From contig NZ_JAIWHV010000008.1 in NCBI RefSeq assembly GCF_020177375.1, positions 87,410 to 151,409 on the forward strand: a DNA stretch of 64,000 nt. The letters are read 5' to 3'. Position numbers and translations under genes: made by a program. The notes under the pieces are model-generated. The model did no database searches. It saw only the letters and a program-made list of their open reading frames with translations, and had not been told where the DNA came from. The stretch is from Saliphagus infecundisoli. Lineage in GTDB: Archaea; Halobacteriota; Halobacteria; Halobacteriales; Natrialbaceae. Of this stretch, positions 1 through 64,000 are shown piece after piece; within the stretch, counting starts at the first letter, position 1, and each line of letters opens with the position of its first letter.

Positions 1-226
1 AGCTCGCGGCGCCCAGCAGGGTCGGCGCCCAGAGGCCGACGAAGATCCCGGCCGCCTCGTCGCCCTTTACGTAGAAGTTGTACCACGAGTAGACCACCGA
101 AAACGCCGCGGCTGCGGTGATCGGGTCGCCCGCCGATAGCGGGGTTCCCTCGGCGATCTCCTCGGCTCGTTCGGCCGCGTCGGAACTCGACGGCTCCGAA
201 TCGTCCGTCTCTTGGAACAGCGTCAT
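1..226 (-). CDS. Small membrane protein, C-terminus cut by window edge
   Basis: Seventy-five codons are visible on the minus strand from an ATG at 224-226. The start is [12 protein letters not shown], followed by an acidic/serine stretch, a short helix rich in Ala and Glu, and then a hydrophobic segment (from about residue 36) containing [10 protein letters not shown] and IFVGLWAP. It looks like one or two membrane helices. The frame runs open into the window edge, so the C-terminus is missing. It is divergent from argS with a 129-nt gap that would hold both promoters. I do not recognise a family with a known function. Confidence 0.6.
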
Positions 227-355
227 GCACTCGGTCGCGGGGAGGTGACGGTATCGCGCTGGTGCCGTATCACGAAAGCCGTTGATACGTTCCGACGCCG
301 GCGAGCGCCGGTCGAACCCGATATCCCTTTACTGGCGGCTCGAATACGCTCTCGC

Positions 356-2125
356 ATGTTCCTTTCGCTGCGCGCAGAGGTCGAGTCTGCCCTCCGGGAG
401 ACGCTAGCCGACCTCGATCTTCCGTCGGACGACCTCGGGATCGAAGAACCCCCCGAGGACGTCGAGAGCGTCCTCGCCTCGAGCGTCGCCTTCCGGCTGG
501 CCGGCGAGGCCGGCGCCCCGCCGCCGGAGATCGCGGCGACCGTTGCCGACGCGATCGACGCCGACCATCTGGAGTTCGTCTCCCGCGTCGAGACCCAGGG
601 CCCCTATCTGAACTTCCTGCCGAGCGAGGCGTACTTCGGGGAGACCCTCGAGGCGGCGGTCGATCCGGACTACGGCCGTCTGGCGGATCGCGAGGAGTCG
701 GTCGTCGTCGAGCACACGAGCGCGAATCCGACGGGGCCGGTCCACGTCGGGCGCGCCCGGAACCCGATCGTCGGCGACGCCGTCGCGAACGTCCTCGCGT
801 ATGCGGGCTACGACGTCGCCCGCCACTACTACGTCAACGACGCCGGCCGCCAGATGGCCGTCTTCACCTGGGCCTACGAGACCTTCGACGAGGAGGACCT
901 CGAGAGCGAACCCGCCCGCGACCGCGTCGAGTACGATCTCGTGCGCTACTACCGGAAGGGAAACGCCTTCCTCGAGAACGCAGACGACGACGCCGTCGAA
1001 GCGGCCGAGGCCGAGATCGAGTCGATCATGCAGGGCTTAGAGGCGGGCGACGAGGCGACCTACGAGCGCGTCAGCGAGGTCGTCGATCGCGTCCTCGGCG
1101 GGATGCGCGAGTGTCTCGCGCGCCTGCCAGCGGAGTTCGACGAGTTCGTCAAGGAGACCCGGTTCATGTTCGACGGGCAGACGGACGACGTCGTCGCGCG
1201 GTTGAAAGAACTCGACGGTGCGATATACGAGGAGGAGGCTTGGCAACTCGACCTGAGCGCACAGGGCATCGAGAAGAACATGGTCTTTCTCCGTTCGGAC
1301 GGCACCTCGCTGTACCCCACTCGGGATCTGGCCCACCACGAGTGGAAGTTAGAGAACTTCGACCGGGCGGTGACGGTGCTGGGCGAGGACCACAAGCTCC
1401 AGGCCGAACAGATCAGGACCTCGCTCGACCTGCTCGGAAACGATGCGGACCGGCTCCGCCAGGTGATCTACTCCTACGTCAACCTCCCGGAGGGGAAGAT
1501 GAGCACGCGGCGGGGGACGGGCGTCCAACTCGACGACCTGCTTGACGAGGCCATCTCGCGTGCCCGCGAGGAGGTCGAGGATCGCCTCGACGACCGGATC
1601 CGCGACGACGATCTGGGCGAGGAGGACATCGAACGGATCGCCCACCAGGTCGGGATCGGCGCCGTCCGCTACGACATCGTCGCCAAACAGCCGGCGAAGG
1701 CGATCACCTTCGAGTGGGATCAAGCACTTGACTTCGAGGCCCAGTCGGCACCCTACGTCCAGTACGTCCACGCGCGCTGTTGTGGGATTCTGGAAGAAGC
1801 CGGAATAGCCGTCGAGAGCGAGGTCGAGACCGCCTTCGATCCCTCGCTGCTCGAGACCGAGGCCGAACGCGACCTCCTGGAGACCATCGCGCGGTTCCCG
1901 GCGGTCGTCGAGGAGGCCGCCGACGACTTGGAGCCCCACCGGGTCGCGACCTACACCCGCGAGTTCGCCGAGGCGTTCAACGCCTTCTACCGGGAGTGTC
2001 CCGTCCTCGCTTCCGACGTGGACGAGGATCTCCGGGACGCCCGGCTCGCGCTCGTGGCGGCCTCGCGGCACACGATGGCCAACGCGCTCTCGATCCTCGG
2101 GGTCGCGGCGCCACGGTCGATGTAG
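356..2125 (+). CDS. argS: Arginyl-tRNA synthetase
   Basis: Cytoplasmic class I aminoacyl-tRNA synthetase that charges tRNA-Arg with arginine. The product is 589 residues, normal for the archaeal enzyme. An N-terminal tRNA D-loop recognition domain spans about residues 1-95. The HIGH-type signature is HVGR at 130-133 inside [16 protein letters not shown]. The KMSKS-type loop is KMST at about 381-384, and a DALR anticodon-binding domain forms the C-terminus. The frame stays open to 212, but the ATG at 356 gives the family N-terminus ([11 protein letters not shown]) and has a pyrimidine/TA-rich box about 28 nt upstream. Followed after 49 nt by prf1, another translation gene. Confidence 0.96.
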
Positions 2126-2174
2126 CAGGTGGGGTGCAAAGGATACTTAGCGCCGGCACTGCTTCGTAGAGACA

Positions 2175-3434
2175 ATGAGCCAGGAGGGCGCGACCGAACA
2201 GTCCGACCGAAAGAAGTACGAGTTCCGGAGAGTCATCGAGGAGCTCAAGGAGTTCGAAGGGTCGGGAACCCAACTCGTGACGATCTACGTCCCCGAGGAC
2301 CGCCAGGTCAGCGACGTCGTCGCCCACGTCACCCAAGAACACTCCGAGGCGGCGAACATCAAATCGAAGCAGACCCGGACCAACGTCCAGGACGCCCTGA
2401 CGAGCATCAAAGACCGGCTTCGCTACTACGACACCTACCCCCCCGAAAACGGGATGGTGCTCTTTTCCGGTGCCGTCAACTCGGGCGGCGGCCAGACCGA
2501 GATGATCACCCGGACCCTCGAGAGTCCGCCCCAGCCCGTCGAGTCCTTCCGGTATCACTGCGACTCCGATTTCCTCACCGAGCCCTTGGAGCACATGCTC
2601 GCCGACCAGGGGCTCTACGGCCTGATCGTCCTCGATCGGCGGGAGGCAAACGTCGGCTGGCTGCGGGGTAAGCGGGTCGAACCCGTCAAAAGCGCCTCCT
2701 CGCTGGTCCCCGGCAAACAACGGAAAGGGGGGCAGTCCGCCCAGCGGTTCGCCCGTCTGCGGCTCGAGGCGATCGACAACTTCTACCAGGAGGTCGCGGG
2801 GATGGCCAACGACCTGTTCGTCCCCGAGCGCCACGACTTAGAGGGCGTTCTGGTCGGCGGCCCCTCGCCGACCAAAGACGAGTTCCTTGACGGCGACTAC
2901 CTCCACCACGAGCTTCAGGACAAGGTCCTCGGAAAGTTCGACGTTGCATACACCGACGAGTCGGGCCTGCGCGACCTCGTGGACAACGCCGAGGACGCCC
3001 TCGCGGACGCCGAGGTGATGAAGGACAAGCGGGAGATGGAGGAGTTCTTCGAGGAACTCAACGCGGGCGAACGCGCTACCTACGGCTTCGCCCAGACCCG
3101 CCGGAACCTGATGATGGGCGCGGTCGATCGCCTCCTGATCAGCGAGGACCTCCGGGCGGAGGCGATCACCTTCGACTGTCCGGAGTGTGCTAACACCGAC
3201 TACGAGATGATCGACCAGCGCGCGTCGATCCCCGACCACACCTGCAGTGACTGTGGCGCAGACGTCCTCGCGAGCGACGAGGACCGCGAGGACGCCATCG
3301 ACCACCTGATCGAACTCGCCGAACAACGCGGCACCGAGACCAAGTTCATCTCGACGGACTTCGAGAAGGGCGACCAGCTCCTCAACGCCTTCGGCGGCGT
3401 CGCGGGCATTCTGCGGTACTCGACGGGGATCTAA
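2175..3434 (+). CDS. prf1: Peptide chain release factor aRF1
   Basis: Decodes all three stop codons and triggers peptidyl-tRNA hydrolysis in archaea. The 419-residue product has the stop-codon-reading NIKS motif at 61-64 and the GGQ catalytic loop at 185-187 (KQRKGGQSAQRFARLR). The C-terminal domain carries CPEC and CSDCG pairs that look like a zinc mini-domain. It is on the same strand as argS with its own short upstream region, and its stop lies 10 nt from a convergent gene, leaving almost no room for a separate terminator. Confidence 0.97.
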   Translation: MSQEGATEQSDRKKYEFRRVIEELKEFEGSGTQLVTIYVPEDRQVSDVVAHVTQEHSEAANIKSKQTRTNVQDALTSIKDRLRYYDTYPPENGMVLFSGAVNSGGGQTEMITRTLESPPQPVESFRYHCDSDFLTEPLEHMLADQGLYGLIVLDRREANVGWLRGKRVEPVKSASSLVPGKQRKGGQSAQRFARLRLEAIDNFYQEVAGMANDLFVPERHDLEGVLVGGPSPTKDEFLDGDYLHHELQDKVLGKFDVAYTDESGLRDLVDNAEDALADAEVMKDKREMEEFFEELNAGERATYGFAQTRRNLMMGAVDRLLISEDLRAEAITFDCPECANTDYEMIDQRASIPDHTCSDCGADVLASDEDREDAIDHLIELAEQRGTETKFISTDFEKGDQLLNAFGGVAGILRYSTGI

Positions 3435-3444
3435 GCCTAAGCCG

Positions 3445-3855
3445 TTAGTACAGTAACTGCTCGACCTGGTGGCGACGACGCGCCAGATCGATCGCCGGCT
3501 CGACCCCTGGATCGTCGAGCAGCCGGTCCATCGCGAGCAACGGATCCGTCCCGGCCCGTTCGACGTCCTCGAGGAGGGTAGCGATCGCCTCCCGATTGGC
3601 CGCGAGCGACGAACAGAGCCCCAGCGCGAGCGCGAACGGAATCGCCGCCTCCCCGGTCGGAAACGCGTCGCTGATCCGTGAGAAGTCGGGTTCGTCGTCG
3701 GCGTCGCCCGGTGTGGGCCACTCGAGGGTCAGACAGCGCGGACAGAGGGTGGCGACCGGCTCCGTTTCGCGAGGGCGGTCGGGGAGGGTGTCGCGATGGG
3801 ACGCCGGAACCCGGAAGGCGATCGGGTCCGTGTCGGCGTCACAGCAGGCGGCCAC
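3445..3855 (-). CDS. Small haloarchaeal protein with Cys pairs, downstream of atpD
   Basis: A 136-residue protein starting at GTG (complement of 3853-3855) seven nucleotides after the atpD stop, so it is very likely co-transcribed with atpD. An N-terminal Cys-Cys (VAACCDAD) and CPRC at about residue 38 could make one zinc site. The rest is predicted helical and acidic and ends HQVEQLLY. I recall that haloarchaeal genomes often place a DUF6276-type protein here, but the family assignment is from memory. Function unknown. A later start cannot be excluded. Confidence 0.7.
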   Translation of the reverse strand: MAACCDADTDPIAFRVPASHRDTLPDRPRETEPVATLCPRCLTLEWPTPGDADDEPDFSRISDAFPTGEAAIPFALALGLCSSLAANREAIATLLEDVERAGTDPLLAMDRLLDDPGVEPAIDLARRRHQVEQLLY

Positions 3856-3862
3856 GGGACGG

Positions 3863-4585
3863 TCAGTCGCCGCCGGGGACGCCGCCCGCGGTGGCCTGTT
3901 CTGCGTCTACCTCGCCGGTCGAGCCGGTGTCGGCTTCGGCCTGGCGGGCCTCCTTTTCTTCCTGTTCTTTCTTCTCTTTGATCTTCTTCAGCCGGAAGAT
4001 CTCCTCGCGCTCCTGTTCTTCTAACTTCTGTTCGATGTAGTCCTGGTTCTCGTAGAGCTCCGGCAGGAGTTTGAACTCGAGGGCGTTGACCCGGCGTTTG
4101 GTGGTCTCGATCTCGGTGAGCATCTTCTTCATCGCCGTCTCGACCTCGGCGGCGAGGATGATGCTCTCAAGGAGGTCCTCGTAGGCTTCCGCGGCCTCGT
4201 CGATCCGGGCGGAGGTGCCCATGATTCCATATCCTCGCTGGCCGAGGTCCTTCGAGACCCGCGAGGACTCGATCTGGGGGACGACGACGCCCATGATGTT
4301 CTTGGACTCGGTGGTGATCTCGGGGTGTTCCTGGAGGGCCGCGGCGGCCCCGCGGACGGCGACGTCGCCCTCCATCGCGCGGGCCATGTTGATCTTCGTC
4401 TGGGCGGCCTCGTAGTCGTCGGCCAGGTCGCCACGAACGTCCTGGGCCTTGTCCAGGATGTCCATGAACTCCATGATGAGCCCGTCGCGTTTCTTCTCTA
4501 AGGTGCCGTGGCCCCGCTCGGAGAGCTCGATGCGGTCCTCGATCTGCATCAGCTCCTTGCGTGTCGGTTTGACGTCCTTGGCCAT
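3863..4585 (-). CDS. atpD: A-type ATP synthase subunit D
   Basis: Central-stalk (rotor) subunit of the archaeal A1A0 ATP synthase, coupling ion flow through the membrane ring to catalysis in the A/B hexamer. The 240-residue product begins [19 protein letters not shown], the family N-terminus. It is almost entirely long alpha-helix, with the conserved [13 protein letters not shown] near residue 170 preceding the second long helix, and an acidic tail. The frame stays open to 4657, but the ATG at 4583-4585 gives the conserved start. The other ATPase subunits are not in this window. The small downstream gene follows within 7 nt. Confidence 0.94.
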
Positions 4586-4702
4586 TATCGGCCCCTTGCG
4601 CCCACAGCCGGATAACTGTTTACGGTTTTCCCGACGGGGCTCCGACGGAGTACCCAATTATGTCGAGTGGTTTAACCGTCGGGCGATCATCCAGCCGGAC
4701 GA

Positions 4703-6961
4703 ATGGACAGGCGGCGTTATCTCGGCGCGATCGGTGCGGCGGCGGTGGCTTCGACGGCGGGCTGTCTCGGTCGCGATTCGCTTCCGGAACCCCAGGACAT
4801 CGAGAGCCGGGTTACGAGCGGCAGTTTCCGGACGCGACGCGAGGGCGAGGAGTGGCGGGACCTCCCGGTCCACGGGGTGAATCTCGGCATGGCCAAACCC
4901 GGACGATTCCCGGGGGAGGCAGCGATCACGAAAGCGGAGTACGCCCGGTGGCTCGAGGGGATCTCGGAGATGAACGCTAACGTCATTCGGATGTACACGC
5001 TCCATCCCCCGGGGTTTTACGAGGCGCTGGCCGAGCACAACGAAGAGCGCGAAGAGCCCCTCTTCGTCCTCCACGGCAACTGGATCGCCGAGCCAGCACT
5101 GGCAGAGGCCGGCGACGCCTTCGACGACTCCGTCGTCGAGATCCACCGCCAGGGGATCGAGGAAATCGTCGACGCCGTCCACGGCGACCTCTCGGTCTCC
5201 GAGCGGGTCGGCCAGGCCGACGGGACCTATCGCGCGGACGTCTCGCCGTACGTCCTGGGCTACGTCATCGGCATCGAGTGGCCCCCGGAGGTCATCGAGG
5301 AGACCGACGACGCGAACGAGGGGATCGGCGACTACGACGGCGAGTACGTTCGAACCGAGGACGCGACGCCGTTCGAGCACTGGCTCGCAAAGCGGCTGGA
5401 CGAGGTCACAGCGTACGAGGACGAGCAGTACGACGAAACCCGTCCGCTGAGCTTCACGAACTGGCCGACCGCGGACCATCTCGAGCATCCCGCCGAACCC
5501 CTCGAGGAGGAGGACCTCGTCAGCGTCACCGCCAACCACCACCGGACGACCGACGCCTTCGACCGCGGGCTGTTCGCGACCTACCACGTCTACCCCTACT
5601 ACCCCGACTTCCTCAACTACGAGGAGGAGTACGTCGAGTACGTCGCCGAGGACGGCGAGCGGAGCAGCTATCGGGGGTATCTCGAGGACCTCGTTGACGC
5701 CAATGACCACCCGGTACTCGTCGGCGAGTTCGGCGTCCCGGCCTCGCGGGGGAAGACCCACAGCCACGTCTACGGCTTCGACCAGGGCGGCCACACCGAA
5801 CGCCAGCAAGGCGAGATGAACGTCGAACTCTACGAGCACATCGTCGGCGCCGACACGCTGGGCGGCCTCGTCTTCACCTGGCAGGACGAGTGGTTCAAAC
5901 GCACCTGGAACACGATGGACTACATGAACCCCGACCGGCGGCCGTTCTGGTCGGACGTCCAGACCTGCGAGCAGATGTTCGGGGTGCTCGGCTTCGACCC
6001 CGGCGACGAGCCCGGCTTCACCCTCTCGGGATCTCCCGACGAGTGGGACGCGGCAACCCGACTCGACGACGACCCCGGTCCCTCGCCGCTGGTTGCCCTG
6101 GAGGACGGTCACGACGGCGCACGGACCCTGACCGGGCTCGAGGCCGGGGCCGACGAGCGCTACCTCCATCTCCGGGTTTCCTTCGACGACCTCGCCGACC
6201 TCGACTGGAATCGAGCGAACACCCTCCTCGCGCTCGATCTGGCCCCCGGACAGGGCAACACCTCGCTGCCGTTCGAGACGGGCCTGGGGACCGACCGGGG
6301 CGTCGATTTCGTCGTCCACCTCGCCGGCCCCGGGAGTTCGCGGGTCGTCGTCGACAGCTACTACGACGTCTTCTACTACCTCTACGCCGAGCTCCTCGAG
6401 TCGATCCCGACCGTCGAGTACGCCGGGGAGAGAGACAGCGGCGAGTTCCACCCGATCGAACTCGCGCTCAATCGGGAGCTCCGCATCCCGAGCCAGGACC
6501 GGACGATCGGGTTCGAGAGCCACGAGACCGGGCGGCTTCGCTTCGGCAACGGCGATCCCGAGAGCCCGGAGTACGACTCGCTGTCCGACGTCCACGTCGC
6601 CCCCGCCGAGGACACGATCGAGGTTCGGCTCCCCTGGCTCCTGATCAACCTCAGGGATCCGAGTCGCCACGAGACCGTCGCCGACCTCTGGGAGGACGGC
6701 ATCGAAGGCCGGACAGCCGACGGGGTCTCGGTCGCGGCGGCCACGTTCGCACCCGAGGATCCGGACGCCGAGCCCGAGCTGTCGGCGGGCGACGGCGAGG
6801 CGACCGTCACCGACGCGATCGGCGACCTCTCGGGGAGCCGACTCGAGTTCGGTCCCGAGTCGACGTTCGAGTGGGAGGGCTGGGAGGAGCCCAGCTACCA
6901 CGAGCGGCGCAAGGAGTCCTACGAGGTCATCCGGGAGGCGTTCGCCGGAGCGAATCGATAG
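4703..6961 (+). CDS. Secreted glycoside hydrolase-like lipoprotein
   Basis: A 752-residue protein with a Tat-type signal (MDRRRYLGAIG) and a lipobox ending AGC at about residue 20, so it should be exported folded and lipid-anchored outside the membrane. Residues about 40-430 resemble a TIM-barrel glycosidase: an IGIEWPP strand with Glu192 and LVGEFGVPAS with Glu342 could be acid/base and nucleophile. The part after about residue 440 looks like beta-rich carbohydrate-binding modules. Substrate unknown; the family (GH2/GH5-like clan) is inferred from motifs only. It is divergent from atpD and shares a 117-nt intergenic region with it. Confidence 0.65.
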   Translation: MDRRRYLGAIGAAAVASTAGCLGRDSLPEPQDIESRVTSGSFRTRREGEEWRDLPVHGVNLGMAKPGRFPGEAAITKAEYARWLEGISEMNANVIRMYTLHPPGFYEALAEHNEEREEPLFVLHGNWIAEPALAEAGDAFDDSVVEIHRQGIEEIVDAVHGDLSVSERVGQADGTYRADVSPYVLGYVIGIEWPPEVIEETDDANEGIGDYDGEYVRTEDATPFEHWLAKRLDEVTAYEDEQYDETRPLSFTNWPTADHLEHPAEPLEEEDLVSVTANHHRTTDAFDRGLFATYHVYPYYPDFLNYEEEYVEYVAEDGERSSYRGYLEDLVDANDHPVLVGEFGVPASRGKTHSHVYGFDQGGHTERQQGEMNVELYEHIVGADTLGGLVFTWQDEWFKRTWNTMDYMNPDRRPFWSDVQTCEQMFGVLGFDPGDEPGFTLSGSPDEWDAATRLDDDPGPSPLVALEDGHDGARTLTGLEAGADERYLHLRVSFDDLADLDWNRANTLLALDLAPGQGNTSLPFETGLGTDRGVDFVVHLAGPGSSRVVVDSYYDVFYYLYAELLESIPTVEYAGERDSGEFHPIELALNRELRIPSQDRTIGFESHETGRLRFGNGDPESPEYDSLSDVHVAPAEDTIEVRLPWLLINLRDPSRHETVADLWEDGIEGRTADGVSVAAATFAPEDPDAEPELSAGDGEATVTDAIGDLSGSRLEFGPESTFEWEGWEEPSYHERRKESYEVIREAFAGANR

Positions 6962-6978
6962 CCCCTGCCCGCGTCGGA

Positions 6979-6984
6979 TTTATA
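6979..6984 (+). promoter_or_regulatory. TATA box of the DUF460 gene
   Basis: TTTATA lies 25-30 nt before the GTG at 7009, the spacing expected for a leaderless haloarchaeal transcript. This supports choosing that GTG over upstream in-frame positions. Confidence 0.7.
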
Positions 6985-7008
6985 CCCCGTTCGCCCCTAC
7001 CCCGTTCC

Positions 7009-8985
7009 GTGAGCACGCGAACGAGTGCGCTCGACGACACCGTCTTCGGCGTCGACGTCCAGAGCGGGGACGTCCGTGGGGATTCGCCCTCCTACGCGCT
7101 CGTCGCCTACGACGGCGAGGGAGTCGAGCGCGACGTCGTCTCCGGCCGGAAGCTGCGCCGGCTGATCGAGGAGCGCGAGCCGGCGATCGTTGCGACCGAC
7201 AATATGTACGAGCTGGCCGAGGACAAGGACCGACTGGTCCACTTCCTGGGCGCTCTCCCGGCGGGAACGAAGCTCGTCCAGGTCACCGGCGACGAACGCC
7301 CGGAACCCCTCTCGCGGGTCGCCAAGCGCCACGGGGTCCCCTACGCCAAGGAGCCGATGGCGGAAGCCGAGGCGGCGGCCCGCCTGGCCGCCCACAACGT
7401 CGGCTACGAGGTCTCGGCGTTCACCGACCGGACGGAGGTGAAGGTCTCGCGCGGGCGCTCGACGGGCGGGGGCGGCTGGAGCGAGGACCGCTACACCCGC
7501 CGGATCCACGGCTCGGTCAGGAAACGGGCCCGGGAGGTCGAATCCGATCTCGAAGGAGCAAACCTGGAGTACGAGGTCGATATCACCGAGAAGTACGGCG
7601 GCTACTCGAACGCCGTCTTCTCCGTCGAGGCCCGCCCGGAGGAGATCCCGGTCTCGGCCCACCGCTCGGGCGACGTCAGGGTCGAGATCGAACGCGTCCG
7701 CCGGGACGGCATCGAGTTTCGCCCGCTCGCGAAACGCCGCGACCACGTCCTCGTCGGGATCGACCCCGGGACGACGACCGCGGTCGCCATCGTCTCGCTC
7801 TCGGGGGAAGTCCTCGACGTCCGGAGCTCGCGGACCGGCGACCACGCCGACGTCATCGAGTGGATCGTCGAGCGGGGCCGGCCGGTCGTCGTCGCCGCCG
7901 ACGTGACGCCGATGCCCGAGACCGTCGAGAAGATCCGCCGGAGCTTCGACGCTGCGGCCTGGACGCCCGACAGCGACCTCCCGATCGACGAGAAACAACA
8001 CCGGACGCGCGATGAGGCCTACGAGAACGACCACCAGCGCGACGCGATGGCCGCGGCGCTGTTCGCCGTAGACGACCACGCGGACCAGTTCGAGCGGATC
8101 GCGCGCAAGGTCCCGCCCGGCCTCGACCGCGGGGCGGTCACCGCCCGCGTCGTCGCCGGCGGCGAGAGCGTCGAAGCCGTCCTCCGGGATCTCGACGACG
8201 ACGACGAGGAGGCCGAGGACGAGGCCACGGACCACGAGCCCCGGGAACTCACCGAGGAGGAACGACGGATCAAGGACCTCGAAGCCCAAGTCGATCGACT
8301 CGACTCCCACGTCGACCGCCTCCAGAACCGGCTCCAGCAGCGCGACGAGCGCATCGAGGAACTCGAGGGAAAACTCGCGGAGAGCCGCAGCGAGGAGCGC
8401 CGCGAGGTCCGGAGAAACCGGGAGGTGACCCGCCTCGAGCGCAGAGTGAACGCCGTCGAGGACGAACGCGACGAGGCCCGCGAGGAGGTCGAGGCGTTGG
8501 AACGGAAGGTCGAGCGGATGAAGGAACTCTGGAAGCTCGATCACTCGAACTTCGCGGACGTCTCCGAGGAGCGTGCGGGCCTCGTCCCGGTGAAGGTCGT
8601 CGAGAAGTTCACCAACGAGGCGATCCGGGCCGCGGACGAGGCGTACGGCATCGCCTCCGACGACGTGGTCTACCTACGGGACGCCAGTGGCGCCGGGCGC
8701 TCGACCGCCGAACTCCTCGCGGAGTTCGATCCCCGAATCGTGCTGAAGGAGGGCGGGCTCTCGGAGATAGCCGACGCCATCCTCTTCGACCGGGAGGTGC
8801 CGGTCGCCCCCGCCGACGACGTCGCGATGCAGGAGGTCGACGAACTCGCCGTCGCCCGCGAGGAGGAAGTCGAGGCGGCGATCGAGGAGTGGCGCGATCG
8901 GGCCGAGGACAGGGAGAAAGCACGGAAGGCCTCGATGGTCGATCGGCTCATCAGCGAACACCGCGCGGGCGACAACGAGGCGTAA
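7009..8985 (+). CDS. DUF460 family protein with RNase H-like fold and coiled coil
   Basis: A 658-residue protein starting with GTG (MSTRTSALDDTVFG), supported by a TATA box 25 nt upstream. Around residue 252 VGIDPGTTTAV is a phosphate-binding RNase H/actin-type strand-loop. Residues about 412-508 are a long charged coiled coil (LEAQVDRLDSHVDR and similar heptads), and the C-terminal 130 residues form another small domain. This arrangement matches the archaeal DUF460 family, whose biochemical role is not established; a nucleic-acid function is a guess from the fold. The stop codon sits directly beside the right end of a tnpB mobile element. Confidence 0.85.
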   Translation: MSTRTSALDDTVFGVDVQSGDVRGDSPSYALVAYDGEGVERDVVSGRKLRRLIEEREPAIVATDNMYELAEDKDRLVHFLGALPAGTKLVQVTGDERPEPLSRVAKRHGVPYAKEPMAEAEAAARLAAHNVGYEVSAFTDRTEVKVSRGRSTGGGGWSEDRYTRRIHGSVRKRAREVESDLEGANLEYEVDITEKYGGYSNAVFSVEARPEEIPVSAHRSGDVRVEIERVRRDGIEFRPLAKRRDHVLVGIDPGTTTAVAIVSLSGEVLDVRSSRTGDHADVIEWIVERGRPVVVAADVTPMPETVEKIRRSFDAAAWTPDSDLPIDEKQHRTRDEAYENDHQRDAMAAALFAVDDHADQFERIARKVPPGLDRGAVTARVVAGGESVEAVLRDLDDDDEEAEDEATDHEPRELTEEERRIKDLEAQVDRLDSHVDRLQNRLQQRDERIEELEGKLAESRSEERREVRRNREVTRLERRVNAVEDERDEAREEVEALERKVERMKELWKLDHSNFADVSEERAGLVPVKVVEKFTNEAIRAADEAYGIASDDVVYLRDASGAGRSTAELLAEFDPRIVLKEGGLSEIADAILFDREVPVAPADDVAMQEVDELAVAREEEVEAAIEEWRDRAEDREKARKASMVDRLISEHRAGDNEA

Positions 8986-8989
8986 ACTA

Positions 8990-9042
8990 CCCCACCCTAC
9001 TCCCTCGGCGCTCCGCGCCTCGGTCCTTGAGGGTGGGGTTTT
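8990..9042. other. Hairpin: tnpB right end / terminator of DUF460
   Basis: A perfect 9-bp stem (CCCCACCCT at 8990-8998 with AGGGTGGGG at 9030-9038) encloses a loop that has its own GC-rich palindrome (GGCGCTCCGCGCC). On the plus strand it is followed by TTTT (9039-9042), so it can terminate the DUF460 transcript. On the minus strand it is the kind of hairpin that ends tnpB elements and forms the 3' scaffold of the omega RNA, followed by guide sequence. The second role is inferred from position and resemblance. Confidence 0.6.
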
Positions 9043-9065
9043 GATGTGGACTCCCGGCACTCATA

Positions 9066-9087
9066 GGGATCGGCTGACTAGTTCATA
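9066..9087 (+). repeat. Left inverted repeat of the IS630-type element
   Basis: GGGATCGGCTGACTAGTTCA and two further bases pair imperfectly (about 15 of 22) with the right end. The first six bases are identical. It is preceded by the TA target. Confidence 0.7.
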
Positions 9088-9111
9088 TCTCTTGGACGCG
9101 TAGAGAGACTC

Positions 9112-10130
9112 ATGACGACGTGGGGCGGGAAGTTGGATGGTGTCGATGAGGAGCAGTTGCGCCAGCAACTGCGCACGGAGACGGATGCGAAAGCGGTCAA
9201 ACGCCTCACGAGTGCTCTGCTGTATCGACAGGGAAAGTCACCGGCAGAGATCGAACAGCTGCTCGGATTCCCCGAACAAACAGTCTACGATTGGCTCGAC
9301 ACTGTCGCCAAGCGCGACCCAACCGCGCTCGGCGACCTCCCTCGTCCCGGCCAACCCGCCCGCCTCACCGACGACCAGTGGACAGAACTGACGGCGACGC
9401 TGGCGGCGTCGCCGTCGGAAGCAGGCTACGATCAACCGACGTGGACACCAGCTCTCGTCCGTGAGTACGTCGCTGAGACGTTCGACGTCGAGTACTCGCT
9501 GGCGCACATGTATCGTGTGATGAAGCGGGCGGGCCTGTCTTACCAGACAGCCCGCCCGCATCACTACAAAGCAGATCCCGCTGAACAACGGCGCTGGCGT
9601 GAGGAGTTCAAAAAAAGTGGCCGACGCTGAAGGCAAAAGGCCGCCGAATCGTCGTCATCGATCAGCACACCCAGGTGATCAAGACCACGCAAAAACGCGC
9701 ATGGTTTCCGGTGAACTCCCGCCCGAGACTGCCGGTCTCGGGCGGTCGAGCCTCGGTTAATCTGTTAGGCGCGGTCACCGACGACGGTGACCACTTCATC
9801 TCATTCGTCGACGGCTCGTTCACTGGAAAAGTAGCCGCGCACTTTCTCCGAGCACTCCAAGAAGAGTTCGGAGAGAAGTTGGTGATCGTCCTAGACAACG
9901 CGCCGTATTTCATCGCGAAGTACCTCAAGAAGCAGGCCGCGAAAGCGGGCCTGCTTCTTGAATATCTCCCACCGTATGCACCGGAAATGAATCCACTCGA
10001 ACAGTGCTGGCGTCAATTGAACGAGGGACGTGCCAACAAACTCTATCGAACGCTTCCAGAGCTGAAAGCGTATCTCACGAGTACACTTCCGACCCTCAGC
10101 TCACCGAGAATCTATGAATATCTCTGCTGA
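9112..10130 (+). CDS. IS630-type transposase, made by -1 frameshift
   Basis: A DDE transposase catalysing cut-and-paste movement at TA sites. Frame one (9112-9630) has an N-terminal helix-turn-helix region (KSPAEIEQLLGFPEQTVYDW) and ends at TGA. The -1 frame carries the catalytic half: VVIDQ (first Asp), VIVLDNAPYF (second Asp) and PPYAPEMNPLEQCW (Glu). The frames meet at a run of seven A (9610-9616). Shifting there gives EEFKKKWPTLKAKGRRIVVID without a break, about 339 residues, normal for the family. The A-run could work by ribosomal or transcriptional slippage, or could be a simple mutation. The stop lies inside the right inverted repeat. Confidence 0.8.
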
Positions 10131-10134
10131 TCCC
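10113..10134 (-). repeat. Right inverted repeat of the IS630-type element
   Basis: Read on the minus strand it begins GGGATCAGCAGAGATATTCA. It contains the transposase stop codon and is followed by the TA target at 10135-10136. Confidence 0.7.
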
Positions 10135-10136
10135 TA

Positions 10137-11429
10137 TCAGTCCCCGGCAATAGGCCTGTAACTCTCGCCGTTCATTGTCCCACCATTCACACGCACGTCT
10201 ACTGGTGTCGAAGGAAATCGGAGATTTTCTGACCATTGGAAAGCTCCGCTTTCCAAGACGTCTCCGTCCCCCGACGTGGGCGAGGAACGGAGTCTGTGTG
10301 TTCGCTTCCGGGCATAGCGTAGCCCGATGTTTTTCGCGCCATTGTAGTCCGCGTTGACCTCGTAGCCGCATTTCTGGCAGTGAAAGTGCTCGCCGTCGCG
10401 GTTGTGCTCGTGCGTGAACCCACAGTCCATCCGAGAACAGCGGTGGGACGTGTGGTTCGGTGCAACCTGTTCGACGGAGACGCCGCGTTCGGGTGCCTTG
10501 TACTCGACCAGCCGGCGGAACGCCCAGACGTGGTGCCACTCCGCAAACGGCAACCGCTCGCGGATGCCGTCCAACTTCTCGAACGCGATTACGTCGCACC
10601 CGTTCTCAGCGGCTTCGGTGACGATCTCGTTTGCGACGGTGTGAATGTACTGTTTTCACCACGCTTCTTCGCGCTTTCCGAGCCGAAGAAGCGCGTTGTG
10701 TGCGGCTTGTGTCCCGCGCTGTTGCAGCTTCCCACGCCGCTTCTCGAACTCGCCAGACCAGTGATCGTAGTCGTCGCCCTGCCAGAACGTGCCGGTCGAA
10801 GCGACAGCGAGACTAGTGACGCCGAGGTCGATACCGAGGACCGTCTGGTGCTCGGTATCTGCCGAAACCTCGACATGGTTGCCGTCCGATTCGCACCGCC
10901 GAGTCGAGAGGTGCAGGTAAAACTCGTCGGTTACCGCGTCGTACCTGAGCGTACTCTCGCGGAACTCGTAGTCCTCGGAGAGAACGTACCGTTCGTAGGG
11001 CGTCGGGCTGTCCGACGGCAACACGAACGGAAGTTCGATGCGACCATCGACCGTTGCAAGCGACGCTTTGTTGCGGGAGAACGTCGCGCTTCGCGTGTCG
11101 TAGTCGATGGTCTCGGCAGTGAACGTGGGACGGGAGACGCGCCGCCCGTTCTTCCAGCGTTCGACAACGCCCTTGACGGCTTCGACGCCGCGACGAATGG
11201 CGGCTTGGACGAGTTGTGCCTGCAAGTCCGTCTCCTCGCGGAGGTCGGCGTACAATGCGTCCCGAACCTCCCGTTTGTTGGTCTTGCACTCGGTGAACGA
11301 GGTATCCAACCAACAGAACGCGGCGGTTCGATTCGCACAGTGCAGATACTGTGTGGCAGTTCGGTGGAAAGCGTCGCGGTGCTCGTCGGAAACGGCGAGT
11401 TTCACGACGGCAGTTCGACGCACTTTCAT
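10137..11429 (-). pseudogene. tnpB: tnpB (RuvC-type RNA-guided nuclease) with in-frame TGA
   Basis: The frame encodes 430 codons, full length for TnpB, but codon 258 is TGA (10656-10658). On both sides the frame and sequence continue without shift (GKREEAW, stop, [12 protein letters not shown]). All RuvC catalytic residues are kept: Asp201 in VLGIDLGVTSL, Glu284 in VIAFEKLDG and Asp361 in [12 protein letters not shown]. The zinc finger has Cys331, Cys336, Cys351 and Cys354. TnpB uses an RNA from its own 3' end to cut DNA and keep its element. Here that end has been displaced by the IS630-type insertion just after the stop codon at 10137-10139. The protein is probably inactive unless the TGA is read through. 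Confidence 0.85.
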
Positions 11430-11659
11430 ACCTCAGATAAAACCCAACGGTACGTAAACGTCCGGGAGTCGGCCTGCCACTGTCGTGTGGGTTCGGTAGT
11501 CCGCGATCGGCTCCTCCCCTCCCTACTCGCGCCTCCGTGCGACAGAGCGTCGCACTTCCGGCGCTCGTTGAGGATAGCGCGGGACTCCGTCCCCCAGACC
11601 ATGCGAACGGCGAAGCCGTGAGCAGAAGGGGGCTCCGCCTTGCAATTAAGCTGACCTGC
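11430..11659. other. Non-coding left-end region of the tnpB element
   Basis: These 230 nt between tnpB and the next gene hold no convincing gene. Short palindromes are present: GCGACAGAGCGTCGC (about 11539-11553), GGGACTCCGTCCCC (about 11580-11593), and ACGGCGAAGCCGT (about 11608-11620). They are typical of the structured left end of IS200/IS605-type elements and also contain the tnpB promoter. The exact element boundary cannot be read. Confidence 0.45.
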
Positions 11660-11839
11660 TTACTGCATTCCCCAGGCTCCAAGCAGCGAGTTGAGCAGTC
11701 CCTTCACGACGAGGCCCAGCCCCGCGATGGCGAGCGCGATCCCCGCCGCGACGATCAGGTTCGCGTAGGCAACGAGCGCGATCCCGACGAGGACGAGCGC
11801 CAGCCCGGCGATCCCGACGGCCCCGAGTTTGTCGAACAT
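11660..11839 (-). CDS. Small two-helix membrane protein
   Basis: A 59-residue protein starting MFDKLGAVGIAG. Two hydrophobic segments (about residues 8-27 and 29-48) are separated by a short turn with YAN, and the tail is NSLLGAWGMQ. It resembles short haloarchaeal membrane proteins of unknown function. The ATG at 11837-11839 is chosen because upstream in-frame sequence is low-complexity and overlaps the next gene. It lies directly beside the left end of the tnpB element and 55 nt downstream of the acidic membrane protein on the same strand. Confidence 0.7.
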   Translation of the reverse strand: MFDKLGAVGIAGLALVLVGIALVAYANLIVAAGIALAIAGLGLVVKGLLNSLLGAWGMQ

Positions 11840-11894
11840 GTCCCTGGAAACCCCCCTCCGATCCATCAACCTTACGACATGGCGGCCTCGGGGC

Positions 11895-12791
11895 TCAGAA
11901 CTCGATCCCGATGTCGCCATCGCCGGAGTCGTTATCATCGTCCCCGTCACTCGAGAGGCCATCGCCGCCGTCATCGCTCCCGTCGGCCGGTCCCCCGTCG
12001 TTCTCGTTTCGACCGTCGCCCGCTCCGTTCCCCTGGCTTCCGGGACCGGCCCCGTCGCCGGCCGTGGGTCCGTCCTCGTCGTCCGCTTCGCCGTCGTCCG
12101 CGTCGTCGAACAGGGACCCGAGGTCGTCGTCCGCTCCGCTGTCGTCCGTTCCGCCGTCGCCTGCCTCGCCGTCACCGTCCTCGCCGTCGCTTGAGGGATC
12201 GCTCGCCGGGGTCCCGTCGCCGTCCTCGTCGCCGAACGACTCGTCGTCGCTGCTGTCGGTCGCGTCGTCCGCACCTGCGTCCTCGTCGTTCGCCTCGCTC
12301 CCGTCGCCCTCCCCGTCAGCGCCGTCGGCCGACCGACCGTCCGCGGGCCGGTCGGCTCCGTCGTCTCCGGGTTCGTCGTCCTGGCTCTCGCCCTCGTCGG
12401 TCGGCGTGTCGCCTCCCGTCCCCTCCCCAGTCCCCTCGGAGTCGGCGTTGCCCGACTCCTCTCCGTCATCCGCGGTCTCCGGGGAGCCGTCGCTCCCCGC
12501 GTCGGCCCCGTTCGCGCCACCCCCATCGTCGGTGGCCGTTGCCGGCTCCCCGCCCTCGAGTTCCGGGCCACTCCCCGCCGGGTCGTCGTCGGAGCCGACG
12601 AGGGCGTCCACTACGAGCGGGCCGCCGACCGTGAGGATCGTACCGAGGACGAAGACGCCGATTCCGGCGGCGACGAGCCCCGACTGGAGGTCGAGGTCCC
12701 GAACCTCCTCCCAGGGCGGGCGCGAAGCGTCCCCGGGGTCCGGTCGCTCCCGGTCGTGGCTCGATCCGTCCTCTCCGTCGGTCCCGTTCAT
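11895..12791 (-). CDS. Membrane-anchored protein with long Asp/Gly/Ser-rich tail
   Basis: A 298-residue protein beginning MNGTDGEDGSSHD. A hydrophilic N-terminus with PPWEEVRDLDLQSG leads into one membrane helix at about residues 38-62 (GLVAAGIGVFVLGTILTVGG). The remaining 230 residues are nearly all Asp, Gly, Ser, Glu, Ala and Thr, ending GDGDIGIEF. There is no recognisable catalytic domain. The tail is probably disordered and extremely negative, either outside the cell or as an intracellular acidic brush; topology is not clear. The reading frame is supported by the hydrophobic segment and by the conserved-looking end motif, but low complexity makes homology unsafe. Confidence 0.65.
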   Translation of the reverse strand: MNGTDGEDGSSHDRERPDPGDASRPPWEEVRDLDLQSGLVAAGIGVFVLGTILTVGGPLVVDALVGSDDDPAGSGPELEGGEPATATDDGGGANGADAGSDGSPETADDGEESGNADSEGTGEGTGGDTPTDEGESQDDEPGDDGADRPADGRSADGADGEGDGSEANDEDAGADDATDSSDDESFGDEDGDGTPASDPSSDGEDGDGEAGDGGTDDSGADDDLGSLFDDADDGEADDEDGPTAGDGAGPGSQGNGAGDGRNENDGGPADGSDDGGDGLSSDGDDDNDSGDGDIGIEF

Positions 12792-13005
12792 CGTGGGTCG
12801 GAGTCCGCTTCCCGCCGATCGCCGGCGTAGCGGTCGTTGGCCCAAGTACGGGGTCCGTGGGTTATTATACTGGCGCTAAACGCCCGCTTCGTCCGTCGTG
12901 CCCGGGAACGGCGACGGTGTCGGCAGCGAGGGAACGACGCCCGAACCCCGCGGGAAGGATCTCCGGGAGGGAACCGGGAGACTCCGTTCCGCCGGTTAGC
13001 CCCCA

Positions 13006-13038
13006 CATAAATTCCATACGATAGGGAATGTATTTATG
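13006..13038. promoter_or_regulatory. Promoter and candidate operator of the PadR-type gene
   Basis: CATAAATTCC (13006-13015) and GGAATGTATTTATG (13025-13038) form an interrupted inverted repeat (CATAAA/TTTATG and TTCC/GGAA). The TATA-like TATTTA at 13031-13036 lies about 26-31 nt before the ATG at 13062. A dimeric regulator bound here would cover the TATA box, which suggests autoregulation. Confidence 0.5.
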
Positions 13039-13061
13039 CAGGGAGCCTCGAACGGGGAACC

Positions 13062-13364
13062 ATGTTGGCCGAGTTGACCGGCTTCCAGCGAGATTTGTTG
13101 TTCGTCCTCTGTGGGATGGACACGCCGAGCGGAAGCGAGATCATGCGCGAGGTCGAACAGTCCCAGGATCGGTCGGTGCTCCACGGCCGGCTCTACTCGA
13201 ACCTGGACGAACTCGTCGAGGCGGGGTTCGTCGAGAAGGGGGAACTCGACGGGCGGACGAACTACTACTCGCTGACCGAGGCGGGCTACGAGCGGCTCCG
13301 GGCCCGCCACGAGTGGGAAGGGGGATACCTCGAGGCGCGCTCGGGGGAGACGGACGCCGAGTAG
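13062..13364 (+). CDS. PadR-like winged-helix transcriptional regulator
   Basis: A 100-residue DNA-binding protein. The pattern LTGFQRDLLFVLCG, then GSEIMREVEQ, GRLYSNLDELVEAGFVEKGELDGRTNYY and LTEAGYERL is the PadR-type winged helix with its wing and dimer helix. Such proteins repress nearby genes in response to small molecules. The start at 13062 has a TATA-like box 28 nt upstream within an inverted repeat, and the longer upstream frame lacks conserved sequence. Neighbours on both sides are convergent or divergent, so the target is likely its own promoter or the acidic membrane protein. Confidence 0.85.
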   Translation: MLAELTGFQRDLLFVLCGMDTPSGSEIMREVEQSQDRSVLHGRLYSNLDELVEAGFVEKGELDGRTNYYSLTEAGYERLRARHEWEGGYLEARSGETDAE

Positions 13365-13367
13365 CTC

Positions 13368-13988
13368 CTACCCCTCAGTCCGCACCGCGACCTCCGACTC
13401 GCTGGCCTCCCACTCCTCGCGGGAGACGGTGTAGCGGTGGCAGTCTTCGGGCTCGCCGTCGATGACGACGAAGTTCCGTACCAGTCCCTCGCGGCGGCCA
13501 CCGTGGGCCTCGACGTACTTCTCGATGGCGCGGTTCGAGCGGTCGTTGTCCGCGTCCGCGGTGACCGCCACGCAGTCGAGGTCGAGGCGGTCGAACGCCA
13601 CCGCCATGAACGCGGCGGCGCGCTCGCCGGAGTACCCCCGGCCCCAGAACCGTTTCCGGAGCCAGGTGCCGAGCGTCATCGTCCGCCGATCCCAGTCGAC
13701 GCCGAAGCCGGCCATCCCGGCGATCTCGCCGGTGCCCTCCTCGCCCTCGCGGGGGTAGACCATGTAGGACGCCCGCTCGTCCTCCTCGCGGCCCTCGGCG
13801 ACGCGCTCCAGAAAGTCGACGGTCTCCTTTGGCGTACTGTGGGGCTCCCAGGTGACGTACTCGGTGACCTCGTCTATCCCCGGGTCCGACGAACAGATCT
13901 CGTAGAACTCGAGGACGTCGACCGTCTCGGGGCCGGCGGCCTCGAGGCGCAGTCGGTCGGTCTCGATCGTCTCGGGGAACAGATCCAT
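13368..13988 (-). CDS. GNAT family N-acetyltransferase (RimJ/RimL type)
   Basis: A 206-residue acetyl-CoA-dependent acetyltransferase. The start MDLFPETIETDRLRLE is typical of RimJ/RimL-like proteins acting on protein N-termini or small amines. The acetyl-CoA pyrophosphate loop is WLRKRFWGRGYSGERAAAF (R/Q-x-x-G-x-G/A type), followed by VTADADNDRSNRAIEKY. The ATG at 13986-13988 is preferred over an in-frame start 66 nt upstream that lacks family sequence. It converges with the PadR gene (3-nt gap). Substrate not predictable. Confidence 0.85.
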   Translation of the reverse strand: MDLFPETIETDRLRLEAAGPETVDVLEFYEICSSDPGIDEVTEYVTWEPHSTPKETVDFLERVAEGREEDERASYMVYPREGEEGTGEIAGMAGFGVDWDRRTMTLGTWLRKRFWGRGYSGERAAAFMAVAFDRLDLDCVAVTADADNDRSNRAIEKYVEAHGGRREGLVRNFVVIDGEPEDCHRYTVSREEWEASESEVAVRTEG

Positions 13989-14050
13989 AGAACGTCCGAC
14001 GGACGGTCGCACAAAAGCGTTGTCGCGGGTGTGTGAAGCGTGGCCGTAGG

Positions 14051-14512
14051 TCACTCGCGCTCGGCGACCGCGCGTTTCAGCGAGAGGACGGTTCGCTCGA
14101 ACCCACAGACCAGTTCGTCGTCGCCGTTGAACGCCTCGACGCGCATCGTGACGACCCCGCGCTCGCCGTCGCTGGTCTCGCGCTTGTCGGTGACCGTCGA
14201 GCGCGCGTGGATCGTGTCGCCGTGGAACACGGGGTTTGGGTGTTCGACGCCGTCGTACGAGAGGTTCGCGACGATCGTCCCGTCGGTGGTCTCGGGGATC
14301 GAGAGCCCGACGGCCAGGCTCATCGTGTAGAGGCCGTTGACGACCCGCTCGCCGAACTCGGTGTCGGCGGCGAACTCCCGATCCAGGTGCAGGGGCTGCT
14401 GGTTCATCGTCATGTCACAGAACCGCTGGTTGTCGCCCTCGCTTACCGTTCGGCGTTTCTCGTGGTCGATCGTCTCGCCGACGGTGAACTCCTCGAAGTA
14501 GCGTCCGGCCAT
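14051..14512 (-). CDS. MaoC-type hydratase
   Basis: A 153-residue hot-dog-fold protein starting MAGRYFEEFTVGETI. The MaoC signature is present: FCDMTMNQQPLHLD (catalytic Asp/Asn region with a following His) and VVNGLYTMSLAVG, then the FHGDTIHARSTV strand. MaoC proteins add water to enoyl-CoA esters. It is divergent from a CitE-type lyase, which is followed by glutamate dehydrogenase. That context fits mesaconyl-CoA hydratase of the methylaspartate cycle, but the sequence alone does not fix the substrate. A T-rich box lies about 25 nt upstream of the ATG. Confidence 0.85.
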   Translation of the reverse strand: MAGRYFEEFTVGETIDHEKRRTVSEGDNQRFCDMTMNQQPLHLDREFAADTEFGERVVNGLYTMSLAVGLSIPETTDGTIVANLSYDGVEHPNPVFHGDTIHARSTVTDKRETSDGERGVVTMRVEAFNGDDELVCGFERTVLSLKRAVAERE

Positions 14513-14591
14513 ATCCGGTGTAGCACCACGACCCCCAAAAACGCTCGCCGCTGGCCCCACGATTGACGGTGCCCCGGAGAGCAGTGGGGGT

Positions 14592-15416
14592 ATGGCCCGA
14601 CGAAGCCTGCTCTTTACCCCCGGCGACCGTCCCGAGATGATGCGAACGGCCCTCGAGTCGGGGGCCGACGCCGTGATCTTCGACCTGGAGGACGCGGTCT
14701 CGCCCGACGGAAAGACCGCCGCGCGCGAGGCGGTGGGCGACCTGCTGGCCGACGCCGCAGATGCCGAAAGCGAGGTCTGCGTCCGCGTCGAGTCCGGGCG
14801 GGCGGCCGAGGATCTCGACGCGGTCCTCGGTCCGAACGCACGCCTCGACACGCTCGTCCTCCCGAAGGTCGCGGCGGCCGAGGACGTCGAGGCGGTCGCG
14901 GCGCTCCTGACGAACCGCGACTCGGCGGCGGGCGTGTTCGCGCTGATCGAGAGCGCCCGGGGAGTGCTTTCCGCCCACGAGATCGCCGCCCACGACCGGA
15001 CGGAGGCGCTGATCTTCGGCGCCGAGGACCTCGCGGCCGACCTCGGGGCCTCCCGGAGCCGAGAGGGGACGGAGGTCCTCTATGCCCGCCAGCGGGTCGT
15101 GCTCGCCGCCGCCGCCTACGACCGGGACGCGATCGACACCGTCTTCACGGAGTTCGGGGACAGCGAGGGGCTTCGCACGGAGACGGCACGGGCCCGCCGG
15201 CTGGGCTACGACGGAAAGCTCGCGATCCACCCCGACCAGATCGAGCCGATCCACGACGCCTTCCGGCCCGACCCCGAGGAAATCGAGTGGGCCGAGCGCG
15301 TCCTCGCGGCCGAACGGGAGGCCAAGGGAGGGGTGTTCGAGGCCGACGGCGAGATGATCGACGCGCCGCTTCTCTCCCGCGCCGAGCGGATCCTCGAGCT
15401 GGCGAGCGCGGAGTGA
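14592..15416 (+). CDS. HpcH/HpaI aldolase / CitE-like CoA-ester lyase
   Basis: A 274-residue TIM-barrel lyase. MARRSLLFTPGDRPEMM is the CitE N-terminus. FDLEDAVSPDGK, LIESARGVLSAHEIA and IFGAEDLAADLG supply the magnesium-binding Glu/Asp residues, and LGYDGKLAIHPDQIEPI is the C-terminal CoA-end motif. Likely reactions are cleavage of beta-methylmalyl-CoA or malyl-CoA to glyoxylate and an acyl-CoA, or a thioesterase variant. The divergent MaoC hydratase and the downstream glutamate dehydrogenase suggest glyoxylate formation in the methylaspartate cycle (inference). Confidence 0.85.
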   Translation: MARRSLLFTPGDRPEMMRTALESGADAVIFDLEDAVSPDGKTAAREAVGDLLADAADAESEVCVRVESGRAAEDLDAVLGPNARLDTLVLPKVAAAEDVEAVAALLTNRDSAAGVFALIESARGVLSAHEIAAHDRTEALIFGAEDLAADLGASRSREGTEVLYARQRVVLAAAAYDRDAIDTVFTEFGDSEGLRTETARARRLGYDGKLAIHPDQIEPIHDAFRPDPEEIEWAERVLAAEREAKGGVFEADGEMIDAPLLSRAERILELASAE

Positions 15417-15531
15417 CTCCGGCCCACGCCCGTCCACTCCTTTAGGGCGATTATATGCCGTTCGGGCACGAACCCCATGATTTACGGTGATGTTCGCCAC
15501 ACTTATCCCACGTTCGCCGAATCCACTAGGC

Positions 15532-16794
15532 ATGTCTGCCGACGTGAACCCCTTCGAGAGCCTCCAGTCCCAGATCGACGAGGCCGCGGCCCACATGGAC
15601 GTCGCCGACGACGTCGTCGAGCGGCTCAAACACCCCGAGCGGGTCCTCGAGACGAACCTGACCGTAGAGCGCGACGACGGTACCCTGGAGCGGTTCAAGG
15701 CCTTCCGCTCGCAGTTCAACGGCGACCGCGGCCCCTACAAGGGGGGCATCCGCTATCACCCACACGTCAGCCGCGAGGAGGTCAAGGCCCTCTCGGGGTG
15801 GATGGTCTACAAGTGTGCGATCGTGGACATCCCCTACGGCGGGGGGAAGGGTGGGATCGCGATCGACCCCGCGGAGTACAGCGAGACCGAACTCGAGCGC
15901 GTCACGCGCGCGTTCGCGGCCGAACTCCGCCCGCTGATCGGCGAGGACCGGGACGTGCCCGCACCCGACGTCAACACGGGCCAACGGGAGATGAACTGGA
16001 TCAAGGACACCTACGAGACCCTCGAGAACACGACGGCGCCGGGAGTCGTCACCGGGAAGTCGCTCTCGAGTGGCGGCAGCGAGGGCCGCGTCGAGGCGAC
16101 CGGCCGCTCGACGGTGATCGCCGCACACGAGGCCCTGGAGTACCTCGGCCGGGAGATCGAGGGCGCGACGGTCGCCGTCCAGGGTTACGGCAACGCGGGC
16201 TCGATCGCCGCCCGACTGGCCGACGAACGGGGCGCGCGCGTGGTCGCCGTCTCGGACTCCAGCGGCGGGATCCGAAGCGACGACCGCCTCGACCCGCGGG
16301 CCGTCAAGTCCCACAAGGAGGAAACCGGCAGCGTCGTCGGCTACCCCGACGCCGACAGCGAACTCACCAACGAGGAACTCCTCACGGCCGACGTCGACGT
16401 CCTGATCCCCGCGGCCCTGGAGAACGCCATCGACGGCGACCTCGCCGAGGACGTGGAGGCCGACCTGATCGTCGAGGCCGCCAACGGGCCGCTGACGCCG
16501 CGGGCCGACGACGTCCTTGCCGAGAGCGAGGTGACGGTCGTTCCCGACATCCTCGCGAACTCGGGCGGCGTCACCGTCTCCTACTTCGAGTGGGTCCAGA
16601 ACCGCCAACGTTTCCACTGGTCCGAAGAGCGTGTCAACGACGAGCTCGAGACGATGGTCGTCGACGCCTTCGACGCCCTGACCGACGCCTACGAGAACCA
16701 CGGCGCCGAGGACTTCCGGACCGCGGCCTACGTCGTCGCCGTCCAGCGGGTTGTAGACGCCTACGAGGAGTCCGGTACCTTCCCCGGCGCGTAG
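15532..16794 (+). CDS. gdh: Glutamate dehydrogenase
   Basis: A 420-residue Glu/Leu/Phe/Val-type dehydrogenase interconverting glutamate and 2-oxoglutarate with ammonia. The substrate part has [20 protein letters not shown] and the catalytic-lysine region [18 protein letters not shown]. The coenzyme Rossmann turn is [12 protein letters not shown]. The ATG at 15532 is chosen because CTTATC lies about 28 nt upstream and the 15-residue in-frame extension is not family-like. Haloarchaea have several paralogues, so cofactor preference (NAD or NADP) is open. It lies 115 nt after the CitE-type gene on the same strand. Confidence 0.94.
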
Positions 16795-16846
16795 CGACCG
16801 GGCGACAGCCTTTTGTTCCGGCGGGGAATCCCGGAGAGCGTCGTCA

Positions 16847-17356
16847 ATGCTCCTCGAACGGCTCTCCGTCTACCGCGACCGCGTCCGGAGAGCGTTCACG
16901 GCCGCCCTGGAGGAAGAACACACCGACCGGGAGATCGCCGCGAGCTTCGCCCTCGGAACCTTCATCACCGCGATGCCAACCGGCGGGCTCGGCCTCGGAC
17001 TGTTCGTCGTTCTCGCCTATTACCTCGAGTGGGTCAGCAAGACCGCCATCTTCGCCTCCGCAGTCGTCCTCAACCCCCTGGTCAAGCCGGTGGTTTACGT
17101 CGCCAGCTACCAGCTCGGTGCCCTCGCCTTCGGCACCGAACCGGTCGCCGTCTTCGACCGGCCGCTCGCCGACGCCGCGGTGACCGCCGTCCAGCTTCTC
17201 GTGCTGGGCAACCTCGTGATCGCCCTCGTCCTCGCGGCCGCGGGCTACGCCCTCTCCCTGCGGATCGCCCGCGAACACCGCCGTCGCCGGGAGACGGGAC
17301 GACCGCTCTCCCCGGCCGCGGCGGTTTCCTCGTTCGTGGATCGGCTACGGCGGTAG
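16847..17356 (+). CDS. DUF2062 membrane protein
   Basis: A 169-residue protein with a short amphipathic N-terminus, then the DUF2062 pattern (ASFALGTFITAMPTGGLG, then VLNPLVKPVVY) and three to four hydrophobic segments, and a basic C-terminal end. The family is widespread in bacteria and archaea, sometimes near polysaccharide or lipid genes, and has no assigned reaction. The stop abuts the stop of the convergent acyl-CoA dehydrogenase with no gap. Confidence 0.85.
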   Translation: MLLERLSVYRDRVRRAFTAALEEEHTDREIAASFALGTFITAMPTGGLGLGLFVVLAYYLEWVSKTAIFASAVVLNPLVKPVVYVASYQLGALAFGTEPVAVFDRPLADAAVTAVQLLVLGNLVIALVLAAAGYALSLRIAREHRRRRETGRPLSPAAAVSSFVDRLRR

Positions 17357-18496
17357 TTAGAGCCCGAGTTCCCGCCCGATGACGAGGTGCTGGATCTCGC
17401 TGGTTCCCTCGCCGATCTCCATCAGCTTCGCGTCGCGGTAGAACCGCTGGGGCGCGAAGTCGGTGGTGTAGCCGTACCCACCCAGGACCTGGACGGCGTC
17501 CTCTGCGACCTCGCGGGCCGCCTCGCTGGCGTCGAGTTTCGCCAGCGCTGACTCGCGAGTAACGGGGTCGCCCTGGTCGTAGCGCCAGGCCGCCCGATGG
17601 GTCAAGAGGCGCGCGCGCTCGGTCTTTCGATGCATGTCCACGACCATGTCCCGGACGGCGTCGAACTCCGAGATCGGCTGGCCGAACTGCTCGCGCTCGG
17701 TGCTGTAGTCGCGGGCGGCCTCGTAGGCACCCTGGGCGAGCCCCGTCGAGAGCGCCGCGATCGAGATCCGCCCGCCGTCGAGAGTTCGCTTGGTCTGCTC
17801 CCAGCCCTCACCCTCTTCGCCGAGCAGTCGGTTCTCGGGGAGCCGGACCCCGTCGAGCTGGATCTCACAGGTCGGCGAGGCGTTAAGCCCCATCTTCTCC
17901 CAGATCGTCGTGACCTCGAAGCCGTCGTCGTCGGGATCGACGATGAACGTCGAGATCCCATCGTAGCCCGCCTCGGGGTCCGTGACGGCCTTCACCAGTA
18001 TCGATCCGGCCTCGGAGGCGTTCGTGATGAACTGCTTTGTACCATTCAGCACCCACTCGTCGCCCTCCTGTCGGGCAGTCGTGGACATGTTCGAGGCGTC
18101 GGACCCGCTCTCGGGTTCGGTCAGCGCCCAGCCGCCCACGTACTCGCCCTCGGCGAGCGGCCGGAGCCACTCCTCTTTCTGCTCTCGCGTCCCGAAGAGC
18201 TCGATCGGTTTCGAGGCCAGCGAGACGTGGGCGGCGTAGGAGAGCCCGATCGAGCCCGATACCCGGCCGAGTTCCTCGGTGATGACGGCGTACATGAGCT
18301 GGTCGCCGCCCAACCCCCCGAACTCCTCGCTTACCGGGACGCCCATCACGTCGAGGTCGGCGAGCTGGTCGAAGACCTCCTCGGGGTAGCGGTGGTCGTC
18401 CTCGATCTCCTGGGCGATCGGGGCGATCTCGGCCTCACAGAACTCCCGGACGGTCTCCCGGATCATCCGGTGTTCGTCGGGCACGTCGAAGTCCAT
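17357..18496 (-). CDS. Acyl-CoA dehydrogenase
   Basis: A 379-residue flavoprotein introducing a C2-C3 double bond into acyl-CoA and passing electrons to ETF. The order is typical: MDFDVPDEHRMIRETVREFC, FAD loop WALTEPESGSDAS with NGTKQFITNA, EREQFGQPISEFDAV, QVLGGYGYTTDF, and C-terminal EIGEGTSEIQHLVIGR with the glutamate at the position used as catalytic base in SCAD/isobutyryl-type enzymes. Chain length is not predictable. It is transcribed alone, divergent from the kinase gene. Confidence 0.93.
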   Translation of the reverse strand: MDFDVPDEHRMIRETVREFCEAEIAPIAQEIEDDHRYPEEVFDQLADLDVMGVPVSEEFGGLGGDQLMYAVITEELGRVSGSIGLSYAAHVSLASKPIELFGTREQKEEWLRPLAEGEYVGGWALTEPESGSDASNMSTTARQEGDEWVLNGTKQFITNASEAGSILVKAVTDPEAGYDGISTFIVDPDDDGFEVTTIWEKMGLNASPTCEIQLDGVRLPENRLLGEEGEGWEQTKRTLDGGRISIAALSTGLAQGAYEAARDYSTEREQFGQPISEFDAVRDMVVDMHRKTERARLLTHRAAWRYDQGDPVTRESALAKLDASEAAREVAEDAVQVLGGYGYTTDFAPQRFYRDAKLMEIGEGTSEIQHLVIGRELGL

Positions 18497-18662
18497 GGTC
18501 GTTCGTTACCGACGAGGGGAATAAACGCACCGTCCTGTCGCTGGCGGGTTGCCGTCGTGGTGCCGTCGGGATCAATGCCCCAGAAGTTCACCAGCCATCC
18601 GGCAGACTGTCCGCTCGTCCAGTCCGGGACACATTTACCGCGTGGTTGCTAGGCGTCTACAC

Positions 18663-19469
18663 ATGGACCTCCGCCAGCTCGCCCGGGGCACCGTCGAGTG
18701 GGGCCGGATCGAGCGGGTGGTCCGAACTCTCGCCGAGCGCTACGGCCGCGAGGAGGTCCGCGTCGAGTTCGTAGAGAGCGACAACTGGCTCTCGACGCCG
18801 CTGGTGATCGACGAGGAGTGGTTCGTCAAGATCGTCTCCCGCCAGAACGCCCTCGTCCACGGCCTGCTCACTACGGGGCGGAACGTCGGCGCCTTCTCGT
18901 CGGGGACGGAGGGCTTCTTCGACCGGTTCGACACCCCACTCCAGATGGTCGAACACGAGCACGAGGCCACCGAGCGGATGCGCGAGATCGGACTCAACGC
19001 GCCCCGGCCCGTCGACGCCTTCGAGGTCAACGGGCTCGGGGTCCTCGTCCTCGAGTACCTCCCCGCCTTCGAGACGTTCGATGACCTTCCCGACGACGAG
19101 GTCCGCGAGCGCGCGCCCGACCTCTTTTCGATGCTCGCCGCGCTCCACGACCACGGCCTCGCCCACGGCGATCTCCGCGCGGAGAACGTCCTGATCCGCG
19201 ACGACGAGATCTACTTCATCGACGCGACCCGCCTCCAGGCGGGCCGGGCCAGAGAGACGCGGGCCTACGACCTCGCGTGTGCCCTCGCGGTGCTCGAGCC
19301 CCGACTGGGCGCCCGGGAGGCGGTCGCGGTCGCCTACGGGACCTACGGGTCCGAGGACTTACTCGCCGCCCGGGAGTTCCTCGATTTCGTCCGGCTGCGC
19401 CCCGACCACGAGTTCGACTCGACGCGGCTCCGCAGCGAACTCGAGAAGGTCGCCGACCTCGGCGAGTAA
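18663..19469 (+). CDS. RIO-like atypical protein kinase
   Basis: A 268-residue kinase-fold protein. VKIVSRQNALVHG supplies the ATP-binding lysine, HGLAHGDLRAENVLI is the catalytic loop, and YFIDATRLQAG stands for the metal-binding Asp, with Thr-Arg in place of the usual RIO residues. It belongs near the RIO1/Bud32 group, which acts in ribosome maturation, but this subfamily is unassigned. The ATG at 18663 has CATTTACC about 28 nt upstream. In-frame sequence before it lacks conservation. Confidence 0.8.
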   Translation: MDLRQLARGTVEWGRIERVVRTLAERYGREEVRVEFVESDNWLSTPLVIDEEWFVKIVSRQNALVHGLLTTGRNVGAFSSGTEGFFDRFDTPLQMVEHEHEATERMREIGLNAPRPVDAFEVNGLGVLVLEYLPAFETFDDLPDDEVRERAPDLFSMLAALHDHGLAHGDLRAENVLIRDDEIYFIDATRLQAGRARETRAYDLACALAVLEPRLGAREAVAVAYGTYGSEDLLAAREFLDFVRLRPDHEFDSTRLRSELEKVADLGE

Positions 19470-19520
19470 CCTCCGGCGCATAGCAGGCTTTTTCACGGCG
19501 CCCGGCGAGTATTGCCAGTA

Positions 19521-21056
19521 ATGAGCGATCAGGGTTACGGCCACTACGTCGACGGCGAGTGGGTCGAGGGCGACGGCGAGAGCTTCGAGAGCAGGAATCC
19601 GGCGACCGGTGAGACGCTGGCGACGTTCGCCAGAGGCGACGAGAGCGAGGTCGACCGGGCGCTTTCGGCCGCCGACGACGCCTTCGCGGAGTGGCGCCGG
19701 CTGTCGTACATCGACCGCGCGGAGTACCTCTGGGAGATCTACCACGAGCTCCGGGACCGCCACGACGAACTCGGCGAGATCGTTACCAAGGAGTGCGGGA
19801 AGGAACTCTCGGAGGGGAAAGCCGACGTCGCCGAGGCCTGGCACATGGTCGAGTGGGCGGCTGGCAACGCCCGCCACCCCCACGGCGATGTCGTCCCCAG
19901 CGAGGTCGGTGCCAAGGACGCCTACATGCGCCGCAAGCCCCGGGGCGTCGTCGGCTGTATCACCCCCTGGAACTTCCCGGTCGCGATCCCCTTCTGGCAC
20001 ATGGCGATCTCGCTGGTCGAGGGCAACACCGTCGTCTGGAAGCCCGCCGAGCAGACCCCCTGGTGCGGTCAGATCATCGCCGAGATGTTCGAGGAGAGCG
20101 GGATTCCCGACGGCGTGTTCAACATGGTCCAGGGCTTCGGCGACGCCGGCGCGTCGATCGTCGAGGACGACCGCGTCGATACCGTCCTCTTTACCGGCTC
20201 GGCGGAGGTCGGCCAGGAGATCGCGAGTTCGGTCGGCGGCGAACCCGGCAAGCTCGCGGCCTGCGAGATGGGCGGCAAAAACGGGATCGTCATTACCGAA
20301 AAGGCCGACCTCGATATCGCCGTCCACTCGGCGATCATGTCCAGCTTCAAGACGACCGGCCAGCGCTGCGTTTCGAGCGAGCGCCTGATCGTTCACACCG
20401 ACGTCTACGACGAGTTCAAAGAACGGTTCGTGGATCTCGCCGCCGACGTCACCGTCGGCGATCCCCTTACTGAGGAGTCGTTCATGGGCCCCGCGATCGA
20501 GGCCGACCACGTCGAGAAGATCGGTCGGCACAACGAGGTCGCCCGCGAGGAAGGTGCAGAGGTACTGGTCGATCGGTTCGACCTGGAGGGCGAGGACCTC
20601 GCCGGCGACGCCGATCGGGAGGAGGGCCACTGGGTCGGTCCGTTCGTCTACGAGATCGGCTACGATCCCGAACTTCGATGTCTCAAAGAGGAGTGTTTCG
20701 GTCCCCACGTCGCCCTGGTCGAGTACGAGGGGGACATCGAGCGGGCCGTCGAGATCCACAACGACACGCCCTACGGGCTGGCGGGCGCGATCATTAGCGA
20801 GGACTACCGCCAGATCAACCACTTCCGGGACTACGCCGAGGTCGGCCTCTCATACGGCAACCTCCCCTGTATCGGCGCGGAGGTCCAGCTTCCCTTCGGC
20901 GGCGTCAAGAACTCGGGCAACGGCTATCCGAGCGCCCGGGAGGCGATCGAAGCAGTAACGGAACGGACCGCCTGGACGCTCAACAACTCGAAGGAGATCG
21001 AGATGGCCCAGGGGCTGTCGGCGGACATCAGGACGGGCGGGACCGACGAGGACTGA
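19521..21056 (+). CDS. Aldehyde dehydrogenase (NAD(P)-dependent)
   Basis: A 511-residue ALDH superfamily enzyme oxidising an aldehyde to its acid. VVGCITPWNFPVAIPFWH and NTVVWKPAEQTPW form the coenzyme site, EMGGKNGIVI has the general-base Glu, and TTGQRCVSSERLIVH holds the nucleophilic Cys. The sequence has the flavour of ALDH7-like (semialdehyde) members. The ATG at 19521 follows a T-rich box and gives a standard N-terminus (SDQGYGHYVDGEW). Neighbouring Lrp regulator and aminotransferase suggest that its substrate is an amino-acid-derived semialdehyde; this is inference. Confidence 0.9.
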   Translation: MSDQGYGHYVDGEWVEGDGESFESRNPATGETLATFARGDESEVDRALSAADDAFAEWRRLSYIDRAEYLWEIYHELRDRHDELGEIVTKECGKELSEGKADVAEAWHMVEWAAGNARHPHGDVVPSEVGAKDAYMRRKPRGVVGCITPWNFPVAIPFWHMAISLVEGNTVVWKPAEQTPWCGQIIAEMFEESGIPDGVFNMVQGFGDAGASIVEDDRVDTVLFTGSAEVGQEIASSVGGEPGKLAACEMGGKNGIVITEKADLDIAVHSAIMSSFKTTGQRCVSSERLIVHTDVYDEFKERFVDLAADVTVGDPLTEESFMGPAIEADHVEKIGRHNEVAREEGAEVLVDRFDLEGEDLAGDADREEGHWVGPFVYEIGYDPELRCLKEECFGPHVALVEYEGDIERAVEIHNDTPYGLAGAIISEDYRQINHFRDYAEVGLSYGNLPCIGAEVQLPFGGVKNSGNGYPSAREAIEAVTERTAWTLNNSKEIEMAQGLSADIRTGGTDED

Positions 21057-21117
21057 GACGGCGCCGCTCGATCAGCGGACGCCGAGAGGACTCGAGCGGT
21101 CGCACTCGACGGGCCGA

Positions 21118-21645
21118 CTACGACGACCCGTCCCCGTCGAGCACCGCCTCCCTCGCCTCTGAAGTGAGGTTCGACGACACCGCACGGTCGTTCTCGAACT
21201 CCCCGAGGACGAACTTCGAGGACGTCTCGTTGACGCCGTCGATCGCGACGATCCGGTCGATGAGGTCATTCAACTGATCGCGCGTCTGGACGCGGCTCAC
21301 GGCGACGAAATCGACGTCGCCCATGGTGTAGTAGACCTGCTCGACGCCGGAGAGCGCGAGCAGGTTCTCGCCGATGTCCTCGGAGTACCCCCGTTCGTGG
21401 GCCACCATGACGTCGGTGATCGCGGTCAGTTCCAGTCCGAGCGCCAGGGGATCGACGTCGGCCGTGATCCCCTGGATGACACCCTCCTCTTTGAGCTTGT
21501 TCAGCCGGTAGTGGACCGCGGACTTCGAGAGGTCGAGCTCGTCGGCGATCGTCTCCAAATTGACGTCGAAGTCGGCTTCAACCTGCTCGAGCAGCGCGAG
21601 GTCCGTCTCGTCGAGATCGGGGGCCGTGCGACGGGAATCGCTCAT
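21118..21645 (-). CDS. Lrp/AsnC family regulator
   Basis: A 175-residue feast/famine regulator. Residues about 12-70 are the helix-turn-helix (ETDLALLEQVEADFDVNL, LSKSAVHYRLNKLKEEG), followed by the ligand-binding RAM domain (VYYTMGDVDFVAVSRVQTRDQ). It lies 76 nt downstream of and on the same strand as the aminotransferase, and converges with the ALDH gene. It is the most likely local regulator of the amino-acid/pyrimidine genes around it. The ATG at 21643-21645 fits the usual MSDS-type start; a start 45 nt upstream also exists. Confidence 0.9.
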   Translation of the reverse strand: MSDSRRTAPDLDETDLALLEQVEADFDVNLETIADELDLSKSAVHYRLNKLKEEGVIQGITADVDPLALGLELTAITDVMVAHERGYSEDIGENLLALSGVEQVYYTMGDVDFVAVSRVQTRDQLNDLIDRIVAIDGVNETSSKFVLGEFENDRAVSSNLTSEAREAVLDGDGSS

Positions 21646-21721
21646 GGCCCCTAGTCGAGGGTACCGGACCATGAACCACTCGGCTCTCACCGTCGGCGCT
21701 CCCCGATGGCGATCGGCCCGT

Positions 21722-23059
21722 TCAGTCGTCCATCGCGTCGTCGGAGACGTCGAGACCTGCGTCGAGGGCCTCGACGGCCTCGTCGACGTCGTCCTCGGTG
21801 ATCGAAAGCGGCGGAGCGAGGATCAGCGTGTTGATCATGTTCGCGACGTAGGTGCCGTGGTCGCCCGCGGTCGCGGCCACCTCGTCGACGACGGTGGTAC
21901 CGGGGGAGATCTTGTCCTCGCGTTCGCCGAAGGGGACGCGCTCGTCGGCGCGTTTCGTGAGTTCGATCCCCCGGAACAGGCCGACCCCGCGCGTCTCGCC
22001 CACGCTCGGGTGAGCCTCGTCGAGTTCGTCGAGTCGGTCGCCGAGGTAGGCACCGATCTCGCCGGCCCGCTCGATCAGGTTCTCCTCGCGGTAGGTCTCG
22101 ATCGCCGCGAGGCCAGCCGCGACCGCGACCGGGTGGCCCGAGTAGGTGTGGCCGTGACAGAACATCTCCTCCTCGAAGTGGTCGGCGATCTCGGGGGTGA
22201 CGATCGTCGCGCCCAGGGGCTGGTAGGCTCCCGTGAGTCCCTTCGCCATCGTCATGATGTCGGGGGTGACCCCGAAGACGTCACAGCCGAACCACTCGCC
22301 CGTGCGCCCGAACCCGCTCATCACCTCGTCACAGATCAGGAGCGCGCCGTGGTCGTGGGCGATCTCCTTGAGTCGGGGCAAGTACTCGTCCGGCGGCACC
22401 AGAATGCCGTTCGAGCCAACGATCGGCTCGACGACCACCGCGGCGACCGTATCGCCCTCGAGGGTGAGCATCTCGTCGATGTACTCGAGGCTCTCCATGG
22501 GGTCGAGCGTCGAGCCGTAGGCGTAGGGATCGGGGGCCTTGATCGTTCCCGGCACCCCCGGCTCGGCCATCAGCCGCCGGGGGTCGCCGGTGACGCTGAT
22601 CGACCCGTGGGTCGCGCCGTGGTAGGAGCGATAGCGCGAGATGATCTTCTGTTTGCCCGTGTAGAATCGTGCGATCTTGACCGCGGCCTCGACGGCCTCG
22701 GTGCCGCTGGTCGAGAAGAACGTCTTCGTGAGATCGCCCGGCGTGATCTCGGCGAGTTCGCGCCCCAGTTCCGACCGCGCCTCGGTGGTGTACCCCGGCG
22801 AGACGAAGGGGACGTCCCGGATCTGTTCGGCGACCCGGTCGGCGACCCGATCTGCGGAGTGGCCCAGGTTCGAGCACATGAGCTGGCCCGAGAGGTCGAT
22901 GTACTCCTCCCCGTCGGCAGTCGTGAACCTGACGCCGCTGGCGTCGACGACCTGCGTGGGATCGACTTCCTTCTGATAGGACCACGTGCCGAAGACGTGC
23001 TCGCGGTCGGTCCGCTCTACCTCGTTGGCGCCCTCCGTGGCTGATTCCTGGTCGCTCAT
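21722..23059 (-). CDS. Class III omega-amino-acid aminotransferase
   Basis: A 445-residue PLP enzyme. VVVEPIVGSNG, ICDEVMSGFGRTGEWF and MAKGLTGAYQPLG (Schiff-base Lys at about 273) are class III motifs, and GHTYSGHPVAVAA is typical of beta-alanine/taurine:pyruvate-type members. In this neighbourhood the expected reaction is beta-alanine (or 3-aminoisobutyrate) plus a keto acid to malonate (or methylmalonate) semialdehyde, the substrate of the divergent mmsA product. GABA or taurine remain possible substrates. The gene shares a 168-nt divergent promoter region with mmsA. Confidence 0.9.
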   Translation of the reverse strand: MSDQESATEGANEVERTDREHVFGTWSYQKEVDPTQVVDASGVRFTTADGEEYIDLSGQLMCSNLGHSADRVADRVAEQIRDVPFVSPGYTTEARSELGRELAEITPGDLTKTFFSTSGTEAVEAAVKIARFYTGKQKIISRYRSYHGATHGSISVTGDPRRLMAEPGVPGTIKAPDPYAYGSTLDPMESLEYIDEMLTLEGDTVAAVVVEPIVGSNGILVPPDEYLPRLKEIAHDHGALLICDEVMSGFGRTGEWFGCDVFGVTPDIMTMAKGLTGAYQPLGATIVTPEIADHFEEEMFCHGHTYSGHPVAVAAGLAAIETYREENLIERAGEIGAYLGDRLDELDEAHPSVGETRGVGLFRGIELTKRADERVPFGEREDKISPGTTVVDEVAATAGDHGTYVANMINTLILAPPLSITEDDVDEAVEALDAGLDVSDDAMDD

Positions 23060-23088
23060 ACGTCCCCCCTACTCAGCACTCTCTGATT

Positions 23089-23199
23089 AGTCTTTGGCTC
23101 AAATCCGGAAGTGGCGGACGAAGGACGACCGCCAGCGGAATAACGGAACAGAAGTCGACGATTCGGACGTTTAGATGAATTTCGTCGCAAAGACTTAAG
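23089..23199. promoter_or_regulatory. Divergent aminotransferase/mmsA promoters with mirrored CAAAGACT box
   Basis: CAAAGACT occurs on the minus strand at 23089-23096 and on the plus strand at 23188-23195, about 30-37 and 33-40 nt before the two start codons. On the mmsA side it runs into CTTAAG (TATA-like, to 23199), and on the aminotransferase side into CTAATC. The repeated box is either a shared BRE-type core element or a regulator site. Confidence 0.45.
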
Positions 23200-23227
23200 G
23201 CCGAGAGCACGCATGCACGGGTATCGC

Positions 23228-24703
23228 ATGCAACTCGATACGACCCCGCCGTGGGACGACGTACGGAACTACATCGACGGCGACTGGCGCGCGCCCTCCG
23301 AGGAGGGGCTCGACGTCGTCAACCCGACGACCGGCGAGACGATCTCCTACGTCGGCTTCAGCTCCGACGAGGAGGTCGACGAGGCCGTCCGGGCCGGACA
23401 GGCGGCGTTCGAGGAGTGGCGGAAGACACCCGTCGAGGAGCGGATCCAGCCGCTGTTCGCGCTCAAGGAGCTCCTCGAGGAACACCACGACGACCTCGCG
23501 CGGGTTCTCGTCCAGGAGCACGGCAAGACGCTCGCCGAGGCCAGGGGCGAACTCCGGCGCGGGATCGAGAACGTCGAGGTCGCCTGCGGGATCCCCTCGA
23601 TGATGCAGGCGGGCCACCTTCCCAACGCCGCTCCCGAGATCGACGAGACCGCGGTCCGGAAACCGCTGGGCGTGTTCGCGGCGATCACCCCCTTCAACTT
23701 CCCCGGAATGATCCCGCTGTGGTTCCTTCCTTACGCCGTCGCGACGGGCAACTCCTTCGTCCTCAAACCCAGCGAACAGGACCCCGTGGTGGCCCAGCGA
23801 CTGTTCGAGCTCATGGAGGAAGCCGGGTTCCCGGACGGCGTGGTTCAGCTCGTCAACGGCGGCGTCGACACCGTCAACGCCCTGCTCGACCACGAGGGGA
23901 TCGAGGGGGCTTCCTTCGTCGGCTCGACGCCCGTCGCACGCACCATCTACGAGCGGGCGGCCAAAAGCGGCAAGCGCGTCCAGGCTCAAGGTGGAGCGAA
24001 GAACCACGTCATCGTGACCGAGAGCGCCGATCTCGACTTTGCCGCCGAGAAGACGGTCTCCTCGGCGTGTGCGTGTGCGGGCGAGCGGTGTCTCGCGAAC
24101 GACGTCGTCGTCGTCGACGAATCGGTCTACGACGAGTTCGCCCAGCGGGTCGTGGACGTAGCGAAGAACCAGACGGTCGGCGACGGACTCGACGAGGACA
24201 CTGACATCGGCGCGCTGATCAGCGCCGACCACGAGTCGAACGTCCGCGACATGATCGCGACGGGCGTCGACGAGGGGGCCGAACTCCTCGTCGACGGCCG
24301 CGACGTCGAGGTCGAGGAGCGTCCCGACGGCAACTTCCTCGGCCCGACCGTCTTCGGCGACCTCGACCCCGAGATGACCCTCGCGCGCGAGGAGACGTTC
24401 GGCCCGGTGCTCGGCCTCCTGCCGGTCGCCGACGTCGAGGAGGCCATCGACGTCTTGAACCGGAGCGACTTCGGCAACGCCGCGAGCCTGTTTACGGCGA
24501 GCGGTGCGGATGCCCGGAAGGTCCGCCACGAGGCCGACGTCGGTAACCTGGGGGTCAACGCCGGCACCGCCGCCCCGATGGCGTTCTTCCACTTCGGCGG
24601 CTGGAAGGATTCCTTCTTCGGGGACCTCCACGCCCAGGGCGACGACATGATCCGGTTCTACACGGACGAGATGGTCTACATCGAGCGCTGGCCCGACGCC
24701 TGA
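23228..24703 (+). CDS. mmsA: Methylmalonate/malonate-semialdehyde dehydrogenase (CoA-acylating)
   Basis: A 491-residue ALDH of the MmsA group, which converts methylmalonate semialdehyde to propionyl-CoA, or malonate semialdehyde to acetyl-CoA, with CO2 and NADH. ITPFNFPGMIPLWFLPYA, FVLKPSEQDP and QAQGGAKNHVIV (Ala/Gly-Ala-Lys-Asn in place of the general-base Glu, as in CoA-acylating members) and GERCLAN with the nucleophile Cys288 are visible. These endpoints match thymine and uracil breakdown. The ATG at 23228 follows CTTAAG by about 29 nt. Confidence 0.92.
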   Translation: MQLDTTPPWDDVRNYIDGDWRAPSEEGLDVVNPTTGETISYVGFSSDEEVDEAVRAGQAAFEEWRKTPVEERIQPLFALKELLEEHHDDLARVLVQEHGKTLAEARGELRRGIENVEVACGIPSMMQAGHLPNAAPEIDETAVRKPLGVFAAITPFNFPGMIPLWFLPYAVATGNSFVLKPSEQDPVVAQRLFELMEEAGFPDGVVQLVNGGVDTVNALLDHEGIEGASFVGSTPVARTIYERAAKSGKRVQAQGGAKNHVIVTESADLDFAAEKTVSSACACAGERCLANDVVVVDESVYDEFAQRVVDVAKNQTVGDGLDEDTDIGALISADHESNVRDMIATGVDEGAELLVDGRDVEVEERPDGNFLGPTVFGDLDPEMTLAREETFGPVLGLLPVADVEEAIDVLNRSDFGNAASLFTASGADARKVRHEADVGNLGVNAGTAAPMAFFHFGGWKDSFFGDLHAQGDDMIRFYTDEMVYIERWPDA

Positions 24704-24862
24704 GCCCGAACGGCCCGTTCGACCCGCCAGCACCGACCGGCCGACGTCGGTTCGAGCGGCGACTATCGAATTAATTCGAGTTATTCCGAAGAACAGTGAA
24801 CGTTCGACCATCAATTAGCGGAACCGATAGACATATTGGGAACGGACGAGTCGTGTGGTCGT
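24704..24862 (+). promoter_or_regulatory. Promoter region of first LLM oxidoreductase with 14-bp palindrome
   Basis: TCGAATTAATTCGA at 24766-24779 is a perfect palindrome in otherwise GC-rich DNA. The TATA-like CATATT at 24832-24837 lies 26 nt before the ATG. The palindrome is about 55 nt upstream of the TATA box, where an activator would bind. GAACGTTC at about 24798-24805 is a second, smaller palindrome. Confidence 0.4.
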
Positions 24863-25924
24863 ATGCCACTCGAGGAGTTCGCGATCACGTTCAAAGGAGA
24901 TATCTCGCCCGAGCGGACGGTGGCGCTCGCGGGGCTCGCGGAGGACGCGGGGTTCGACTACGGCTGGTTCTACGACTCGCACGTCCTCTGGAAGGATCCC
25001 TACCCACAGATGACACAGCTGCTGGAGAACACCGACCGGATGAAGACGGGGACGCTCGTCACCAATCCCAAAGTACGGGACGTCTCGGTGACCGCGAGCT
25101 CCTTTGCGGGACTGAACCAGCTCTCGGGCGGCCGCGCGGAGCTGGGCATCGGCCGCGGCGACAGCTCGCTCCGGATGCTCGGCGAGGAGCCCGTGCCCTG
25201 GCACGAGTTCGAGGAGCAGGTGGACTACATCCGCGAGCTCCACCGTGGCGAGGCGATCGAGCACCCTGACACCGGCCGGGAGATCGAACTCACGTGGACC
25301 GACACCGAGCTCGTGACCTGGGTGGCCGCCTACGGCCCGAAGATGCTCGAGCTCGCGGGCAGGATCGCCGACGGCGTGATCCTCCAGATCTCCGATCCCT
25401 ATCTCGTGGGCTGGTTCGTCGACCAGATCCGCGAGGGCGCGCGCAAACACGGCCGGGACCCCGACGAGATCAGGGTGATGTCGTGTGCGCCGGTCTGGCT
25501 CAGCGAGGACGAAGAGGAGGCCCGCGACAGGCTCCGGTGGTTCCTCGCGATGGTCGGCAACCACGTCGCCGACCTCGTCGACACCCACCACAAGGGCGAC
25601 CAGCTCCCCGAGGAGCTGACGAACTACATCGAGGGCCGGAAAGGCGAGGGCGCCGAGGGCGGCTACGACTACACCGAACACGCAGAACAGGACGCGGATC
25701 ATTTAGAGTGGATCCCCGACCCGATGATCGACCGCTTCTGTGTCCTCGGTACGCCCGAGGAGCACGTCGCGAAGCTCGAAGAGCTCGAGGATCGGGGCGT
25801 CGATCAGTTCAACGTCTATCTCATGTCGGGCGAGGAGGCCAGACACGTCGAGACCTACGGGCGGGAGGTGATCCCGGCGTTCACCGACGGGAAACAGTAC
25901 GCCGAGGCGGGTATCGACTCGTAA
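24863..25924 (+). CDS. LLM-class flavin/F420-dependent oxidoreductase
   Basis: A 353-residue luciferase-like monooxygenase-fold protein. MPLEEFAITFKGDIS, AEDAGFDYGWFYDSH, LSGGRAELGIGRGDSS and VAAYGPKMLELAGRIADGVIL follow the F420-dependent TIM-barrel pattern (compare methylene-H4MPT reductase and F420 alcohol dehydrogenase). Haloarchaea make coenzyme F420. The reaction cannot be read from sequence. Between mmsA and a uracil permease, a pyrimidine 5,6-reductase role is possible; an oxygenase like RutA is the alternative. The ATG at 24863 has its own TATA-like box 26 nt upstream. Confidence 0.85.
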   Translation: MPLEEFAITFKGDISPERTVALAGLAEDAGFDYGWFYDSHVLWKDPYPQMTQLLENTDRMKTGTLVTNPKVRDVSVTASSFAGLNQLSGGRAELGIGRGDSSLRMLGEEPVPWHEFEEQVDYIRELHRGEAIEHPDTGREIELTWTDTELVTWVAAYGPKMLELAGRIADGVILQISDPYLVGWFVDQIREGARKHGRDPDEIRVMSCAPVWLSEDEEEARDRLRWFLAMVGNHVADLVDTHHKGDQLPEELTNYIEGRKGEGAEGGYDYTEHAEQDADHLEWIPDPMIDRFCVLGTPEEHVAKLEELEDRGVDQFNVYLMSGEEARHVETYGREVIPAFTDGKQYAEAGIDS

Positions 25925-26063
25925 GCGGTGGGCACGGGTCCGCGCTCGTCGCCGACAGCGAGGTTCCGCGTCCGCGCCCCGGTAGGAGTCCGCCCGGAAT
26001 CCGATACCGGACGCTCGCGCCGCCCCGGTGTGCATAGATCCAACTACGTTCCAAAAAACGGGC

Positions 26064-26159
26064 CGAACATCGAAACAATCTTCGTATAGATTTCGGAATG
26101 TCGAAAACAACCCGAACATCTAAGTCAGTCTCCCGACGTTGTTCACAGCGTAATGTTCG
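26064..26159. promoter_or_regulatory. Permease upstream region with three CGAACAT copies
   Basis: The 280-nt gap 25925-26204 holds no gene. CGAACAT occurs at 26064-26070 and 26113-26119 in direct orientation and as ATGTTCG at 26153-26159. This stretch is unusually A/T-rich for the window. TCGTATAG (about 26082-26089) is TATA-like but far from the start, so the permease mRNA may have a leader. Confidence 0.45.
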
Positions 26160-26204
26160 CACACCGACTGACTGACGTTTCATCCGACCGATCGGGGCCC
26201 GCCC

Positions 26205-27746
26205 ATGGCTGAGGGCGGCGATGCACCCGCCGGGTCGGCCGACGACGAGAGCATGGTGCTGTACGGGGTCGACGACAAGCCACCGCTGGGGCAGTCGATC
26301 CTGCTCGGCGTCCAACACTGGATGACGATGGTCGGCTCGACGATCGCGATCCCGCTTGTGCTCTCGGGGTCGCTCGGGTTCGACGCCGCCCAGACCGCAC
26401 AGCTCGTCGGGACCTTCTTCGTGGTCTCGGGGGTCGCCACGCTCGCACAGACCACGGTCGGAAACCGGTATCCGATCGTCCAGGGCGGGACGTTCTCGAT
26501 GCTCGGGCCGGCGATCGCCATCATCGGCGTACTCGCGACCAGCGACGCTTCGTCGACGGTGATGATGCGCGAGCTCCAGGGGGCGATCATCGTCGCCGGG
26601 CTCGTCGAGGTCGCCATCGGCTACTTCGGGCTCTTCGGCCGCCTGAAGAAGTACATGGGGCCGATCGTGATCGCGGTCGTGATCAGTCTCATCGGGCTGG
26701 CGCTGCTCAGCGTCGGACAGATCACCTCCGCGACCCAGAACTGGTATCTCGCGGGGCTGACCCTCGCGTTGATCGTGTTGTTCTCCCAGTACCTCAACGC
26801 GCGCTCGAAGGTGTTCAAGCTGTTTCCCGTGCTCCTCGGACTTGGGGCCGCCTACCTGATCGCGGTCGTGGTTTCGGTGGCCGGCATCGCGAACGTCGTC
26901 GACCTGAGTCCGGTGGCGTCGGCACCCCCGGTCCGCGGGATCGTCCCCTTCCAGTGGGGGATGCCGCTGTTCACCGGATCGTTCATCGTCGGGATGCTCG
27001 CCGGCATGCTCGCCTCGGCGATCGAGAGCTTCGGCGACTACCACTCGGTCGCCCGGATGGCCGGAGAGGGTGCTCCGAACAAGAAGCGGATCAACCACGG
27101 CCTCGGGATGGAGGGGATCGGCAACGTCTTCGCCGGGATCATGGGTACCGGCAACGGCTCGACCTCGTATACCGAGAACGTCGGCGCGATCGGAATTACG
27201 GGCGTGGCCTCGCGCTACGTCGTCCAGATCGGTGCCGTCGTCATGATCATCGTCGGCTACGTGGGCTACTTCGGGGCGTTCGTGACGACGATCCCCGACC
27301 CGATCGTCGGCGGACTGTTCCTCGCGATGTTCGCCCAGATCGTCGGCGTCGGCCTCTCACAGCTCCAGCACGTCGACATGAACCAAAACCGGAACGTGTT
27401 CGTCGTCGGCTTCGGGCTGTTCGCCGGCCTCTCGATTCCCCAGTACGTCGCGAACGTCCAGGCTTCCGACGTCTCCTTCGAGGCCGGGCTCGCGGGCGTT
27501 CCGGTGTTGGGGTCCGTTCTCGGCATCCCCGAGGTCGCGAGCACCATCTCGATCGTGCTGGGAACCGAGATCGCCGTCGGCGGCATCGCGGCGTTCGTCC
27601 TCGACAACACGATCCCCGGGACCAAAGAGGAACGCGGCCTCACCGCCTGGGAGGAGATCACCGAGGACGAGACCGCCTTCGAGCCGTTCCACGAACGGTA
27701 CCTCTCGGACGACGGCTCCGCCGACAGGACCGTGGGTGACGACTGA
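26205..27746 (+). CDS. NCS2 uracil/xanthine permease
   Basis: A 513-residue nucleobase transporter of the UraA/NAT family (14 membrane segments in two inverted repeats) importing uracil, thymine or xanthine with a cation. GVQHWMTMVGSTIAIPL near the N-terminus, YPIVQGGTFSMLGPAIA, AIESFGDYHSVARMAG (TM8 substrate Glu) and MGTGNGSTSYTENVGAIGIT (TM10 signature) are visible. The adjacent hydantoinase and carbamoyl hydrolase argue for pyrimidine uptake. The stop overlaps the next start by one base (TGATG), so the two are co-translated. Confidence 0.92.
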   Translation: MAEGGDAPAGSADDESMVLYGVDDKPPLGQSILLGVQHWMTMVGSTIAIPLVLSGSLGFDAAQTAQLVGTFFVVSGVATLAQTTVGNRYPIVQGGTFSMLGPAIAIIGVLATSDASSTVMMRELQGAIIVAGLVEVAIGYFGLFGRLKKYMGPIVIAVVISLIGLALLSVGQITSATQNWYLAGLTLALIVLFSQYLNARSKVFKLFPVLLGLGAAYLIAVVVSVAGIANVVDLSPVASAPPVRGIVPFQWGMPLFTGSFIVGMLAGMLASAIESFGDYHSVARMAGEGAPNKKRINHGLGMEGIGNVFAGIMGTGNGSTSYTENVGAIGITGVASRYVVQIGAVVMIIVGYVGYFGAFVTTIPDPIVGGLFLAMFAQIVGVGLSQLQHVDMNQNRNVFVVGFGLFAGLSIPQYVANVQASDVSFEAGLAGVPVLGSVLGIPEVASTISIVLGTEIAVGGIAAFVLDNTIPGTKEERGLTAWEEITEDETAFEPFHERYLSDDGSADRTVGDD

Positions 27747-28177
27747 TGGCCCACGCCCGCGAGGCGACGACAGCGGCCGGATCGCCGCCGAGTTCGGGGG
27801 GCGACGCCGGAACCTCGATCACGAAGACGTCGCTGCGGACGGGGGGATGGCTCGGGTACGACGAGGACGCCCTCTACGTCGCCCGCGACGATCGGATCAA
27901 ACTCCGCGGGGAGGACGTCACGCGGATCACGCTTCGAGTCGTCGAGTGGGACCTGGTGGTGATGAGCCTCCTGCTCGTCGGCGTCGGCGGCTACGTCTCG
28001 ATGACGGGCAACACCCTTGTGGGGATCGGGTTCGCCGTCGTCGGGGCACTGAGCCTCTATCGGACCTACCGCAAGCGCTACGAGCTCGAGATCCGCGTCG
28101 AGGGCGGGAAGTCGGTGACGGTCTACCCCGCCCATCCGAAGCGGTGTCACGAACGCCTCGCCGGACACCTCGACTGA
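27746..28177 (+). CDS. Two-helix membrane protein coupled to the permease
   Basis: A 143-residue protein whose ATG shares its A with the permease stop. A Gly/Ser-rich N-terminus precedes a short beta segment (GYDEDALYVARDDRIKLRGEDVTRITLR) that resembles a PH-like fold, then two membrane helices (about residues 72-104), and a beta/basic end. Function unknown. Translational coupling suggests an accessory role to the transporter or simple operon packing. Confidence 0.75.
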   Translation: MAHAREATTAAGSPPSSGGDAGTSITKTSLRTGGWLGYDEDALYVARDDRIKLRGEDVTRITLRVVEWDLVVMSLLLVGVGGYVSMTGNTLVGIGFAVVGALSLYRTYRKRYELEIRVEGGKSVTVYPAHPKRCHERLAGHLD

Positions 28178-28264
28178 CCGTCCCCTGTTCGGCCGAGGGG
28201 GTCACCGCGCGATCCCGCTGGATAATCGACTGGAAATAAACGGTAAATACGGGCGTTTCATCGG

Positions 28265-28278
28265 ACATCGTTCGATGT
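28265..28278. promoter_or_regulatory. ACATCG inverted repeat upstream of M20 hydrolase
   Basis: ACATCG-TT-CGATGT is a perfect 6-bp inverted repeat about 40 nt upstream of the TATA-like CTTAAG (28321-28326), which lies 24-29 nt before the ATG at 28350. The ACATCG half also occurs in the permease upstream region (26067-26072). Candidate activator or repressor site. Confidence 0.4.
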
Positions 28279-28349
28279 AGTGTGAATAACGGGCCAATCA
28301 GTTCTACACTCTGGACAAAACTTAAGACACTGGTGTCCGTCGTACGGTC

Positions 28350-29585
28350 ATGCGACTCGAGGTCGACGAGGAGCGCCTCATCGAGACGATGGAAGAACAG
28401 GCCGAGATCGGCGCCACCGACGACGGCGGTCTCCACCGACTGACGCTGTCGGACGACGACGAGCGGATCAGAGACTGGCTCCGCGAGGAGATGGAGGAGT
28501 TGGGTCTCGACGTTCGGGTCGACGCGTTCGGGAATATGTTCGGTCGGCGCGAGGGCACCGAGGACCTCGATACCGTCCTCCTGGGCTCGCATCTGGACTC
28601 CCAGCCCTACGGCGGGATCTACGACGGCGCGCTCGGCGTCGTCGCCGCACTCGAGTTCGTCCGCGGGCTCGAGGAGGAGGGCATCGAGACCGCCCACCCC
28701 GTGGAGGTCGTCAACTGGACCAACGAGGAGGGCTCGCGCTACCAGCCCGCGATGCAGGGAAGCGGCGTCTGGGCAGGCGTCCACGACATCGACGAACAGT
28801 ACGACCAGACCGACGAGGACGGCAACAGGTTCGAGGACGAACTCGAGCGCATCGGCTACAAGGGCGACGTTCCCGCGGAACCGACCGAGGAGTACGAGGC
28901 GTATCTCGAACTCCACATCGAGCAGGGACCGTATCTGGAGGAGGGCGACCACGACGTCGGCGTCGTCACCGGGATCGTCGGCTTCACCTGGGGCGCGATC
29001 ACGTACCACGGCGAGGCAGACCACACGGGGCCGACGCCGATGGAGTATCGAAGCGACGCGTTAGTCGCCGCCGCCGACGTCATCACCCAGATCCGGCGGA
29101 TTCCGGGCACGCTCGGCGAGCGGACCGTCGGCTCGACGGGCTACATCGACGCGAAGCCGAACTCGATCAACATCATCCCCGGCGAGGTCACGTTCACGTG
29201 GGGCTTTCGGGACCCCGACGACGAGATCGTCGAGGAGGCCTACCAGCGGGTGCTCGCCGAGGCGGAGGCCGCCGCCGAGCGCGAGGGCGTCGACTGGGAG
29301 TGGGAGGAACGGATGCGTGCGCCCGCCGTCGAGTTCGCCGATCAGTGTGTCGAGGCGGTCGCGGGTGCGGCCGACGACGCGGGCTACGACGCCAGACGGA
29401 TCTTCAGCGGCGCGGGCCACGACGCGACCCACATGACCGAACACATGGACACCGGGATGGTGTTCGCGGTCAGCGAGAACGGCAAGAGCCACAGCGAGTC
29501 CGAATACACGAGCTGGGAGGACTGCCACGCCGCCGTCACCACCTACGTCAACGCGGCCTACGAGCTCGCGACGGAGGACCGATGA
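28350..29585 (+). CDS. M20 Zn-dependent amidohydrolase (N-carbamoyl-amino-acid hydrolase / beta-ureidopropionase type)
   Basis: A 411-residue enzyme removing the carbamoyl group from N-carbamoyl-beta-alanine or N-carbamoyl-L-amino acids, giving the amino acid, CO2 and ammonia. Two-metal site: GSHLDSQPYGGIYDGALGV (His, bridging Asp), NWTNEEGSRY (Glu), ELHIEQGPYLE (His) and SGAGHDATHM (His). ADHTGPTPM is the dimer-domain motif that reaches the active site. Length and motifs fit the HyuC/AmaB/PydC group. The stop overlaps the start of the next LLM gene (ATGA). Allantoate amidohydrolase is a less likely alternative in this context. Confidence 0.9.
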   Translation: MRLEVDEERLIETMEEQAEIGATDDGGLHRLTLSDDDERIRDWLREEMEELGLDVRVDAFGNMFGRREGTEDLDTVLLGSHLDSQPYGGIYDGALGVVAALEFVRGLEEEGIETAHPVEVVNWTNEEGSRYQPAMQGSGVWAGVHDIDEQYDQTDEDGNRFEDELERIGYKGDVPAEPTEEYEAYLELHIEQGPYLEEGDHDVGVVTGIVGFTWGAITYHGEADHTGPTPMEYRSDALVAAADVITQIRRIPGTLGERTVGSTGYIDAKPNSINIIPGEVTFTWGFRDPDDEIVEEAYQRVLAEAEAAAEREGVDWEWEERMRAPAVEFADQCVEAVAGAADDAGYDARRIFSGAGHDATHMTEHMDTGMVFAVSENGKSHSESEYTSWEDCHAAVTTYVNAAYELATEDR

Positions 29586-30613
29586 CGACGTTCGACCGCG
29601 TCGGGATCTGGAACTGGGAGCGTCCCGACATCGAGGAGGAACTCCACTATGCCCAGTACGCAGAGGAGCAGGGTCTGGACTCCGTCTGGCAGGGCGAGTC
29701 CCGGCTCGTGCGCGACGCGATGACCGTGATGGGCGCCTACACCCAGGTCACCGACGAGATCGACATCGCGCCGGGCGTGACGAACTGCTACACCAGAAAC
29801 GTCGCTCTGATGGCCCAGACGTTCTCGACGCTCGACGAGCTTTCCGGAGGGCGGATGAAACTCGGGATCGGCGCGTGGTGGGACCCGCTCGCGAGCAACG
29901 TCGGGATCGAGAGGGAGAAACCCCTCCGGCGGATGTGGGAGTACTGCACCGTCGTCAAGCGCCTGCTCGACCTCGAGAACGTCACCTACGAGGGCGAGAC
30001 GCTCTCGGTCTCCGACATCGAACTCGACCTGGTGCGCTCGAACGCCGACGCCCGCGACGTCCCGATCTACGTCGGCGCGACCGGACCGACGATGCACGAA
30101 CTCACGGGCGAACTCGTCGGCCTCGGGATCTGTGGCGGGGTGTTCATGAACTACCTCATTCCCCCGGAGCACAACGAGGAAGGCGTCGAGCGCCTCGAGC
30201 GGGGCGTCGAGAAACAGGGCGGCACCCTCGCGGACGTCGACCGGCCACAGCTCATCGCGGTCTCGATGGACGAGGACTACGAGACCGCCGTCGACAACGC
30301 TCGCCACCTCGTCACCCAGTACATCGGCCAGCAGCCCCACATCCGGAAGGCCTGTGGTATCGACCCCGAACGCGGCGAGGAGATCAAGGAGGAACTCGGA
30401 AGCTGGCCGGCGAGCGAAGCGGACATCGAGCGGGCATCGCGGCTCGTCGACGACGAGATCGTGACGAACGTCGTCGCAGCGGGCACCCCCGAGGACGTCG
30501 TCTCCCGCGTCGGCGACTACTGCGAGGCGGGCTGTACGGAGCCGGTCGTCTACTCGCTCGGCGACAACGTCGAGGAGGTCATCGACGTCTTCGCGGCCCA
30601 CAAGGCGTCCTGA
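29582..30613 (+). CDS. Second LLM-class F420-type oxidoreductase
   Basis: A 343-residue LLM protein distinct from the first copy. MTTFDRVGIWNWER, EEQGLDSVWQGES, ELSGGRMKLGIGAWWDPLAS and VPIYVGATGPTMHELTGELV are typical of F420-dependent dehydrogenases/reductases of the Mer/Adf type. Its ATG overlaps the hydrolase stop by four bases, so it is translationally coupled to the decarbamoylating enzyme, and it converges with the dihydropyrimidinase gene 27 nt away. Reduction of uracil/thymine by F420H2 is a hypothesis; no substrate residue can be named. Confidence 0.85.
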   Translation: MTTFDRVGIWNWERPDIEEELHYAQYAEEQGLDSVWQGESRLVRDAMTVMGAYTQVTDEIDIAPGVTNCYTRNVALMAQTFSTLDELSGGRMKLGIGAWWDPLASNVGIEREKPLRRMWEYCTVVKRLLDLENVTYEGETLSVSDIELDLVRSNADARDVPIYVGATGPTMHELTGELVGLGICGGVFMNYLIPPEHNEEGVERLERGVEKQGGTLADVDRPQLIAVSMDEDYETAVDNARHLVTQYIGQQPHIRKACGIDPERGEEIKEELGSWPASEADIERASRLVDDEIVTNVVAAGTPEDVVSRVGDYCEAGCTEPVVYSLGDNVEEVIDVFAAHKAS

Positions 30614-30639
30614 GACGGTCAGCTCTCGGTACCCGGCAA

Positions 30640-32043
30640 CTATTCGGCGGTCCGCGTGTGGCCAGCCGGCCCCCACTCGGGGACCTCGCGGGAGACGAAC
30701 TCGCCGTGGCCGGATTCGCCGACGATCTCGCCGTCCGCTGCGACCAACTCGCCTCTGACGAACGTCTTCGTCACCTTCCCCTGGAGTTCGCGACCCTCGT
30801 AGATCGAGAACTCCGAGACGGAGTGGTTGTCGGCGGGGTCGATCGTGTAGGTCTCCTCGGGGTCGAAGAGGACGACGTCGGCGTCGGTGCCGGGCTCGAG
30901 CGTCCCCTTCCCTTCGAGACCGAACGTCCGTGCTGGGTTCGTACACATCACTTCGACGACGAGCGCGGGATCGAGGCCGCGGCGGTTGACGGCCTCGTCG
31001 TAGAACACCGGCAAACTGACCTGGAGGGCGTTCGCGCCGAAGGCGCTGTCCCACCAGTTGTCGACCTCCTTCTGGTCGAGACGGTAGCCACAGTGGTCCG
31101 TCGAGACCACGTCGAGGGTTCCCGAGCGGATGTACTCGAACATCGCCTCGATGTCGTCGGGTTTCCTGATCGGCGGCGCGATCATCGGGAGGTTCCCCAT
31201 CTCCTCGAAGACGCTGTCGTCGAGCGTACAGTAGTGCGTACAGGTCTCGGCTCTGATCTGACTGCCGTCCTCGCGGTAGGAGTCGATCACGTCGGCGGCC
31301 GCCCGACTCGAGGTGTGGATGCCGTAGTACTGGAGCCCCGTTTCTTTGGCCATCCGGACCGCGTCGTCGGCGGCCATCGCCTCGACGTAATCCGGCCGCG
31401 ACTTCGGATACCACTCGGGGTCGCCCTTCCCTTCCTCCTTGAACCGGGCGGTGAGTTCCTCGACGACGGAGTCGTCCTCGGTGTGGAAGACGCCGACGGC
31501 GCCCTCCTCGGCGATGTGCTCCATCGCCCGGCGCATGAAGCCGTTCGAGAGACCGTGTTCGTAGGTCGTGAACATCTTGAACGAGGTGACGCCTGCATCG
31601 ATCACGTCCGCGAGTTCGTCGAACACCGCCGGGTCCTCGCGGGTGATCGCGCCGTGGAGCCCGTAGTCGACGAGGGCATCGGCGCCCTTCTCGCGCTTTC
31701 GCTCGACGCCCTCGAGGAGCGTTCCCGGCTCGTCCCAGAGGCTCAGGTCGCCGTCCCAGGCCTGCCACGCGAAGTCGATGTACGTGGTCGTTCCGCCGGC
31801 GGCGGCGGCGCCCGTCGCCGTCTCGTAGCTATCAACCGAGAACATGTCGTCGACGTGGACGTGGACGTCGACCGCGCCTGGAATGACGAACTGGCCGGTC
31901 GCGTCGACGGTCTCCTCGGCGTCGGGGAGGTTTTCTGCGTCCCCGACGGCGACGATGCGTCCGTCGTCGATGGCAATGGCTCCCGACGCGGATCCCTCGG
32001 CCGTGACCAACGTCCCACCGGTAATGATGCGGTCGACTACCAT
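30640..32043 (-). CDS. Dihydropyrimidinase / hydantoinase
   Basis: A 467-residue metal-dependent amidohydrolase opening 5,6-dihydrouracil (or a hydantoin) to the N-carbamoyl amino acid. VHVHVDD gives His61 and His63, GVTSFKMFTTYEHG has Lys156, which is carboxylated to bridge the metals, YYGIHTSS and HTEDD add His ligands, and VVSTDHCGY the final Asp. CTNPARTFGLEGKGTLEPGTDADVV is the usual C-terminal motif. The ATG at 32041-32043 follows a CTTATG box about 27 nt upstream on the minus strand. Its product is the substrate of the M20 hydrolase. Confidence 0.92.
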   Translation of the reverse strand: MVVDRIITGGTLVTAEGSASGAIAIDDGRIVAVGDAENLPDAEETVDATGQFVIPGAVDVHVHVDDMFSVDSYETATGAAAAGGTTTYIDFAWQAWDGDLSLWDEPGTLLEGVERKREKGADALVDYGLHGAITREDPAVFDELADVIDAGVTSFKMFTTYEHGLSNGFMRRAMEHIAEEGAVGVFHTEDDSVVEELTARFKEEGKGDPEWYPKSRPDYVEAMAADDAVRMAKETGLQYYGIHTSSRAAADVIDSYREDGSQIRAETCTHYCTLDDSVFEEMGNLPMIAPPIRKPDDIEAMFEYIRSGTLDVVSTDHCGYRLDQKEVDNWWDSAFGANALQVSLPVFYDEAVNRRGLDPALVVEVMCTNPARTFGLEGKGTLEPGTDADVVLFDPEETYTIDPADNHSVSEFSIYEGRELQGKVTKTFVRGELVAADGEIVGESGHGEFVSREVPEWGPAGHTRTAE

Positions 32044-32264
32044 GTTCAGTGAGCACGCGGCGGCCGCATAAGGATTGTGATTGGCGTACCCTCGGAGAGT
32101 AATCACTCCCGATCGGAGCCGAACGGGCCACGAGACACCAGTATCGTAACGGCCCGACCGATCGAACTTCCGATCTTCGAGAACGGCCGGCGGACGCGAC
32201 GACCGGCGTCCGGTCGCGCTGCCTGCCCGACGGGATGACGACACGAACCTCCCCCGTCCCGGCG

Positions 32265-32615
32265 CTACAGGTCCAACTCTTCGCCGAACCGCCCGTCGAA
32301 CGCGATCGACTCGAGGGGCTCGCGCTCCTTTCGGCCCTCGAGCTCCCGTGTGAGGTAGCCGAAGCCGAGGACGGCCGTCAGTTCGTACTCTCCGGGCACC
32401 GCGAGCACGTCGACGGCGTCCTCGCCGGTGGTGTACAGACACGAGCCAACCCACCTCCCGGGCGACCAGTTGCATGTGTGTCGCCGTGCGGCCGGCGTCG
32501 ATCCCGTTGTAGGGATAGGTGGGATCGGTACAAATGGCGACCGCGAAGTCCCCGTTTCGACCGGCTCGTCGGCGAACTCCCAAAAGGGCGTTCGTGCCGC
32601 GGGAGCGAGGCACAC
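32265..32615 (-). pseudogene. Nitroreductase-like remnant with three single-G losses
   Basis: About 117 codons match the C-terminal half of a small FMN nitroreductase: PFWEFADEPVETG in one frame, DFAVAICTDPTYPYNGIDAGRT with ATHMQLVAREVG in the next, and GSCLYTTGEDAV to the end GRFGEELDL back in the first. One missing G after GAAACGGGG and two missing G in GTGGGTTGGC explain both shifts. The N-terminal half is absent because an oppositely oriented gene starts at 32648. Either a decaying gene or, for the shifts, a homopolymer sequencing artefact. Confidence 0.6.
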
Positions 32616-32647
32616 TGCCTAAGGCCCCGGCAGGAGAAGGGGCGGCC

Positions 32648-32938
32648 ATGACCGACGACTCCGAGACGGGGACGATCGGCTCGATCGACGTAGACCATCC
32701 CGAGCGCGTCGGCGTCGGCGTCACCCGCGGCGAAACCGAACGCTCGATCGGCCGCCCACGGGACTATCCCGACCGGGCCGACCTCTCGGTCGGGACGGTC
32801 GAGGGCAGGATCGGGCTGACGGTCGACACGATGGCCGGCGACCACGGCACGGGCCACGCCGACGTCGAACTCACCGTCGGGGAAGCCCGCGAACTCCGGG
32901 AGCTACTCGAGGAAGCCCTCGAGTCGGTCGAGGAGTGA
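32648..32938 (+). CDS. Small acidic haloarchaeal protein, unknown
   Basis: A 96-residue protein starting MTDDSETGTIGSIDV. A compact beta-rich core (RVGVGVTRGETERSIGRPRDYPDRADLSVGTVEGRIG and following, not quoted in full) precedes a C-terminal helix with ELRELLEEALESV. No domain recognised. The reading frame is supported by codon bias and an amphipathic C-terminal helix. It converges with the polysaccharide deacetylase gene (3-nt gap) and is divergent from the nitroreductase remnant. Confidence 0.6.
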   Translation: MTDDSETGTIGSIDVDHPERVGVGVTRGETERSIGRPRDYPDRADLSVGTVEGRIGLTVDTMAGDHGTGHADVELTVGEARELRELLEEALESVEE

Positions 32939-32941
32939 GCG

Positions 32942-34405
32942 CTAGTGGCCCTCCCGGCGCATCCGCCAGAGTTCGTCGAGGGTGATGACCTCGACGCCGT
33001 CGGTGCCGTCGATATGCTCGAGGAGCTGGTCGTACTCGTCGCGGTCGACGGTGTTGTCGAGATCGAAGTCGTGGAAGTTGAGGACCGTACACTGGCCGTA
33101 CGCGGCCGCGTGATCGACACACTGCCGGCAGATCTCGAGGTCGTAACCGATCGTCCGGGGGAGGACGAGAGGGTCGAAGCCGTGGACGGCGGTGAGGTTG
33201 ACGTTCCCGGCCTGGTTGTAGCCGCCGGCGTAGTAGTAGTCCGAAACGATATCGAGGACGGTCGCGTCGAAGCTGTTGTGGGGGAAGGTGATGAAGTTCG
33301 CGCCCTCGAAACCGCTGTTGACCGCCCACTGTTTGTCCGTCTCGAGGGCCTCCCGGAGGTCGCCGGGGTCCATCTCGGCGAAGCGGGCGTGGGTGCCGTG
33401 GGCGACGATCTGGTCGCCCGCTTGCTGGCGCTCTAAGAGTGCCCCGCGGGTCATCACGTCCTCGCGGGCGTTGCTCGTCCACTGGCGGACGACCGACTGG
33501 ACGGCGTCGACGCCGTACTCGTCGTGCAGGGGGGCGACCTCCTCGTAGTAGGTCCGCAGGCCGTCGTCCCAGCCGAGGACGACGTACCCCGAGTCGGGCT
33601 TCCCGTGGGTCCGGATGTCGTCGACCCAGACCTCGGCGCCCTCGCCCGTGTGGTGAACCCGCACCTCGAGGCGGGCGAGGGAATCCATCTCGGGGGGATA
33701 CTCGTCCTCCTCGAAGACGCCCGGAGCCGTCCGGAACCAGCCAACGTCGCGGGTTCGGTAGGCGATCGAGGGAAGCTGGTAGATCCGGCTGCTGCCGTAG
33801 ATATCGACGAATCGGAGCTCGACGGCGATGTTCTCGGGCGTCGGCGTCCGGACGGCCATCGAGACGTCACGGTCGGTCAGGTCGGGGTTGTCGCCCTCGA
33901 GGTCGCGCTCGATGACCATGTTCGCGCCCTCCTCTTCCGTGTACAGCCGGACGCTCTGGGAGCCGGCGAAGACGACCTCGTCGTCGACCTCGGCCTCTCC
34001 CTCCGTGATCGACCACGAAGAGAGGTCCTCGAAGTCGTCGAAGGAGTCGCCGGGCCGGGCGTACTCCTCGCGGCTGTTGTACTCCGTCTCGAGGGCGAGT
34101 TCCAGATCCGCTACGTCCTCGTCCGTTTCGTTCCCACCCTCGTCGGTTCCGTTTTCCGCGCCGTTCCCGTCCGTTTCGTTTTCCTCCGTCTCGGTTTCCG
34201 TCCTGTTTCCGGTCTCGTCGCCGTCGGTCTCCGTGCCCTCGCTTGCGTTCGTCTCCGTCGTCCCTTCATCGGATTCATCGTCAGTCGGTTCGGTCCCGTT
34301 CCCGTTACCGTCCCCTCCGTCGCCGGCACAGCCCGCAATCGCGGTTACGGCCGTCGCTCCCCCGAACCCGAGCAGCCGGCGTCTGGTGGTCGATGGGTCG
34401 GCCAT
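32942..34405 (-). CDS. Polysaccharide deacetylase-family lipoprotein with sequon-rich stalk
   Basis: A 487-residue exported protein: Tat motif RRRLLGFGG and lipobox IAGC (Cys at about residue 26). Residues about 27-105 are a Gly/Asn/Glu/Thr/Asp linker with six N-X-S/T sequons (NGT, NAS, NRT, NET, NGT, NET). Then a beta-sandwich-like module (SFDDFEDLSSWSI, AGSQSVRLY) and from about 270 a NodB-type deacetylase barrel (YVVLGWDDGLRTYYEEVAP; HGTHARFAEM; VLNFHDFDL). It likely acts on surface polysaccharide; with variant metal residues, activity is not certain. Confidence 0.8.
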   Translation of the reverse strand: MADPSTTRRRLLGFGGATAVTAIAGCAGDGGDGNGNGTEPTDDESDEGTTETNASEGTETDGDETGNRTETETEENETDGNGAENGTDEGGNETDEDVADLELALETEYNSREEYARPGDSFDDFEDLSSWSITEGEAEVDDEVVFAGSQSVRLYTEEEGANMVIERDLEGDNPDLTDRDVSMAVRTPTPENIAVELRFVDIYGSSRIYQLPSIAYRTRDVGWFRTAPGVFEEDEYPPEMDSLARLEVRVHHTGEGAEVWVDDIRTHGKPDSGYVVLGWDDGLRTYYEEVAPLHDEYGVDAVQSVVRQWTSNAREDVMTRGALLERQQAGDQIVAHGTHARFAEMDPGDLREALETDKQWAVNSGFEGANFITFPHNSFDATVLDIVSDYYYAGGYNQAGNVNLTAVHGFDPLVLPRTIGYDLEICRQCVDHAAAYGQCTVLNFHDFDLDNTVDRDEYDQLLEHIDGTDGVEVITLDELWRMRREGH

Positions 34406-34636
34406 CGGTCACACTATACACGCGAACCGTTATCACGATACCGGCGACACCGACGGCTCGAGGGAAGCCGAAAACGGAGAGGAGACGGCAGTGGTGTCGG
34501 GACGGACGGGTCGGCACCGCTTCCGGAGAGCGGTGCCGGGCCGGAGCGGGCGTTGTGTGCCGGTTGCGACGTGAAAAGCGTCGGGTTCCGGCAGCCGTCG
34601 GTTCGGCCGCGAGCCCCAAAAGGCCCCCGGTTCCGG

Positions 34637-35479
34637 TCAGTACCGTCGGTCGGACAGCGCGGGGAACTCCCCTCTGACCTCCCGGACGCGACCGGGGTCG
34701 AGATCGGCGACGACCGTCGTCGGCTCGTCGCCGCTTGCGGCGACGGGCGTCCCCCAGGGGTCGTAGACGGTCGACTCGCCGACCAGCCGCTCGCCGCCGA
34801 AGCTTCCGCTGCCGTTGGCCGTCGCGAGGTACCACTGGTTCTCGATCGCCCGCGCCCGCGAGAGGGTCCGCCAGTGGTCGAGCCGGGGGTAGGGCCACGC
34901 GCTCGGGACGACAACGAGCGTCGCGCCCCGCTCGACGAGCCGGCGGTAGAGTTCGGGAAATCGGAGGTCGTAGCAGGTCGTCACGCCGACGGTAAAGGGG
35001 CCGATCTCCGCGGTCTCGAGGCGTTCCCCGGGGACGAGCAGCTCGCTTTCGGCGGACTCGTAGCCGAAGAGGTGGTGTTTGCGGTAGACGAGCCGGCGCT
35101 CGCCGTCGGAATCGAAGAGCACGGCGGTGTTCGCGAGCCCCTCGTCGGCGGGGGTCTCCACGTCGGGTTCCGCGTCGGCGGTCGCCGCGAGGTCCTCGAC
35201 GACCGTCCCCGCGAGCACCGCGACCCCCCGGTCGGCCGCGAGCTCGCCGATCCGGGTCAGGGTCTCGCCGTCCAGCCCCTCGGCGGTCTCCTCGTAGCGA
35301 TCGAACGCGAAGTAGCCCGCGGTGAACAGCTCCGGAAGCGCGACCAGGTCCGCGCCCCGGTCGGCCGCCCGCCCGACGGCCTCCATGGCCCGACGACGGT
35401 TGCCGGCGACGTCGCCGCCCTCGATCCGGAGCTGGGCGAGCACGAGGCGATACCCTCCGTCGCCGTCCTCGTCGATCAT
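34637..35479 (-). CDS. Carbon-nitrogen hydrolase (nitrilase family)
   Basis: A 280-residue amidase of the nitrilase superfamily. The catalytic triad is visible as Glu in LVALPELFTAGY, Lys in LVYRKHHLF and Cys in VGVTTCYDLRFPELYR. The sequence is of the omega-amidase/N-carbamyl hydrolase kind; substrate unknown. Its ATG overlaps the stop of the SRPBCC gene by four bases, giving translational coupling. It is not near enough to the pyrimidine genes to be assigned there, though beta-ureidopropionases of other organisms belong to this superfamily. Confidence 0.9.
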   Translation of the reverse strand: MIDEDGDGGYRLVLAQLRIEGGDVAGNRRRAMEAVGRAADRGADLVALPELFTAGYFAFDRYEETAEGLDGETLTRIGELAADRGVAVLAGTVVEDLAATADAEPDVETPADEGLANTAVLFDSDGERRLVYRKHHLFGYESAESELLVPGERLETAEIGPFTVGVTTCYDLRFPELYRRLVERGATLVVVPSAWPYPRLDHWRTLSRARAIENQWYLATANGSGSFGGERLVGESTVYDPWGTPVAASGDEPTTVVADLDPGRVREVRGEFPALSDRRY

Positions 35480-35910
35480 CCCTGCTCGCCCTCGAGGTAG
35501 GCCTCCAGATGGGTCCGGAGGTTCTCGAGTTCGCCGTCGAGGTTGCGCTCGAAGAACGTCTCGACGCCAGGCAGCCGGCCGTCGACGACGAACGTGTTCT
35601 CGAGGCGACAGCCCTCGTCGGTCGGCACGATCTCGTGTTCGCCGGTCACCGTCATGGCCTTCGACTCCCCGCGGAACTTCACGTACTCGGGCTCCCTGCG
35701 AGTCACGTCCTCGGTCTCGATCGGCACCGTCTTGCTCACGAACGGAATCGGGAGTTCGACATGCCAGGTGGCTCGTCGCCCGTCCGCGTTGACGGAGTAG
35801 TCCTCGACGACGCTGATCGCCCGCGCACGGTTCTCGGGATCGACGATGAACTCCCAGACGCGCTCGGGCGAGGCCGTCACTTCGAACGTCCGTGTTACCC
35901 GCACGGTCAT
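35476..35910 (-). CDS. SRPBCC (START-like) family protein
   Basis: A 144-residue protein beginning MTVRVTRTFEVTASPERVWEFI, the standard first strand and helix of the SRPBCC fold, and ending in the long amphipathic C-terminal helix (ETFFERNLDGELENLRTHLEAYL). These proteins bind small hydrophobic ligands in a helix-grip cavity, and some resemble CoxG. The ligand cannot be predicted. First gene of a two-gene unit with the nitrilase-family hydrolase. Confidence 0.8.
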   Translation of the reverse strand: MTVRVTRTFEVTASPERVWEFIVDPENRARAISVVEDYSVNADGRRATWHVELPIPFVSKTVPIETEDVTRREPEYVKFRGESKAMTVTGEHEIVPTDEGCRLENTFVVDGRLPGVETFFERNLDGELENLRTHLEAYLEGEQG

Positions 35911-35959
35911 GGGACTCTCTCCGGGAGACGGGGGTAAAAAGACCGTGACTGCACTCGCT

Positions 35960-36184
35960 TTAGCTCTCCGTCACTCGCCAGGTCGTCGAGCGGGCACGGC
36001 CCCACTTCTCGATCTCGACCTCCTCGCTTTTCTCCGCGAGGTGGGGGAGGCGCGCGCCGACCTGTTTCGAGGAGAGCCCGATGGCGTCAGCGATGTTCTT
36101 CGCCCGGAAGTACTGTTCGCCCCGGGCTGCACTCTCGCGGAGGTACGAGAGGATTCGCCGTTCGTCGTCGGAATAGTCGGTCAT
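35960..36184 (-). CDS. Small winged-helix protein
   Basis: A 74-residue protein: SDDERRILSYLRESAARGEQYFRAKNIADAIGL, SSKQVGARLPHLAEK and TTWRVTES fit a minimal winged helix with its recognition helix at about residues 36-50. It is conserved in haloarchaea in my recollection (a DUF7123-like family) with unknown targets. A transcriptional or chromatin role is plausible. Confidence 0.75.
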   Translation of the reverse strand: MTDYSDDERRILSYLRESAARGEQYFRAKNIADAIGLSSKQVGARLPHLAEKSEEVEIEKWGRARSTTWRVTES

Positions 36185-36271
36185 CCTTTCGGTGTAATAG
36201 GGTCGTGGTCGTCTTAACTCTTGGCAGGCGATATTGGCCGCTGTGACCGATGGCGTCTGCCGACCGACGGC

Positions 36272-36457
36272 TCACTCCCAGAGATGGATGCCGACGACCG
36301 CGATCGAGCCGAACGCGACCGCCGCGGCAAAGGCCAACCCCGCGTCGGGCGAGGGCGCAAGCACCGCCATCCCGACGGCACCCAGAGCCGCCAGGACGCC
36401 GAAGACCACCGCGAGTCCCGTCCCCTTGTCGGTCGTCGTCTCCGTTGGTACAGCCAT
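36272..36457 (-). CDS. Two-helix membrane protein, 61 aa
   Basis: A 61-residue protein starting MAVPTETTTDKGTG with two hydrophobic segments (about residues 15-32 and 38-58) and ending VVGIHLWE. Unknown function. The ATG at 36455-36457 is preferred because a 13-residue Arg-rich in-frame extension is unlikely in a haloarchaeal protein. Confidence 0.65.
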   Translation of the reverse strand: MAVPTETTTDKGTGLAVVFGVLAALGAVGMAVLAPSPDAGLAFAAAVAFGSIAVVGIHLWE

Positions 36458-36562
36458 GCGCCGGCGTTGTCGGGCCGATCTCTTAAACGCACGCATTCCA
36501 CCCCGCCGACCTGTCGGTTGCCGGCAGCGAAGCTACAAGCCCCTCGCTTCCCTACGCACCCC

Positions 36563-36817
36563 ATGCAATCGGTCAAACTCGGTCGCGTCGAAACCGTCCT
36601 CGAGGACCTCCCCTACCCGATCTCCCGCTCGGACGCCGGGAACCGCCTCGCGGGGACCACGCTCCTGTTCGCCGACGGCGAGGCCGACCTCGGCGGGCTC
36701 GTCGCCGAGATGGGCGTCGAACGGTTCGAGTCGGCGGGAGACCTCGAGGCCGAACTCCACACCGTCCTCCCGCGGGAGGCCGTCGGCGAGCCCTACCAGT
36801 CCGAGGGCGAGGGATAG
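36563..36817 (+). CDS. DUF5789-like small protein
   Basis: An 84-residue protein, MQSVKLGRVETVLEDLPYPISR, with a helix-strand pattern and the ends GLVAEMGVERFESAGDLEAELHTVLP. This resembles haloarchaeal DUF5789/DUF2795-type proteins; the family is recalled rather than verified and the role is unknown. It precedes tfs by 43 nt on the same strand. Confidence 0.65.
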   Translation: MQSVKLGRVETVLEDLPYPISRSDAGNRLAGTTLLFADGEADLGGLVAEMGVERFESAGDLEAELHTVLPREAVGEPYQSEGEG

Positions 36818-36860
36818 CGAACGTGTGGCTTAAGGCGGGCGAACCGCCTACTCCGATGCG

Positions 36861-37169
36861 ATGGAATTCTGTGACGACTGCGGTTCGATGATGAAAGCCG
36901 ACGACGGCGAGTGGGTCTGTGGGAGCTGTGGCTTTACGAAACCGAGAGGCAGCGCCGAGTCCTACACCGTCACCGAGGACCAGGAGGCCTCCGAGATCAT
37001 CGAGTCCTCCGGCGAGAACTCCCTGCCCGAGACCGACGCCACATGCCCCGAATGCGGCAACGACCGGGCGTACTGGTACATGCAACAGATCCGCTCGGCC
37101 GACGAGTCCGAGACCCGTTTCTTCGTCTGTACCGAGTGCGAACACAAGTGGCGCGAGGACGACAACTGA
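36861..37169 (+). CDS. tfs: Transcription factor S (TFIIS-like cleavage factor)
   Basis: A 102-residue protein that stimulates RNA cleavage by backtracked archaeal RNA polymerase. The N-terminal zinc ribbon is FCDDCGSMM with WVCGSCGF, as in RPB9. The C-terminal TFIIS ribbon is CPECGNDRAYWYMQQIRSADESETRFFVCTEC in pattern, with the catalytic Asp-Glu in SADESE on the loop that enters the polymerase funnel. TATA-like CTTAAG (36829-36834) lies about 27-32 nt before the ATG, so the transcript is probably leaderless. Confidence 0.95.
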   Translation: MEFCDDCGSMMKADDGEWVCGSCGFTKPRGSAESYTVTEDQEASEIIESSGENSLPETDATCPECGNDRAYWYMQQIRSADESETRFFVCTECEHKWREDDN

Positions 37170-37242
37170 CGGACCGATCGTTCTTCCGTTCGGGCCGGCC
37201 TTCAGCCGACCGCTCGCGCGAAAAACGTCGATGAAAAAGCCC

Positions 37243-37265
37243 GAGCGCGGCCGCCGGCCGCGCTC
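37243..37265 (-). terminator. Hairpin terminator for the trmI-side transcript
   Basis: GAGCGCGGCCG and CGGCCGCGCTC form a perfect 11-bp inverted repeat with a one-base centre. On the minus strand it is followed by GGGCTTTTTC, so it would end the NAC-trmI transcript about 115 nt past the trmI stop. On the plus strand no T-run follows. Confidence 0.6.
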
Positions 37266-37380
37266 AGGAACCCGCTCGCTTCGTTCGCGGTAGACGGTAC
37301 CGCTTCGGCACCCACCGGTTCTACACCGGACCATTTCTCCGCTACAACCCCGTACCGCCCCGCCTCAGCGTTCCACTCCG

Positions 37381-38118
37381 CTATCCGTTCCGTCCGATCG
37401 TGAGATAGCCGGTGTGACCCACCGGCGCGGTCGAGGGTCGCGAGCCCCGCTCGTCGAACTGCATCTCGCGCTGGATCGTCTCGTGGGTCCGAACGCCCGA
37501 AAGCCCGACCTCGCGGGCCGTCCCGGCGACCGCTCGAGTGGACTCGATAAAGGGGCTGTAGACGGCGACGAAACCGCCGTCTACGAGCAGGTCGGGCGCC
37601 CGCTCGACGACCGACGGGGCGTCCTCGGTGTCGAGCGTGAGCACGTCGAAGGGGGCTTCGAACGTCCCCGCTTCGACCGCCTCGAGGACGTCGCCGGTCC
37701 GGACCTCGACGGCATCGGAGACGTTCGCCAGCGCCATGTTCTCGCGTGCGACCTCGGCGAACTCGGGGTCGCGTTCGTAGGTCAGTATCGAGGCGCCAGC
37801 CCGCGCCATCGAGGCCGCGAGCACGCCCGTTCCGGTGCCCGCGTCTAACACCCGGTCATCCACCGACACGCCGGTCTCGCCGATGACGAGCCCCACGTCC
37901 CGGGGGATCATCGGCGCCCCGGTCCGCTCGAAGTGATGGAAGAGATCGGGTCCCCGGAGTCGTCTGACGCGGAACGCCGTGCCGAGATGGGTCTCGATTA
38001 CAGCCCCTGGCTCGACGCCCTCGGGCACCTCCAGAACGCCGAGATCGGTACCGAACTCCTCTCCGGGTTCGACGAGGAACTCCCGGTCTTCGTCCTCGGC
38101 GATCACCAGGACCGTCAC
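37381..38118 (-). CDS. trmI: tRNA (adenine-N1)-methyltransferase, TrmI family
   Basis: A 245-residue SAM-dependent methyltransferase making m1A (positions 57/58 in archaea) in tRNA. A small N-terminal beta domain (VIAEDEDREFLVE) leads to PMIPRDVGLVIGETGVSVDD and the SAM loop VLDAGTGTGVLAASMARAG, acid YERDPEFAEVA and LTLDTEDAPS. The start is GTG at 38116-38118: the frame stays open upstream, but overlaps the NAC gene with unrelated Arg-rich sequence. The gap to NAC is 67 nt on the same strand, an arrangement common in haloarchaea. Confidence 0.92.
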   Translation of the reverse strand: MTVLVIAEDEDREFLVEPGEEFGTDLGVLEVPEGVEPGAVIETHLGTAFRVRRLRGPDLFHHFERTGAPMIPRDVGLVIGETGVSVDDRVLDAGTGTGVLAASMARAGASILTYERDPEFAEVARENMALANVSDAVEVRTGDVLEAVEAGTFEAPFDVLTLDTEDAPSVVERAPDLLVDGGFVAVYSPFIESTRAVAGTAREVGLSGVRTHETIQREMQFDERGSRPSTAPVGHTGYLTIGRNG

Positions 38119-38185
38119 GGCCGGCGCTCGCGTGCGCGTCCAGTCGTCGCTCCGGCCTCGATCCGTCGCGTCGCCCGATCCGCGA

Positions 38186-38569
38186 TCACTCGAGGTACTC
38201 GACGGCCGCCGCGAGGTCGCCGTCGTGGCGCTCCAGGGCCGCGCGGGCCTCGCTCTCGGTGGCACCGGTCCGGGTCGCGACGATCTCGACGTCGTCGTCG
38301 GGGATCGCGTCCTCGCCGCCCTCGAGGGCGGGCTCCCCGCTCTCCTCGCCGGCACCCCGCTCGCGCTCCTCGGGCGAGCCGATGACCTGGTAGGTCTCCT
38401 GGCCCCGGGCGTCCATCCTGGTGACGTCCGGGCTCGAGAAGACGAGCTCGGTGTCCTCGGTCCGGATGATCACCTCCTCGGCGTCGAGCTCGTCGACGTC
38501 GATCCCCATCTGTTTCATCATCTGTTCCATCTTCTGTGGGTTGAACCCCCCGCCGCCTCCTCCGAACAT
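38186..38569 (-). CDS. nac: Nascent polypeptide-associated complex protein
   Basis: A 127-residue archaeal alpha-NAC homologue, a ribosome-bound chaperone that homodimerises. It begins with a glycine run, then [19 protein letters not shown] and the NAC beta-barrel ([25 protein letters not shown]). A Glu/Gly-rich linker follows, then a C-terminal UBA domain ([29 protein letters not shown] in pattern). The likely operon partner is the TrmI gene downstream. Confidence 0.95.
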
Positions 38570-38663
38570 GCTCGACCCGTCGGCGGCCGCGGCAAAAAGG
38601 ATACCGAACGTCCGACAGTGGGACGAACGGCGACGGAGACTGTCGCCGTCCGTCCCCCCGTCC

Positions 38664-39467
38664 TCAACCCGCGAACCCGGCGAGTTCCTCGTTCAATTTC
38701 TCGGTTTCGTCGGCGGTGAGGCCGTGCCCGCTGTTCTCGAAGCGGACGAGTTCGGCGTTCTCAATGCCCTCCTCGAGCACCTCGCCCGTGATCTCGATGG
38801 GCGTGATCTCGTCGTGGACGCCGTGACAGACGAGCGTGGGAACGGTGATGTCGGCCATATCCGGCCGGAGGTCAGCGTCGCGCCAGGTCTCCGCGGAGGC
38901 GACCGTCGCGACGCCGGAGGCCTCCATCCCGAGGCTCCAGGTCCAGTCCATCATCTCGTCGCTCTGGTCGGTGTGAAAGAGCATCCCGTCGAACTGGGCG
39001 TTCATCGCCGCCCGGTCGGTCCGGGCGCCCTCGATGAGCGGGTTCACGTCGGACTCGTCCAACCCCTCGGGGAAGTCGGGTTTTTCGGTGAGACACGGGC
39101 TCGCGGCGGCGAGCAGCGCGAGCTTTCCAACTCCGGCCTCGTCGTGGCGGCTCATGTAGTGGGTCGCGATCCCCCCACCCATCGAGAACCCTGCGAGGGT
39201 GACGTCCTCGAGTTCGAGGGCGTCGAGGACGGCCTTCACGTCGTCGGCGAAGCGGTCGTAGCTGTACTCGCCCGCGGGCTTGTCGGAGTTCCCGTAGCCG
39301 CGGAGGTCGATCCCGATGCACCGAAACCCCTCTTCGAGCAGGTCGTGGTACTGGTATTCGAACATCCGATGGCTGAGCGGCCAGCCATGCAAGAACACGA
39401 TCGGATCGCCGGAGCCGAGGTCGGAAACGTACAGCTCCGTTCCGTCGTCGGCGGTCACGTAGGACAT
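38664..39467 (-). CDS. Alpha/beta hydrolase
   Basis: A 267-residue alpha/beta-fold esterase or peroxidase-like hydrolase. [13 protein letters not shown] forms the oxyanion region, [14 protein letters not shown] holds the nucleophile Ser, [12 protein letters not shown] the acid Asp, and SGHGLTADE the His. The sequence resembles the chloroperoxidase/arylesterase group. The start [14 protein letters not shown] at 39465-39467 is preferred to a 52-residue non-conserved upstream extension. Confidence 0.88.
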
Positions 39468-39562
39468 GCGACGGCACCCACATCGAGCAGCAGTATAGAG
39501 CCCGGGCCTACATGGGCCGGCGTTCCCATCAATTACTTGTCCTTCGGTGATGAGGGGTTCGT

Positions 39563-39958
39563 ATGGAGTTTCCCGATCTCTCGCCTCGGGTCCGCCGTGG
39601 GCTCTGTCTAGGGATGACCTCACTGTTCGTCGTCCAGGCCGGGCTGGCTCTCCTCGAGCGGGGCTCGATCTCGTGGGGACTGATCGCGGCGTTCGGGGTC
39701 GTGACCGCCCTCCTCGTGGGGCCGGTCGCCTGGGCCGCCCGGGACCGGATTCCCCGGGAACGACGCGAGAACCTGGGCTACGCCCTCGCCGGCCTCGCTG
39801 TCCTCTCGATCCCGCTCGTGGTCGGCGTCGGCCTCGTCACCGGCACCGTCGGCCTCTTCTACTACGAGGGACTGATCGGGACCTGGATCGGCGCCGTGAT
39901 CGTGGTTCTCGCCGAGGAGACGGTCGTCCCCGAACGGCTCCGTGAGCCAGCCCGGTAG
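39563..39958 (+). CDS. Four-helix membrane protein, unknown
   Basis: A 131-residue protein with four hydrophobic segments (about residues 15-32, 36-58, 72-93, 99-120) and short charged ends (MEFPDLSPRVRRG; PERLREPAR). Arginines between segments 2 and 3 suggest that this loop is cytoplasmic. No family recognised. It converges with the following lipoprotein gene. Confidence 0.65.
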   Translation: MEFPDLSPRVRRGLCLGMTSLFVVQAGLALLERGSISWGLIAAFGVVTALLVGPVAWAARDRIPRERRENLGYALAGLAVLSIPLVVGVGLVTGTVGLFYYEGLIGTWIGAVIVVLAEETVVPERLREPAR

Positions 39959-39976
39959 GGGGCGACGGTCTCCCGA

Positions 39977-40975
39977 TCAGTCCATCTCGACGGGCCCGAT
40001 CTCGGGCTCGCCCTCCCCGTCGATCGAGACCGACAATCCCCAACAGGCGTCGCGAAACTCCTCGACGGCGACGCCGCCTTCTTCGACCTCGACGGCCACG
40101 TCGTAGCGGCCGCCGTTGGTCAGGGCGTCCTCGAGCCGTGCGACCCCCTCGTCCTCCAGCGGGAGGGACTCCTCCACGACGGACTCCCGGCAGTGATCGA
40201 CCACCGTTATCGTCGCCGTCCGCGGGGAGCCCTCGTTGGACACCCGAATCGAAACGGGATCGCCCGCATAGCAGTCGTGTTGGGTGTCGCCGAGGCCCGC
40301 CAACGGGCTGACGTACCCCGTCGCGAGTCCGTCGTCCGTGAGCACCGCGGCGTGGCGATAACAGGCCGTGCCGACCCAGCCCCCGGAAAGCTCCTCGTCC
40401 CCCTCGACGGTTACGGTCACCGACTCGAGGTCCGCGGCTGCCCCTACGTCCTGCTCGATAGCGCGCTCGCTGGCCCCGAGGGAGTACGACCCCTCGAAGA
40501 TCGGTTCCTCCCCCGATGTGATCTCGACTGCGGCGGTCACCGCGCCCTCGCGCTCGTTTGCAACGACGAACGAGGGAGTCAGGTCCTCGTGACAGACCCC
40601 CTCGTTCTGGTCTACCCTATCGAGGAGGGCGCTCGAGAGCGGCTCGGCGTCGGGGCCACAGTTCCCGTCGGGTTCCGGGACGCTCGCCCCGTCACCGTCC
40701 CCGTGGGTTCCGTCGTTTTCGTCGGCTCCATCGGTTCGATCGGTTCCGTTCGCCTCGGTCGGGCTATCGTTCCCGCTGGCGTCCGTCCGGTCGTCACCGT
40801 CTTCATCGACTTCCGTCCCGCCGTCGGTTCCATCGGTTTCCGTCCCACCGGAGGCGTTCTCGCCGCCGTCGTCGGGAGCACGGTCTCCGATCCCCTCCGA
40901 CCCACTGTCGAGACAGCCGGCGAACGCAACGCTAGTCCCCCCGCCAAGGCTGGCGAGGAGGGCTCGTCGGTTCAT
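39977..40975 (-). CDS. Haloarchaeal lipoprotein with acidic Asn/Thr-rich linker
   Basis: A 332-residue exported protein: MNRRALLASLGGG leads into a lipobox FAGC (Cys at about residue 21). Residues about 22-105 are an Asp/Gly/Thr/Asn linker with N-X-S/T sequons (NAS, NDS, NGT). The rest is beta-rich with spaced Cys residues (CGPD, VCHED, ACYRH, HDCYAGD, DHCRE, ACWG), which could form disulfides outside the cell. Start at 40973-40975, because the 42-residue in-frame extension is not signal-like. Function unknown. Confidence 0.7.
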   Translation of the reverse strand: MNRRALLASLGGGTSVAFAGCLDSGSEGIGDRAPDDGGENASGGTETDGTDGGTEVDEDGDDRTDASGNDSPTEANGTDRTDGADENDGTHGDGDGASVPEPDGNCGPDAEPLSSALLDRVDQNEGVCHEDLTPSFVVANEREGAVTAAVEITSGEEPIFEGSYSLGASERAIEQDVGAAADLESVTVTVEGDEELSGGWVGTACYRHAAVLTDDGLATGYVSPLAGLGDTQHDCYAGDPVSIRVSNEGSPRTATITVVDHCRESVVEESLPLEDEGVARLEDALTNGGRYDVAVEVEEGGVAVEEFRDACWGLSVSIDGEGEPEIGPVEMD

Positions 40976-41030
40976 GCCCGTCTCGAGACGAGCAACGGGT
41001 AAAACGCTCGGGGAGAGTGAAACGTCCGTT

Positions 41031-41498
41031 TCAGCTATCCACAACTCCCTCGCGGACCTTGACCGCCATCCCGGTCTCGAAGTCCGCGATCGCCTCGGCA
41101 CCGAGTTCGGCGCGTCCGACCGCGAGCAGGTCCCCCTCCTCGTGGACGACGAGCACCTCGTCGCCCGGCCGGATCTCCTCGCCGACCTCGCGGACGAACT
41201 TCGCGAAGACGTTCTTGCCGTCGCGGACGAACGGCTCGCTCTCGTCGTCGACGACCACCCGGTAGGCGGGGGGCTCGAGGACCGCCTGGAGCCGGCGTCC
41301 GCCCTCGATTCCGAGGGTGAAGCGGCCGTCGGTGCCGAAGGAGACCAGCCGGCCCTCCGGCGCGTGGACCTGCTGGGGGCGCCCGGATGAGCTCCGGCTC
41401 ACCGACAGCGACTCCGGGAACCCGAAGAGGGCCTCGCCGGCTCCCCGCCCGAACTGGTAGTCGGCGATAGTCGCGAGCTCCCCTATTCCCCCCGTCAC
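41031..41498 (-). CDS. PUA domain RNA-binding protein
   Basis: A 155-residue protein. The N-terminal half (ADYQFGRGAGEALF) resembles the region before the PUA domain in archaeosine transglycosylase-type proteins. The C-terminal half FVRDGKNVFAKFV, PGDEVLVVHEEGDLLAVGRAEL is a PUA domain, which binds structured RNA. It overlaps the NYN-domain gene by four bases. Stand-alone PUA proteins of this type are conserved in haloarchaea without defined role. Confidence 0.8.
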   Translation of the reverse strand: MTGGIGELATIADYQFGRGAGEALFGFPESLSVSRSSSGRPQQVHAPEGRLVSFGTDGRFTLGIEGGRRLQAVLEPPAYRVVVDDESEPFVRDGKNVFAKFVREVGEEIRPGDEVLVVHEEGDLLAVGRAELGAEAIADFETGMAVKVREGVVDS

Positions 41499-41992
41499 AG
41501 CAGGTAGGTCTCGTGACGTTCGCCCAGGTCCTCGAAGGAGTCGGCGGCCTCGATCAGTTCCTCGGCGGTCGAGGACTCGAAGGCCATCACCTCGACGCGG
41601 ACCCCCTCGTGGCGGAGATGCGAACAGAGCCGCGAGAAGTCGCCGTCGCCGGTACAGAGCACGAGCGTGTCGATGTGGTTCGCGAGCGTTATCGCGTCGA
41701 GGCTCATCCCGACGTCCCAGTCGGCCTTCTTCGAGCCGTCGGAGAACGTCTTGATCTCCTTGATCTTCGGCTCGAAACCGATGTCGACTAAGGCCTCGAA
41801 GAAGCTCTCTTCTTCGGGCGAATCCGCCCGGATGACGTAGGCGATGGCGCGGGTGAGCTGGCGGCCGGAAACGCCCTCCGCGAGGAGCTCGGAGTAGTCG
41901 ATGTTCCGGCTGTAGATGGTCTGGGCTGTGTGATAGAGGTTCTGAGCGTCGGCGAGAACGGCGACGCGCTGTCCGGGATGACTCACTGACAT
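41495..41992 (-). CDS. NYN/LabA-like PIN-fold protein (putative RNase)
   Basis: A 165-residue protein of the LabA/DUF88 NYN family. VAVLADAQNLYHTAQ supplies the first catalytic Asp and Asn, KKADWDVGMSLDAI the Lys and Asp pair, and LCTGDGDFSRLCSHL the final Asp-x-Asp. This is a complete PIN-like metal site, so nuclease activity is plausible. The stop overlaps the PUA gene start, so an RNA-processing pair is likely. ATG at 41990-41992 chosen over an in-frame start 27 nt upstream. Confidence 0.85.
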   Translation of the reverse strand: MSVSHPGQRVAVLADAQNLYHTAQTIYSRNIDYSELLAEGVSGRQLTRAIAYVIRADSPEEESFFEALVDIGFEPKIKEIKTFSDGSKKADWDVGMSLDAITLANHIDTLVLCTGDGDFSRLCSHLRHEGVRVEVMAFESSTAEELIEAADSFEDLGERHETYLL

Positions 41993-42043
41993 GCGAGAGC
42001 GTGCGGACGCGAGGGCCAAAACAGCTTCCTTCGATCCGGCCGG

Positions 42044-42868
42044 TCAGCTCCGGAGGCGCTCGATGCGCTTCTCGACGGGCGGATGGGTGGCGAACACTCG
42101 CTCCATGAGCCCGCGCTCAGAGTTGAAGATACAGAGGGCGGCCGTGCTGTCGTCGATGGTCGACTCGCGGTTCTCGGCTCCCTTCGAGATCTTCTCCAAG
42201 CCACGGGCCAGCGGGTCGCCGCTGCCGATGGCCTGGCGGGCGTCGTCGTCGGCGACGTACTCGCGGTACCGGGAGATGGCCATCACCAGCACCGTGACGA
42301 GCATCTGGGCGATCATCGAGAGGATCCAACCCACGACGAAGCCGCCGGGATTGTCCTCGCCGGCGAACATGTAGACGAGGTAGACGGCGTAGCCGACCAT
42401 CATCCCGATCGAACTGCCGACCGTCATCGCGAGGACGTCCCGGTTCTTGATGTGTGCGAGTTCGTGGGCGACGACGCCCTCGAGTTCGTCGCGTTCCAGC
42501 AGACGGATCAGCTCCGGCGAGAGGACGACGATGCCCGCGCCCTTCCGGCCGGTCGCGAAGGCGTTGGGGACGCCCATCTCCCGGACCATCAGTTTCGGCT
42601 TCTCGATACCCATGTCCCGGGACAGTGACTCGGTCATCCGGTGGATCTCGGCGTACTGGCCCTCCTCGGGCATTTCCTCCGCCCCGCGGGTCGCGCTCCA
42701 GGTCCCGATCTTGTACTGGACGACCGGGAACGTCACCAGGAGCAGGAGGACGATCGGCCAGGCGCCCGTCCCCAGGAACGAGATCCCGACGAGCCCGACG
42801 AACAGGTACAGCGCCGCCAGCAGCGAGCCGACGACGAACATCCGCATCTTCAGCCCGAAATCGGTCAT
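42044..42868 (-). CDS. htpX: HtpX-type membrane metalloprotease
   Basis: A 274-residue M48 zinc protease of the cytoplasmic membrane that degrades misfolded membrane proteins. Two N-terminal membrane helices (about residues 10-52), VPNAFATGRKGAGIVVL, the zinc motif VVAHELAHIKNRD (HExxH) at about 140-150, two more helices, and SRYREYVADDDAR with the third ligand Glu. It ends HPPVEKRIERLR as in the family. TTTTAT lies about 25-30 nt before the ATG on the minus strand. Confidence 0.93.
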   Translation of the reverse strand: MTDFGLKMRMFVVGSLLAALYLFVGLVGISFLGTGAWPIVLLLLVTFPVVQYKIGTWSATRGAEEMPEEGQYAEIHRMTESLSRDMGIEKPKLMVREMGVPNAFATGRKGAGIVVLSPELIRLLERDELEGVVAHELAHIKNRDVLAMTVGSSIGMMVGYAVYLVYMFAGEDNPGGFVVGWILSMIAQMLVTVLVMAISRYREYVADDDARQAIGSGDPLARGLEKISKGAENRESTIDDSTAALCIFNSERGLMERVFATHPPVEKRIERLRS

Positions 42869-43257
42869 GTCGTGCGATTAGGCCCCATGAGGGGATAAAA
42901 CGTGCGGAACCCATTTCCTGCGGTCCGTGGGATCCACTCGGAGGGAATTCCGATCCCGGAGTCGCCACGGTAGGCGTCCGAGCGCTCGCGGCGGAACCCG
43001 ACCGATCGATCGGAACCGGACCTTCGAATCGGGTCGTGACCGGGAGCGAAACGAATAAGCCGACTCACGAACCATGTCGGGGCATGCGAGACGTCGCCTC
43101 CCGCCGACGGCGGACGCGTCCGAGCGGCGTCTCCCCCTTCTCCAAACCGAAAAAACGCGTCTGAGAGCGCTCGCTGCGGGCTGGCACCCCGTTTCGGGCG
43201 CGTTCGGGACCGACTTCGGACCGCGAGGCGACTACGGCGAACCCACAGGATCCACCC
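42869..43257 (+). other. Gene-free interval; possible structured dapA leader
   Basis: No gene is convincing in these 389 nt. The htpX promoter occupies the left end. CGAATAAG near 43048-43055 is TATA-like and would give a dapA transcript with a leader of about 175 nt. In that leader GAGACGTCGC (43088-43097) pairs with GCGGCGTCTC (43124-43133) with one mismatch, enclosing CCGCC-GAC-GGCGG and GGACGCGTCC. No TATA box is seen close to the dapA ATG, so a real leader is plausible. Confidence 0.35.
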
Positions 43258-44178
43258 ATGACAGACATCGACTTCACCGGCGTCTTCCCCGCGATGACGA
43301 CGCCGTTTCACGACGACGAACGCATCGACTTCGACCAACTGCAGGCAGACGCCCGACGCCTCGAGCGTGCGGGCGTCGACGGCCTCGTCCCCGTCGGCTC
43401 GACCGGCGAGAGCGCGACCCTGACCCACGACGAACACGTCGAGGTCGTCGAGGCCGTCATCGAGGCGGTCTCGGACGTCCCCGTGATCGCGGGCACCGGG
43501 AGCAACAACACCCGCGAGGCCCTCGAGCTCTCCGAGCGCGCGGCCGACGCGGGCGCCGACGGCCTCCTGCTGATCTCGCCGTACTACAACAAGCCCGAAC
43601 AGCGCGGCCTCGTCGAACACTACCGGACGATCGCCGACGCCGTGGACCTCCCCCAGATCGTCTACAACGTTCCGTCGAGGACCGGCCGAAACATCGAGCC
43701 CGACACCGCGGTCGAACTCGCTGCCCACGAAAACATCACGGGCTACAAGGCCGCAAGCGGCGACCTCGGCCAGATCGGCGAGGTCGTCGAGCGCACACAG
43801 GGGGAGGACTTTTCGGTCCTCTCGGGCGACGACGCGCTCACCCTCCCGATGATCTCGGTGGGGGCGACGGGGACGATCAGCGTCGCCGGAAACGTCGAGC
43901 CCGAGCGGACCTGCGCGATGGTCGGCGCGGCACTCGACGGCGACTACGAGCGCGCACGGGCGCTCCACCACGAACTCGGCGACCTCTTTCGAACCCTGTT
44001 CGTCGAGACCAACCCGATCCCCGTCACCGAGGCGATGGCGATCCGGACCGACGCCGCGCCCGTGCTCCGGCCGCCGCTCACCCGGCTCTCAGAGGAGTAC
44101 CGCGAGGAGCTCGCGGCGGTCTTGGAGGGGCTCGAGGACGAGACAGTCACCGAAGCCGACGCCGCCAGCCCCCGATGA
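43258..44178 (+). CDS. dapA: 4-hydroxy-tetrahydrodipicolinate synthase
   Basis: First committed enzyme of the diaminopimelate pathway to lysine; condenses pyruvate with aspartate semialdehyde. The 306-residue TIM barrel has GVFPAMTTPFHDDE, VPVGSTGESATLTHDEH, LLISPYYNKPEQRGLVEHY, IVYNVPSRTGRNI and ITGYKAASGDL with the Schiff-base Lys. C-terminal VETNPIPVTEAM is typical. Overlaps dapB (ATGA), beginning the lysine cluster. Confidence 0.94.
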   Translation: MTDIDFTGVFPAMTTPFHDDERIDFDQLQADARRLERAGVDGLVPVGSTGESATLTHDEHVEVVEAVIEAVSDVPVIAGTGSNNTREALELSERAADAGADGLLLISPYYNKPEQRGLVEHYRTIADAVDLPQIVYNVPSRTGRNIEPDTAVELAAHENITGYKAASGDLGQIGEVVERTQGEDFSVLSGDDALTLPMISVGATGTISVAGNVEPERTCAMVGAALDGDYERARALHHELGDLFRTLFVETNPIPVTEAMAIRTDAAPVLRPPLTRLSEEYREELAAVLEGLEDETVTEADAASPR

Positions 44179-44942
44179 CGGTCGCGGTGGGAGTCACCGG
44201 CGCGACCGGCCGGATGGGCCGGGAGGTGCTCGCGGCCGCGGGCCAACGCGGGGACTGCGAGATCGCCTTCGCGGTCTCGGAGAGTGCGGACGCCGGCACG
44301 ACCGTCGAGGGATACGAGGTCGAACCCGCGGGGGAACTCGAGGACCTGGTCGCCGACCGGGAACCGGATGCCGTCGTCGACTTTACGGTACCGGAGGCGA
44401 CCGCGGGCTACGCGGCGGCCTGTGGGGAGGCGGGGGTGTCGTTCGTCACCGGAACGACAGGACTCGGAGCGGACGAGATCACGGCCCTGGATCGGGCGAG
44501 CGACGCGATCCCCGTCCTCCACGCGCCGAACTTCTCCAGGGGCGTCTCCGTTCTCGTAGAGGTCGTCCGCGAGGCCGTCGGGAGCCTGCCGGGCTACGAC
44601 GTCGAACTCGCGGAGACCCACCACAACGGGAAACGGGACGCGCCGAGCGGGACTGCGGAGCGCCTGCTCGAGACGATCGAGGCCGAGGGCGACTTTTCGG
44701 GGCGAAAACACGGCCGGGAGGGCGACGACCCTCGCGTCGAGGGCGAGATCGGCGTCCACGCGCTACGGGCGGGCGCGATTGCGGGCGAACACGAGGTCCT
44801 GCTGGCCGACGACCACGAGGAGCTTCGACTCACCCACCGGGCCGCCGACCGTGGCGTCTTCGCCGCCGGCGCCCTCGACGCGGCGGTCTGGCTCGCGGAC
44901 CGGGAGCCGGGGCGCTACGAGTTCGCGGACGTCCTCGGCTGA
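44175..44942 (+). CDS. dapB: 4-hydroxy-tetrahydrodipicolinate reductase
   Basis: A 255-residue NAD(P)H-dependent reductase, second DAP-pathway step. VGVTGATGRMGREVL is the dinucleotide loop, AVVDFTVPEAT and FVTGTTGLG follow, APNFSRGVSVL, and ETHHNGKRDAPSGTAERL carries the catalytic His-His/Lys motif. The start overlaps the dapA stop by four bases, so expression is coupled. Confidence 0.95.
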   Translation: MTVAVGVTGATGRMGREVLAAAGQRGDCEIAFAVSESADAGTTVEGYEVEPAGELEDLVADREPDAVVDFTVPEATAGYAAACGEAGVSFVTGTTGLGADEITALDRASDAIPVLHAPNFSRGVSVLVEVVREAVGSLPGYDVELAETHHNGKRDAPSGTAERLLETIEAEGDFSGRKHGREGDDPRVEGEIGVHALRAGAIAGEHEVLLADDHEELRLTHRAADRGVFAAGALDAAVWLADREPGRYEFADVLG

Positions 44943-44984
44943 GGGATCGGACCCTATTTGGGCTCCGGTGTGCCATTCCCGAAT

Positions 44985-45824
44985 ATGACGAACGCACTCG
45001 AAGCCGAGATCGCGGCACTCTGGGAGCGAACGGAACGCGGCGAGATCGACGCGGCATCGGCGGGAAGCGAGGAACTCGCTACCCTGGAGGCGTTTCTGGA
45101 GGCCTTGGAGGGCGGCGAGGTCCGGGCCGCCGAGGCCCAGGACGGGGAGTGGGAGGCAAACGAGTGGGTCAAACAGGGAATCTTGCTCAACTTCTCGCTC
45201 CGGGAGAACCGCGCCTTCGAGTACGGCGGCGTCGCCCACTACGACGTCCTTCCCCTTCGAGACACCGAGGATCTGGGCGACCGAGGGACCAGAAACACCC
45301 CCGACGGGACGACGGTCCGCCGGGGCGCGCATCTGGGATCGGACTGTATCATGATGAGCCCGAGTTTCGTCAACATCGGCGCCCACGTCGGGAGCGGTAC
45401 GCTCGTCGACTCCTGTGACACGGTGGGCTCGTGTGCCCAGATCGGCGAAAACGTCAAACTCGGCGCGAACACCCTCATCGGCGGGGTTCTGGAGCCCGTC
45501 GAGGACGCGCCGGTCGTAGTCGAGGACGGCGTCTCGCTGGGCGCGGGCTGTCGGGTCACCTCGGGGTTCGTCGTCGGCGAGGGAAGCGTCGTCGGCGAGA
45601 ACACGCTGCTCACTCCCCGAATTCCGGTCTACGATCTCGTCGGGGAGGAGATCCTGTTCGGCGAACTCCCGCCCGAACGCCGCGCCTTTACCCGGTTCGT
45701 CGAGTCCTCGGTCGGCGACCACGACCTCTTTTCGGGAGGTGCGTACAAGCCCGCTGTCGTCGCGACCGATCTCGAGGACCGGACGCTCGAGGCCACCGAG
45801 CGTGAGGCGGCGTTACGGGAGTGA
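44985..45824 (+). CDS. dapD: Tetrahydrodipicolinate N-succinyltransferase
   Basis: A 279-residue left-handed beta-helix transferase using succinyl-CoA (succinylase branch). An N-terminal helical part is followed by hexapeptide-like repeats (PSFVNIGAHVGSGTLVD, AQIGENVKLGANTLIGG, VSLGAGCRVTSG). RNTPDGTTVRRGAHLG is the family substrate loop. The ATG at 44985 follows CCTATTTGG by about 26 nt. Presence of dapD predicts dapE and dapC elsewhere; they are not in the window. Confidence 0.93.
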   Translation: MTNALEAEIAALWERTERGEIDAASAGSEELATLEAFLEALEGGEVRAAEAQDGEWEANEWVKQGILLNFSLRENRAFEYGGVAHYDVLPLRDTEDLGDRGTRNTPDGTTVRRGAHLGSDCIMMSPSFVNIGAHVGSGTLVDSCDTVGSCAQIGENVKLGANTLIGGVLEPVEDAPVVVEDGVSLGAGCRVTSGFVVGEGSVVGENTLLTPRIPVYDLVGEEILFGELPPERRAFTRFVESSVGDHDLFSGGAYKPAVVATDLEDRTLEATEREAALRE

Positions 45825-45878
45825 GATCTCGTCGCACACCGCCGGAAGGTTTCTGAATCCCCGTCCCGGCCACGGCGT

Positions 45879-46955
45879 ATGGGCGACGAGGAGTGGTCCC
45901 GGAGCGAACTCTCCGACGCCGCGGTCCGGGAGATGGTCGACGACCTCCGGGAGACGTGGTCGGTCGAGACGATCGAACGGGTCGAGCACGGCACCGATTT
46001 CGTCGCGGTCGTCGGGGTCGAGACTCCCGACGGCCCGCGGTCGGCGGTTCTGAAAGCGACGACGGCCGGCTTCGTCGCCCCCGAGAGCGCCCGCGCCGAG
46101 CCCCGGATGCTCGAGCTGGTCGGCCGCGAAACGCGGATTCCGGTCCCCGCGGTCTACGGCGTCCGCGACCACCACCCCTCGCTTCCGGCGCCGTTTTACC
46201 TGATGGAACACGTTGCGGGCGAGAACCACGAGGGCCGATCGGGGGAGCTTCGGCGGGCGGTCCGCGAACGGATCTGTGGGGACGCGGGGCGGAACCTCGC
46301 TGCCCTCCACGAACTGGGACCGCTGCCCGCGGCGGGGACCGTCGGCGTCGTCGACGGCGAACTCGCCGTGCTCGATTCCGAGGACCATCCCTCATACGAC
46401 GATTGCAGGGAGATGGTTCTCGATGGAAGCGAGGACACTCTGGATGCGCTCGCGGAGGGGGGCTTCTTCCCGGGGAAGGCCGACGACCGCGAGCGGTTCG
46501 CCGACCTCGTCGACCCGCTCCGGGAGTATCTTCGGGAGACGATCCCAACACTGTCCGAGCCCGAACCGCCGACCTACCACCACCGGGACTACCGCTACGG
46601 GAACCTCCTGGTCGATCCGGACACCGGCGAGACGCAGGCAGTGCTGGACTGGGCGGGGACCATGGCCGCCGAGCCCGCGTCCGCCCTCGCGGGCACGGAA
46701 TCACTGTTGTTCGACCCGGTCGACGAGGACGACGACCTCGTCGCGGGCCTCCGGACCGCGTTCCGTGACGCGTACGCCGACGGGCGCGAGGGATGGTCGT
46801 TCGACGCCGGCGTCCGCGAACGGATCGAGGTCTACCGCCTCGTTGACCGTCTCGACGCGATGGCCTGTCTCCCCCTGTGGTACGAGGACGCGACGCCGGC
46901 CGAGCGCGACGAGCAGGAACGATACCACCGCGAGTTCCTCGATCGCTATCTCTGA
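45879..46955 (+). CDS. Aminoglycoside-phosphotransferase-like kinase
   Basis: A 358-residue APH/choline-kinase-fold protein. FYLMEHVAGENHEG is the hinge; TYHHRDYRYGNLLVD is the catalytic Brenner-type loop with Asp and Asn; QAVLDWAGTMAAEP has the metal Asp in place of DFG. Substrate unknown; members phosphorylate small molecules from antibiotics to CoA precursors or sugars. It sits between dapD and lysA on the same strand with gaps of 54 and 68 nt, so it is likely transcribed with lysine genes. Confidence 0.85.
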   Translation: MGDEEWSRSELSDAAVREMVDDLRETWSVETIERVEHGTDFVAVVGVETPDGPRSAVLKATTAGFVAPESARAEPRMLELVGRETRIPVPAVYGVRDHHPSLPAPFYLMEHVAGENHEGRSGELRRAVRERICGDAGRNLAALHELGPLPAAGTVGVVDGELAVLDSEDHPSYDDCREMVLDGSEDTLDALAEGGFFPGKADDRERFADLVDPLREYLRETIPTLSEPEPPTYHHRDYRYGNLLVDPDTGETQAVLDWAGTMAAEPASALAGTESLLFDPVDEDDDLVAGLRTAFRDAYADGREGWSFDAGVRERIEVYRLVDRLDAMACLPLWYEDATPAERDEQERYHREFLDRYL

Positions 46956-47023
46956 GCCCCCGCGTTCGTCATCCGCACCCGGAAACGGAACCCTTGTTAG
47001 CCGCCCTACGCGTTTATTCGCCA

Positions 47024-48247
47024 ATGGCCGACCCCTCGCCCGCCGTTCGCCGGCTCGCCGACTGGGACACCGATCGTCTCGAGTCCCTGGCCGACGAGTA
47101 CGACACCCCGCTGTACGTGATCGATCTCGACCGCGTGAAGGCCAACTATCGGCGGTTCTCGGCCGCGTTCCCCGACGCTCGCGTGATGTACGCCGCGAAG
47201 GCCCACACCGGCCGGGCGGTCCTCGAAGCCGTCCTCGAAGCCGGCGGAACGATCGAGTGTGCGGCCTGGGGCGAACTCAAGCGCTCGATCGACGCGGGCG
47301 CGGGCCCGAACACGCTCCAGTACACCGCGGTCAACCCGCCGGCCCACGATCTCGACTACGCGACCGACCTCGGCGCAGAGAACCCGGGACTGACGGTCAC
47401 GATCGGCGCGACGGACACGCTCGAACGCCTCGCCGAACGGGGGTACGACGGCCGGATCGCGATCCGGATCAATCCCGGCATCGGGACGGGCCACCACGAG
47501 AAGGTCGCCACCGGCGCCGACGCCAAATTTGGAATCCCCTACGAGGAGGTGCCCGAAGTCGCGGAGCGCGTCCGTGCGGAGTTCGACCTCGTCGGGCTCC
47601 ACGCCCACGCCGGCAGCGGCGTGCTGACCGACGGATTGGCGGAGCACTGCCGGGCCATTTCCCGGGTCGGCGAGATGGCCCGGCGGGTGGGCGACCTCGA
47701 GTTCGTGGACGTCGGCGGCGGCTACGGCGTCCCCTACCGCGAGGACGAGCCGCCCCTCGACCTGGAGCGAACCGCCGAGATGGTCCGCGATGCGGTGGGA
47801 GAGATCGACGCGCAACTCAAGTTAGAACCCGGACGCTACGTCGTCGCCGACGCGGGGCTGATCCTCTCGACGGTGAACACGATCAAGGAGGCCCCCGACA
47901 CGACCGTCGTCGGGATCGACGCCAGCCTCGCGACGCTGATCCGGCCGGCGATGTTCGGCTCTTACCACCCCATGGTGAACGTCACCGCACCCGAACGCGA
48001 CCACCACCCGGTGACCGTCGGCGGCCCAGTCTGTACGAGCGCGGACGTCTTCGCCCACGACCGCCCGGTCGCCCGCCTCGAGCGCGGGGACACTCTCGCG
48101 ATCGGAATGGCCGGCTCCTACGGCTACGAACTCGCGAGCCAGTTTCATTCACAGCCCCGGCCCGCGGAGGTGGCTCTCGAAGCGGGCGAGGATCGGATCG
48201 TCCGCAGGCGCGAGAGCCTGGAGGACGTGACGCGGGTCGAGCAGTAA
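47024..48247 (+). CDS. lysA: Diaminopimelate decarboxylase
   Basis: A 407-residue fold-III PLP enzyme making lysine from meso-diaminopimelate. VMYAAKAHTGRAVL has the Schiff-base Lys, GLHAHAGSGV and FVDVGGGYGVPY bind PLP phosphate, KLEPGRYVVADAG and VGGPVCTSADVFAHDRPV carry the substrate Cys, and GMAGSYGYELASQF ends the barrel. The ATG at 47024 has GTTTATTC about 12-19 nt upstream, closer than usual for a TATA box, so an additional promoter further upstream may drive it. Confidence 0.93.
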   Translation: MADPSPAVRRLADWDTDRLESLADEYDTPLYVIDLDRVKANYRRFSAAFPDARVMYAAKAHTGRAVLEAVLEAGGTIECAAWGELKRSIDAGAGPNTLQYTAVNPPAHDLDYATDLGAENPGLTVTIGATDTLERLAERGYDGRIAIRINPGIGTGHHEKVATGADAKFGIPYEEVPEVAERVRAEFDLVGLHAHAGSGVLTDGLAEHCRAISRVGEMARRVGDLEFVDVGGGYGVPYREDEPPLDLERTAEMVRDAVGEIDAQLKLEPGRYVVADAGLILSTVNTIKEAPDTTVVGIDASLATLIRPAMFGSYHPMVNVTAPERDHHPVTVGGPVCTSADVFAHDRPVARLERGDTLAIGMAGSYGYELASQFHSQPRPAEVALEAGEDRIVRRRESLEDVTRVEQ

Positions 48248-48280
48248 GTCGGTCGCGGCCGGTAAAATGGGTCTCCGGAC

Positions 48281-48832
48281 TCAGTCCTCGTCGTGGATCG
48301 TCACCGACTCGATCTCGATCTCCTCGGTCGGCCGGTCCTCGGCGTCGGTCTCCGTCGAACCGATCTCGCGGACGACGTCCATCCCCTCGGTGACCTCGCC
48401 GAAGACGGCGTGGCGGCCGTCGAGGTGGGGCGTCTCGGCCAGGGTGATGAAGAACTGCGAGCCGTTGGTATCGGGTCCCGAGTTCGCCATCGAGAGCGTT
48501 CCCGGCGAGTCGTGGGTGAGCTCGTCGTGGAACTCGTCATCGAAGCTGTAGCCGGGACCGCCTCGGCCGGTCCCCGTCGGGTCGCCGCCCTGGATCATGA
48601 AGTCCTCGATGACCCGGTGGAACTCGACGCCGTTGTAGAGGCCGTCGCCGCGGATCTCGCCGCTTTCGGGGTCCTCCCAGGTGACGGTGTCGGGCGCGGG
48701 CTCTGCGTCGGCGGCCGGCTCGTGTTCGGCCAGCTTCCGGAAGTTCTCGACGGTGCGGGGCGCACGGTCCTCGAACAGTTCGACCTCGACGTCGCCGTGC
48801 GTGGTGTGGAGCGTGGCTGTCGGATTTGCCAT
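48281..48832 (-). CDS. Cyclophilin-type peptidyl-prolyl isomerase
   Basis: A 183-residue cyclophilin. Motifs [44 protein letters not shown] and [12 protein letters not shown] (split here) are the complete active site with Arg, Phe, Gln and His. A 40-residue acidic insert ([18 protein letters not shown]) after the first helix is typical of haloarchaeal members. The start [14 protein letters not shown] at 48830-48832 removes a non-conserved 48-residue extension. Confidence 0.93.
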
Positions 48833-49030
48833 GGGGAAGCCGACGACGTGCCGGGTGAAAACCGTGGTGGTCCCGGTCGGGGCCGAACGGGTACCGGCGA
48901 TTCTGCCGACGGGGAGTACGGCCGCGAGCGAGGCCACCGTGTGGGGAGTCCGTCCCGGATCGAACGCGAGGGTCATCGCTCTCCGCTGCCGGCTGAAGAG
49001 TAATGGTCCCGGCGACCGTCAATCGGACGC

Positions 49031-50422
49031 ATGGACGTGATCAACCCCGCGACCGGCGAGCGGGTCGACTCGTACGACGAACACACCCAGTCGGAGGTGG
49101 AGACGGCCCTCGAGGACGCGACTTCGGCGTTCGAGGAGTGGCGCCGACGCCCGCTTCGCGAACGCGAGGACCTCCTCGCGGCCGCCGGCGACGTCCTCCG
49201 GGAGAACAAAGGCGAGTACGCGGAGACGATGACCGAGGAGATGGGAAAGCCGATCGAGCAGGCCGTCTCGGAGGTCGAGAAGTGTGCGTGGGCCTGCGAT
49301 CACTACGCCGAACACGCGAGTAGCTATCTCGAGGCGGATCACCACCCGAGTCCCCCGGGAACCACGGCCAAGACGGTGTACGAACCGCTCGGGCCGGTGC
49401 TCGCCGTGATGCCCTGGAACTTCCCGTTCTGGCAGGTGTTCCGGTTCGCCGCGCCGTATCTCACGGCGGGCAACGTCGGCTTCCTCAAACACGCCTCGAA
49501 CGTCCCCGGCTGTGCGCTCGCCATCGAGGAGGTATTTCGCGAGGCGGGCTACCCGGAGGGTGTCTTCAGGTCCCTGCTGATCTCCTCCGACGAGATCGAG
49601 GACCTCCTCGGCGACGAGCGGGTGAGGGCGGCGACGCTCACCGGCAGTGGCGGGGCCGGTCGAGCGATCGCCTCCACGGCGGGCGAGAACCTCAAAAAGA
49701 CGGTGCTCGAACTCGGCGGGAGCGATCCGTACGTCGTCCTCGATGACGCCGACCTCGAAGCCGCGGCGACGACCGGCGCGTGGGCGCGCAACCAGAACGG
49801 CGGCCAGTCGTGTATCGCCGCCAAGCGGTTCGTCGTCGTCGACGAGGTCTACGACGAGTTCGTCGACCGGTTCGTCGACGCCGTCGACTCGCTCGCGGTC
49901 GGCGATCCGATGGATGAAGAGACGGACATGGGGCCGCAGGCTCGCCAGGACCTCCTGGATGAGCTTCACGAACAGGTCGAGGCGAGCGTCGAGGCGGGAG
50001 CGACCGTCGAAACCGGCGGCGAGCCGCTCGATCGGGAGGGTGCCTATTACCCGCCGACGGTTCTCACGGACGTCCCGGAGGGGTCTCCGGCCGACACCGA
50101 GGAGCTGTTCGGCCCCGTGGCCGCGGTCTACCGCGTCGGCGGGGAGTCCGAAGCCATCGAGAAGGCCAACGACACCGAGTTCGGGCTCGGGGCGAGTCTC
50201 TGGACCACAGATCTCGACCGGGCGGAGCGCCTCGCCACGGAGGTCGAGGCGGGCTGTGTCTACGTCAACGAACTCGTGAAATCGGATCCCAGAGTTCCGT
50301 TCGGGGGGATCAAAGAGTCCGGGTACGGTCGCGAGCTCTCGGCGGACGGAATCAAGGAGTTCACCAACCGAAAGACGGTCTGGCTCACGGACGAGCCCGA
50401 CACCGACGTGCCGGTGGAGTGA
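49031..50422 (+). CDS. Aldehyde dehydrogenase (succinate-semialdehyde type)
   Basis: A 463-residue ALDH resembling NAD(P)-dependent succinate-semialdehyde dehydrogenases of the short class. VLAVMPWNFPFWQVFRF, FLKHASNVPGCAL, LELGGSDPYVVLDDAD (general-base Glu) and NQNGGQSCIAAKRFVV (nucleophile Cys) are present. PFGGIKESGYGRE closes the fold. The stop overlaps the start of the TPP-enzyme gene (TGATG), so the two proteins are made together. Confidence 0.9.
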   Translation: MDVINPATGERVDSYDEHTQSEVETALEDATSAFEEWRRRPLREREDLLAAAGDVLRENKGEYAETMTEEMGKPIEQAVSEVEKCAWACDHYAEHASSYLEADHHPSPPGTTAKTVYEPLGPVLAVMPWNFPFWQVFRFAAPYLTAGNVGFLKHASNVPGCALAIEEVFREAGYPEGVFRSLLISSDEIEDLLGDERVRAATLTGSGGAGRAIASTAGENLKKTVLELGGSDPYVVLDDADLEAAATTGAWARNQNGGQSCIAAKRFVVVDEVYDEFVDRFVDAVDSLAVGDPMDEETDMGPQARQDLLDELHEQVEASVEAGATVETGGEPLDREGAYYPPTVLTDVPEGSPADTEELFGPVAAVYRVGGESEAIEKANDTEFGLGASLWTTDLDRAERLATEVEAGCVYVNELVKSDPRVPFGGIKESGYGRELSADGIKEFTNRKTVWLTDEPDTDVPVE

Positions 50423-51999
50423 TGAAGGCATCCGACCTCCTCGTCGAGTGTCTCGAAACCGAGGGCGTCGAGTACGTCTTCGGACTCCCGGGCGAGGAAC
50501 TCGAGGATCTCCTCTTTTCGTTACAGGCGTCCGATATCGAGTTCATCCCCGTCCGTCACGAACAGGGCGCGGCGTTCATGGCCGACGTCCACGGCCGACT
50601 GACCGGCGAGGCCGGCGTCTGTCTCTCGACGCTGGGACCGGGGGCGACGAACCTCCTCACCGGCGTGGCCGACGCACATCTCGACAAGTCGCCGCTGGTT
50701 GCGATCACGGGTCAGGGCGGGCTCGAGCGCCTGCACAAGGAGAGCCACCAGGCGCTCGATATCGTCGACACGTTCGAGTCGGTGGTGAAGTGGAACACAC
50801 AGATCACGGACCCCGAGATCATCGCCGAATCCGTCCGCAAGGCGTTCAAGCTGGCCGAGTACGAGAAACCCGGCGCGACCCACATCGAGTTCCCCGAGGA
50901 CGTCGCTGCCGAGGAACTCGACGCGGACCCGCTTCCCCCACGCGAGCACGTCCAGCGACCGGATCCGGGGACGCGATCGCTCGATCGAGCAGCAGACCTC
51001 ATCGAGGCGGCCGATACGCCGGTGGTTCTGGCGGGAAACGGCGCGGTCCGAACGCCCGCGGCGACGGGGCTCCAGGAGTTAGTCGAACACGCCGGGATGG
51101 CCGTCGTCGCGACGTACATGGGGAAGGGAGCGATCTCGGACCGGAACGACAGCTCGCTGATGACGCTCGACTCCGGGCCGAACGGCGAGGCGTCGGCGGC
51201 GATCGAGCGGGCCGATTGCGTGCTCGCGGTGGGGTACGACATCGCCGAACACGACCCCGAATCGTGGAACCCCGATCTGGACAAGACGATCGTTCACGTC
51301 GATCACGAGCCCGCAGAGGTCTACCGCCACTACAACCCCGACGTCGAACTGGTCGCCGACATCTCGGCCGTCCTCGACGGCCTGCGAACGCGCATCGACG
51401 CGACCTGGGGGACCGACTGGTGTCGTGGCCCCCGAGAACGGATCGTCGAGGACGTCCGCCGGACGCCCGATTCGGGGGATCCCTTCTCGGTCGAGCGGAC
51501 GCTCCCGTATCTCCGGGACGCGATGGCCGACGAGGACGTGTTGCTCTCCGACGTCGGGAGCCACAAGATGGCCATCGCGAGATCGTTCCCGACGTACGAG
51601 CCGAACACGTGTATCGTTTCGAACGGCCTCGCGAGCATGGGCATCGCGGTCCCCGGCGGGATCGCCGCCGATCTCGCCACCGACGACAACGTCGTGGTCG
51701 CGACCGGTGACGGCGGCTTCCTGATGAACGGGGCCGAGCTGGAAACGGCGACGCGGCTCGGTCTCGGCTACACCGTCATCGTGTTCAACGACGACGACTA
51801 CGGCCTCATCTCGGAGAAACAGATCGAACACACCGGCAGCCACTTCGGGACCGAACTGACCAACCCCGACTTCGTGGGGTTCGCCGAGAGCTTCGGCATC
51901 GAGGGCCACCGCCCGGAGACGTGGGCGGACGTCGAGACCACTCTCGAGGAGGTGATTCCGTCCGACCGGATGGCGCTCGTCGAGATCCCGATCCAGTAG
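50422..51999 (+). CDS. Thiamine-diphosphate enzyme, acetolactate-synthase type
   Basis: A 525-residue TPP-dependent enzyme with the three-domain ALS plan. FGLPGEELEDLLFSL has the catalytic Glu (about residue 25), ARHEQGAAFMADVHG-like VRHEQGAAFMADV follows, then GVCLSTLGPGATNL, a central domain, and the TPP-binding GDGGFLMNGAELETA with FNDDDYGLISEKQ. It looks catabolic (AlsS-like) rather than the branched-chain biosynthetic enzyme; no regulatory subunit gene is adjacent. Coupling to an ALDH suggests that it makes or uses an aldehyde. Exact reaction open. Confidence 0.85.
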   Translation: MKASDLLVECLETEGVEYVFGLPGEELEDLLFSLQASDIEFIPVRHEQGAAFMADVHGRLTGEAGVCLSTLGPGATNLLTGVADAHLDKSPLVAITGQGGLERLHKESHQALDIVDTFESVVKWNTQITDPEIIAESVRKAFKLAEYEKPGATHIEFPEDVAAEELDADPLPPREHVQRPDPGTRSLDRAADLIEAADTPVVLAGNGAVRTPAATGLQELVEHAGMAVVATYMGKGAISDRNDSSLMTLDSGPNGEASAAIERADCVLAVGYDIAEHDPESWNPDLDKTIVHVDHEPAEVYRHYNPDVELVADISAVLDGLRTRIDATWGTDWCRGPRERIVEDVRRTPDSGDPFSVERTLPYLRDAMADEDVLLSDVGSHKMAIARSFPTYEPNTCIVSNGLASMGIAVPGGIAADLATDDNVVVATGDGGFLMNGAELETATRLGLGYTVIVFNDDDYGLISEKQIEHTGSHFGTELTNPDFVGFAESFGIEGHRPETWADVETTLEEVIPSDRMALVEIPIQ

Positions 52000-52006
52000 C
52001 CGGGTA

Positions 52007-53071
52007 TCAGAACGCCCGGAGCTCCTCCAAGGCCGCCTCGGCGCTCCCGTCGGCGATGACGTCGCGAGCGGTCTCGAGGCCCTCCTCGAGCGAGTCCACG
52101 TCGCGGCGGGCGTAGATCCTGAACGCGGCGTTGAGCGCGATCGCGTCGGCGAACTCGTCGTGGCGCTCGCCCGCGAGAACCGCCTCGGTGATCGCTGCCG
52201 AGTCGGCCGTGATGTCGGGGACGGCGAGATCGTCGCCCTCGAAGTCCATCCCGTACTCGCCCGTCTCGATCTCGTAGTCCTCGAATCGCTCAGGAGACCA
52301 CTCGGCGACCTTCGTGTAGCCGGGTCGGATGTCGTCGTAGCCCTCCATTCCCTGGAACATGATGACCCGAGAGAAGGAGGCGTGGTCGCTCTCGGCGACG
52401 AGGTCGGTGGTCTTCTTCGCGAACGCGAGGTGATAAAAGGAGCCGAGGTGGACGTCGGCGTCGGCGGGGTTCGCGAGCGTCTCGATCGTGTTGACGAACG
52501 TGCGCACGCCCATCATCTCCCGCCGGTCGTGGAGGGCGTCGATGCCGGGATTGAACGCGGGCTGGTAGTAGAAGCCAAAGCCGGTCTCGTCGACCATCTC
52601 CGCGCTCTCTGCGGGCTCTATGTCGGTCCGGACGCCGAGCTCGTCGAGCACGTGTTTGTACGCGGTCGCCTTCTGGGTCGGCACGCGGTCCCCGGAGTGG
52701 GTCACGACCGGGGTGCCCGCTGCGGCGGCGACGACGCCGGCACCGACGCCCAGCAGCGCCGAGGTGTGTTTCCCGTCGTAGTTCGCCCCGCAGTCGACGG
52801 GATCGCAGTCGGGGGCGGTACTCGAAACGCTCTCCTCGTGCATGACGTCGGCGTAGGCCGCGAGTTCCTCGGGCGTGTTGCGCTTCCAGCGGTTCGCGAG
52901 CCAGAACGCCCCCAGCGTCGTGTGGTCGGGTTCGTCCGCGAGGATCCGCCGGAGGGCCTCACGAGCCTGCTCGCGGCTCATGTCCTCGGCGGACTTGTGT
53001 CCCGAGCCGACGACCTCCGTCATCAGCCGCGTGAGCGGCCACTCGCCGAACTCCTGGGTCGCGTGTGCCAT
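52007..53071 (-). CDS. Anthranilate phosphoribosyltransferase paralogue
   Basis: A 354-residue protein of the TrpD/glycosyltransferase family 3 fold. N-terminal helices (REALRRILADEPDHTTLGAFW in pattern) precede VDCGANYDGKHTSALLGVGA, a variant of the phosphate-binding CGTGGD motif, and VVTHSGDRVPTQKATAYK. The altered motif and lack of other trp genes suggest a paralogue with a different substrate. The start at 53069-53071 follows after dropping 66 non-conserved in-frame residues. It converges with the TPP-enzyme gene (7-nt gap). Confidence 0.8.
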   Translation of the reverse strand: MAHATQEFGEWPLTRLMTEVVGSGHKSAEDMSREQAREALRRILADEPDHTTLGAFWLANRWKRNTPEELAAYADVMHEESVSSTAPDCDPVDCGANYDGKHTSALLGVGAGVVAAAAGTPVVTHSGDRVPTQKATAYKHVLDELGVRTDIEPAESAEMVDETGFGFYYQPAFNPGIDALHDRREMMGVRTFVNTIETLANPADADVHLGSFYHLAFAKKTTDLVAESDHASFSRVIMFQGMEGYDDIRPGYTKVAEWSPERFEDYEIETGEYGMDFEGDDLAVPDITADSAAITEAVLAGERHDEFADAIALNAAFRIYARRDVDSLEEGLETARDVIADGSAEAALEELRAF

Positions 53072-53186
53072 GGTCCGGGTTGGGCCGGCGGCCGCAAAAG
53101 CGTCCCGCTTCCGTTCGAATTCCGGACGAACGGGCAGTTTCCGCCGCCGTCCGAACCGGCAGAGTCCCCGCGTTCGACGGCGAGGA

Positions 53187-53624
53187 CTATCGCTCGCGCT
53201 CGGGCTCGCGAGACCCCGGCTCGGTCGATCGGTCCCCGATCGAGTCCGTTCGCGAAGAGCCGTCCGCAAAGAGGTCCTCGGGGAGATCCTCGACGGCGAC
53301 GAGGCGCTCGAGGCGGGCCTCGAACTCCGCGTCGTCGATCTCGCCGGCGGCGTACCGGCGTTTGAGTTCGTCGATGGCGTCGTCCTCGCGCTCGCTCGTG
53401 GCCGACATCGACGGCTCCTCGTCCTCGAAGAGGATCTCCGCGATCTCCTCGCCCCAGAACAGGAAGATCGGCGCGAGGACGAACCAGCCTACGATCGAGA
53501 GCGCCCCCGCGAGCCCGCCGAGTCCGGCCATCCCGGCGAGGCTGATGAGGCCGAACGTGACGATCCCGATCAGCAGCCAGAGGTCGTCGGCGACGAACTC
53601 CCGGAGCCGCTCTCGGTCCCCCAT
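53187..53624 (-). CDS. SHOCT-domain membrane protein
   Basis: A 145-residue protein with two N-terminal membrane helices (about residues 15-35 and 38-60), an acidic linker, and a SHOCT motif (DAIDELKRRYAAGEIDDAEFEARLERL). SHOCT domains are short oligomerisation or targeting modules common in haloarchaeal membrane proteins. Function unknown. Confidence 0.8.
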   Translation of the reverse strand: MGDRERLREFVADDLWLLIGIVTFGLISLAGMAGLGGLAGALSIVGWFVLAPIFLFWGEEIAEILFEDEEPSMSATSEREDDAIDELKRRYAAGEIDDAEFEARLERLVAVEDLPEDLFADGSSRTDSIGDRSTEPGSREPERER

Positions 53625-53743
53625 ACCTCCCTCTCGGCGGCACGGCCACTATAAACTATCCTCGCGCCGGGGGGCGGCCTGGCGGGCGGTCGCCCCCGAC
53701 GAAAGCCGAAAGCGATACCTGCCGTGTGTCCCTAGATCGGCCA

Positions 53744-54781
53744 ATGAACGAGCTGTCGCGCGACTGGCGCGACGAGATAGACGACGTCGATGCCGCCCTG
53801 ATCGACGGCTACCAGAGCGGCTTCCCCATCCAGGAGCGGCCGTTCCGGGCCGTCGGGCGCGACCTCGGGATCGAGGAGGACGAGGCCGTCGAGCGCGTCC
53901 GCCGCCTCCGGGAGGCGGGGGTCCTCCGCCGGTTCGGGCCCGTGCTCAACCCGCCAGCCATCGGCTCCTCGACGCTCGCCGCCCTCCGGGTCCCCGAAGA
54001 GCGCTTCGAGAGGGTCGCGGAGGTCGTCAACGGCTACCGCCAGGTCAACCACAACTACCGCCGGGACCACGCCTGGAACATGTGGTTCGTCGTCACCGCG
54101 GGCTCGCTCGCCGAACGCGAGCGGATCGTCGGCGGGATCGAGGATCGCACCGGCCTCGAGGCCCTCGACCTCCCGATGCACACGGAGTTCTACATCGACC
54201 TCGAGTTCCCCGTCGTCAACGGCGATCGCTTCGCCCGCGAGAGCGTCGAAACGACGGACGCCGCCGCGACGCAGGTCGGGGAGGAGGCCGCGGGCGACCT
54301 CTCGGCGTTCGAGGCCGGACTCCTCCTTGCGATCCAGGAGGGTCTCGAGCTCTCGGCGACCCCCTACCGGACGCTCGCGGCTGAACTCGGCGTCCCCGTT
54401 GGCGACGTTACGGCGGCCATCGAAGGGCTACTCGCGCGGGGCTGTATCAAGCGCGTCGGCTGCGTCGTCAACCACGTCGTCACGGGCTTTACCGCCAACT
54501 GCATGGTCGTCTGGGACGTCCCGGACGACCGTCTGGAGGAGTGGGGCGAGCGCGCCGGCGGGCTTCCCTACGTCACCCTCTGTTATCACCGCCCCCGCCG
54601 GCCCGACCAGGGATGGCCGTACAACCTCTTTACGATGATCCACGGCCGCGACCGGGAGGCGGTCGGGGAGAAGATCGACGAACTCGCCGCGGACTACCTG
54701 CCGGTCGCCCACGATCGGCTCCACTCGACGGAGACGCTGAAACAGACCGGAGCGCGCTACGAGGAACTCGTCGGCGACTGA
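53744..54781 (+). CDS. ahbAB: Fused siroheme decarboxylase (AhbA-AhbB type, Lrp/AsnC-like)
   Basis: A 345-residue protein with two tandem Lrp/AsnC-like halves (about 1-165 and 185-345), each with a helix-turn-helix region followed by a RAM-like fold. Half one has QVNHNYRRDHAWNMWFVVT and half two has TLCYHRPRRPDQGWPYNLFTMIHG; these His/Tyr/Arg motifs identify siroheme decarboxylase subunits, which make 12,18-didecarboxysiroheme in the alternative archaeal heme route. Separate AhbA and AhbB proteins are the usual form; here both are in one chain. Start 53744 (MNELSRDWRDEID) gives the family N-terminus. Confidence 0.88.
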   Translation: MNELSRDWRDEIDDVDAALIDGYQSGFPIQERPFRAVGRDLGIEEDEAVERVRRLREAGVLRRFGPVLNPPAIGSSTLAALRVPEERFERVAEVVNGYRQVNHNYRRDHAWNMWFVVTAGSLAERERIVGGIEDRTGLEALDLPMHTEFYIDLEFPVVNGDRFARESVETTDAAATQVGEEAAGDLSAFEAGLLLAIQEGLELSATPYRTLAAELGVPVGDVTAAIEGLLARGCIKRVGCVVNHVVTGFTANCMVVWDVPDDRLEEWGERAGGLPYVTLCYHRPRRPDQGWPYNLFTMIHGRDREAVGEKIDELAADYLPVAHDRLHSTETLKQTGARYEELVGD

Positions 54782-55045
54782 TCAGCTCTCGGCGACGGCG
54801 TACATCATCGGCCCGACGACGACGAGGCCGACGCCCGCGATCCGGAACAGCATCGACCCGCCGGCCAGGGAGGTCGGCAACAACAGGAAGACCGCGCCGA
54901 AGGTGATGAGGACGAGCCCGACGACCTTCATCGACTTCAGCGGCAAGACGCCCAGGATCGACAACAGGAACACGCCCAGGATGATCTGTCCCACGTTGAA
55001 CTGGCGCAGGACGTTGTCGATCGCCTGGAGGGGTAGCTCGAGCAT
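54782..55045 (-). CDS. Small multi-helix membrane protein, 87 aa
   Basis: An 87-residue protein with three hydrophobic segments: IILGVFLLSILGVLPL, VVGLVLITFGAVFLLLP and LFRIAGVGLVVVGPMMYAV. The start MLELPLQAIDNVLRQF is a possible amphipathic helix. Common in haloarchaea, function unknown. The stop codon abuts that of the siroheme decarboxylase gene. Confidence 0.7.
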   Translation of the reverse strand: MLELPLQAIDNVLRQFNVGQIILGVFLLSILGVLPLKSMKVVGLVLITFGAVFLLLPTSLAGGSMLFRIAGVGLVVVGPMMYAVAES

Positions 55046-55130
55046 TCCTGTTCGTATCTCCCTCCGATCCGGCCTTTAACCTTGCGATAGGCCCGTTACG
55101 GCGTTACGCGTCGGCCCGGGTGAGGGCGTC

Positions 55131-58100
55131 TCACTCCGCCGAAAGCGCCGCCGCGACGAGTTCGATCGGCGTCGGCGGTTTCGCCTCCGCTCCGGGACGG
55201 TCGCCGAGTTGGGTCCGACAGGACGCGCCGGGAGCGACGACCCGCTCGCCGGGACTGGCCTCGACCTGGTCGTAGAGCACCGACCCGATTGCCTCGCTCA
55301 TCGAGGCGTGTTCGGCCTCGTAGCCAAAGGAGCCCGCCATCCCACAACACCCCGAGTCCAGCGGGTCGACCGCGTAGCCGGCCCGCCGGAGGACGCCGAC
55401 GGCGTGGTGGTCCCGCGCCGCGGCCTTCTGGTGGCAGTGGCCGTGGTAGGCCAGAGCCGTCTCGGGTGCCTCGAACTCGAGTCGGCCGTCGAGGTCAAAC
55501 CGATCGACGTACTCACAGATTCCATAACTGTTGGCGGCGAGTTCCCGAACGGCCTCCCCGGAGAGGAGGTCGAGGTAGTCCGACTGGAGCATGACCGCGT
55601 CGGAGGGCTCGACGACGACGACGTCGTAGCCCGCCTCGACCGCCGGCGAGAGCGCATCGACGTTCTCCTCGGCGGTCTCTCGAGCGCGGTCGAGAAAGCC
55701 CTTCGAGAACGCGGGCCGACCGGTGTCGGAGACGTCGGGAACCGCGACGTGGACGCCCGCGGCCTCCAGGACGCGGACCGCGGCCCGGCCCGCCGCCGGA
55801 TTGGAGTAGTTGGTGTAGGTATCGGGGTAGAGCACGACCCGTCGGTCGGCCTCGTGGGGGTCGACGGCGCTTCCCCCGCGCTCGTCGAACCAGTCCTCGA
55901 AGGTCTCCCGGTGGAACGTCGGTAGCGATCGGTCCGTGGCGATCCCGACGGTCGCCTCCATGAGTTTGCGGGCGCCCGGAACCTTCGGCGCGAGGTTCGA
56001 CAGCGGCGCCAGGGCGCTTCCCCACTTCGACAGTTCCTCGACGCGGGCGAACAGCTCGTCGCGGAACGTGGCGCCGTTTCGCTGGTGGTACTCGTGGGTC
56101 ACCTCGGCTTTGAGCTTCGCCATATCGACCTCGCTCGGGCAGTCGATCGCACACCCCTTGCAGCCGATACAGAGATCCATCACCTCCTCGACGAACTCGT
56201 CGGAGAACGCTTCCCCGGGCTCGAGGTCGCCGTCCATCGCCGACCGGAGCGCGTTCGCCCGGCCGCGGGTGCTCGTGATCTCCTCGCGGCTCGCCCGGAA
56301 CGTCGGACACATCACCCCGCCGGTGGTCTCCTGGTCGCCCCGACAGCCCCCACAGCCGTGACAGAGCTCGACCATCCCCTGCATCCCGTTGTCGTTGTCC
56401 CACTCGAGTGCGGGCTCGAAGCCCGACTCGAACTCGTAGTCGGGGGAAAACCGGAGGTGTTCTCGAAGATCGGTGGGGTCGCCCTCGCGGTAGACGACCT
56501 GGCCCGGGTTCAGGAGCCAGTCTGGGTCGAAGGCGGTCTTCAGCCCCCGAAACGCCTCCCAGACCCCCTCGCCGTACAGCTTCCGGTTCCACTGGGTTCG
56601 GGCGCGGCCGTCGCCGTGTTCGCCCGACACCGACCCCCCCAACTCGACCACGAGGTCGGTCACCTCGTCGGCGATGCCGTGGAGCTGGTCGAGCCCGAAC
56701 TCCGTTTTCGTGTTAATCAGGGGGCGGACGTGGAGCACGCCGGGACCGGCGTGGGCGTAGAAGCTCGCGTAGGTGTCGTAGCTCTCCAGGATCTCCTCGA
56801 ACCCCTCGACGAACTCGGGGAGGGATTCGGGCGGAACGGCGGTGTCCTCGATGAAGGAGACGTGTTTCTCGTCGGTCGTCCGCGAAAGCAAGATCGGAAG
56901 CCCCGATTTCCGGAGCTTCCAGAACGTCGCGCGCTCCTCGGCGTCGTAGGCCTCGAGGGCATCGACGGCGATCGGGTCCCCGCCGTCGGGGATCTCCTCG
57001 GCGGGTTCTCCCTCGGGATCGGCATCGGGAACACGGTCGGCGAGCAGGTCGGCGACCCGATCGCGACCCTCCTCGGGGCCGGAGGCGTAGAACTCCACGA
57101 GCAAGACGGCGTTCGTGCCGTCGGGGAGGATCCCGGTGACGGGGCCGAACTCGGCGGTCCCGCGCGCGAGGTCGATCAGGACGTCGTCGAGAACCTCGAC
57201 GGCCGCGGGATCGTGTGCGAGGACGTTCTCGACGTCGGCCATCGCCTCGTGGAGCCCGCCATAACAGAGGAGGGCGACGGACTTCGTCGCGGGCACCGGC
57301 TCGAGGGAGACGGTCGCCTCGGTGACGGTCGCCAGCGTTCCCTCGCTGCCCGCGAGCAGGCGCGCGAGGTTGACCGTGCCGGCTTCGCCGGTCTCCTCGT
57401 CGCCCGGCAGGGGCTCTCCCCGCGCCTCGCAGACGAGCCGATCCAGGTTGTACCCCGAGACGTTTCGCTTGAGGTCGGGGTACGCTTCGCCGATCGCATC
57501 GGCGTCCTCCTCGAGAATCCGTTCTATCTCGGCGTAGATCCGGGCCTCGAGGTCGCCGTCGGGGTCCGCTCGCTTCGCGATCTCCGAGAGCGTGACCTCG
57601 CCGAACTCCGTGCGGGTGCCGTCGGCGAGGACGACCTCACAGGAGTCGATATAGGCGTCAGTTTTGCCGTACTGCAGGGAGTGTGAGCCCGTCGAGTTGT
57701 TGCCGATCGCGCCGCCGATGGCGCTCTTGTCGCCCCAGGCGGGATCGGGTGCGAACTTCAGGTCGTGGGTCGCCAGGCGCTCGTTCAGGCTCCCGAGGAT
57801 CGCCCCGGGCTGGACGGTCGCCTCCCGGTCGTCGGGCGCGACGGCGACGACGTCGTTCATGTACCGGGTGAAATCGAGGACGACCGCGCGGTTTACGGTC
57901 TGGCCCGCGAGGCTCGTCCCGCCACCCCGTGGGAGCACCGGGATCTCCCGGTAGGCACAGTACTCCACAACCGCGGCGACGTCGTCAGTCGAGCGGGGGA
58001 AGACGACCCCGATCGGGGTCAGCTCGTAGGCGCTGGCGTCGGTCGCGTACAGCTCCCGCGAATAGGAATCGAAGCGGACGTCGCCCTCAACGCGGTCCTC

Positions 58101-58199
58101 GAGATCGGCGACCAGGGCCGGCCGGTCGACGTCGTCGCTCGCGTAGTCGTAGTTCGCCCGGCGGTCGTCGGCCGGGTCCTCCCGGGGCTCCGTTGCCAT
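55131..58199 (-). CDS. FAD-linked oxidase fused to Fe-S and CCG domains (GlcD/GlpC type)
   Basis: A 1022-residue oxidoreductase joining the parts that are separate in glycolate or D-lactate dehydrogenases. Residues about 60-240 bind FAD (VLPRGGGTSLAGQTV, GAIGNNSTGSHSLQYG); 240-590 are the oxidase C-terminal domain (SGEHGDGRARTQW). Cys clusters follow: ELCHGCGGCRG (about 613) and MDLCIGCKGCAIDCPSEVD (about 675). Cys-rich CCG motifs GHCHQKAA and DSGCCGMAG lie near 947. Electrons from a 2-hydroxy acid would go to quinone at the membrane. Substrate (D-lactate, glycolate, other) unknown. Start 58197-58199. Confidence 0.9.
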   Translation of the reverse strand: MATEPREDPADDRRANYDYASDDVDRPALVADLEDRVEGDVRFDSYSRELYATDASAYELTPIGVVFPRSTDDVAAVVEYCAYREIPVLPRGGGTSLAGQTVNRAVVLDFTRYMNDVVAVAPDDREATVQPGAILGSLNERLATHDLKFAPDPAWGDKSAIGGAIGNNSTGSHSLQYGKTDAYIDSCEVVLADGTRTEFGEVTLSEIAKRADPDGDLEARIYAEIERILEEDADAIGEAYPDLKRNVSGYNLDRLVCEARGEPLPGDEETGEAGTVNLARLLAGSEGTLATVTEATVSLEPVPATKSVALLCYGGLHEAMADVENVLAHDPAAVEVLDDVLIDLARGTAEFGPVTGILPDGTNAVLLVEFYASGPEEGRDRVADLLADRVPDADPEGEPAEEIPDGGDPIAVDALEAYDAEERATFWKLRKSGLPILLSRTTDEKHVSFIEDTAVPPESLPEFVEGFEEILESYDTYASFYAHAGPGVLHVRPLINTKTEFGLDQLHGIADEVTDLVVELGGSVSGEHGDGRARTQWNRKLYGEGVWEAFRGLKTAFDPDWLLNPGQVVYREGDPTDLREHLRFSPDYEFESGFEPALEWDNDNGMQGMVELCHGCGGCRGDQETTGGVMCPTFRASREEITSTRGRANALRSAMDGDLEPGEAFSDEFVEEVMDLCIGCKGCAIDCPSEVDMAKLKAEVTHEYHQRNGATFRDELFARVEELSKWGSALAPLSNLAPKVPGARKLMEATVGIATDRSLPTFHRETFEDWFDERGGSAVDPHEADRRVVLYPDTYTNYSNPAAGRAAVRVLEAAGVHVAVPDVSDTGRPAFSKGFLDRARETAEENVDALSPAVEAGYDVVVVEPSDAVMLQSDYLDLLSGEAVRELAANSYGICEYVDRFDLDGRLEFEAPETALAYHGHCHQKAAARDHHAVGVLRRAGYAVDPLDSGCCGMAGSFGYEAEHASMSEAIGSVLYDQVEASPGERVVAPGASCRTQLGDRPGAEAKPPTPIELVAAALSAE

Positions 58200-58479
58200 G
58201 GCTCGCCCTAGCGGAACGACGACATAAAGGGTCCCGGCTCGCGGCCGAAGCGTCGGCGGGGAGAATCGGAGTGGCCCCGTTTTCCCACGTGCGCCCCCGG
58301 GGCCGCCGTCCGCGGGTGGACGGCACGCGTAGTTGGCTCCGACCCCGGACGAGTCCACCCCCTACGTGAGTAGGTGTTCCGGCCGGCCGTCGTTCGTCGG
58401 CCAGGGACCCGGCGGGAGCCGGCCGAAACCTGGCCCTGCCGGACCGGGGCTTAACTTCCCGCTTCCCGTCGGCCCGAAC
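58200..58479. other. Intergenic region, divergent promoters
   Basis: These 280 nt between two divergent genes hold no convincing gene. CTTAACTT at about 58450-58457 is a TATA-like box for the right-hand gene (23-30 nt before its GTG). A box for the left-hand gene may be the AT-richer stretch near 58225. Nothing else stands out. Confidence 0.4.
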
Positions 58480-59010
58480 GTGACCGACCGATCGATCTCC
58501 GACCGTCCGGCCGCACGCTCGCGGCTCGAGCACGCGGCGTACGCAAGCGCCCGTGGGCTCCAGGCGGGCCTGGTCGCGACGCTGATCATGACCGCCTTCC
58601 GGCTCCCGATCCTCCGGTCGCTGCCGCCCTCGGCGAACTTCTGGGCGCAGTACGTAAGCGGCGGCGAGCCCGAGGACCACCCGGCGATGGGCCTCCTCTT
58701 GCACCTCGCCTACGGCGTCGGCGGCGGCGCCCTCTTCGGCGGGCTGTTCGCTCTGCTCGAGTCCGAACGCTCGATCGAGCCCGAACAGCGCGGGCTCGTC
58801 TGGGGCGCCGTCTACGGAATGGCCATGTCGGCCTTCGGCTCGCAGGTCATGCTCGACGAACTACTCGACATCAGACTCGAGGCGGACGAACTCGCGCTCT
58901 TTCACGCCGCCCACCTCGTCTACGGGATCTCGCTCGGCGCCTGGGTCGGCTCGCGAGCCGAGGGGGTCGAGGACCCCGAGGCCGAATACGAGTACGACGA
59001 CGGCAACTGA
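58480..59010 (+). CDS. Membrane protein, DUF6789-like
   Basis: A 176-residue protein starting GTG (MTDRSISDRPAARS), supported by a TATA-like box about 25 nt upstream and by poor sequence before it. Four hydrophobic segments include GLQAGLVATLIMTAFRLPIL and GLLLHLAYGVGGGALFGGLFALL, with an acidic tail. I recall this as a haloarchaeal DUF6789-type family with no known function. Confidence 0.7.
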   Translation: MTDRSISDRPAARSRLEHAAYASARGLQAGLVATLIMTAFRLPILRSLPPSANFWAQYVSGGEPEDHPAMGLLLHLAYGVGGGALFGGLFALLESERSIEPEQRGLVWGAVYGMAMSAFGSQVMLDELLDIRLEADELALFHAAHLVYGISLGAWVGSRAEGVEDPEAEYEYDDGN

Positions 59011-59055
59011 TCGGATTCCGTACTCATTTATGGCGCGGGTCGGTACGGGCCGGTG

Positions 59056-60114
59056 ATGGAACCCCTCGAGATCGGTGCGCGGCTGTTTGCCGGGGTCGCG
59101 CTCATTCTGATCAACGCCTACTTCGTCGCGATCGAGTTCGGCCTCACCCGGGCGCGACAGTATCCCGAGTCCGAGTTCGATACCCCCGGACTCCGGCGGG
59201 CCTGGGAGATGACCGACAACCTCGAGATCTATCTGACGACCTGTCAGATCTGGATCTCGGGGACCAGCATCGCCCTCGGGATCGTCGCCGAACCGGGGCT
59301 GGCCGCGATCTTCGAGCCGTTCTTCCAGAACACCTGGCTGGCCTCGATCGGTGCCGGCTCCCTCCTCGCTTTCTTCCTCATCAACATGGTCCACCTCACC
59401 CACGGCGAGCAGACGCCGACCTACCTCGGCGTCGAGCGCTCGAAGCAGGTCTGTGAGTACGGCTCGGGCCCGCTGTACTGGTTCGCGTGGCTGATCTCGC
59501 CGCTGATCAAGTTCGGCGACTGGGTCGCAAAGGGGACCCTCCGGCTGTTCGGAATCGAGATGACCGGCTCCTGGACCGAGACCGAGACGGAGGTCATCGA
59601 GTCCCGGGCGGACCTGCGAAACAGTCTCGGGACGGTGCTAGAGGAGAGCGACCTGAGCGAGGAACGCCGTGGCGAGGTGATGAACGCCCTCTACGTCGGC
59701 GAACAGCCCGTCAGTGACGTGATGGTGCCCGCCGAGGAGATCGTCACCCTCTCGACGGCCGACTCCGTCGAGGAGAACGTCCGACGGATGGCCGAGAGCC
59801 CCCGGACCCGGTACCCCCTCGTCGGCGAGAAACTGACCGACTTCGAGGGCGTCATCTACTCGCCGCTGTTCGCCAAACACCGCGAGGAACTCGCGTCCGG
59901 CGAGATCGGGTTCGCCGAGATCGCGACGCCGCCGATGACGCTGTCGCCCGACGCCGACGTCAGCGACGCGATCGATCAGTTCCAGGCCGAAAACCAGGAG
60001 CTCGCGCTCGTGATCGAGGACGGCGAGGTCGTCGGGCTGGTGACCGTCACCGATCTCCTGGAGGAGGTCGTCGGCGAGATCGAAGACCCCATCGACCGCG
60101 AACAACTGGACTAA
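59056..60114 (+). CDS. CNNM (DUF21) / CBS domain membrane protein
   Basis: A 352-residue membrane protein with an N-terminal CNNM transmembrane domain (about 1-180; GVALILINAYFVAIEFGLTRAR, TCQIWISGTSIALGI, ERSKQVCEYGSGPL) and a cytosolic CBS pair (VSDVMVPAEEIVTLSTADSV to VTVTDLLEEVVGEIEDP). Such proteins act in magnesium or cobalt efflux or homeostasis, with CBS domains sensing nucleotides. TTTATG at about 59028-59033 lies 23-28 nt before the ATG at 59056. Confidence 0.9.
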   Translation: MEPLEIGARLFAGVALILINAYFVAIEFGLTRARQYPESEFDTPGLRRAWEMTDNLEIYLTTCQIWISGTSIALGIVAEPGLAAIFEPFFQNTWLASIGAGSLLAFFLINMVHLTHGEQTPTYLGVERSKQVCEYGSGPLYWFAWLISPLIKFGDWVAKGTLRLFGIEMTGSWTETETEVIESRADLRNSLGTVLEESDLSEERRGEVMNALYVGEQPVSDVMVPAEEIVTLSTADSVEENVRRMAESPRTRYPLVGEKLTDFEGVIYSPLFAKHREELASGEIGFAEIATPPMTLSPDADVSDAIDQFQAENQELALVIEDGEVVGLVTVTDLLEEVVGEIEDPIDREQLD

Positions 60115-60249
60115 GTCTCTCTTCCCGGCGGCAGGTCTCGACTCTCGACGGCCGTCCTCGAGAGGGCGGTCCACGACACTCCCTCGTCCATCTCCTCGGA
60201 GCTCCCGTCGATCCCGGAGTTTTTACGCGATGACGGGGCCAGGCGGGCC

Positions 60250-60840
60250 ATGTCCGACCGCGCCTACGGACGGCGGACGGTGCTGGAGGTGCTGGGAACG
60301 CTCGCGGCGATCGCCCTCGCCTCGCTGTTCGGAACGGCAACCAGTGTCCGCGACGGGAGCGGGCCGCCCGGCCCGGAACCGCCCGGCCGCGAGGGTGGAG
60401 GGCACCCACCCAGGGAGGCCACGGGTCCGCCGTTTGCGACCTCGTCCGACGCCGCGATCGCGATCGTTGACCGGATCGTCGACGGACGGTTCGTCGTGAT
60501 CCTCGTCGAGAGCGAAGACCGGGCCGTCCTCGAGACCGACGACCCGATCCTCCCCGGCGCAAGCGAGTGCGACGCCCTCCTCTCGTGGTTCGACGACGAG
60601 GGCGACCTCGTGGCGGTCGAGCGCCTCCCCGGAGAAAGCCGACGCCGCCGCCGAAACCGGAATCGGTTCGACGAACTCTCGGAACGCCCGAACGGTTCAG
60701 CGGGGGCATCGACACGTAAGCGTCCCGGCGGGAGCACCTACTGGTCGAAGCCGACCCGGATCATCTCCCCCCACCCGCCCTCCCCGCGGAGGTACCGGAC
60801 GACCGCGACCCAGGCGATCCAGGACTTCCACTGTCGGTAG
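60250..60840 (+). CDS. DUF3006-like protein with Tat-type N-terminus, 3' end overlapping antisense gene
   Basis: The frame encodes 196 residues. The start MSDRAYGRRTVLEVLGTLA has a twin Arg and a hydrophobic run, so it may be exported or anchored. Residues about 72-150 (IAIVDRIVDGRFVVILVESEDR, RRRRNRNRFDELSERP) resemble DUF3006. After that the frame continues 103 nt into the glycosyltransferase gene on the other strand with Pro/Arg-rich sequence unlike the rest, so the natural stop may have been lost by a small indel. GTTTTTAC lies about 28 nt before the ATG. Confidence 0.6.
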   Translation: MSDRAYGRRTVLEVLGTLAAIALASLFGTATSVRDGSGPPGPEPPGREGGGHPPREATGPPFATSSDAAIAIVDRIVDGRFVVILVESEDRAVLETDDPILPGASECDALLSWFDDEGDLVAVERLPGESRRRRRNRNRFDELSERPNGSAGASTRKRPGGSTYWSKPTRIISPHPPSPRRYRTTATQAIQDFHCR

Positions 60841-62144
60841 GGGACGTGCTCTACGAGGCCGTAGCCGAGCAGCCTGGCGATGTCCCGCGGGTTCCGGTAG
60901 CGCCGGAAGCTGACGACTTCGTTCAGCACCGAGAGCCACGACAGGAGGGTGCCTATGCCGACGGCGATCCCCAGGAAGAGCAGGAAGAAGGGGGCGTTCA
61001 GGATCCCGAGCAGGAAGGCGATCGGGACGAGGAGGTAGCCGACGCCCTCGATCAGCGGGCCGATCGTCTCGACGAGGAGGAAAAAGGGGAGCGCAACGAG
61101 CCCGATGACGCCGTAGTTCGGATTGCCGATCATCCGGCGATGGATCCACAGCGTCTCGACCATTCCCCGGAACCAGCGGCCCCGTTGGCGGGCCAGTACC
61201 GCCCGCGAGGCGGGCACCTCCGTCCAGACGACGGGGTAGGGGACGAACTCGATCCGGTAGTCCTCGCCCGCGAACTCGCGGTGGAGCCGGACGATCAGCT
61301 CCATGTCCTCGGTGATGGTGTCCGTCGAGTACCCGCCCACCTCCCGGACGGCACTGGTCCGGAAGAGGCCGAACGCCCCCGAGATGATCAGGAGGCCACC
61401 GATCCCGCTCAAGCCGATCCGTCCCGAGAGAAACGCCCGGAGGTACTCGACGACCTGGAGGTTCGCCAGACGATTCCTCGAGAGTCCGACCTCCCGGACG
61501 ACCCCGCGGCCGATCGAACAGCCGTTGGCGACCCGGACCGCGCCGCCGGTGGCGATCGTCCGGTCGGGATCCCGGAGGAACGGTTCGGCGACCTCCAGAA
61601 GCGCCCCCCGCTCGATGACGGTGTCGGCGTCGACGGCACAGAACAGGGGCTGGTCGGTGAAGAAGACGCCCGCGTTGAGGGCGTCCGCCTTTCCGCCGTT
61701 TTCCTTGTCGATGACGACGAGGTCGATCCGCGGGGACTGGTAGACTCCCCGGACCTCCTCGCAGGGGAGGTCGACGGGGACCGGCGCCTCGATCGGCTCG
61801 AGGTCGAAGGACTCGACGAGTACGTCGAGCGTGGCGTCGGTCGAACCGTCGTTGACGACGACGAGGTCGTAGTTTCCGTACTCTAAGTTGCGAAGCGACC
61901 GGACGGTCTCGACGATCGTCACCTCCTCGTTGTAGGCGGGGACGACGACGCTGATCCCCGGCAGGAACGGCGAGTTGTGTGGTTCGTAGGCCGGTTCGAT
62001 CAGCCAGTCGCGGACGTTGCCCGCCAGAACCGCGATCGAGACGAGGTGGATCAGCAGGTAGCTGCCGTTGACGAGCGCGAAGTAGAGCACGAAAAACCAA
62101 CTGGCGAGCCAGAGCGCCGTCGAGACGCCGGCGGCTACGTCCAT
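60738..62144 (-). CDS. Membrane glycosyltransferase family 2
   Basis: A 468-residue processive-type GT2. Two N-terminal membrane helices precede ISVVVPAYNEEVTIVETV, VVVNDGSTDATL, CAVDADTVIERG (DxD metal site), DTITEDMELIVRLH (catalytic Asp) and RQRGRWFRGM (Q-x-x-R-W), then three to four C-terminal helices. These are the hallmarks of cellulose/chitin/PNAG-type synthases that polymerise and export a chain. The start at 62142-62144 overlaps the end of the HEAT-repeat gene by 10 nt. It likely makes an exopolysaccharide; sugar unknown. Confidence 0.9.
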   Translation of the reverse strand: MDVAAGVSTALWLASWFFVLYFALVNGSYLLIHLVSIAVLAGNVRDWLIEPAYEPHNSPFLPGISVVVPAYNEEVTIVETVRSLRNLEYGNYDLVVVNDGSTDATLDVLVESFDLEPIEAPVPVDLPCEEVRGVYQSPRIDLVVIDKENGGKADALNAGVFFTDQPLFCAVDADTVIERGALLEVAEPFLRDPDRTIATGGAVRVANGCSIGRGVVREVGLSRNRLANLQVVEYLRAFLSGRIGLSGIGGLLIISGAFGLFRTSAVREVGGYSTDTITEDMELIVRLHREFAGEDYRIEFVPYPVVWTEVPASRAVLARQRGRWFRGMVETLWIHRRMIGNPNYGVIGLVALPFFLLVETIGPLIEGVGYLLVPIAFLLGILNAPFFLLFLGIAVGIGTLLSWLSVLNEVVSFRRYRNPRDIARLLGYGLVEHVPYRQWKSWIAWVAVVRYLRGEGGWGEMIRVGFDQ

Positions 62145-63223
62145 CCGGTCGCAACCCTCCTCGGCGTCCGTCGTTCGGCCCCGGCCCACGCGACGGTCCG
62201 CGCGACCGCCTCGTCCGGTTGGCCCGTCCCGTCGGTCACGCTCTCGAGCCCGCCGACCCGCCGGAGGGTCCGGGCGGCCGCCAGCCGGGCGCGGTCGTCG
62301 GGATCGTTGTAGACGCCGTACCGGAGCCAGTCGACCGATTCACCGTCGCCCCACTTGCCGAACAGCTCGTAGGCCGCCGTCCGGACCGCCGGCTCCGGGT
62401 CCGCGAGCGCCCGCTCGGCGTCGACGCGCTCGCGGAGCTCCCGGCGCCAGCCCTGGCGGGCGAACGCCGACAGCGCCGTTGCCCGCACCTGTGGCGAGTC
62501 GTGGTCGAGGAGCGCGGGGAGCCACGCGAACCGGTCGGTCCGCTCGGTCGCCTGGCAGTGAGCGAGAACGGTCAGGGTCTGGACCACCAGCCCCTCCGAC
62601 CACCAGGTCGCCTCCGCGTCGGCGTGAGCCAGCAGCGGGGTCGCGTCCCGGCGATTGAGCCGGTAGAGCGTGTCGAGTCCGAACACCGACAGCCGCTCCT
62701 CGCCCGACCACAACAGGAGCGAGGTCCCGTCGCGGGCGGCGTCGGGTCCGCCGGCGACGGAGAGCAGGCGGGCGGCTCCCGCACGGGTCGCGGGGTGGTC
62801 CGTACAGCGCTCCCGGAGGCGCTCGGTCGGAACGTCGCGCTCGAGGAGGGTCAGCCAGATCAGTCCCCGGAGCCGGCTGGTCACCGTCCGGCTGGCGAGC
62901 AGGTCGACCGCGCGGTCGCCGACCCCGAGGGCCTCGGCGAGGTCGACGAGCCGGTCGCGCTCGCGCCCGCGGAGCTGGCGGAGGTAGCGGGCGAGAAGCC
63001 GCCGGAGGACGAACCGTTCGGTGAGCGACAGCTCCCCGACCCACCCCGACCAGTTCGGGTCCGGCCGGTCGAGCCGGGCGAACAACTCCTCGACCAGGCG
63101 AGGACGGGCCCGCTCGCGCCGGCGGTCGAACCGGGCCAGGAGGATCGAGACCACGAGCGCGAGCGCGCCGACGACGGCGGTCGCGGCGACGATGGCTACG
63201 AAGGCGCTCCCGAGAGCGTTCAT
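62135..63223 (-). CDS. Membrane-anchored HEAT-repeat protein
   Basis: A 362-residue protein with one N-terminal membrane helix (about residues 5-30) followed by a cytoplasmic helical domain of HEAT-type repeats (DSPQVRATALSAFARQGW, DPEPAVRTAAYELFGKWG, DPDDRARLAAARTLRRVG). It probably scaffolds a protein complex. Its start overlaps the response-regulator stop and its end overlaps the glycosyltransferase start, so all three are one coupled operon. It could be a regulatory or assembly partner of the synthase. Confidence 0.85.
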   Translation of the reverse strand: MNALGSAFVAIVAATAVVGALALVVSILLARFDRRRERARPRLVEELFARLDRPDPNWSGWVGELSLTERFVLRRLLARYLRQLRGRERDRLVDLAEALGVGDRAVDLLASRTVTSRLRGLIWLTLLERDVPTERLRERCTDHPATRAGAARLLSVAGGPDAARDGTSLLLWSGEERLSVFGLDTLYRLNRRDATPLLAHADAEATWWSEGLVVQTLTVLAHCQATERTDRFAWLPALLDHDSPQVRATALSAFARQGWRRELRERVDAERALADPEPAVRTAAYELFGKWGDGESVDWLRYGVYNDPDDRARLAAARTLRRVGGLESVTDGTGQPDEAVARTVAWAGAERRTPRRVATGWT

Positions 63224-63591
63224 CGGACCAGCCGCCCCAGCCGCGCGGAGACCTCCGAGGGACTGAACGGCTTGGTGACGTAGTCGTCGGCGCCGAGTTC
63301 GAACCCCCGAACGACGTCGCGTTCCAACCCGCGGCCGGTGACCATGACCACCGGAAGCTCCTCGAGGTCGTCGTGGTCGCGCAGCCGGCTCAGGATTCCG
63401 AAGCCGTCGAGCCCCGGCAGCATCAGGTCCAGGACGAGCCCGTCGGGAAGCTCGTCGGCCCCCTCGAGGCGCTCCCAGCAGTCCTCGCCGTCGTCGATCG
63501 CCACGACGTCGTAGCCGTCGGTCTCGAGGCGGTAGGCGAGCAACTCCCGGACGTGCTCGTCGTCCTCACAGACCAGAACCCGTTCAGCCAT
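63220..63591 (-). CDS. Stand-alone response regulator receiver
   Basis: A 123-residue single REC domain. RVLVCEDDEHVRELL has the acidic pair, LVLDLMLPGLDGFG the phosphoacceptor Asp (about residue 53), VVMVTGRG the Thr, and DYVTKPFSPSEV the Lys. No output domain. Overlaps both neighbours by a few bases. Likely reports a histidine-kinase signal to the HEAT protein/glycosyltransferase by protein contact, a scheme like other single-domain regulators controlling polysaccharide synthases (inference). Confidence 0.92.
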   Translation of the reverse strand: MAERVLVCEDDEHVRELLAYRLETDGYDVVAIDDGEDCWERLEGADELPDGLVLDLMLPGLDGFGILSRLRDHDDLEELPVVMVTGRGLERDVVRGFELGADDYVTKPFSPSEVSARLGRLVR

Positions 63592-63887
63592 CCGTCGCTC
63601 CCCTCCGCGAGAGGTCGGACACCACCTCGCCCGCGAGTTCGACCGTCGAGAGCGGCCGGTGGGCGAACTGATCGTGGCCCGTGATCGCCGTCCACTCGCC
63701 GCCGGTCGGCGGCGGGCCGACGGCCACCAGCGGGAGGTGGGCCGGCTCCGCCGGGTCCCGCAGCGCCGCGACGAGTTCCGCGTCGACCCCTTCCGTCCCG
63801 GTATCGAGGACCGCGACGTCGGCACCGTTGGCCGCGATCGTCTCGAGGACGCCGGCGGCGCCACTGCGAGGATCGCTCTTGTGTAGA
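63584..63887 (-). pseudogene. REC-like protein missing its N-terminus at a probable insertion junction
   Basis: About 95 C-terminal codons (GAAGVLETIAANGADVAVLD, then TGTEGVDAELVAALRDP and HLPLVAVGPPPTGGEW) look like the second half of a receiver-type domain, ending LSRRGATDG with the stop inside the start of the next gene (ATGGCTGA). The similarity stops near 63870-63887. Beyond that point another frame ends in a transposase-like tail, so the gene is probably cut by a mobile element. The upper boundary is approximate. Confidence 0.55.
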
Positions 63888-64000
63888 TTAGCGGAACACG
63901 GTGACAGCGATACAGTCGACCAGGCTGTGGATCGGGGCTCCGACGAGGTTCAGAGAGCGCAGAAGCCCGAAGGTGCGAGCGGCCTGCTCCAAGCCCTGCT
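63888..64000 (-). CDS. C-terminal fragment of an unknown, possibly transposase, protein (cut by window edge)
   Basis: Thirty-six codons end at TAA (63888-63890). The sequence includes ARTFGLLRSLNLVGAPIH and SLVDCIAVTVFR. It is out of frame with, and unlike, the REC-type gene that follows without gap, and its base composition is less GC-biased at third positions. A transposase tail is the likeliest explanation for a foreign gene abutting a truncated operon, but I cannot name the family. Confidence 0.35.
   Translation of the reverse strand, partial: QGLEQAARTFGLLRSLNLVGAPIHSLVDCIAVTVFR

What the first reader, a model, noticed from the sequence alone, without database searches (positions are those of the whole stretch)
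19521..32043. Reductive pyrimidine catabolism cluster without a classical dihydropyrimidine dehydrogenase; LLM/F420-type enzymes in its place
Seen: uracil/xanthine permease, dihydropyrimidinase, M20 carbamoyl-amino-acid hydrolase, class III aminotransferase and MmsA-type dehydrogenase, which are every step after ring reduction down to acetyl-CoA or propionyl-CoA. Also seen: two LLM-class oxidoreductases among them, and no NAD(P)-dependent Fe-S flavoprotein (PreA/PreT or DPYD type) in the window. Known: haloarchaea make F420; LLM proteins include F420H2-dependent reductases, and RutA shows that this fold can act on uracil. Inference: one or both LLM proteins reduce uracil/thymine with F420H2, an undescribed entry step.
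Basis: partly seen in the sequence, partly recalled or inferred. Interest (0 to 1): 0.82.

Follow-up and report, generated by a model that had tools for sequence, protein, structure and literature searches.

The report
Uracil breakdown run on coenzyme F420
A salt-loving archaeon carries a gene cluster predicted to break down uracil in which the usual first enzyme is missing from the genome and a coenzyme-F420-type enzyme likely takes its place; in many bacteria the same enzyme family sits beside the next enzyme of the pathway, and in some beside the genes that make F420, which suggests why those bacteria make this rare coenzyme.

Summary
Window 19512-32043 carries an Lrp regulator, class III aminotransferase, MmsA, LLM1, NCS2 permease, M20 carbamoylase, LLM2 and dihydropyrimidinase. 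A PreA-type dihydropyrimidine dehydrogenase (DPD) is over cut-off in none of 145 haloarchaeal genomes, this one included. The interpretation gains strong comparative support, mainly for LLM1 (family TIGR03842). In 80 LLM1 loci, nearly all bacterial, a dihydropyrimidinase gene is present in 53 (about 0.4 expected by chance) and F420-synthesis genes in 23; 67 have one or the other. Paracoccus denitrificans and Leisingera carry cofGHDCE-npdG-LLM1 beside dihydropyrimidinase, carbamoylase and a nucleobase symporter. In 198 genomes of the P. denitrificans family the same nine carry LLM1 and the F420 ligase. Of 50 LLM1 genomes, 49 have dihydropyrimidinase, 47 the F420 ligase and 5 a PreA over cut-off. 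LLM1 and LLM2 model closest to F420-dependent Mer, above RutA. Relatives of LLM2 sit in purine-type clusters, so its substrate is less certain. My searches found no paper describing an F420-dependent DPD. Ring reduction by LLM1 is inferred, not assayed. It would explain why some Alphaproteobacteria make F420.

The parts
21118..21690 (-). Lrp/AsnC-type regulator, likely local regulator
   Evidence: Pfam AsnC_trans_reg and HTH; conserved beside the cluster in L143 (66%), N. bangense L019 (60%) and L145 (63%)
21722..23059 (-). class III aminotransferase, predicted beta-alanine / beta-aminoisobutyrate aminotransferase
   Evidence: PF00202 E 2e-94; 77-82% identical copies in haloarchaeal clusters L018, L019, L143, L145
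23213..24703 (+). MmsA, CoA-acylating (methyl)malonate-semialdehyde dehydrogenase
   Evidence: TIGR01722 511.6 bits over cut-off 448.5
24863..25924 (+). LLM1, TIGR03842 family, predicted F420H2-dependent dihydropyrimidine dehydrogenase (ORF opens at TTG 24836; homologues fit ATG 24863)
   Evidence: TIGR03842 398.1 bits over cut-off 295.45; neighbourhoods; co-occurrence with F420 ligase; Mer-like model
26205..27746 (+). NCS2 nucleobase permease, predicted importer of the pyrimidine (or a purine)
   Evidence: PF00860 E 2e-76; NF037981 over cut-off, other NCS2 models not; 86% copy in L143
27746..28177 (+). small protein of unknown function, conserved next to the permease
   Evidence: no NCBIfam match; no Pfam match for the overlapping frame 27736-28239, the protein itself was not run against Pfam; 56% copy in L143 and 41% copy in L171
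28350..29585 (+). M20 N-carbamoyl-amino-acid hydrolase, predicted beta-ureidopropionase
   Evidence: TIGR01879 398.8 bits over cut-off 204
29582..30613 (+). LLM2, second F420-type LLM oxidoreductase, start codon overlapping the M20 stop; substrate uncertain
   Evidence: ATGA overlap; best family Mer-like, below cut-off; Mer-like model; relatives in pyrimidine-type and purine-type clusters
30640..32043 (-). dihydropyrimidinase / hydantoinase
   Evidence: best family TIGR02033 341.6 bits, below cut-off 393.25; aligns with solved D-hydantoinases and dihydropyrimidinases, E 6e-72
19512..21056 (+). aldehyde dehydrogenase (2-oxoglutarate-semialdehyde-dehydrogenase-like), flanking, membership in the pathway doubtful
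   Evidence: PF00171; no NCBIfam cut-off reached among the 25 best of 43 shown

Best explanation
The cluster is predicted to be a reductive pyrimidine-breakdown pathway in which LLM1 (24863-25924) likely performs the first step, hydride transfer from F420H2 to C6 of uracil or thymine, in place of the Fe-S flavoprotein dihydropyrimidine dehydrogenase. The NCS2 permease would import the base. LLM1 would use F420H2 (from NADPH by an F420:NADP oxidoreductase or another F420 reductase) to give the 5,6-dihydro base. The dihydropyrimidinase would open the ring, the M20 enzyme would remove the carbamoyl group to give beta-alanine or beta-aminoisobutyrate, the aminotransferase would make (methyl)malonate semialdehyde, and MmsA would make acetyl-CoA or propionyl-CoA. 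LLM2, whose start overlaps the M20 stop, is most likely a second F420-dependent ring reductase of a lineage also found in purine-type clusters, used for a second pyrimidine or related base. Shown here: gene content, families over cut-off, absence of DPD, linkage and co-occurrence with dihydropyrimidinase and F420 genes, Mer-like models. Inferred: substrate, cofactor use, direction.
Against: No activity, expression or growth data. Several haloarchaeal clusters have LLM2 but no LLM1 in the stretch held (L018, L019, L145, L177), and Halostagnicola has dihydropyrimidinase, carbamoylase, permease and aminotransferase with no LLM in the 17 kb held, so LLM1 is not universal. Of 80 LLM1 loci 13 show neither dihydropyrimidinase nor F420 genes (11 of them with under 3 kb on one side; L032 and L056 have more). 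Five of 50 LLM1 genomes have PreA over cut-off, a sixth (G226) comes close at 296 bits, and 20 of 50 have some match at E <= 1e-40, mostly 145-183 bits and not identified by me; among haloarchaea G070 has a 180-bit match (cut-off 335). Three of 50 lack the F420 ligase. The window's dihydropyrimidinase is under the TIGR02033 cut-off. NCS1, NCS2 and dihydropyrimidinase families also serve hydantoins (family knowledge).
Confidence: 0.78

Rival explanations
1. LLM2, not LLM1, is the haloarchaeal uracil/thymine reductase; LLM1 is a later arrival with another or overlapping substrate (for example thymine against uracil).
For: The LLM2 start overlaps the carbamoylase stop, and LLM2 occurs without LLM1 in Haladaptatus clusters with carbamoylase, dihydropyrimidinase, aminotransferase, MmsA and a cytosine permease. 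In H. volcanii a luciferase-family gene HVO_A0295A, by its number next to amaB2, is induced with dpyS, mmsA and gabT6 in uracil-containing medium (passages and table rows of PMC6801745; that it is LLM2 is my assumption).
Against: LLM2's wider family has members beside xanthine-dehydrogenase-type, PALP-fold and SsnA-like or other amidohydrolase genes, pointing to purines; in bacteria it is LLM1 that was found beside dihydropyrimidinase.
Confidence: 0.3
2. LLM1 reduces a different ring, for example a purine intermediate or a hydantoin-type compound, and the dihydropyrimidinase is a hydantoinase.
For: [quoted passage not shown] The dihydropyrimidinase family is promiscuous and this one is below the equivalog cut-off.
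Against: In the one Chloroflexota purine-type cluster that I scanned (L164, genome G212) the LLM is the LLM2-like protein, while LLM1 of the same genome (L055) sits with dihydropyrimidinase and MmsA. MmsA and the omega-aminotransferase fit beta-alanine / beta-aminoisobutyrate. None of the 20 ORFs scanned at 14.6-41.1 kb of the window is xanthine dehydrogenase, SsnA or PALP.
Confidence: 0.12
3. LLM1 is an FMN/O2-dependent RutA-like monooxygenase acting on uracil.
For: Same fold; RutA binds uracil (RutA rows).
Against: F420 enzymes fill the top rows by sequence and structure. In 198 genomes LLM1 occurs only with the F420 ligase. A RutA route would not need dihydropyrimidinase (established pathway knowledge). 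RutA was not searched for in this genome.
Confidence: 0.04
4. A classical DPD exists but was missed (assembly gap, divergence), and the LLMs are incidental.
For: The genome is in 76 contigs with 4.5% contamination; two weak PF01180 hits were not identified.
Against: Completeness 99.8%; PreA under cut-off in 145 of 145 haloarchaea and in 45 of 50 LLM1 genomes; the linkage of LLM1 to dihydropyrimidinase is independent of this genome.
Confidence: 0.03

Closest known systems
Reductive pyrimidine (Pyd) pathway with PydA / PreAT / PydAc
   Same: dihydropyrimidinase, carbamoylase, beta-alanine aminotransferase and malonate-semialdehyde dehydrogenase follow the ring reduction
   Different: known reductases are PyrD-family FMN proteins with Fe-S domains using NAD(P)H or ferredoxin (passages of PMC7332683); here an unrelated LLM barrel of F420 type
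H. volcanii HVO_A0293-A0307 region (PMC6801745)
   Same: amaB2, dpyS, mmsA, gabT6 and a luciferase-family gene co-induced, with an Lrp-type gene proposed as their regulator; uracil to beta-alanine to acetyl-CoA proposed
   Different: in the passages seen no entry enzyme for uracil is named and F420 does not occur in the main text
Putative F420-dependent yanthine reductase of Chloroflexota (PMC12507026)
   Same: LLM protein proposed to dearomatise a purine with F420H2, near SsnA; relatives of LLM2 sit in clusters of similar make-up
   Different: LLM1 is a different LLM family tied to dihydropyrimidinase and MmsA
Mer, F420-dependent methylene-H4MPT reductase
   Same: closest solved fold and sequence for LLM1 and LLM2; direct hydride transfer from F420H2
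   Different: the Glu6 position is Thr/Cys in LLM1 and mostly aromatic in LLM2
SSGG-03002 / NpsU, putative F420/FMN oxidoreductase in mureidomycin/napsamycin biosynthesis
   Same: gene disruption shows a role in reducing the uracil C5=C6 bond (passages of PMC10714638)
   Different: antibiotic biosynthesis; protein family and relation to LLM not tested here; in vitro activity not obtained by its authors
RutA
   Same: LLM fold, acts on uracil

Membership tests
TIGR03842 (F420_CPS_4043) LLM family, for LLM1 | score over the curated cut-off | tested here: met
   398.1 bits, cut-off 295.45
F420-dependent LLM enzymes, for LLM1 | sequence and fold closest to proven F420 enzymes rather than FMN ones | tested here: met
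F420-dependent LLM enzymes, for LLM2 | sequence and fold closest to proven F420 enzymes rather than FMN ones | tested here: met
F420-dependent LLM enzymes | binds and uses F420 | not testable with these tools
   only indirect: same nine of 198 genomes carry LLM1 and the F420 ligase
Dihydropyrimidine dehydrogenase (PydA/PreAT/PydAc) | PF01180 FMN barrel with Fe-S domains | tested here: not met
   LLM1 matches only PF00296; no PreA over cut-off in the genome
Reductive pyrimidine pathway | dihydropyrimidinase | tested here: inconclusive
   best family TIGR02033 at 341.6 bits, below 393.25; aligns with solved hydantoinases
Reductive pyrimidine pathway | N-carbamoyl-amino-acid hydrolase, MSDH and class III aminotransferase | tested here: met
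   TIGR01879 and TIGR01722 over cut-off, PF00202
Reductive pyrimidine pathway | ring reduction of uracil or thymine by a pathway enzyme | not testable with these tools
   needs an assay
Mer (methylene-H4MPT reductase) | acid at the Glu6 position | tested here: not met
   Thr 36/Cys 3 of 39 (LLM1); Trp 14, Tyr 11, Phe 4, His 1, Gly 1 of 31 (LLM2); register taken, without gaps, from the first aligned residues
RutA | FMN/O2 uracil monooxygenase | tested here: inconclusive
   same fold at lower Z; cofactor not testable
Reductive uric-acid (yanthine) cluster, for LLM2 | neighbouring xanthine dehydrogenase, SsnA, PALP | tested here: not met
   none among 20 ORFs scanned at 14.6-41.1 kb of the window; such genes lie beside relatives of LLM2 in L164 and L020

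The most novel reading that the evidence does not exclude
TIGR03842 is an F420H2-dependent dihydropyrimidine dehydrogenase, a solution to uracil reduction unrelated to PydA, spread over Acidobacteriota, Chloroflexota, Alphaproteobacteria and some haloarchaea. In Alphaproteobacteria it moves as a cassette with the whole F420 pathway and the F420:NADP reductase, so that pyrimidine breakdown is the reason these bacteria make F420. Together with the LLM2 family in purine-type clusters it would form an F420-based route for dearomatising nucleobases, both kinds meeting in the haloarchaeal window.
Probability: 0.7. Interest if true: 0.88.

Novelty: new variant of a known kind. Interest (0 to 1): 0.82.

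Why it matters
The FEMS review of F420 (section 'Roles in other bacteria' and passages of PMC8498797) lists as unanswered why Proteobacteria and Chloroflexi synthesise F420 and says experimental work is required; F420 was detected in P. denitrificans only in traces. A review of haloarchaeal annotation says that, to its authors' knowledge, only one F420-dependent reaction is reported for halophiles (passages of PMC8305020). If TIGR03842 is an F420-dependent dihydropyrimidine dehydrogenase, both questions get a concrete, testable answer in tractable organisms (Paracoccus denitrificans, Haloferax-type haloarchaea), a large LLM family gets a function, and the reductive pyrimidine pathway gets an entry enzyme unrelated to PydA.

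Tried and rejected
Rejected: a hidden DPD; RutA-type chemistry; LLM1 as true Mer (Glu6 position not conserved); LLM1 as the purine-type LLM. The LLM of L170 belongs to another family, best TIGR03619, below its cut-off.

Led nowhere or weak: a tree of 150 rows has six haloarchaeal LLM1 rows as one clade (support 100), drawn among bacterial rows, and LLM2 as one clade (99), but four of my five intended control rows were not obtained and the remaining one was badly placed, so I draw no rooted conclusion. Binding of uracil was not modelled. RutA was not searched for in the genome. Literature: nine searches on the subject (a tenth was for Mer) found no paper that, by its listing or the passages I saw, describes F420-dependent uracil or thymine reduction in catabolism. 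One search listed 40 of 104 papers and 20 of 44; most listed papers were seen as listing only; subscription papers and preprints are not held.

Dropped rows: L024 (Rhodococcus, 38%) was left out of alignment A2. Genome-level checks used 50 of 80 loci because of a cap. Counts use stricter scores than (MmsA 16 against 17, aminotransferase 26 against 27). Only L164 of the six LLM2-like regions was scanned against Pfam.
Full report
What is there. The window lies in a 4.5 Mb haloarchaeal genome (76 contigs, 99.8% complete, 4.5% contamination; that it is a haloarchaeon I infer from its relatives). The finding's coordinates hold a compact cluster: Lrp regulator, class III aminotransferase, MmsA, LLM1, NCS2 permease, a small unknown protein, M20 carbamoylase, LLM2 and, converging, dihydropyrimidinase. 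LLM1 is a member of TIGR03842 over the curated cut-off. LLM2 passes no NCBIfam cut-off; Mer and TIGR04024 are its best families. The LLM2 start codon overlaps the carbamoylase stop as ATGA. The aldehyde dehydrogenase at 19512-21056 is flanking and I do not count it as pathway.

Is the classical first enzyme absent? PF01180 gives one strong hit in the genome, which is quinone-dependent PyrD, and two weak partial ones. The PreA model NF006183 is over its cut-off in 0 of 145 haloarchaeal genomes including this one; the highest sub-threshold match is 180 bits in G070 (cut-off 335). All 145 encode the F420 ligase, and a CofH homologue, below its cut-off, lies about 10 kb before the window on the same contig.

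Where else does LLM1 occur? In plasmids the best matches are alphaproteobacterial. In Leisingera aquaemixtae one stretch reads pntAB - aminotransferase - M20 hydrolase - hydA - NCS1 nucleobase symporter, divergent from cofG-cofH-cofD-cofC-cofE-npdG-LLM1. Paracoccus denitrificans DSM 413 has NCS1-hydA-M20 beside the same seven genes. Paracoccus alcaliphilus has the seven genes followed by an ABC importer with an NMT1/THI5-like binding protein, and no dihydropyrimidinase in the stretches held.

Counts on those 80 loci: dihydropyrimidinase in 53, NCS1/NCS2 in 20, MmsA in 16, class III aminotransferase in 26, F420-synthesis or npdG genes in 23, dihydropyrimidinase or F420 genes in 67; M20 in 10 and carbon-nitrogen hydrolase in 38. 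Many contigs are short; of 37 loci with at least 5 kb on both sides, 36 have dihydropyrimidinase or F420 genes. Thirteen have neither: L032, L039, L040, L047, L050, L056, L067, L068, L069, L071, L075, L094 and L106. With about 1.5 dihydropyrimidinase-family hits per genome (75 in 50) and a mean genome size taken as 4.3 Mb, chance predicts 0.4 of 80 loci. The loci are not phylogenetically independent, so the binomial figure overstates the significance, but the association recurs in several phyla.

Genome-level profile. For 50 of the 80 genomes: dihydropyrimidinase over cut-off in 49, F420 ligase in 47 (missing in G199, G211, G226), PreA over cut-off in 5 (G220, G240, G242, G243, G244). G226 is close to the PreA cut-off (296 against 335 bits), and 20 of 50 have some match at E <= 1e-40, mostly at 145-183 bits; I did not identify those. 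Among the 14 control genomes the F420 ligase rings in three, all archaea. Of the five with PreA, the two Leisingera genomes (G243, G244) have a separate hydA 2.4 kb from PreA; in G244 the other hydA lies on the contig of the F420 ligase, and in Aquamicrobium (G242) one of two hydA genes does. In 198 genomes of the Paracoccus denitrificans family, TIGR03842 is over cut-off in nine and the F420 ligase in nine, and they are the same nine (hypergeometric 9e-16; two of the nine, G235 and G230, came from my own loci). LLM1 and the F420 ligase thus occur together and not apart in that sample. Of the nine, dihydropyrimidinase lies in the stretch held for four (L091, L137, L138, L085).

LLM2. In Halobacteria, 17 of 145 genomes, this one included, have a match at E <= 1e-60, in two groups: five at 75-100% identity and twelve at 50-52%. 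Among plasmid loci, L018, L019 and L177 have carbamoylase, MmsA and aminotransferase with LLM2; L021 and L027 have the carbamoylase but not MmsA or aminotransferase in the stretch held. A protein 50% identical to LLM2 sits on Haloarcula plasmid pNG700 with a xanthine permease (over cut-off), an SsnA-like hydrolase (below cut-off), a PALP-fold enzyme that scores as threonine synthase, a hydantoinase-like protein, an M20 hydrolase and molybdopterin dehydrogenase genes. Of six bacterial regions fetched around 46-50% relatives (five Chloroflexota, one Hydrogenedentota), five carry cofC, cofD and cofE and four of these also npdG; the one region scanned against Pfam (L164) also has PALP-fold, amidohydrolase and xanthine-dehydrogenase-type genes. 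[quoted passage not shown] The same genome (G212) keeps LLM1 in a separate cluster with MmsA and hydA (L055). So LLM1 tracks pyrimidine genes and part of LLM2's wider family purine-type genes; the window's LLM2 stands in a pyrimidine-type cluster, and its substrate is open.

Precedent. [quoted passage not shown] In H. volcanii amaB2, dpyS, mmsA, gabT6 and a luciferase-family gene are co-induced on alanine in uracil-containing medium and a uracil-to-acetyl-CoA route was proposed without an entry enzyme in the passages I saw (PMC6801745). Known dihydropyrimidine dehydrogenases use NAD(P)H or ferredoxin (passages of PMC7332683).

Against it. No biochemical data; LLM1 is rare in haloarchaea; some haloarchaeal clusters lack LLM1 or any LLM, in Halostagnicola with an aldehyde:ferredoxin-oxidoreductase family gene nearby; the dihydropyrimidinase scores below its equivalog cut-off; five LLM1 genomes keep PreA as well.

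Verdict.

Noticed in passing
L171 2965-4818; L174 13432-15279: Haloarchaeal clusters without an LLM gene in the stretch held carry an aldehyde:ferredoxin-oxidoreductase family gene: in L171 with dihydropyrimidinase, carbamoylase, permease and aminotransferase, in L174 with MmsA, aminotransferase and carbamoylase. A tungsten-type reductase could be yet another entry step.
   Followed up: no
L164 399-15064; L020 1-18956: Clusters with xanthine-dehydrogenase-type genes, a PALP-fold enzyme, an amidohydrolase (SsnA-like in L020) and an LLM2-like protein; in the Chloroflexota one also cofC, cofD, cofE, npdG and a DUF6909 protein. Haloarcula may have an F420-type reductive purine cluster too.
   Followed up: partly
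window 27746-28177: Small protein without NCBIfam match, conserved beside the NCS2 permease in L143 (56%) and present in the Halostagnicola cluster L171 (41%).
   Followed up: no
window 32942-34405 and 34637-35479: Polysaccharide-deacetylase-family protein and carbon-nitrogen hydrolase next to the cluster; a polysaccharide-deacetylase-family gene is co-induced in the H. volcanii region (PMC6801745), and carbon-nitrogen hydrolases lie in 38 of 80 LLM1 loci.
   Followed up: partly
G000 contig C75 77417-78508, about 10 kb before the window: CofH homologue on the same contig as the cluster (304.8 bits, below the cut-off 374.1).
   Followed up: no
L085 14783-18326; L016 11211-13809: Alphaproteobacterial LLM1 loci carry an ABC importer with an NMT1/THI5-like binding protein, a candidate pyrimidine importer.
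   Followed up: partly
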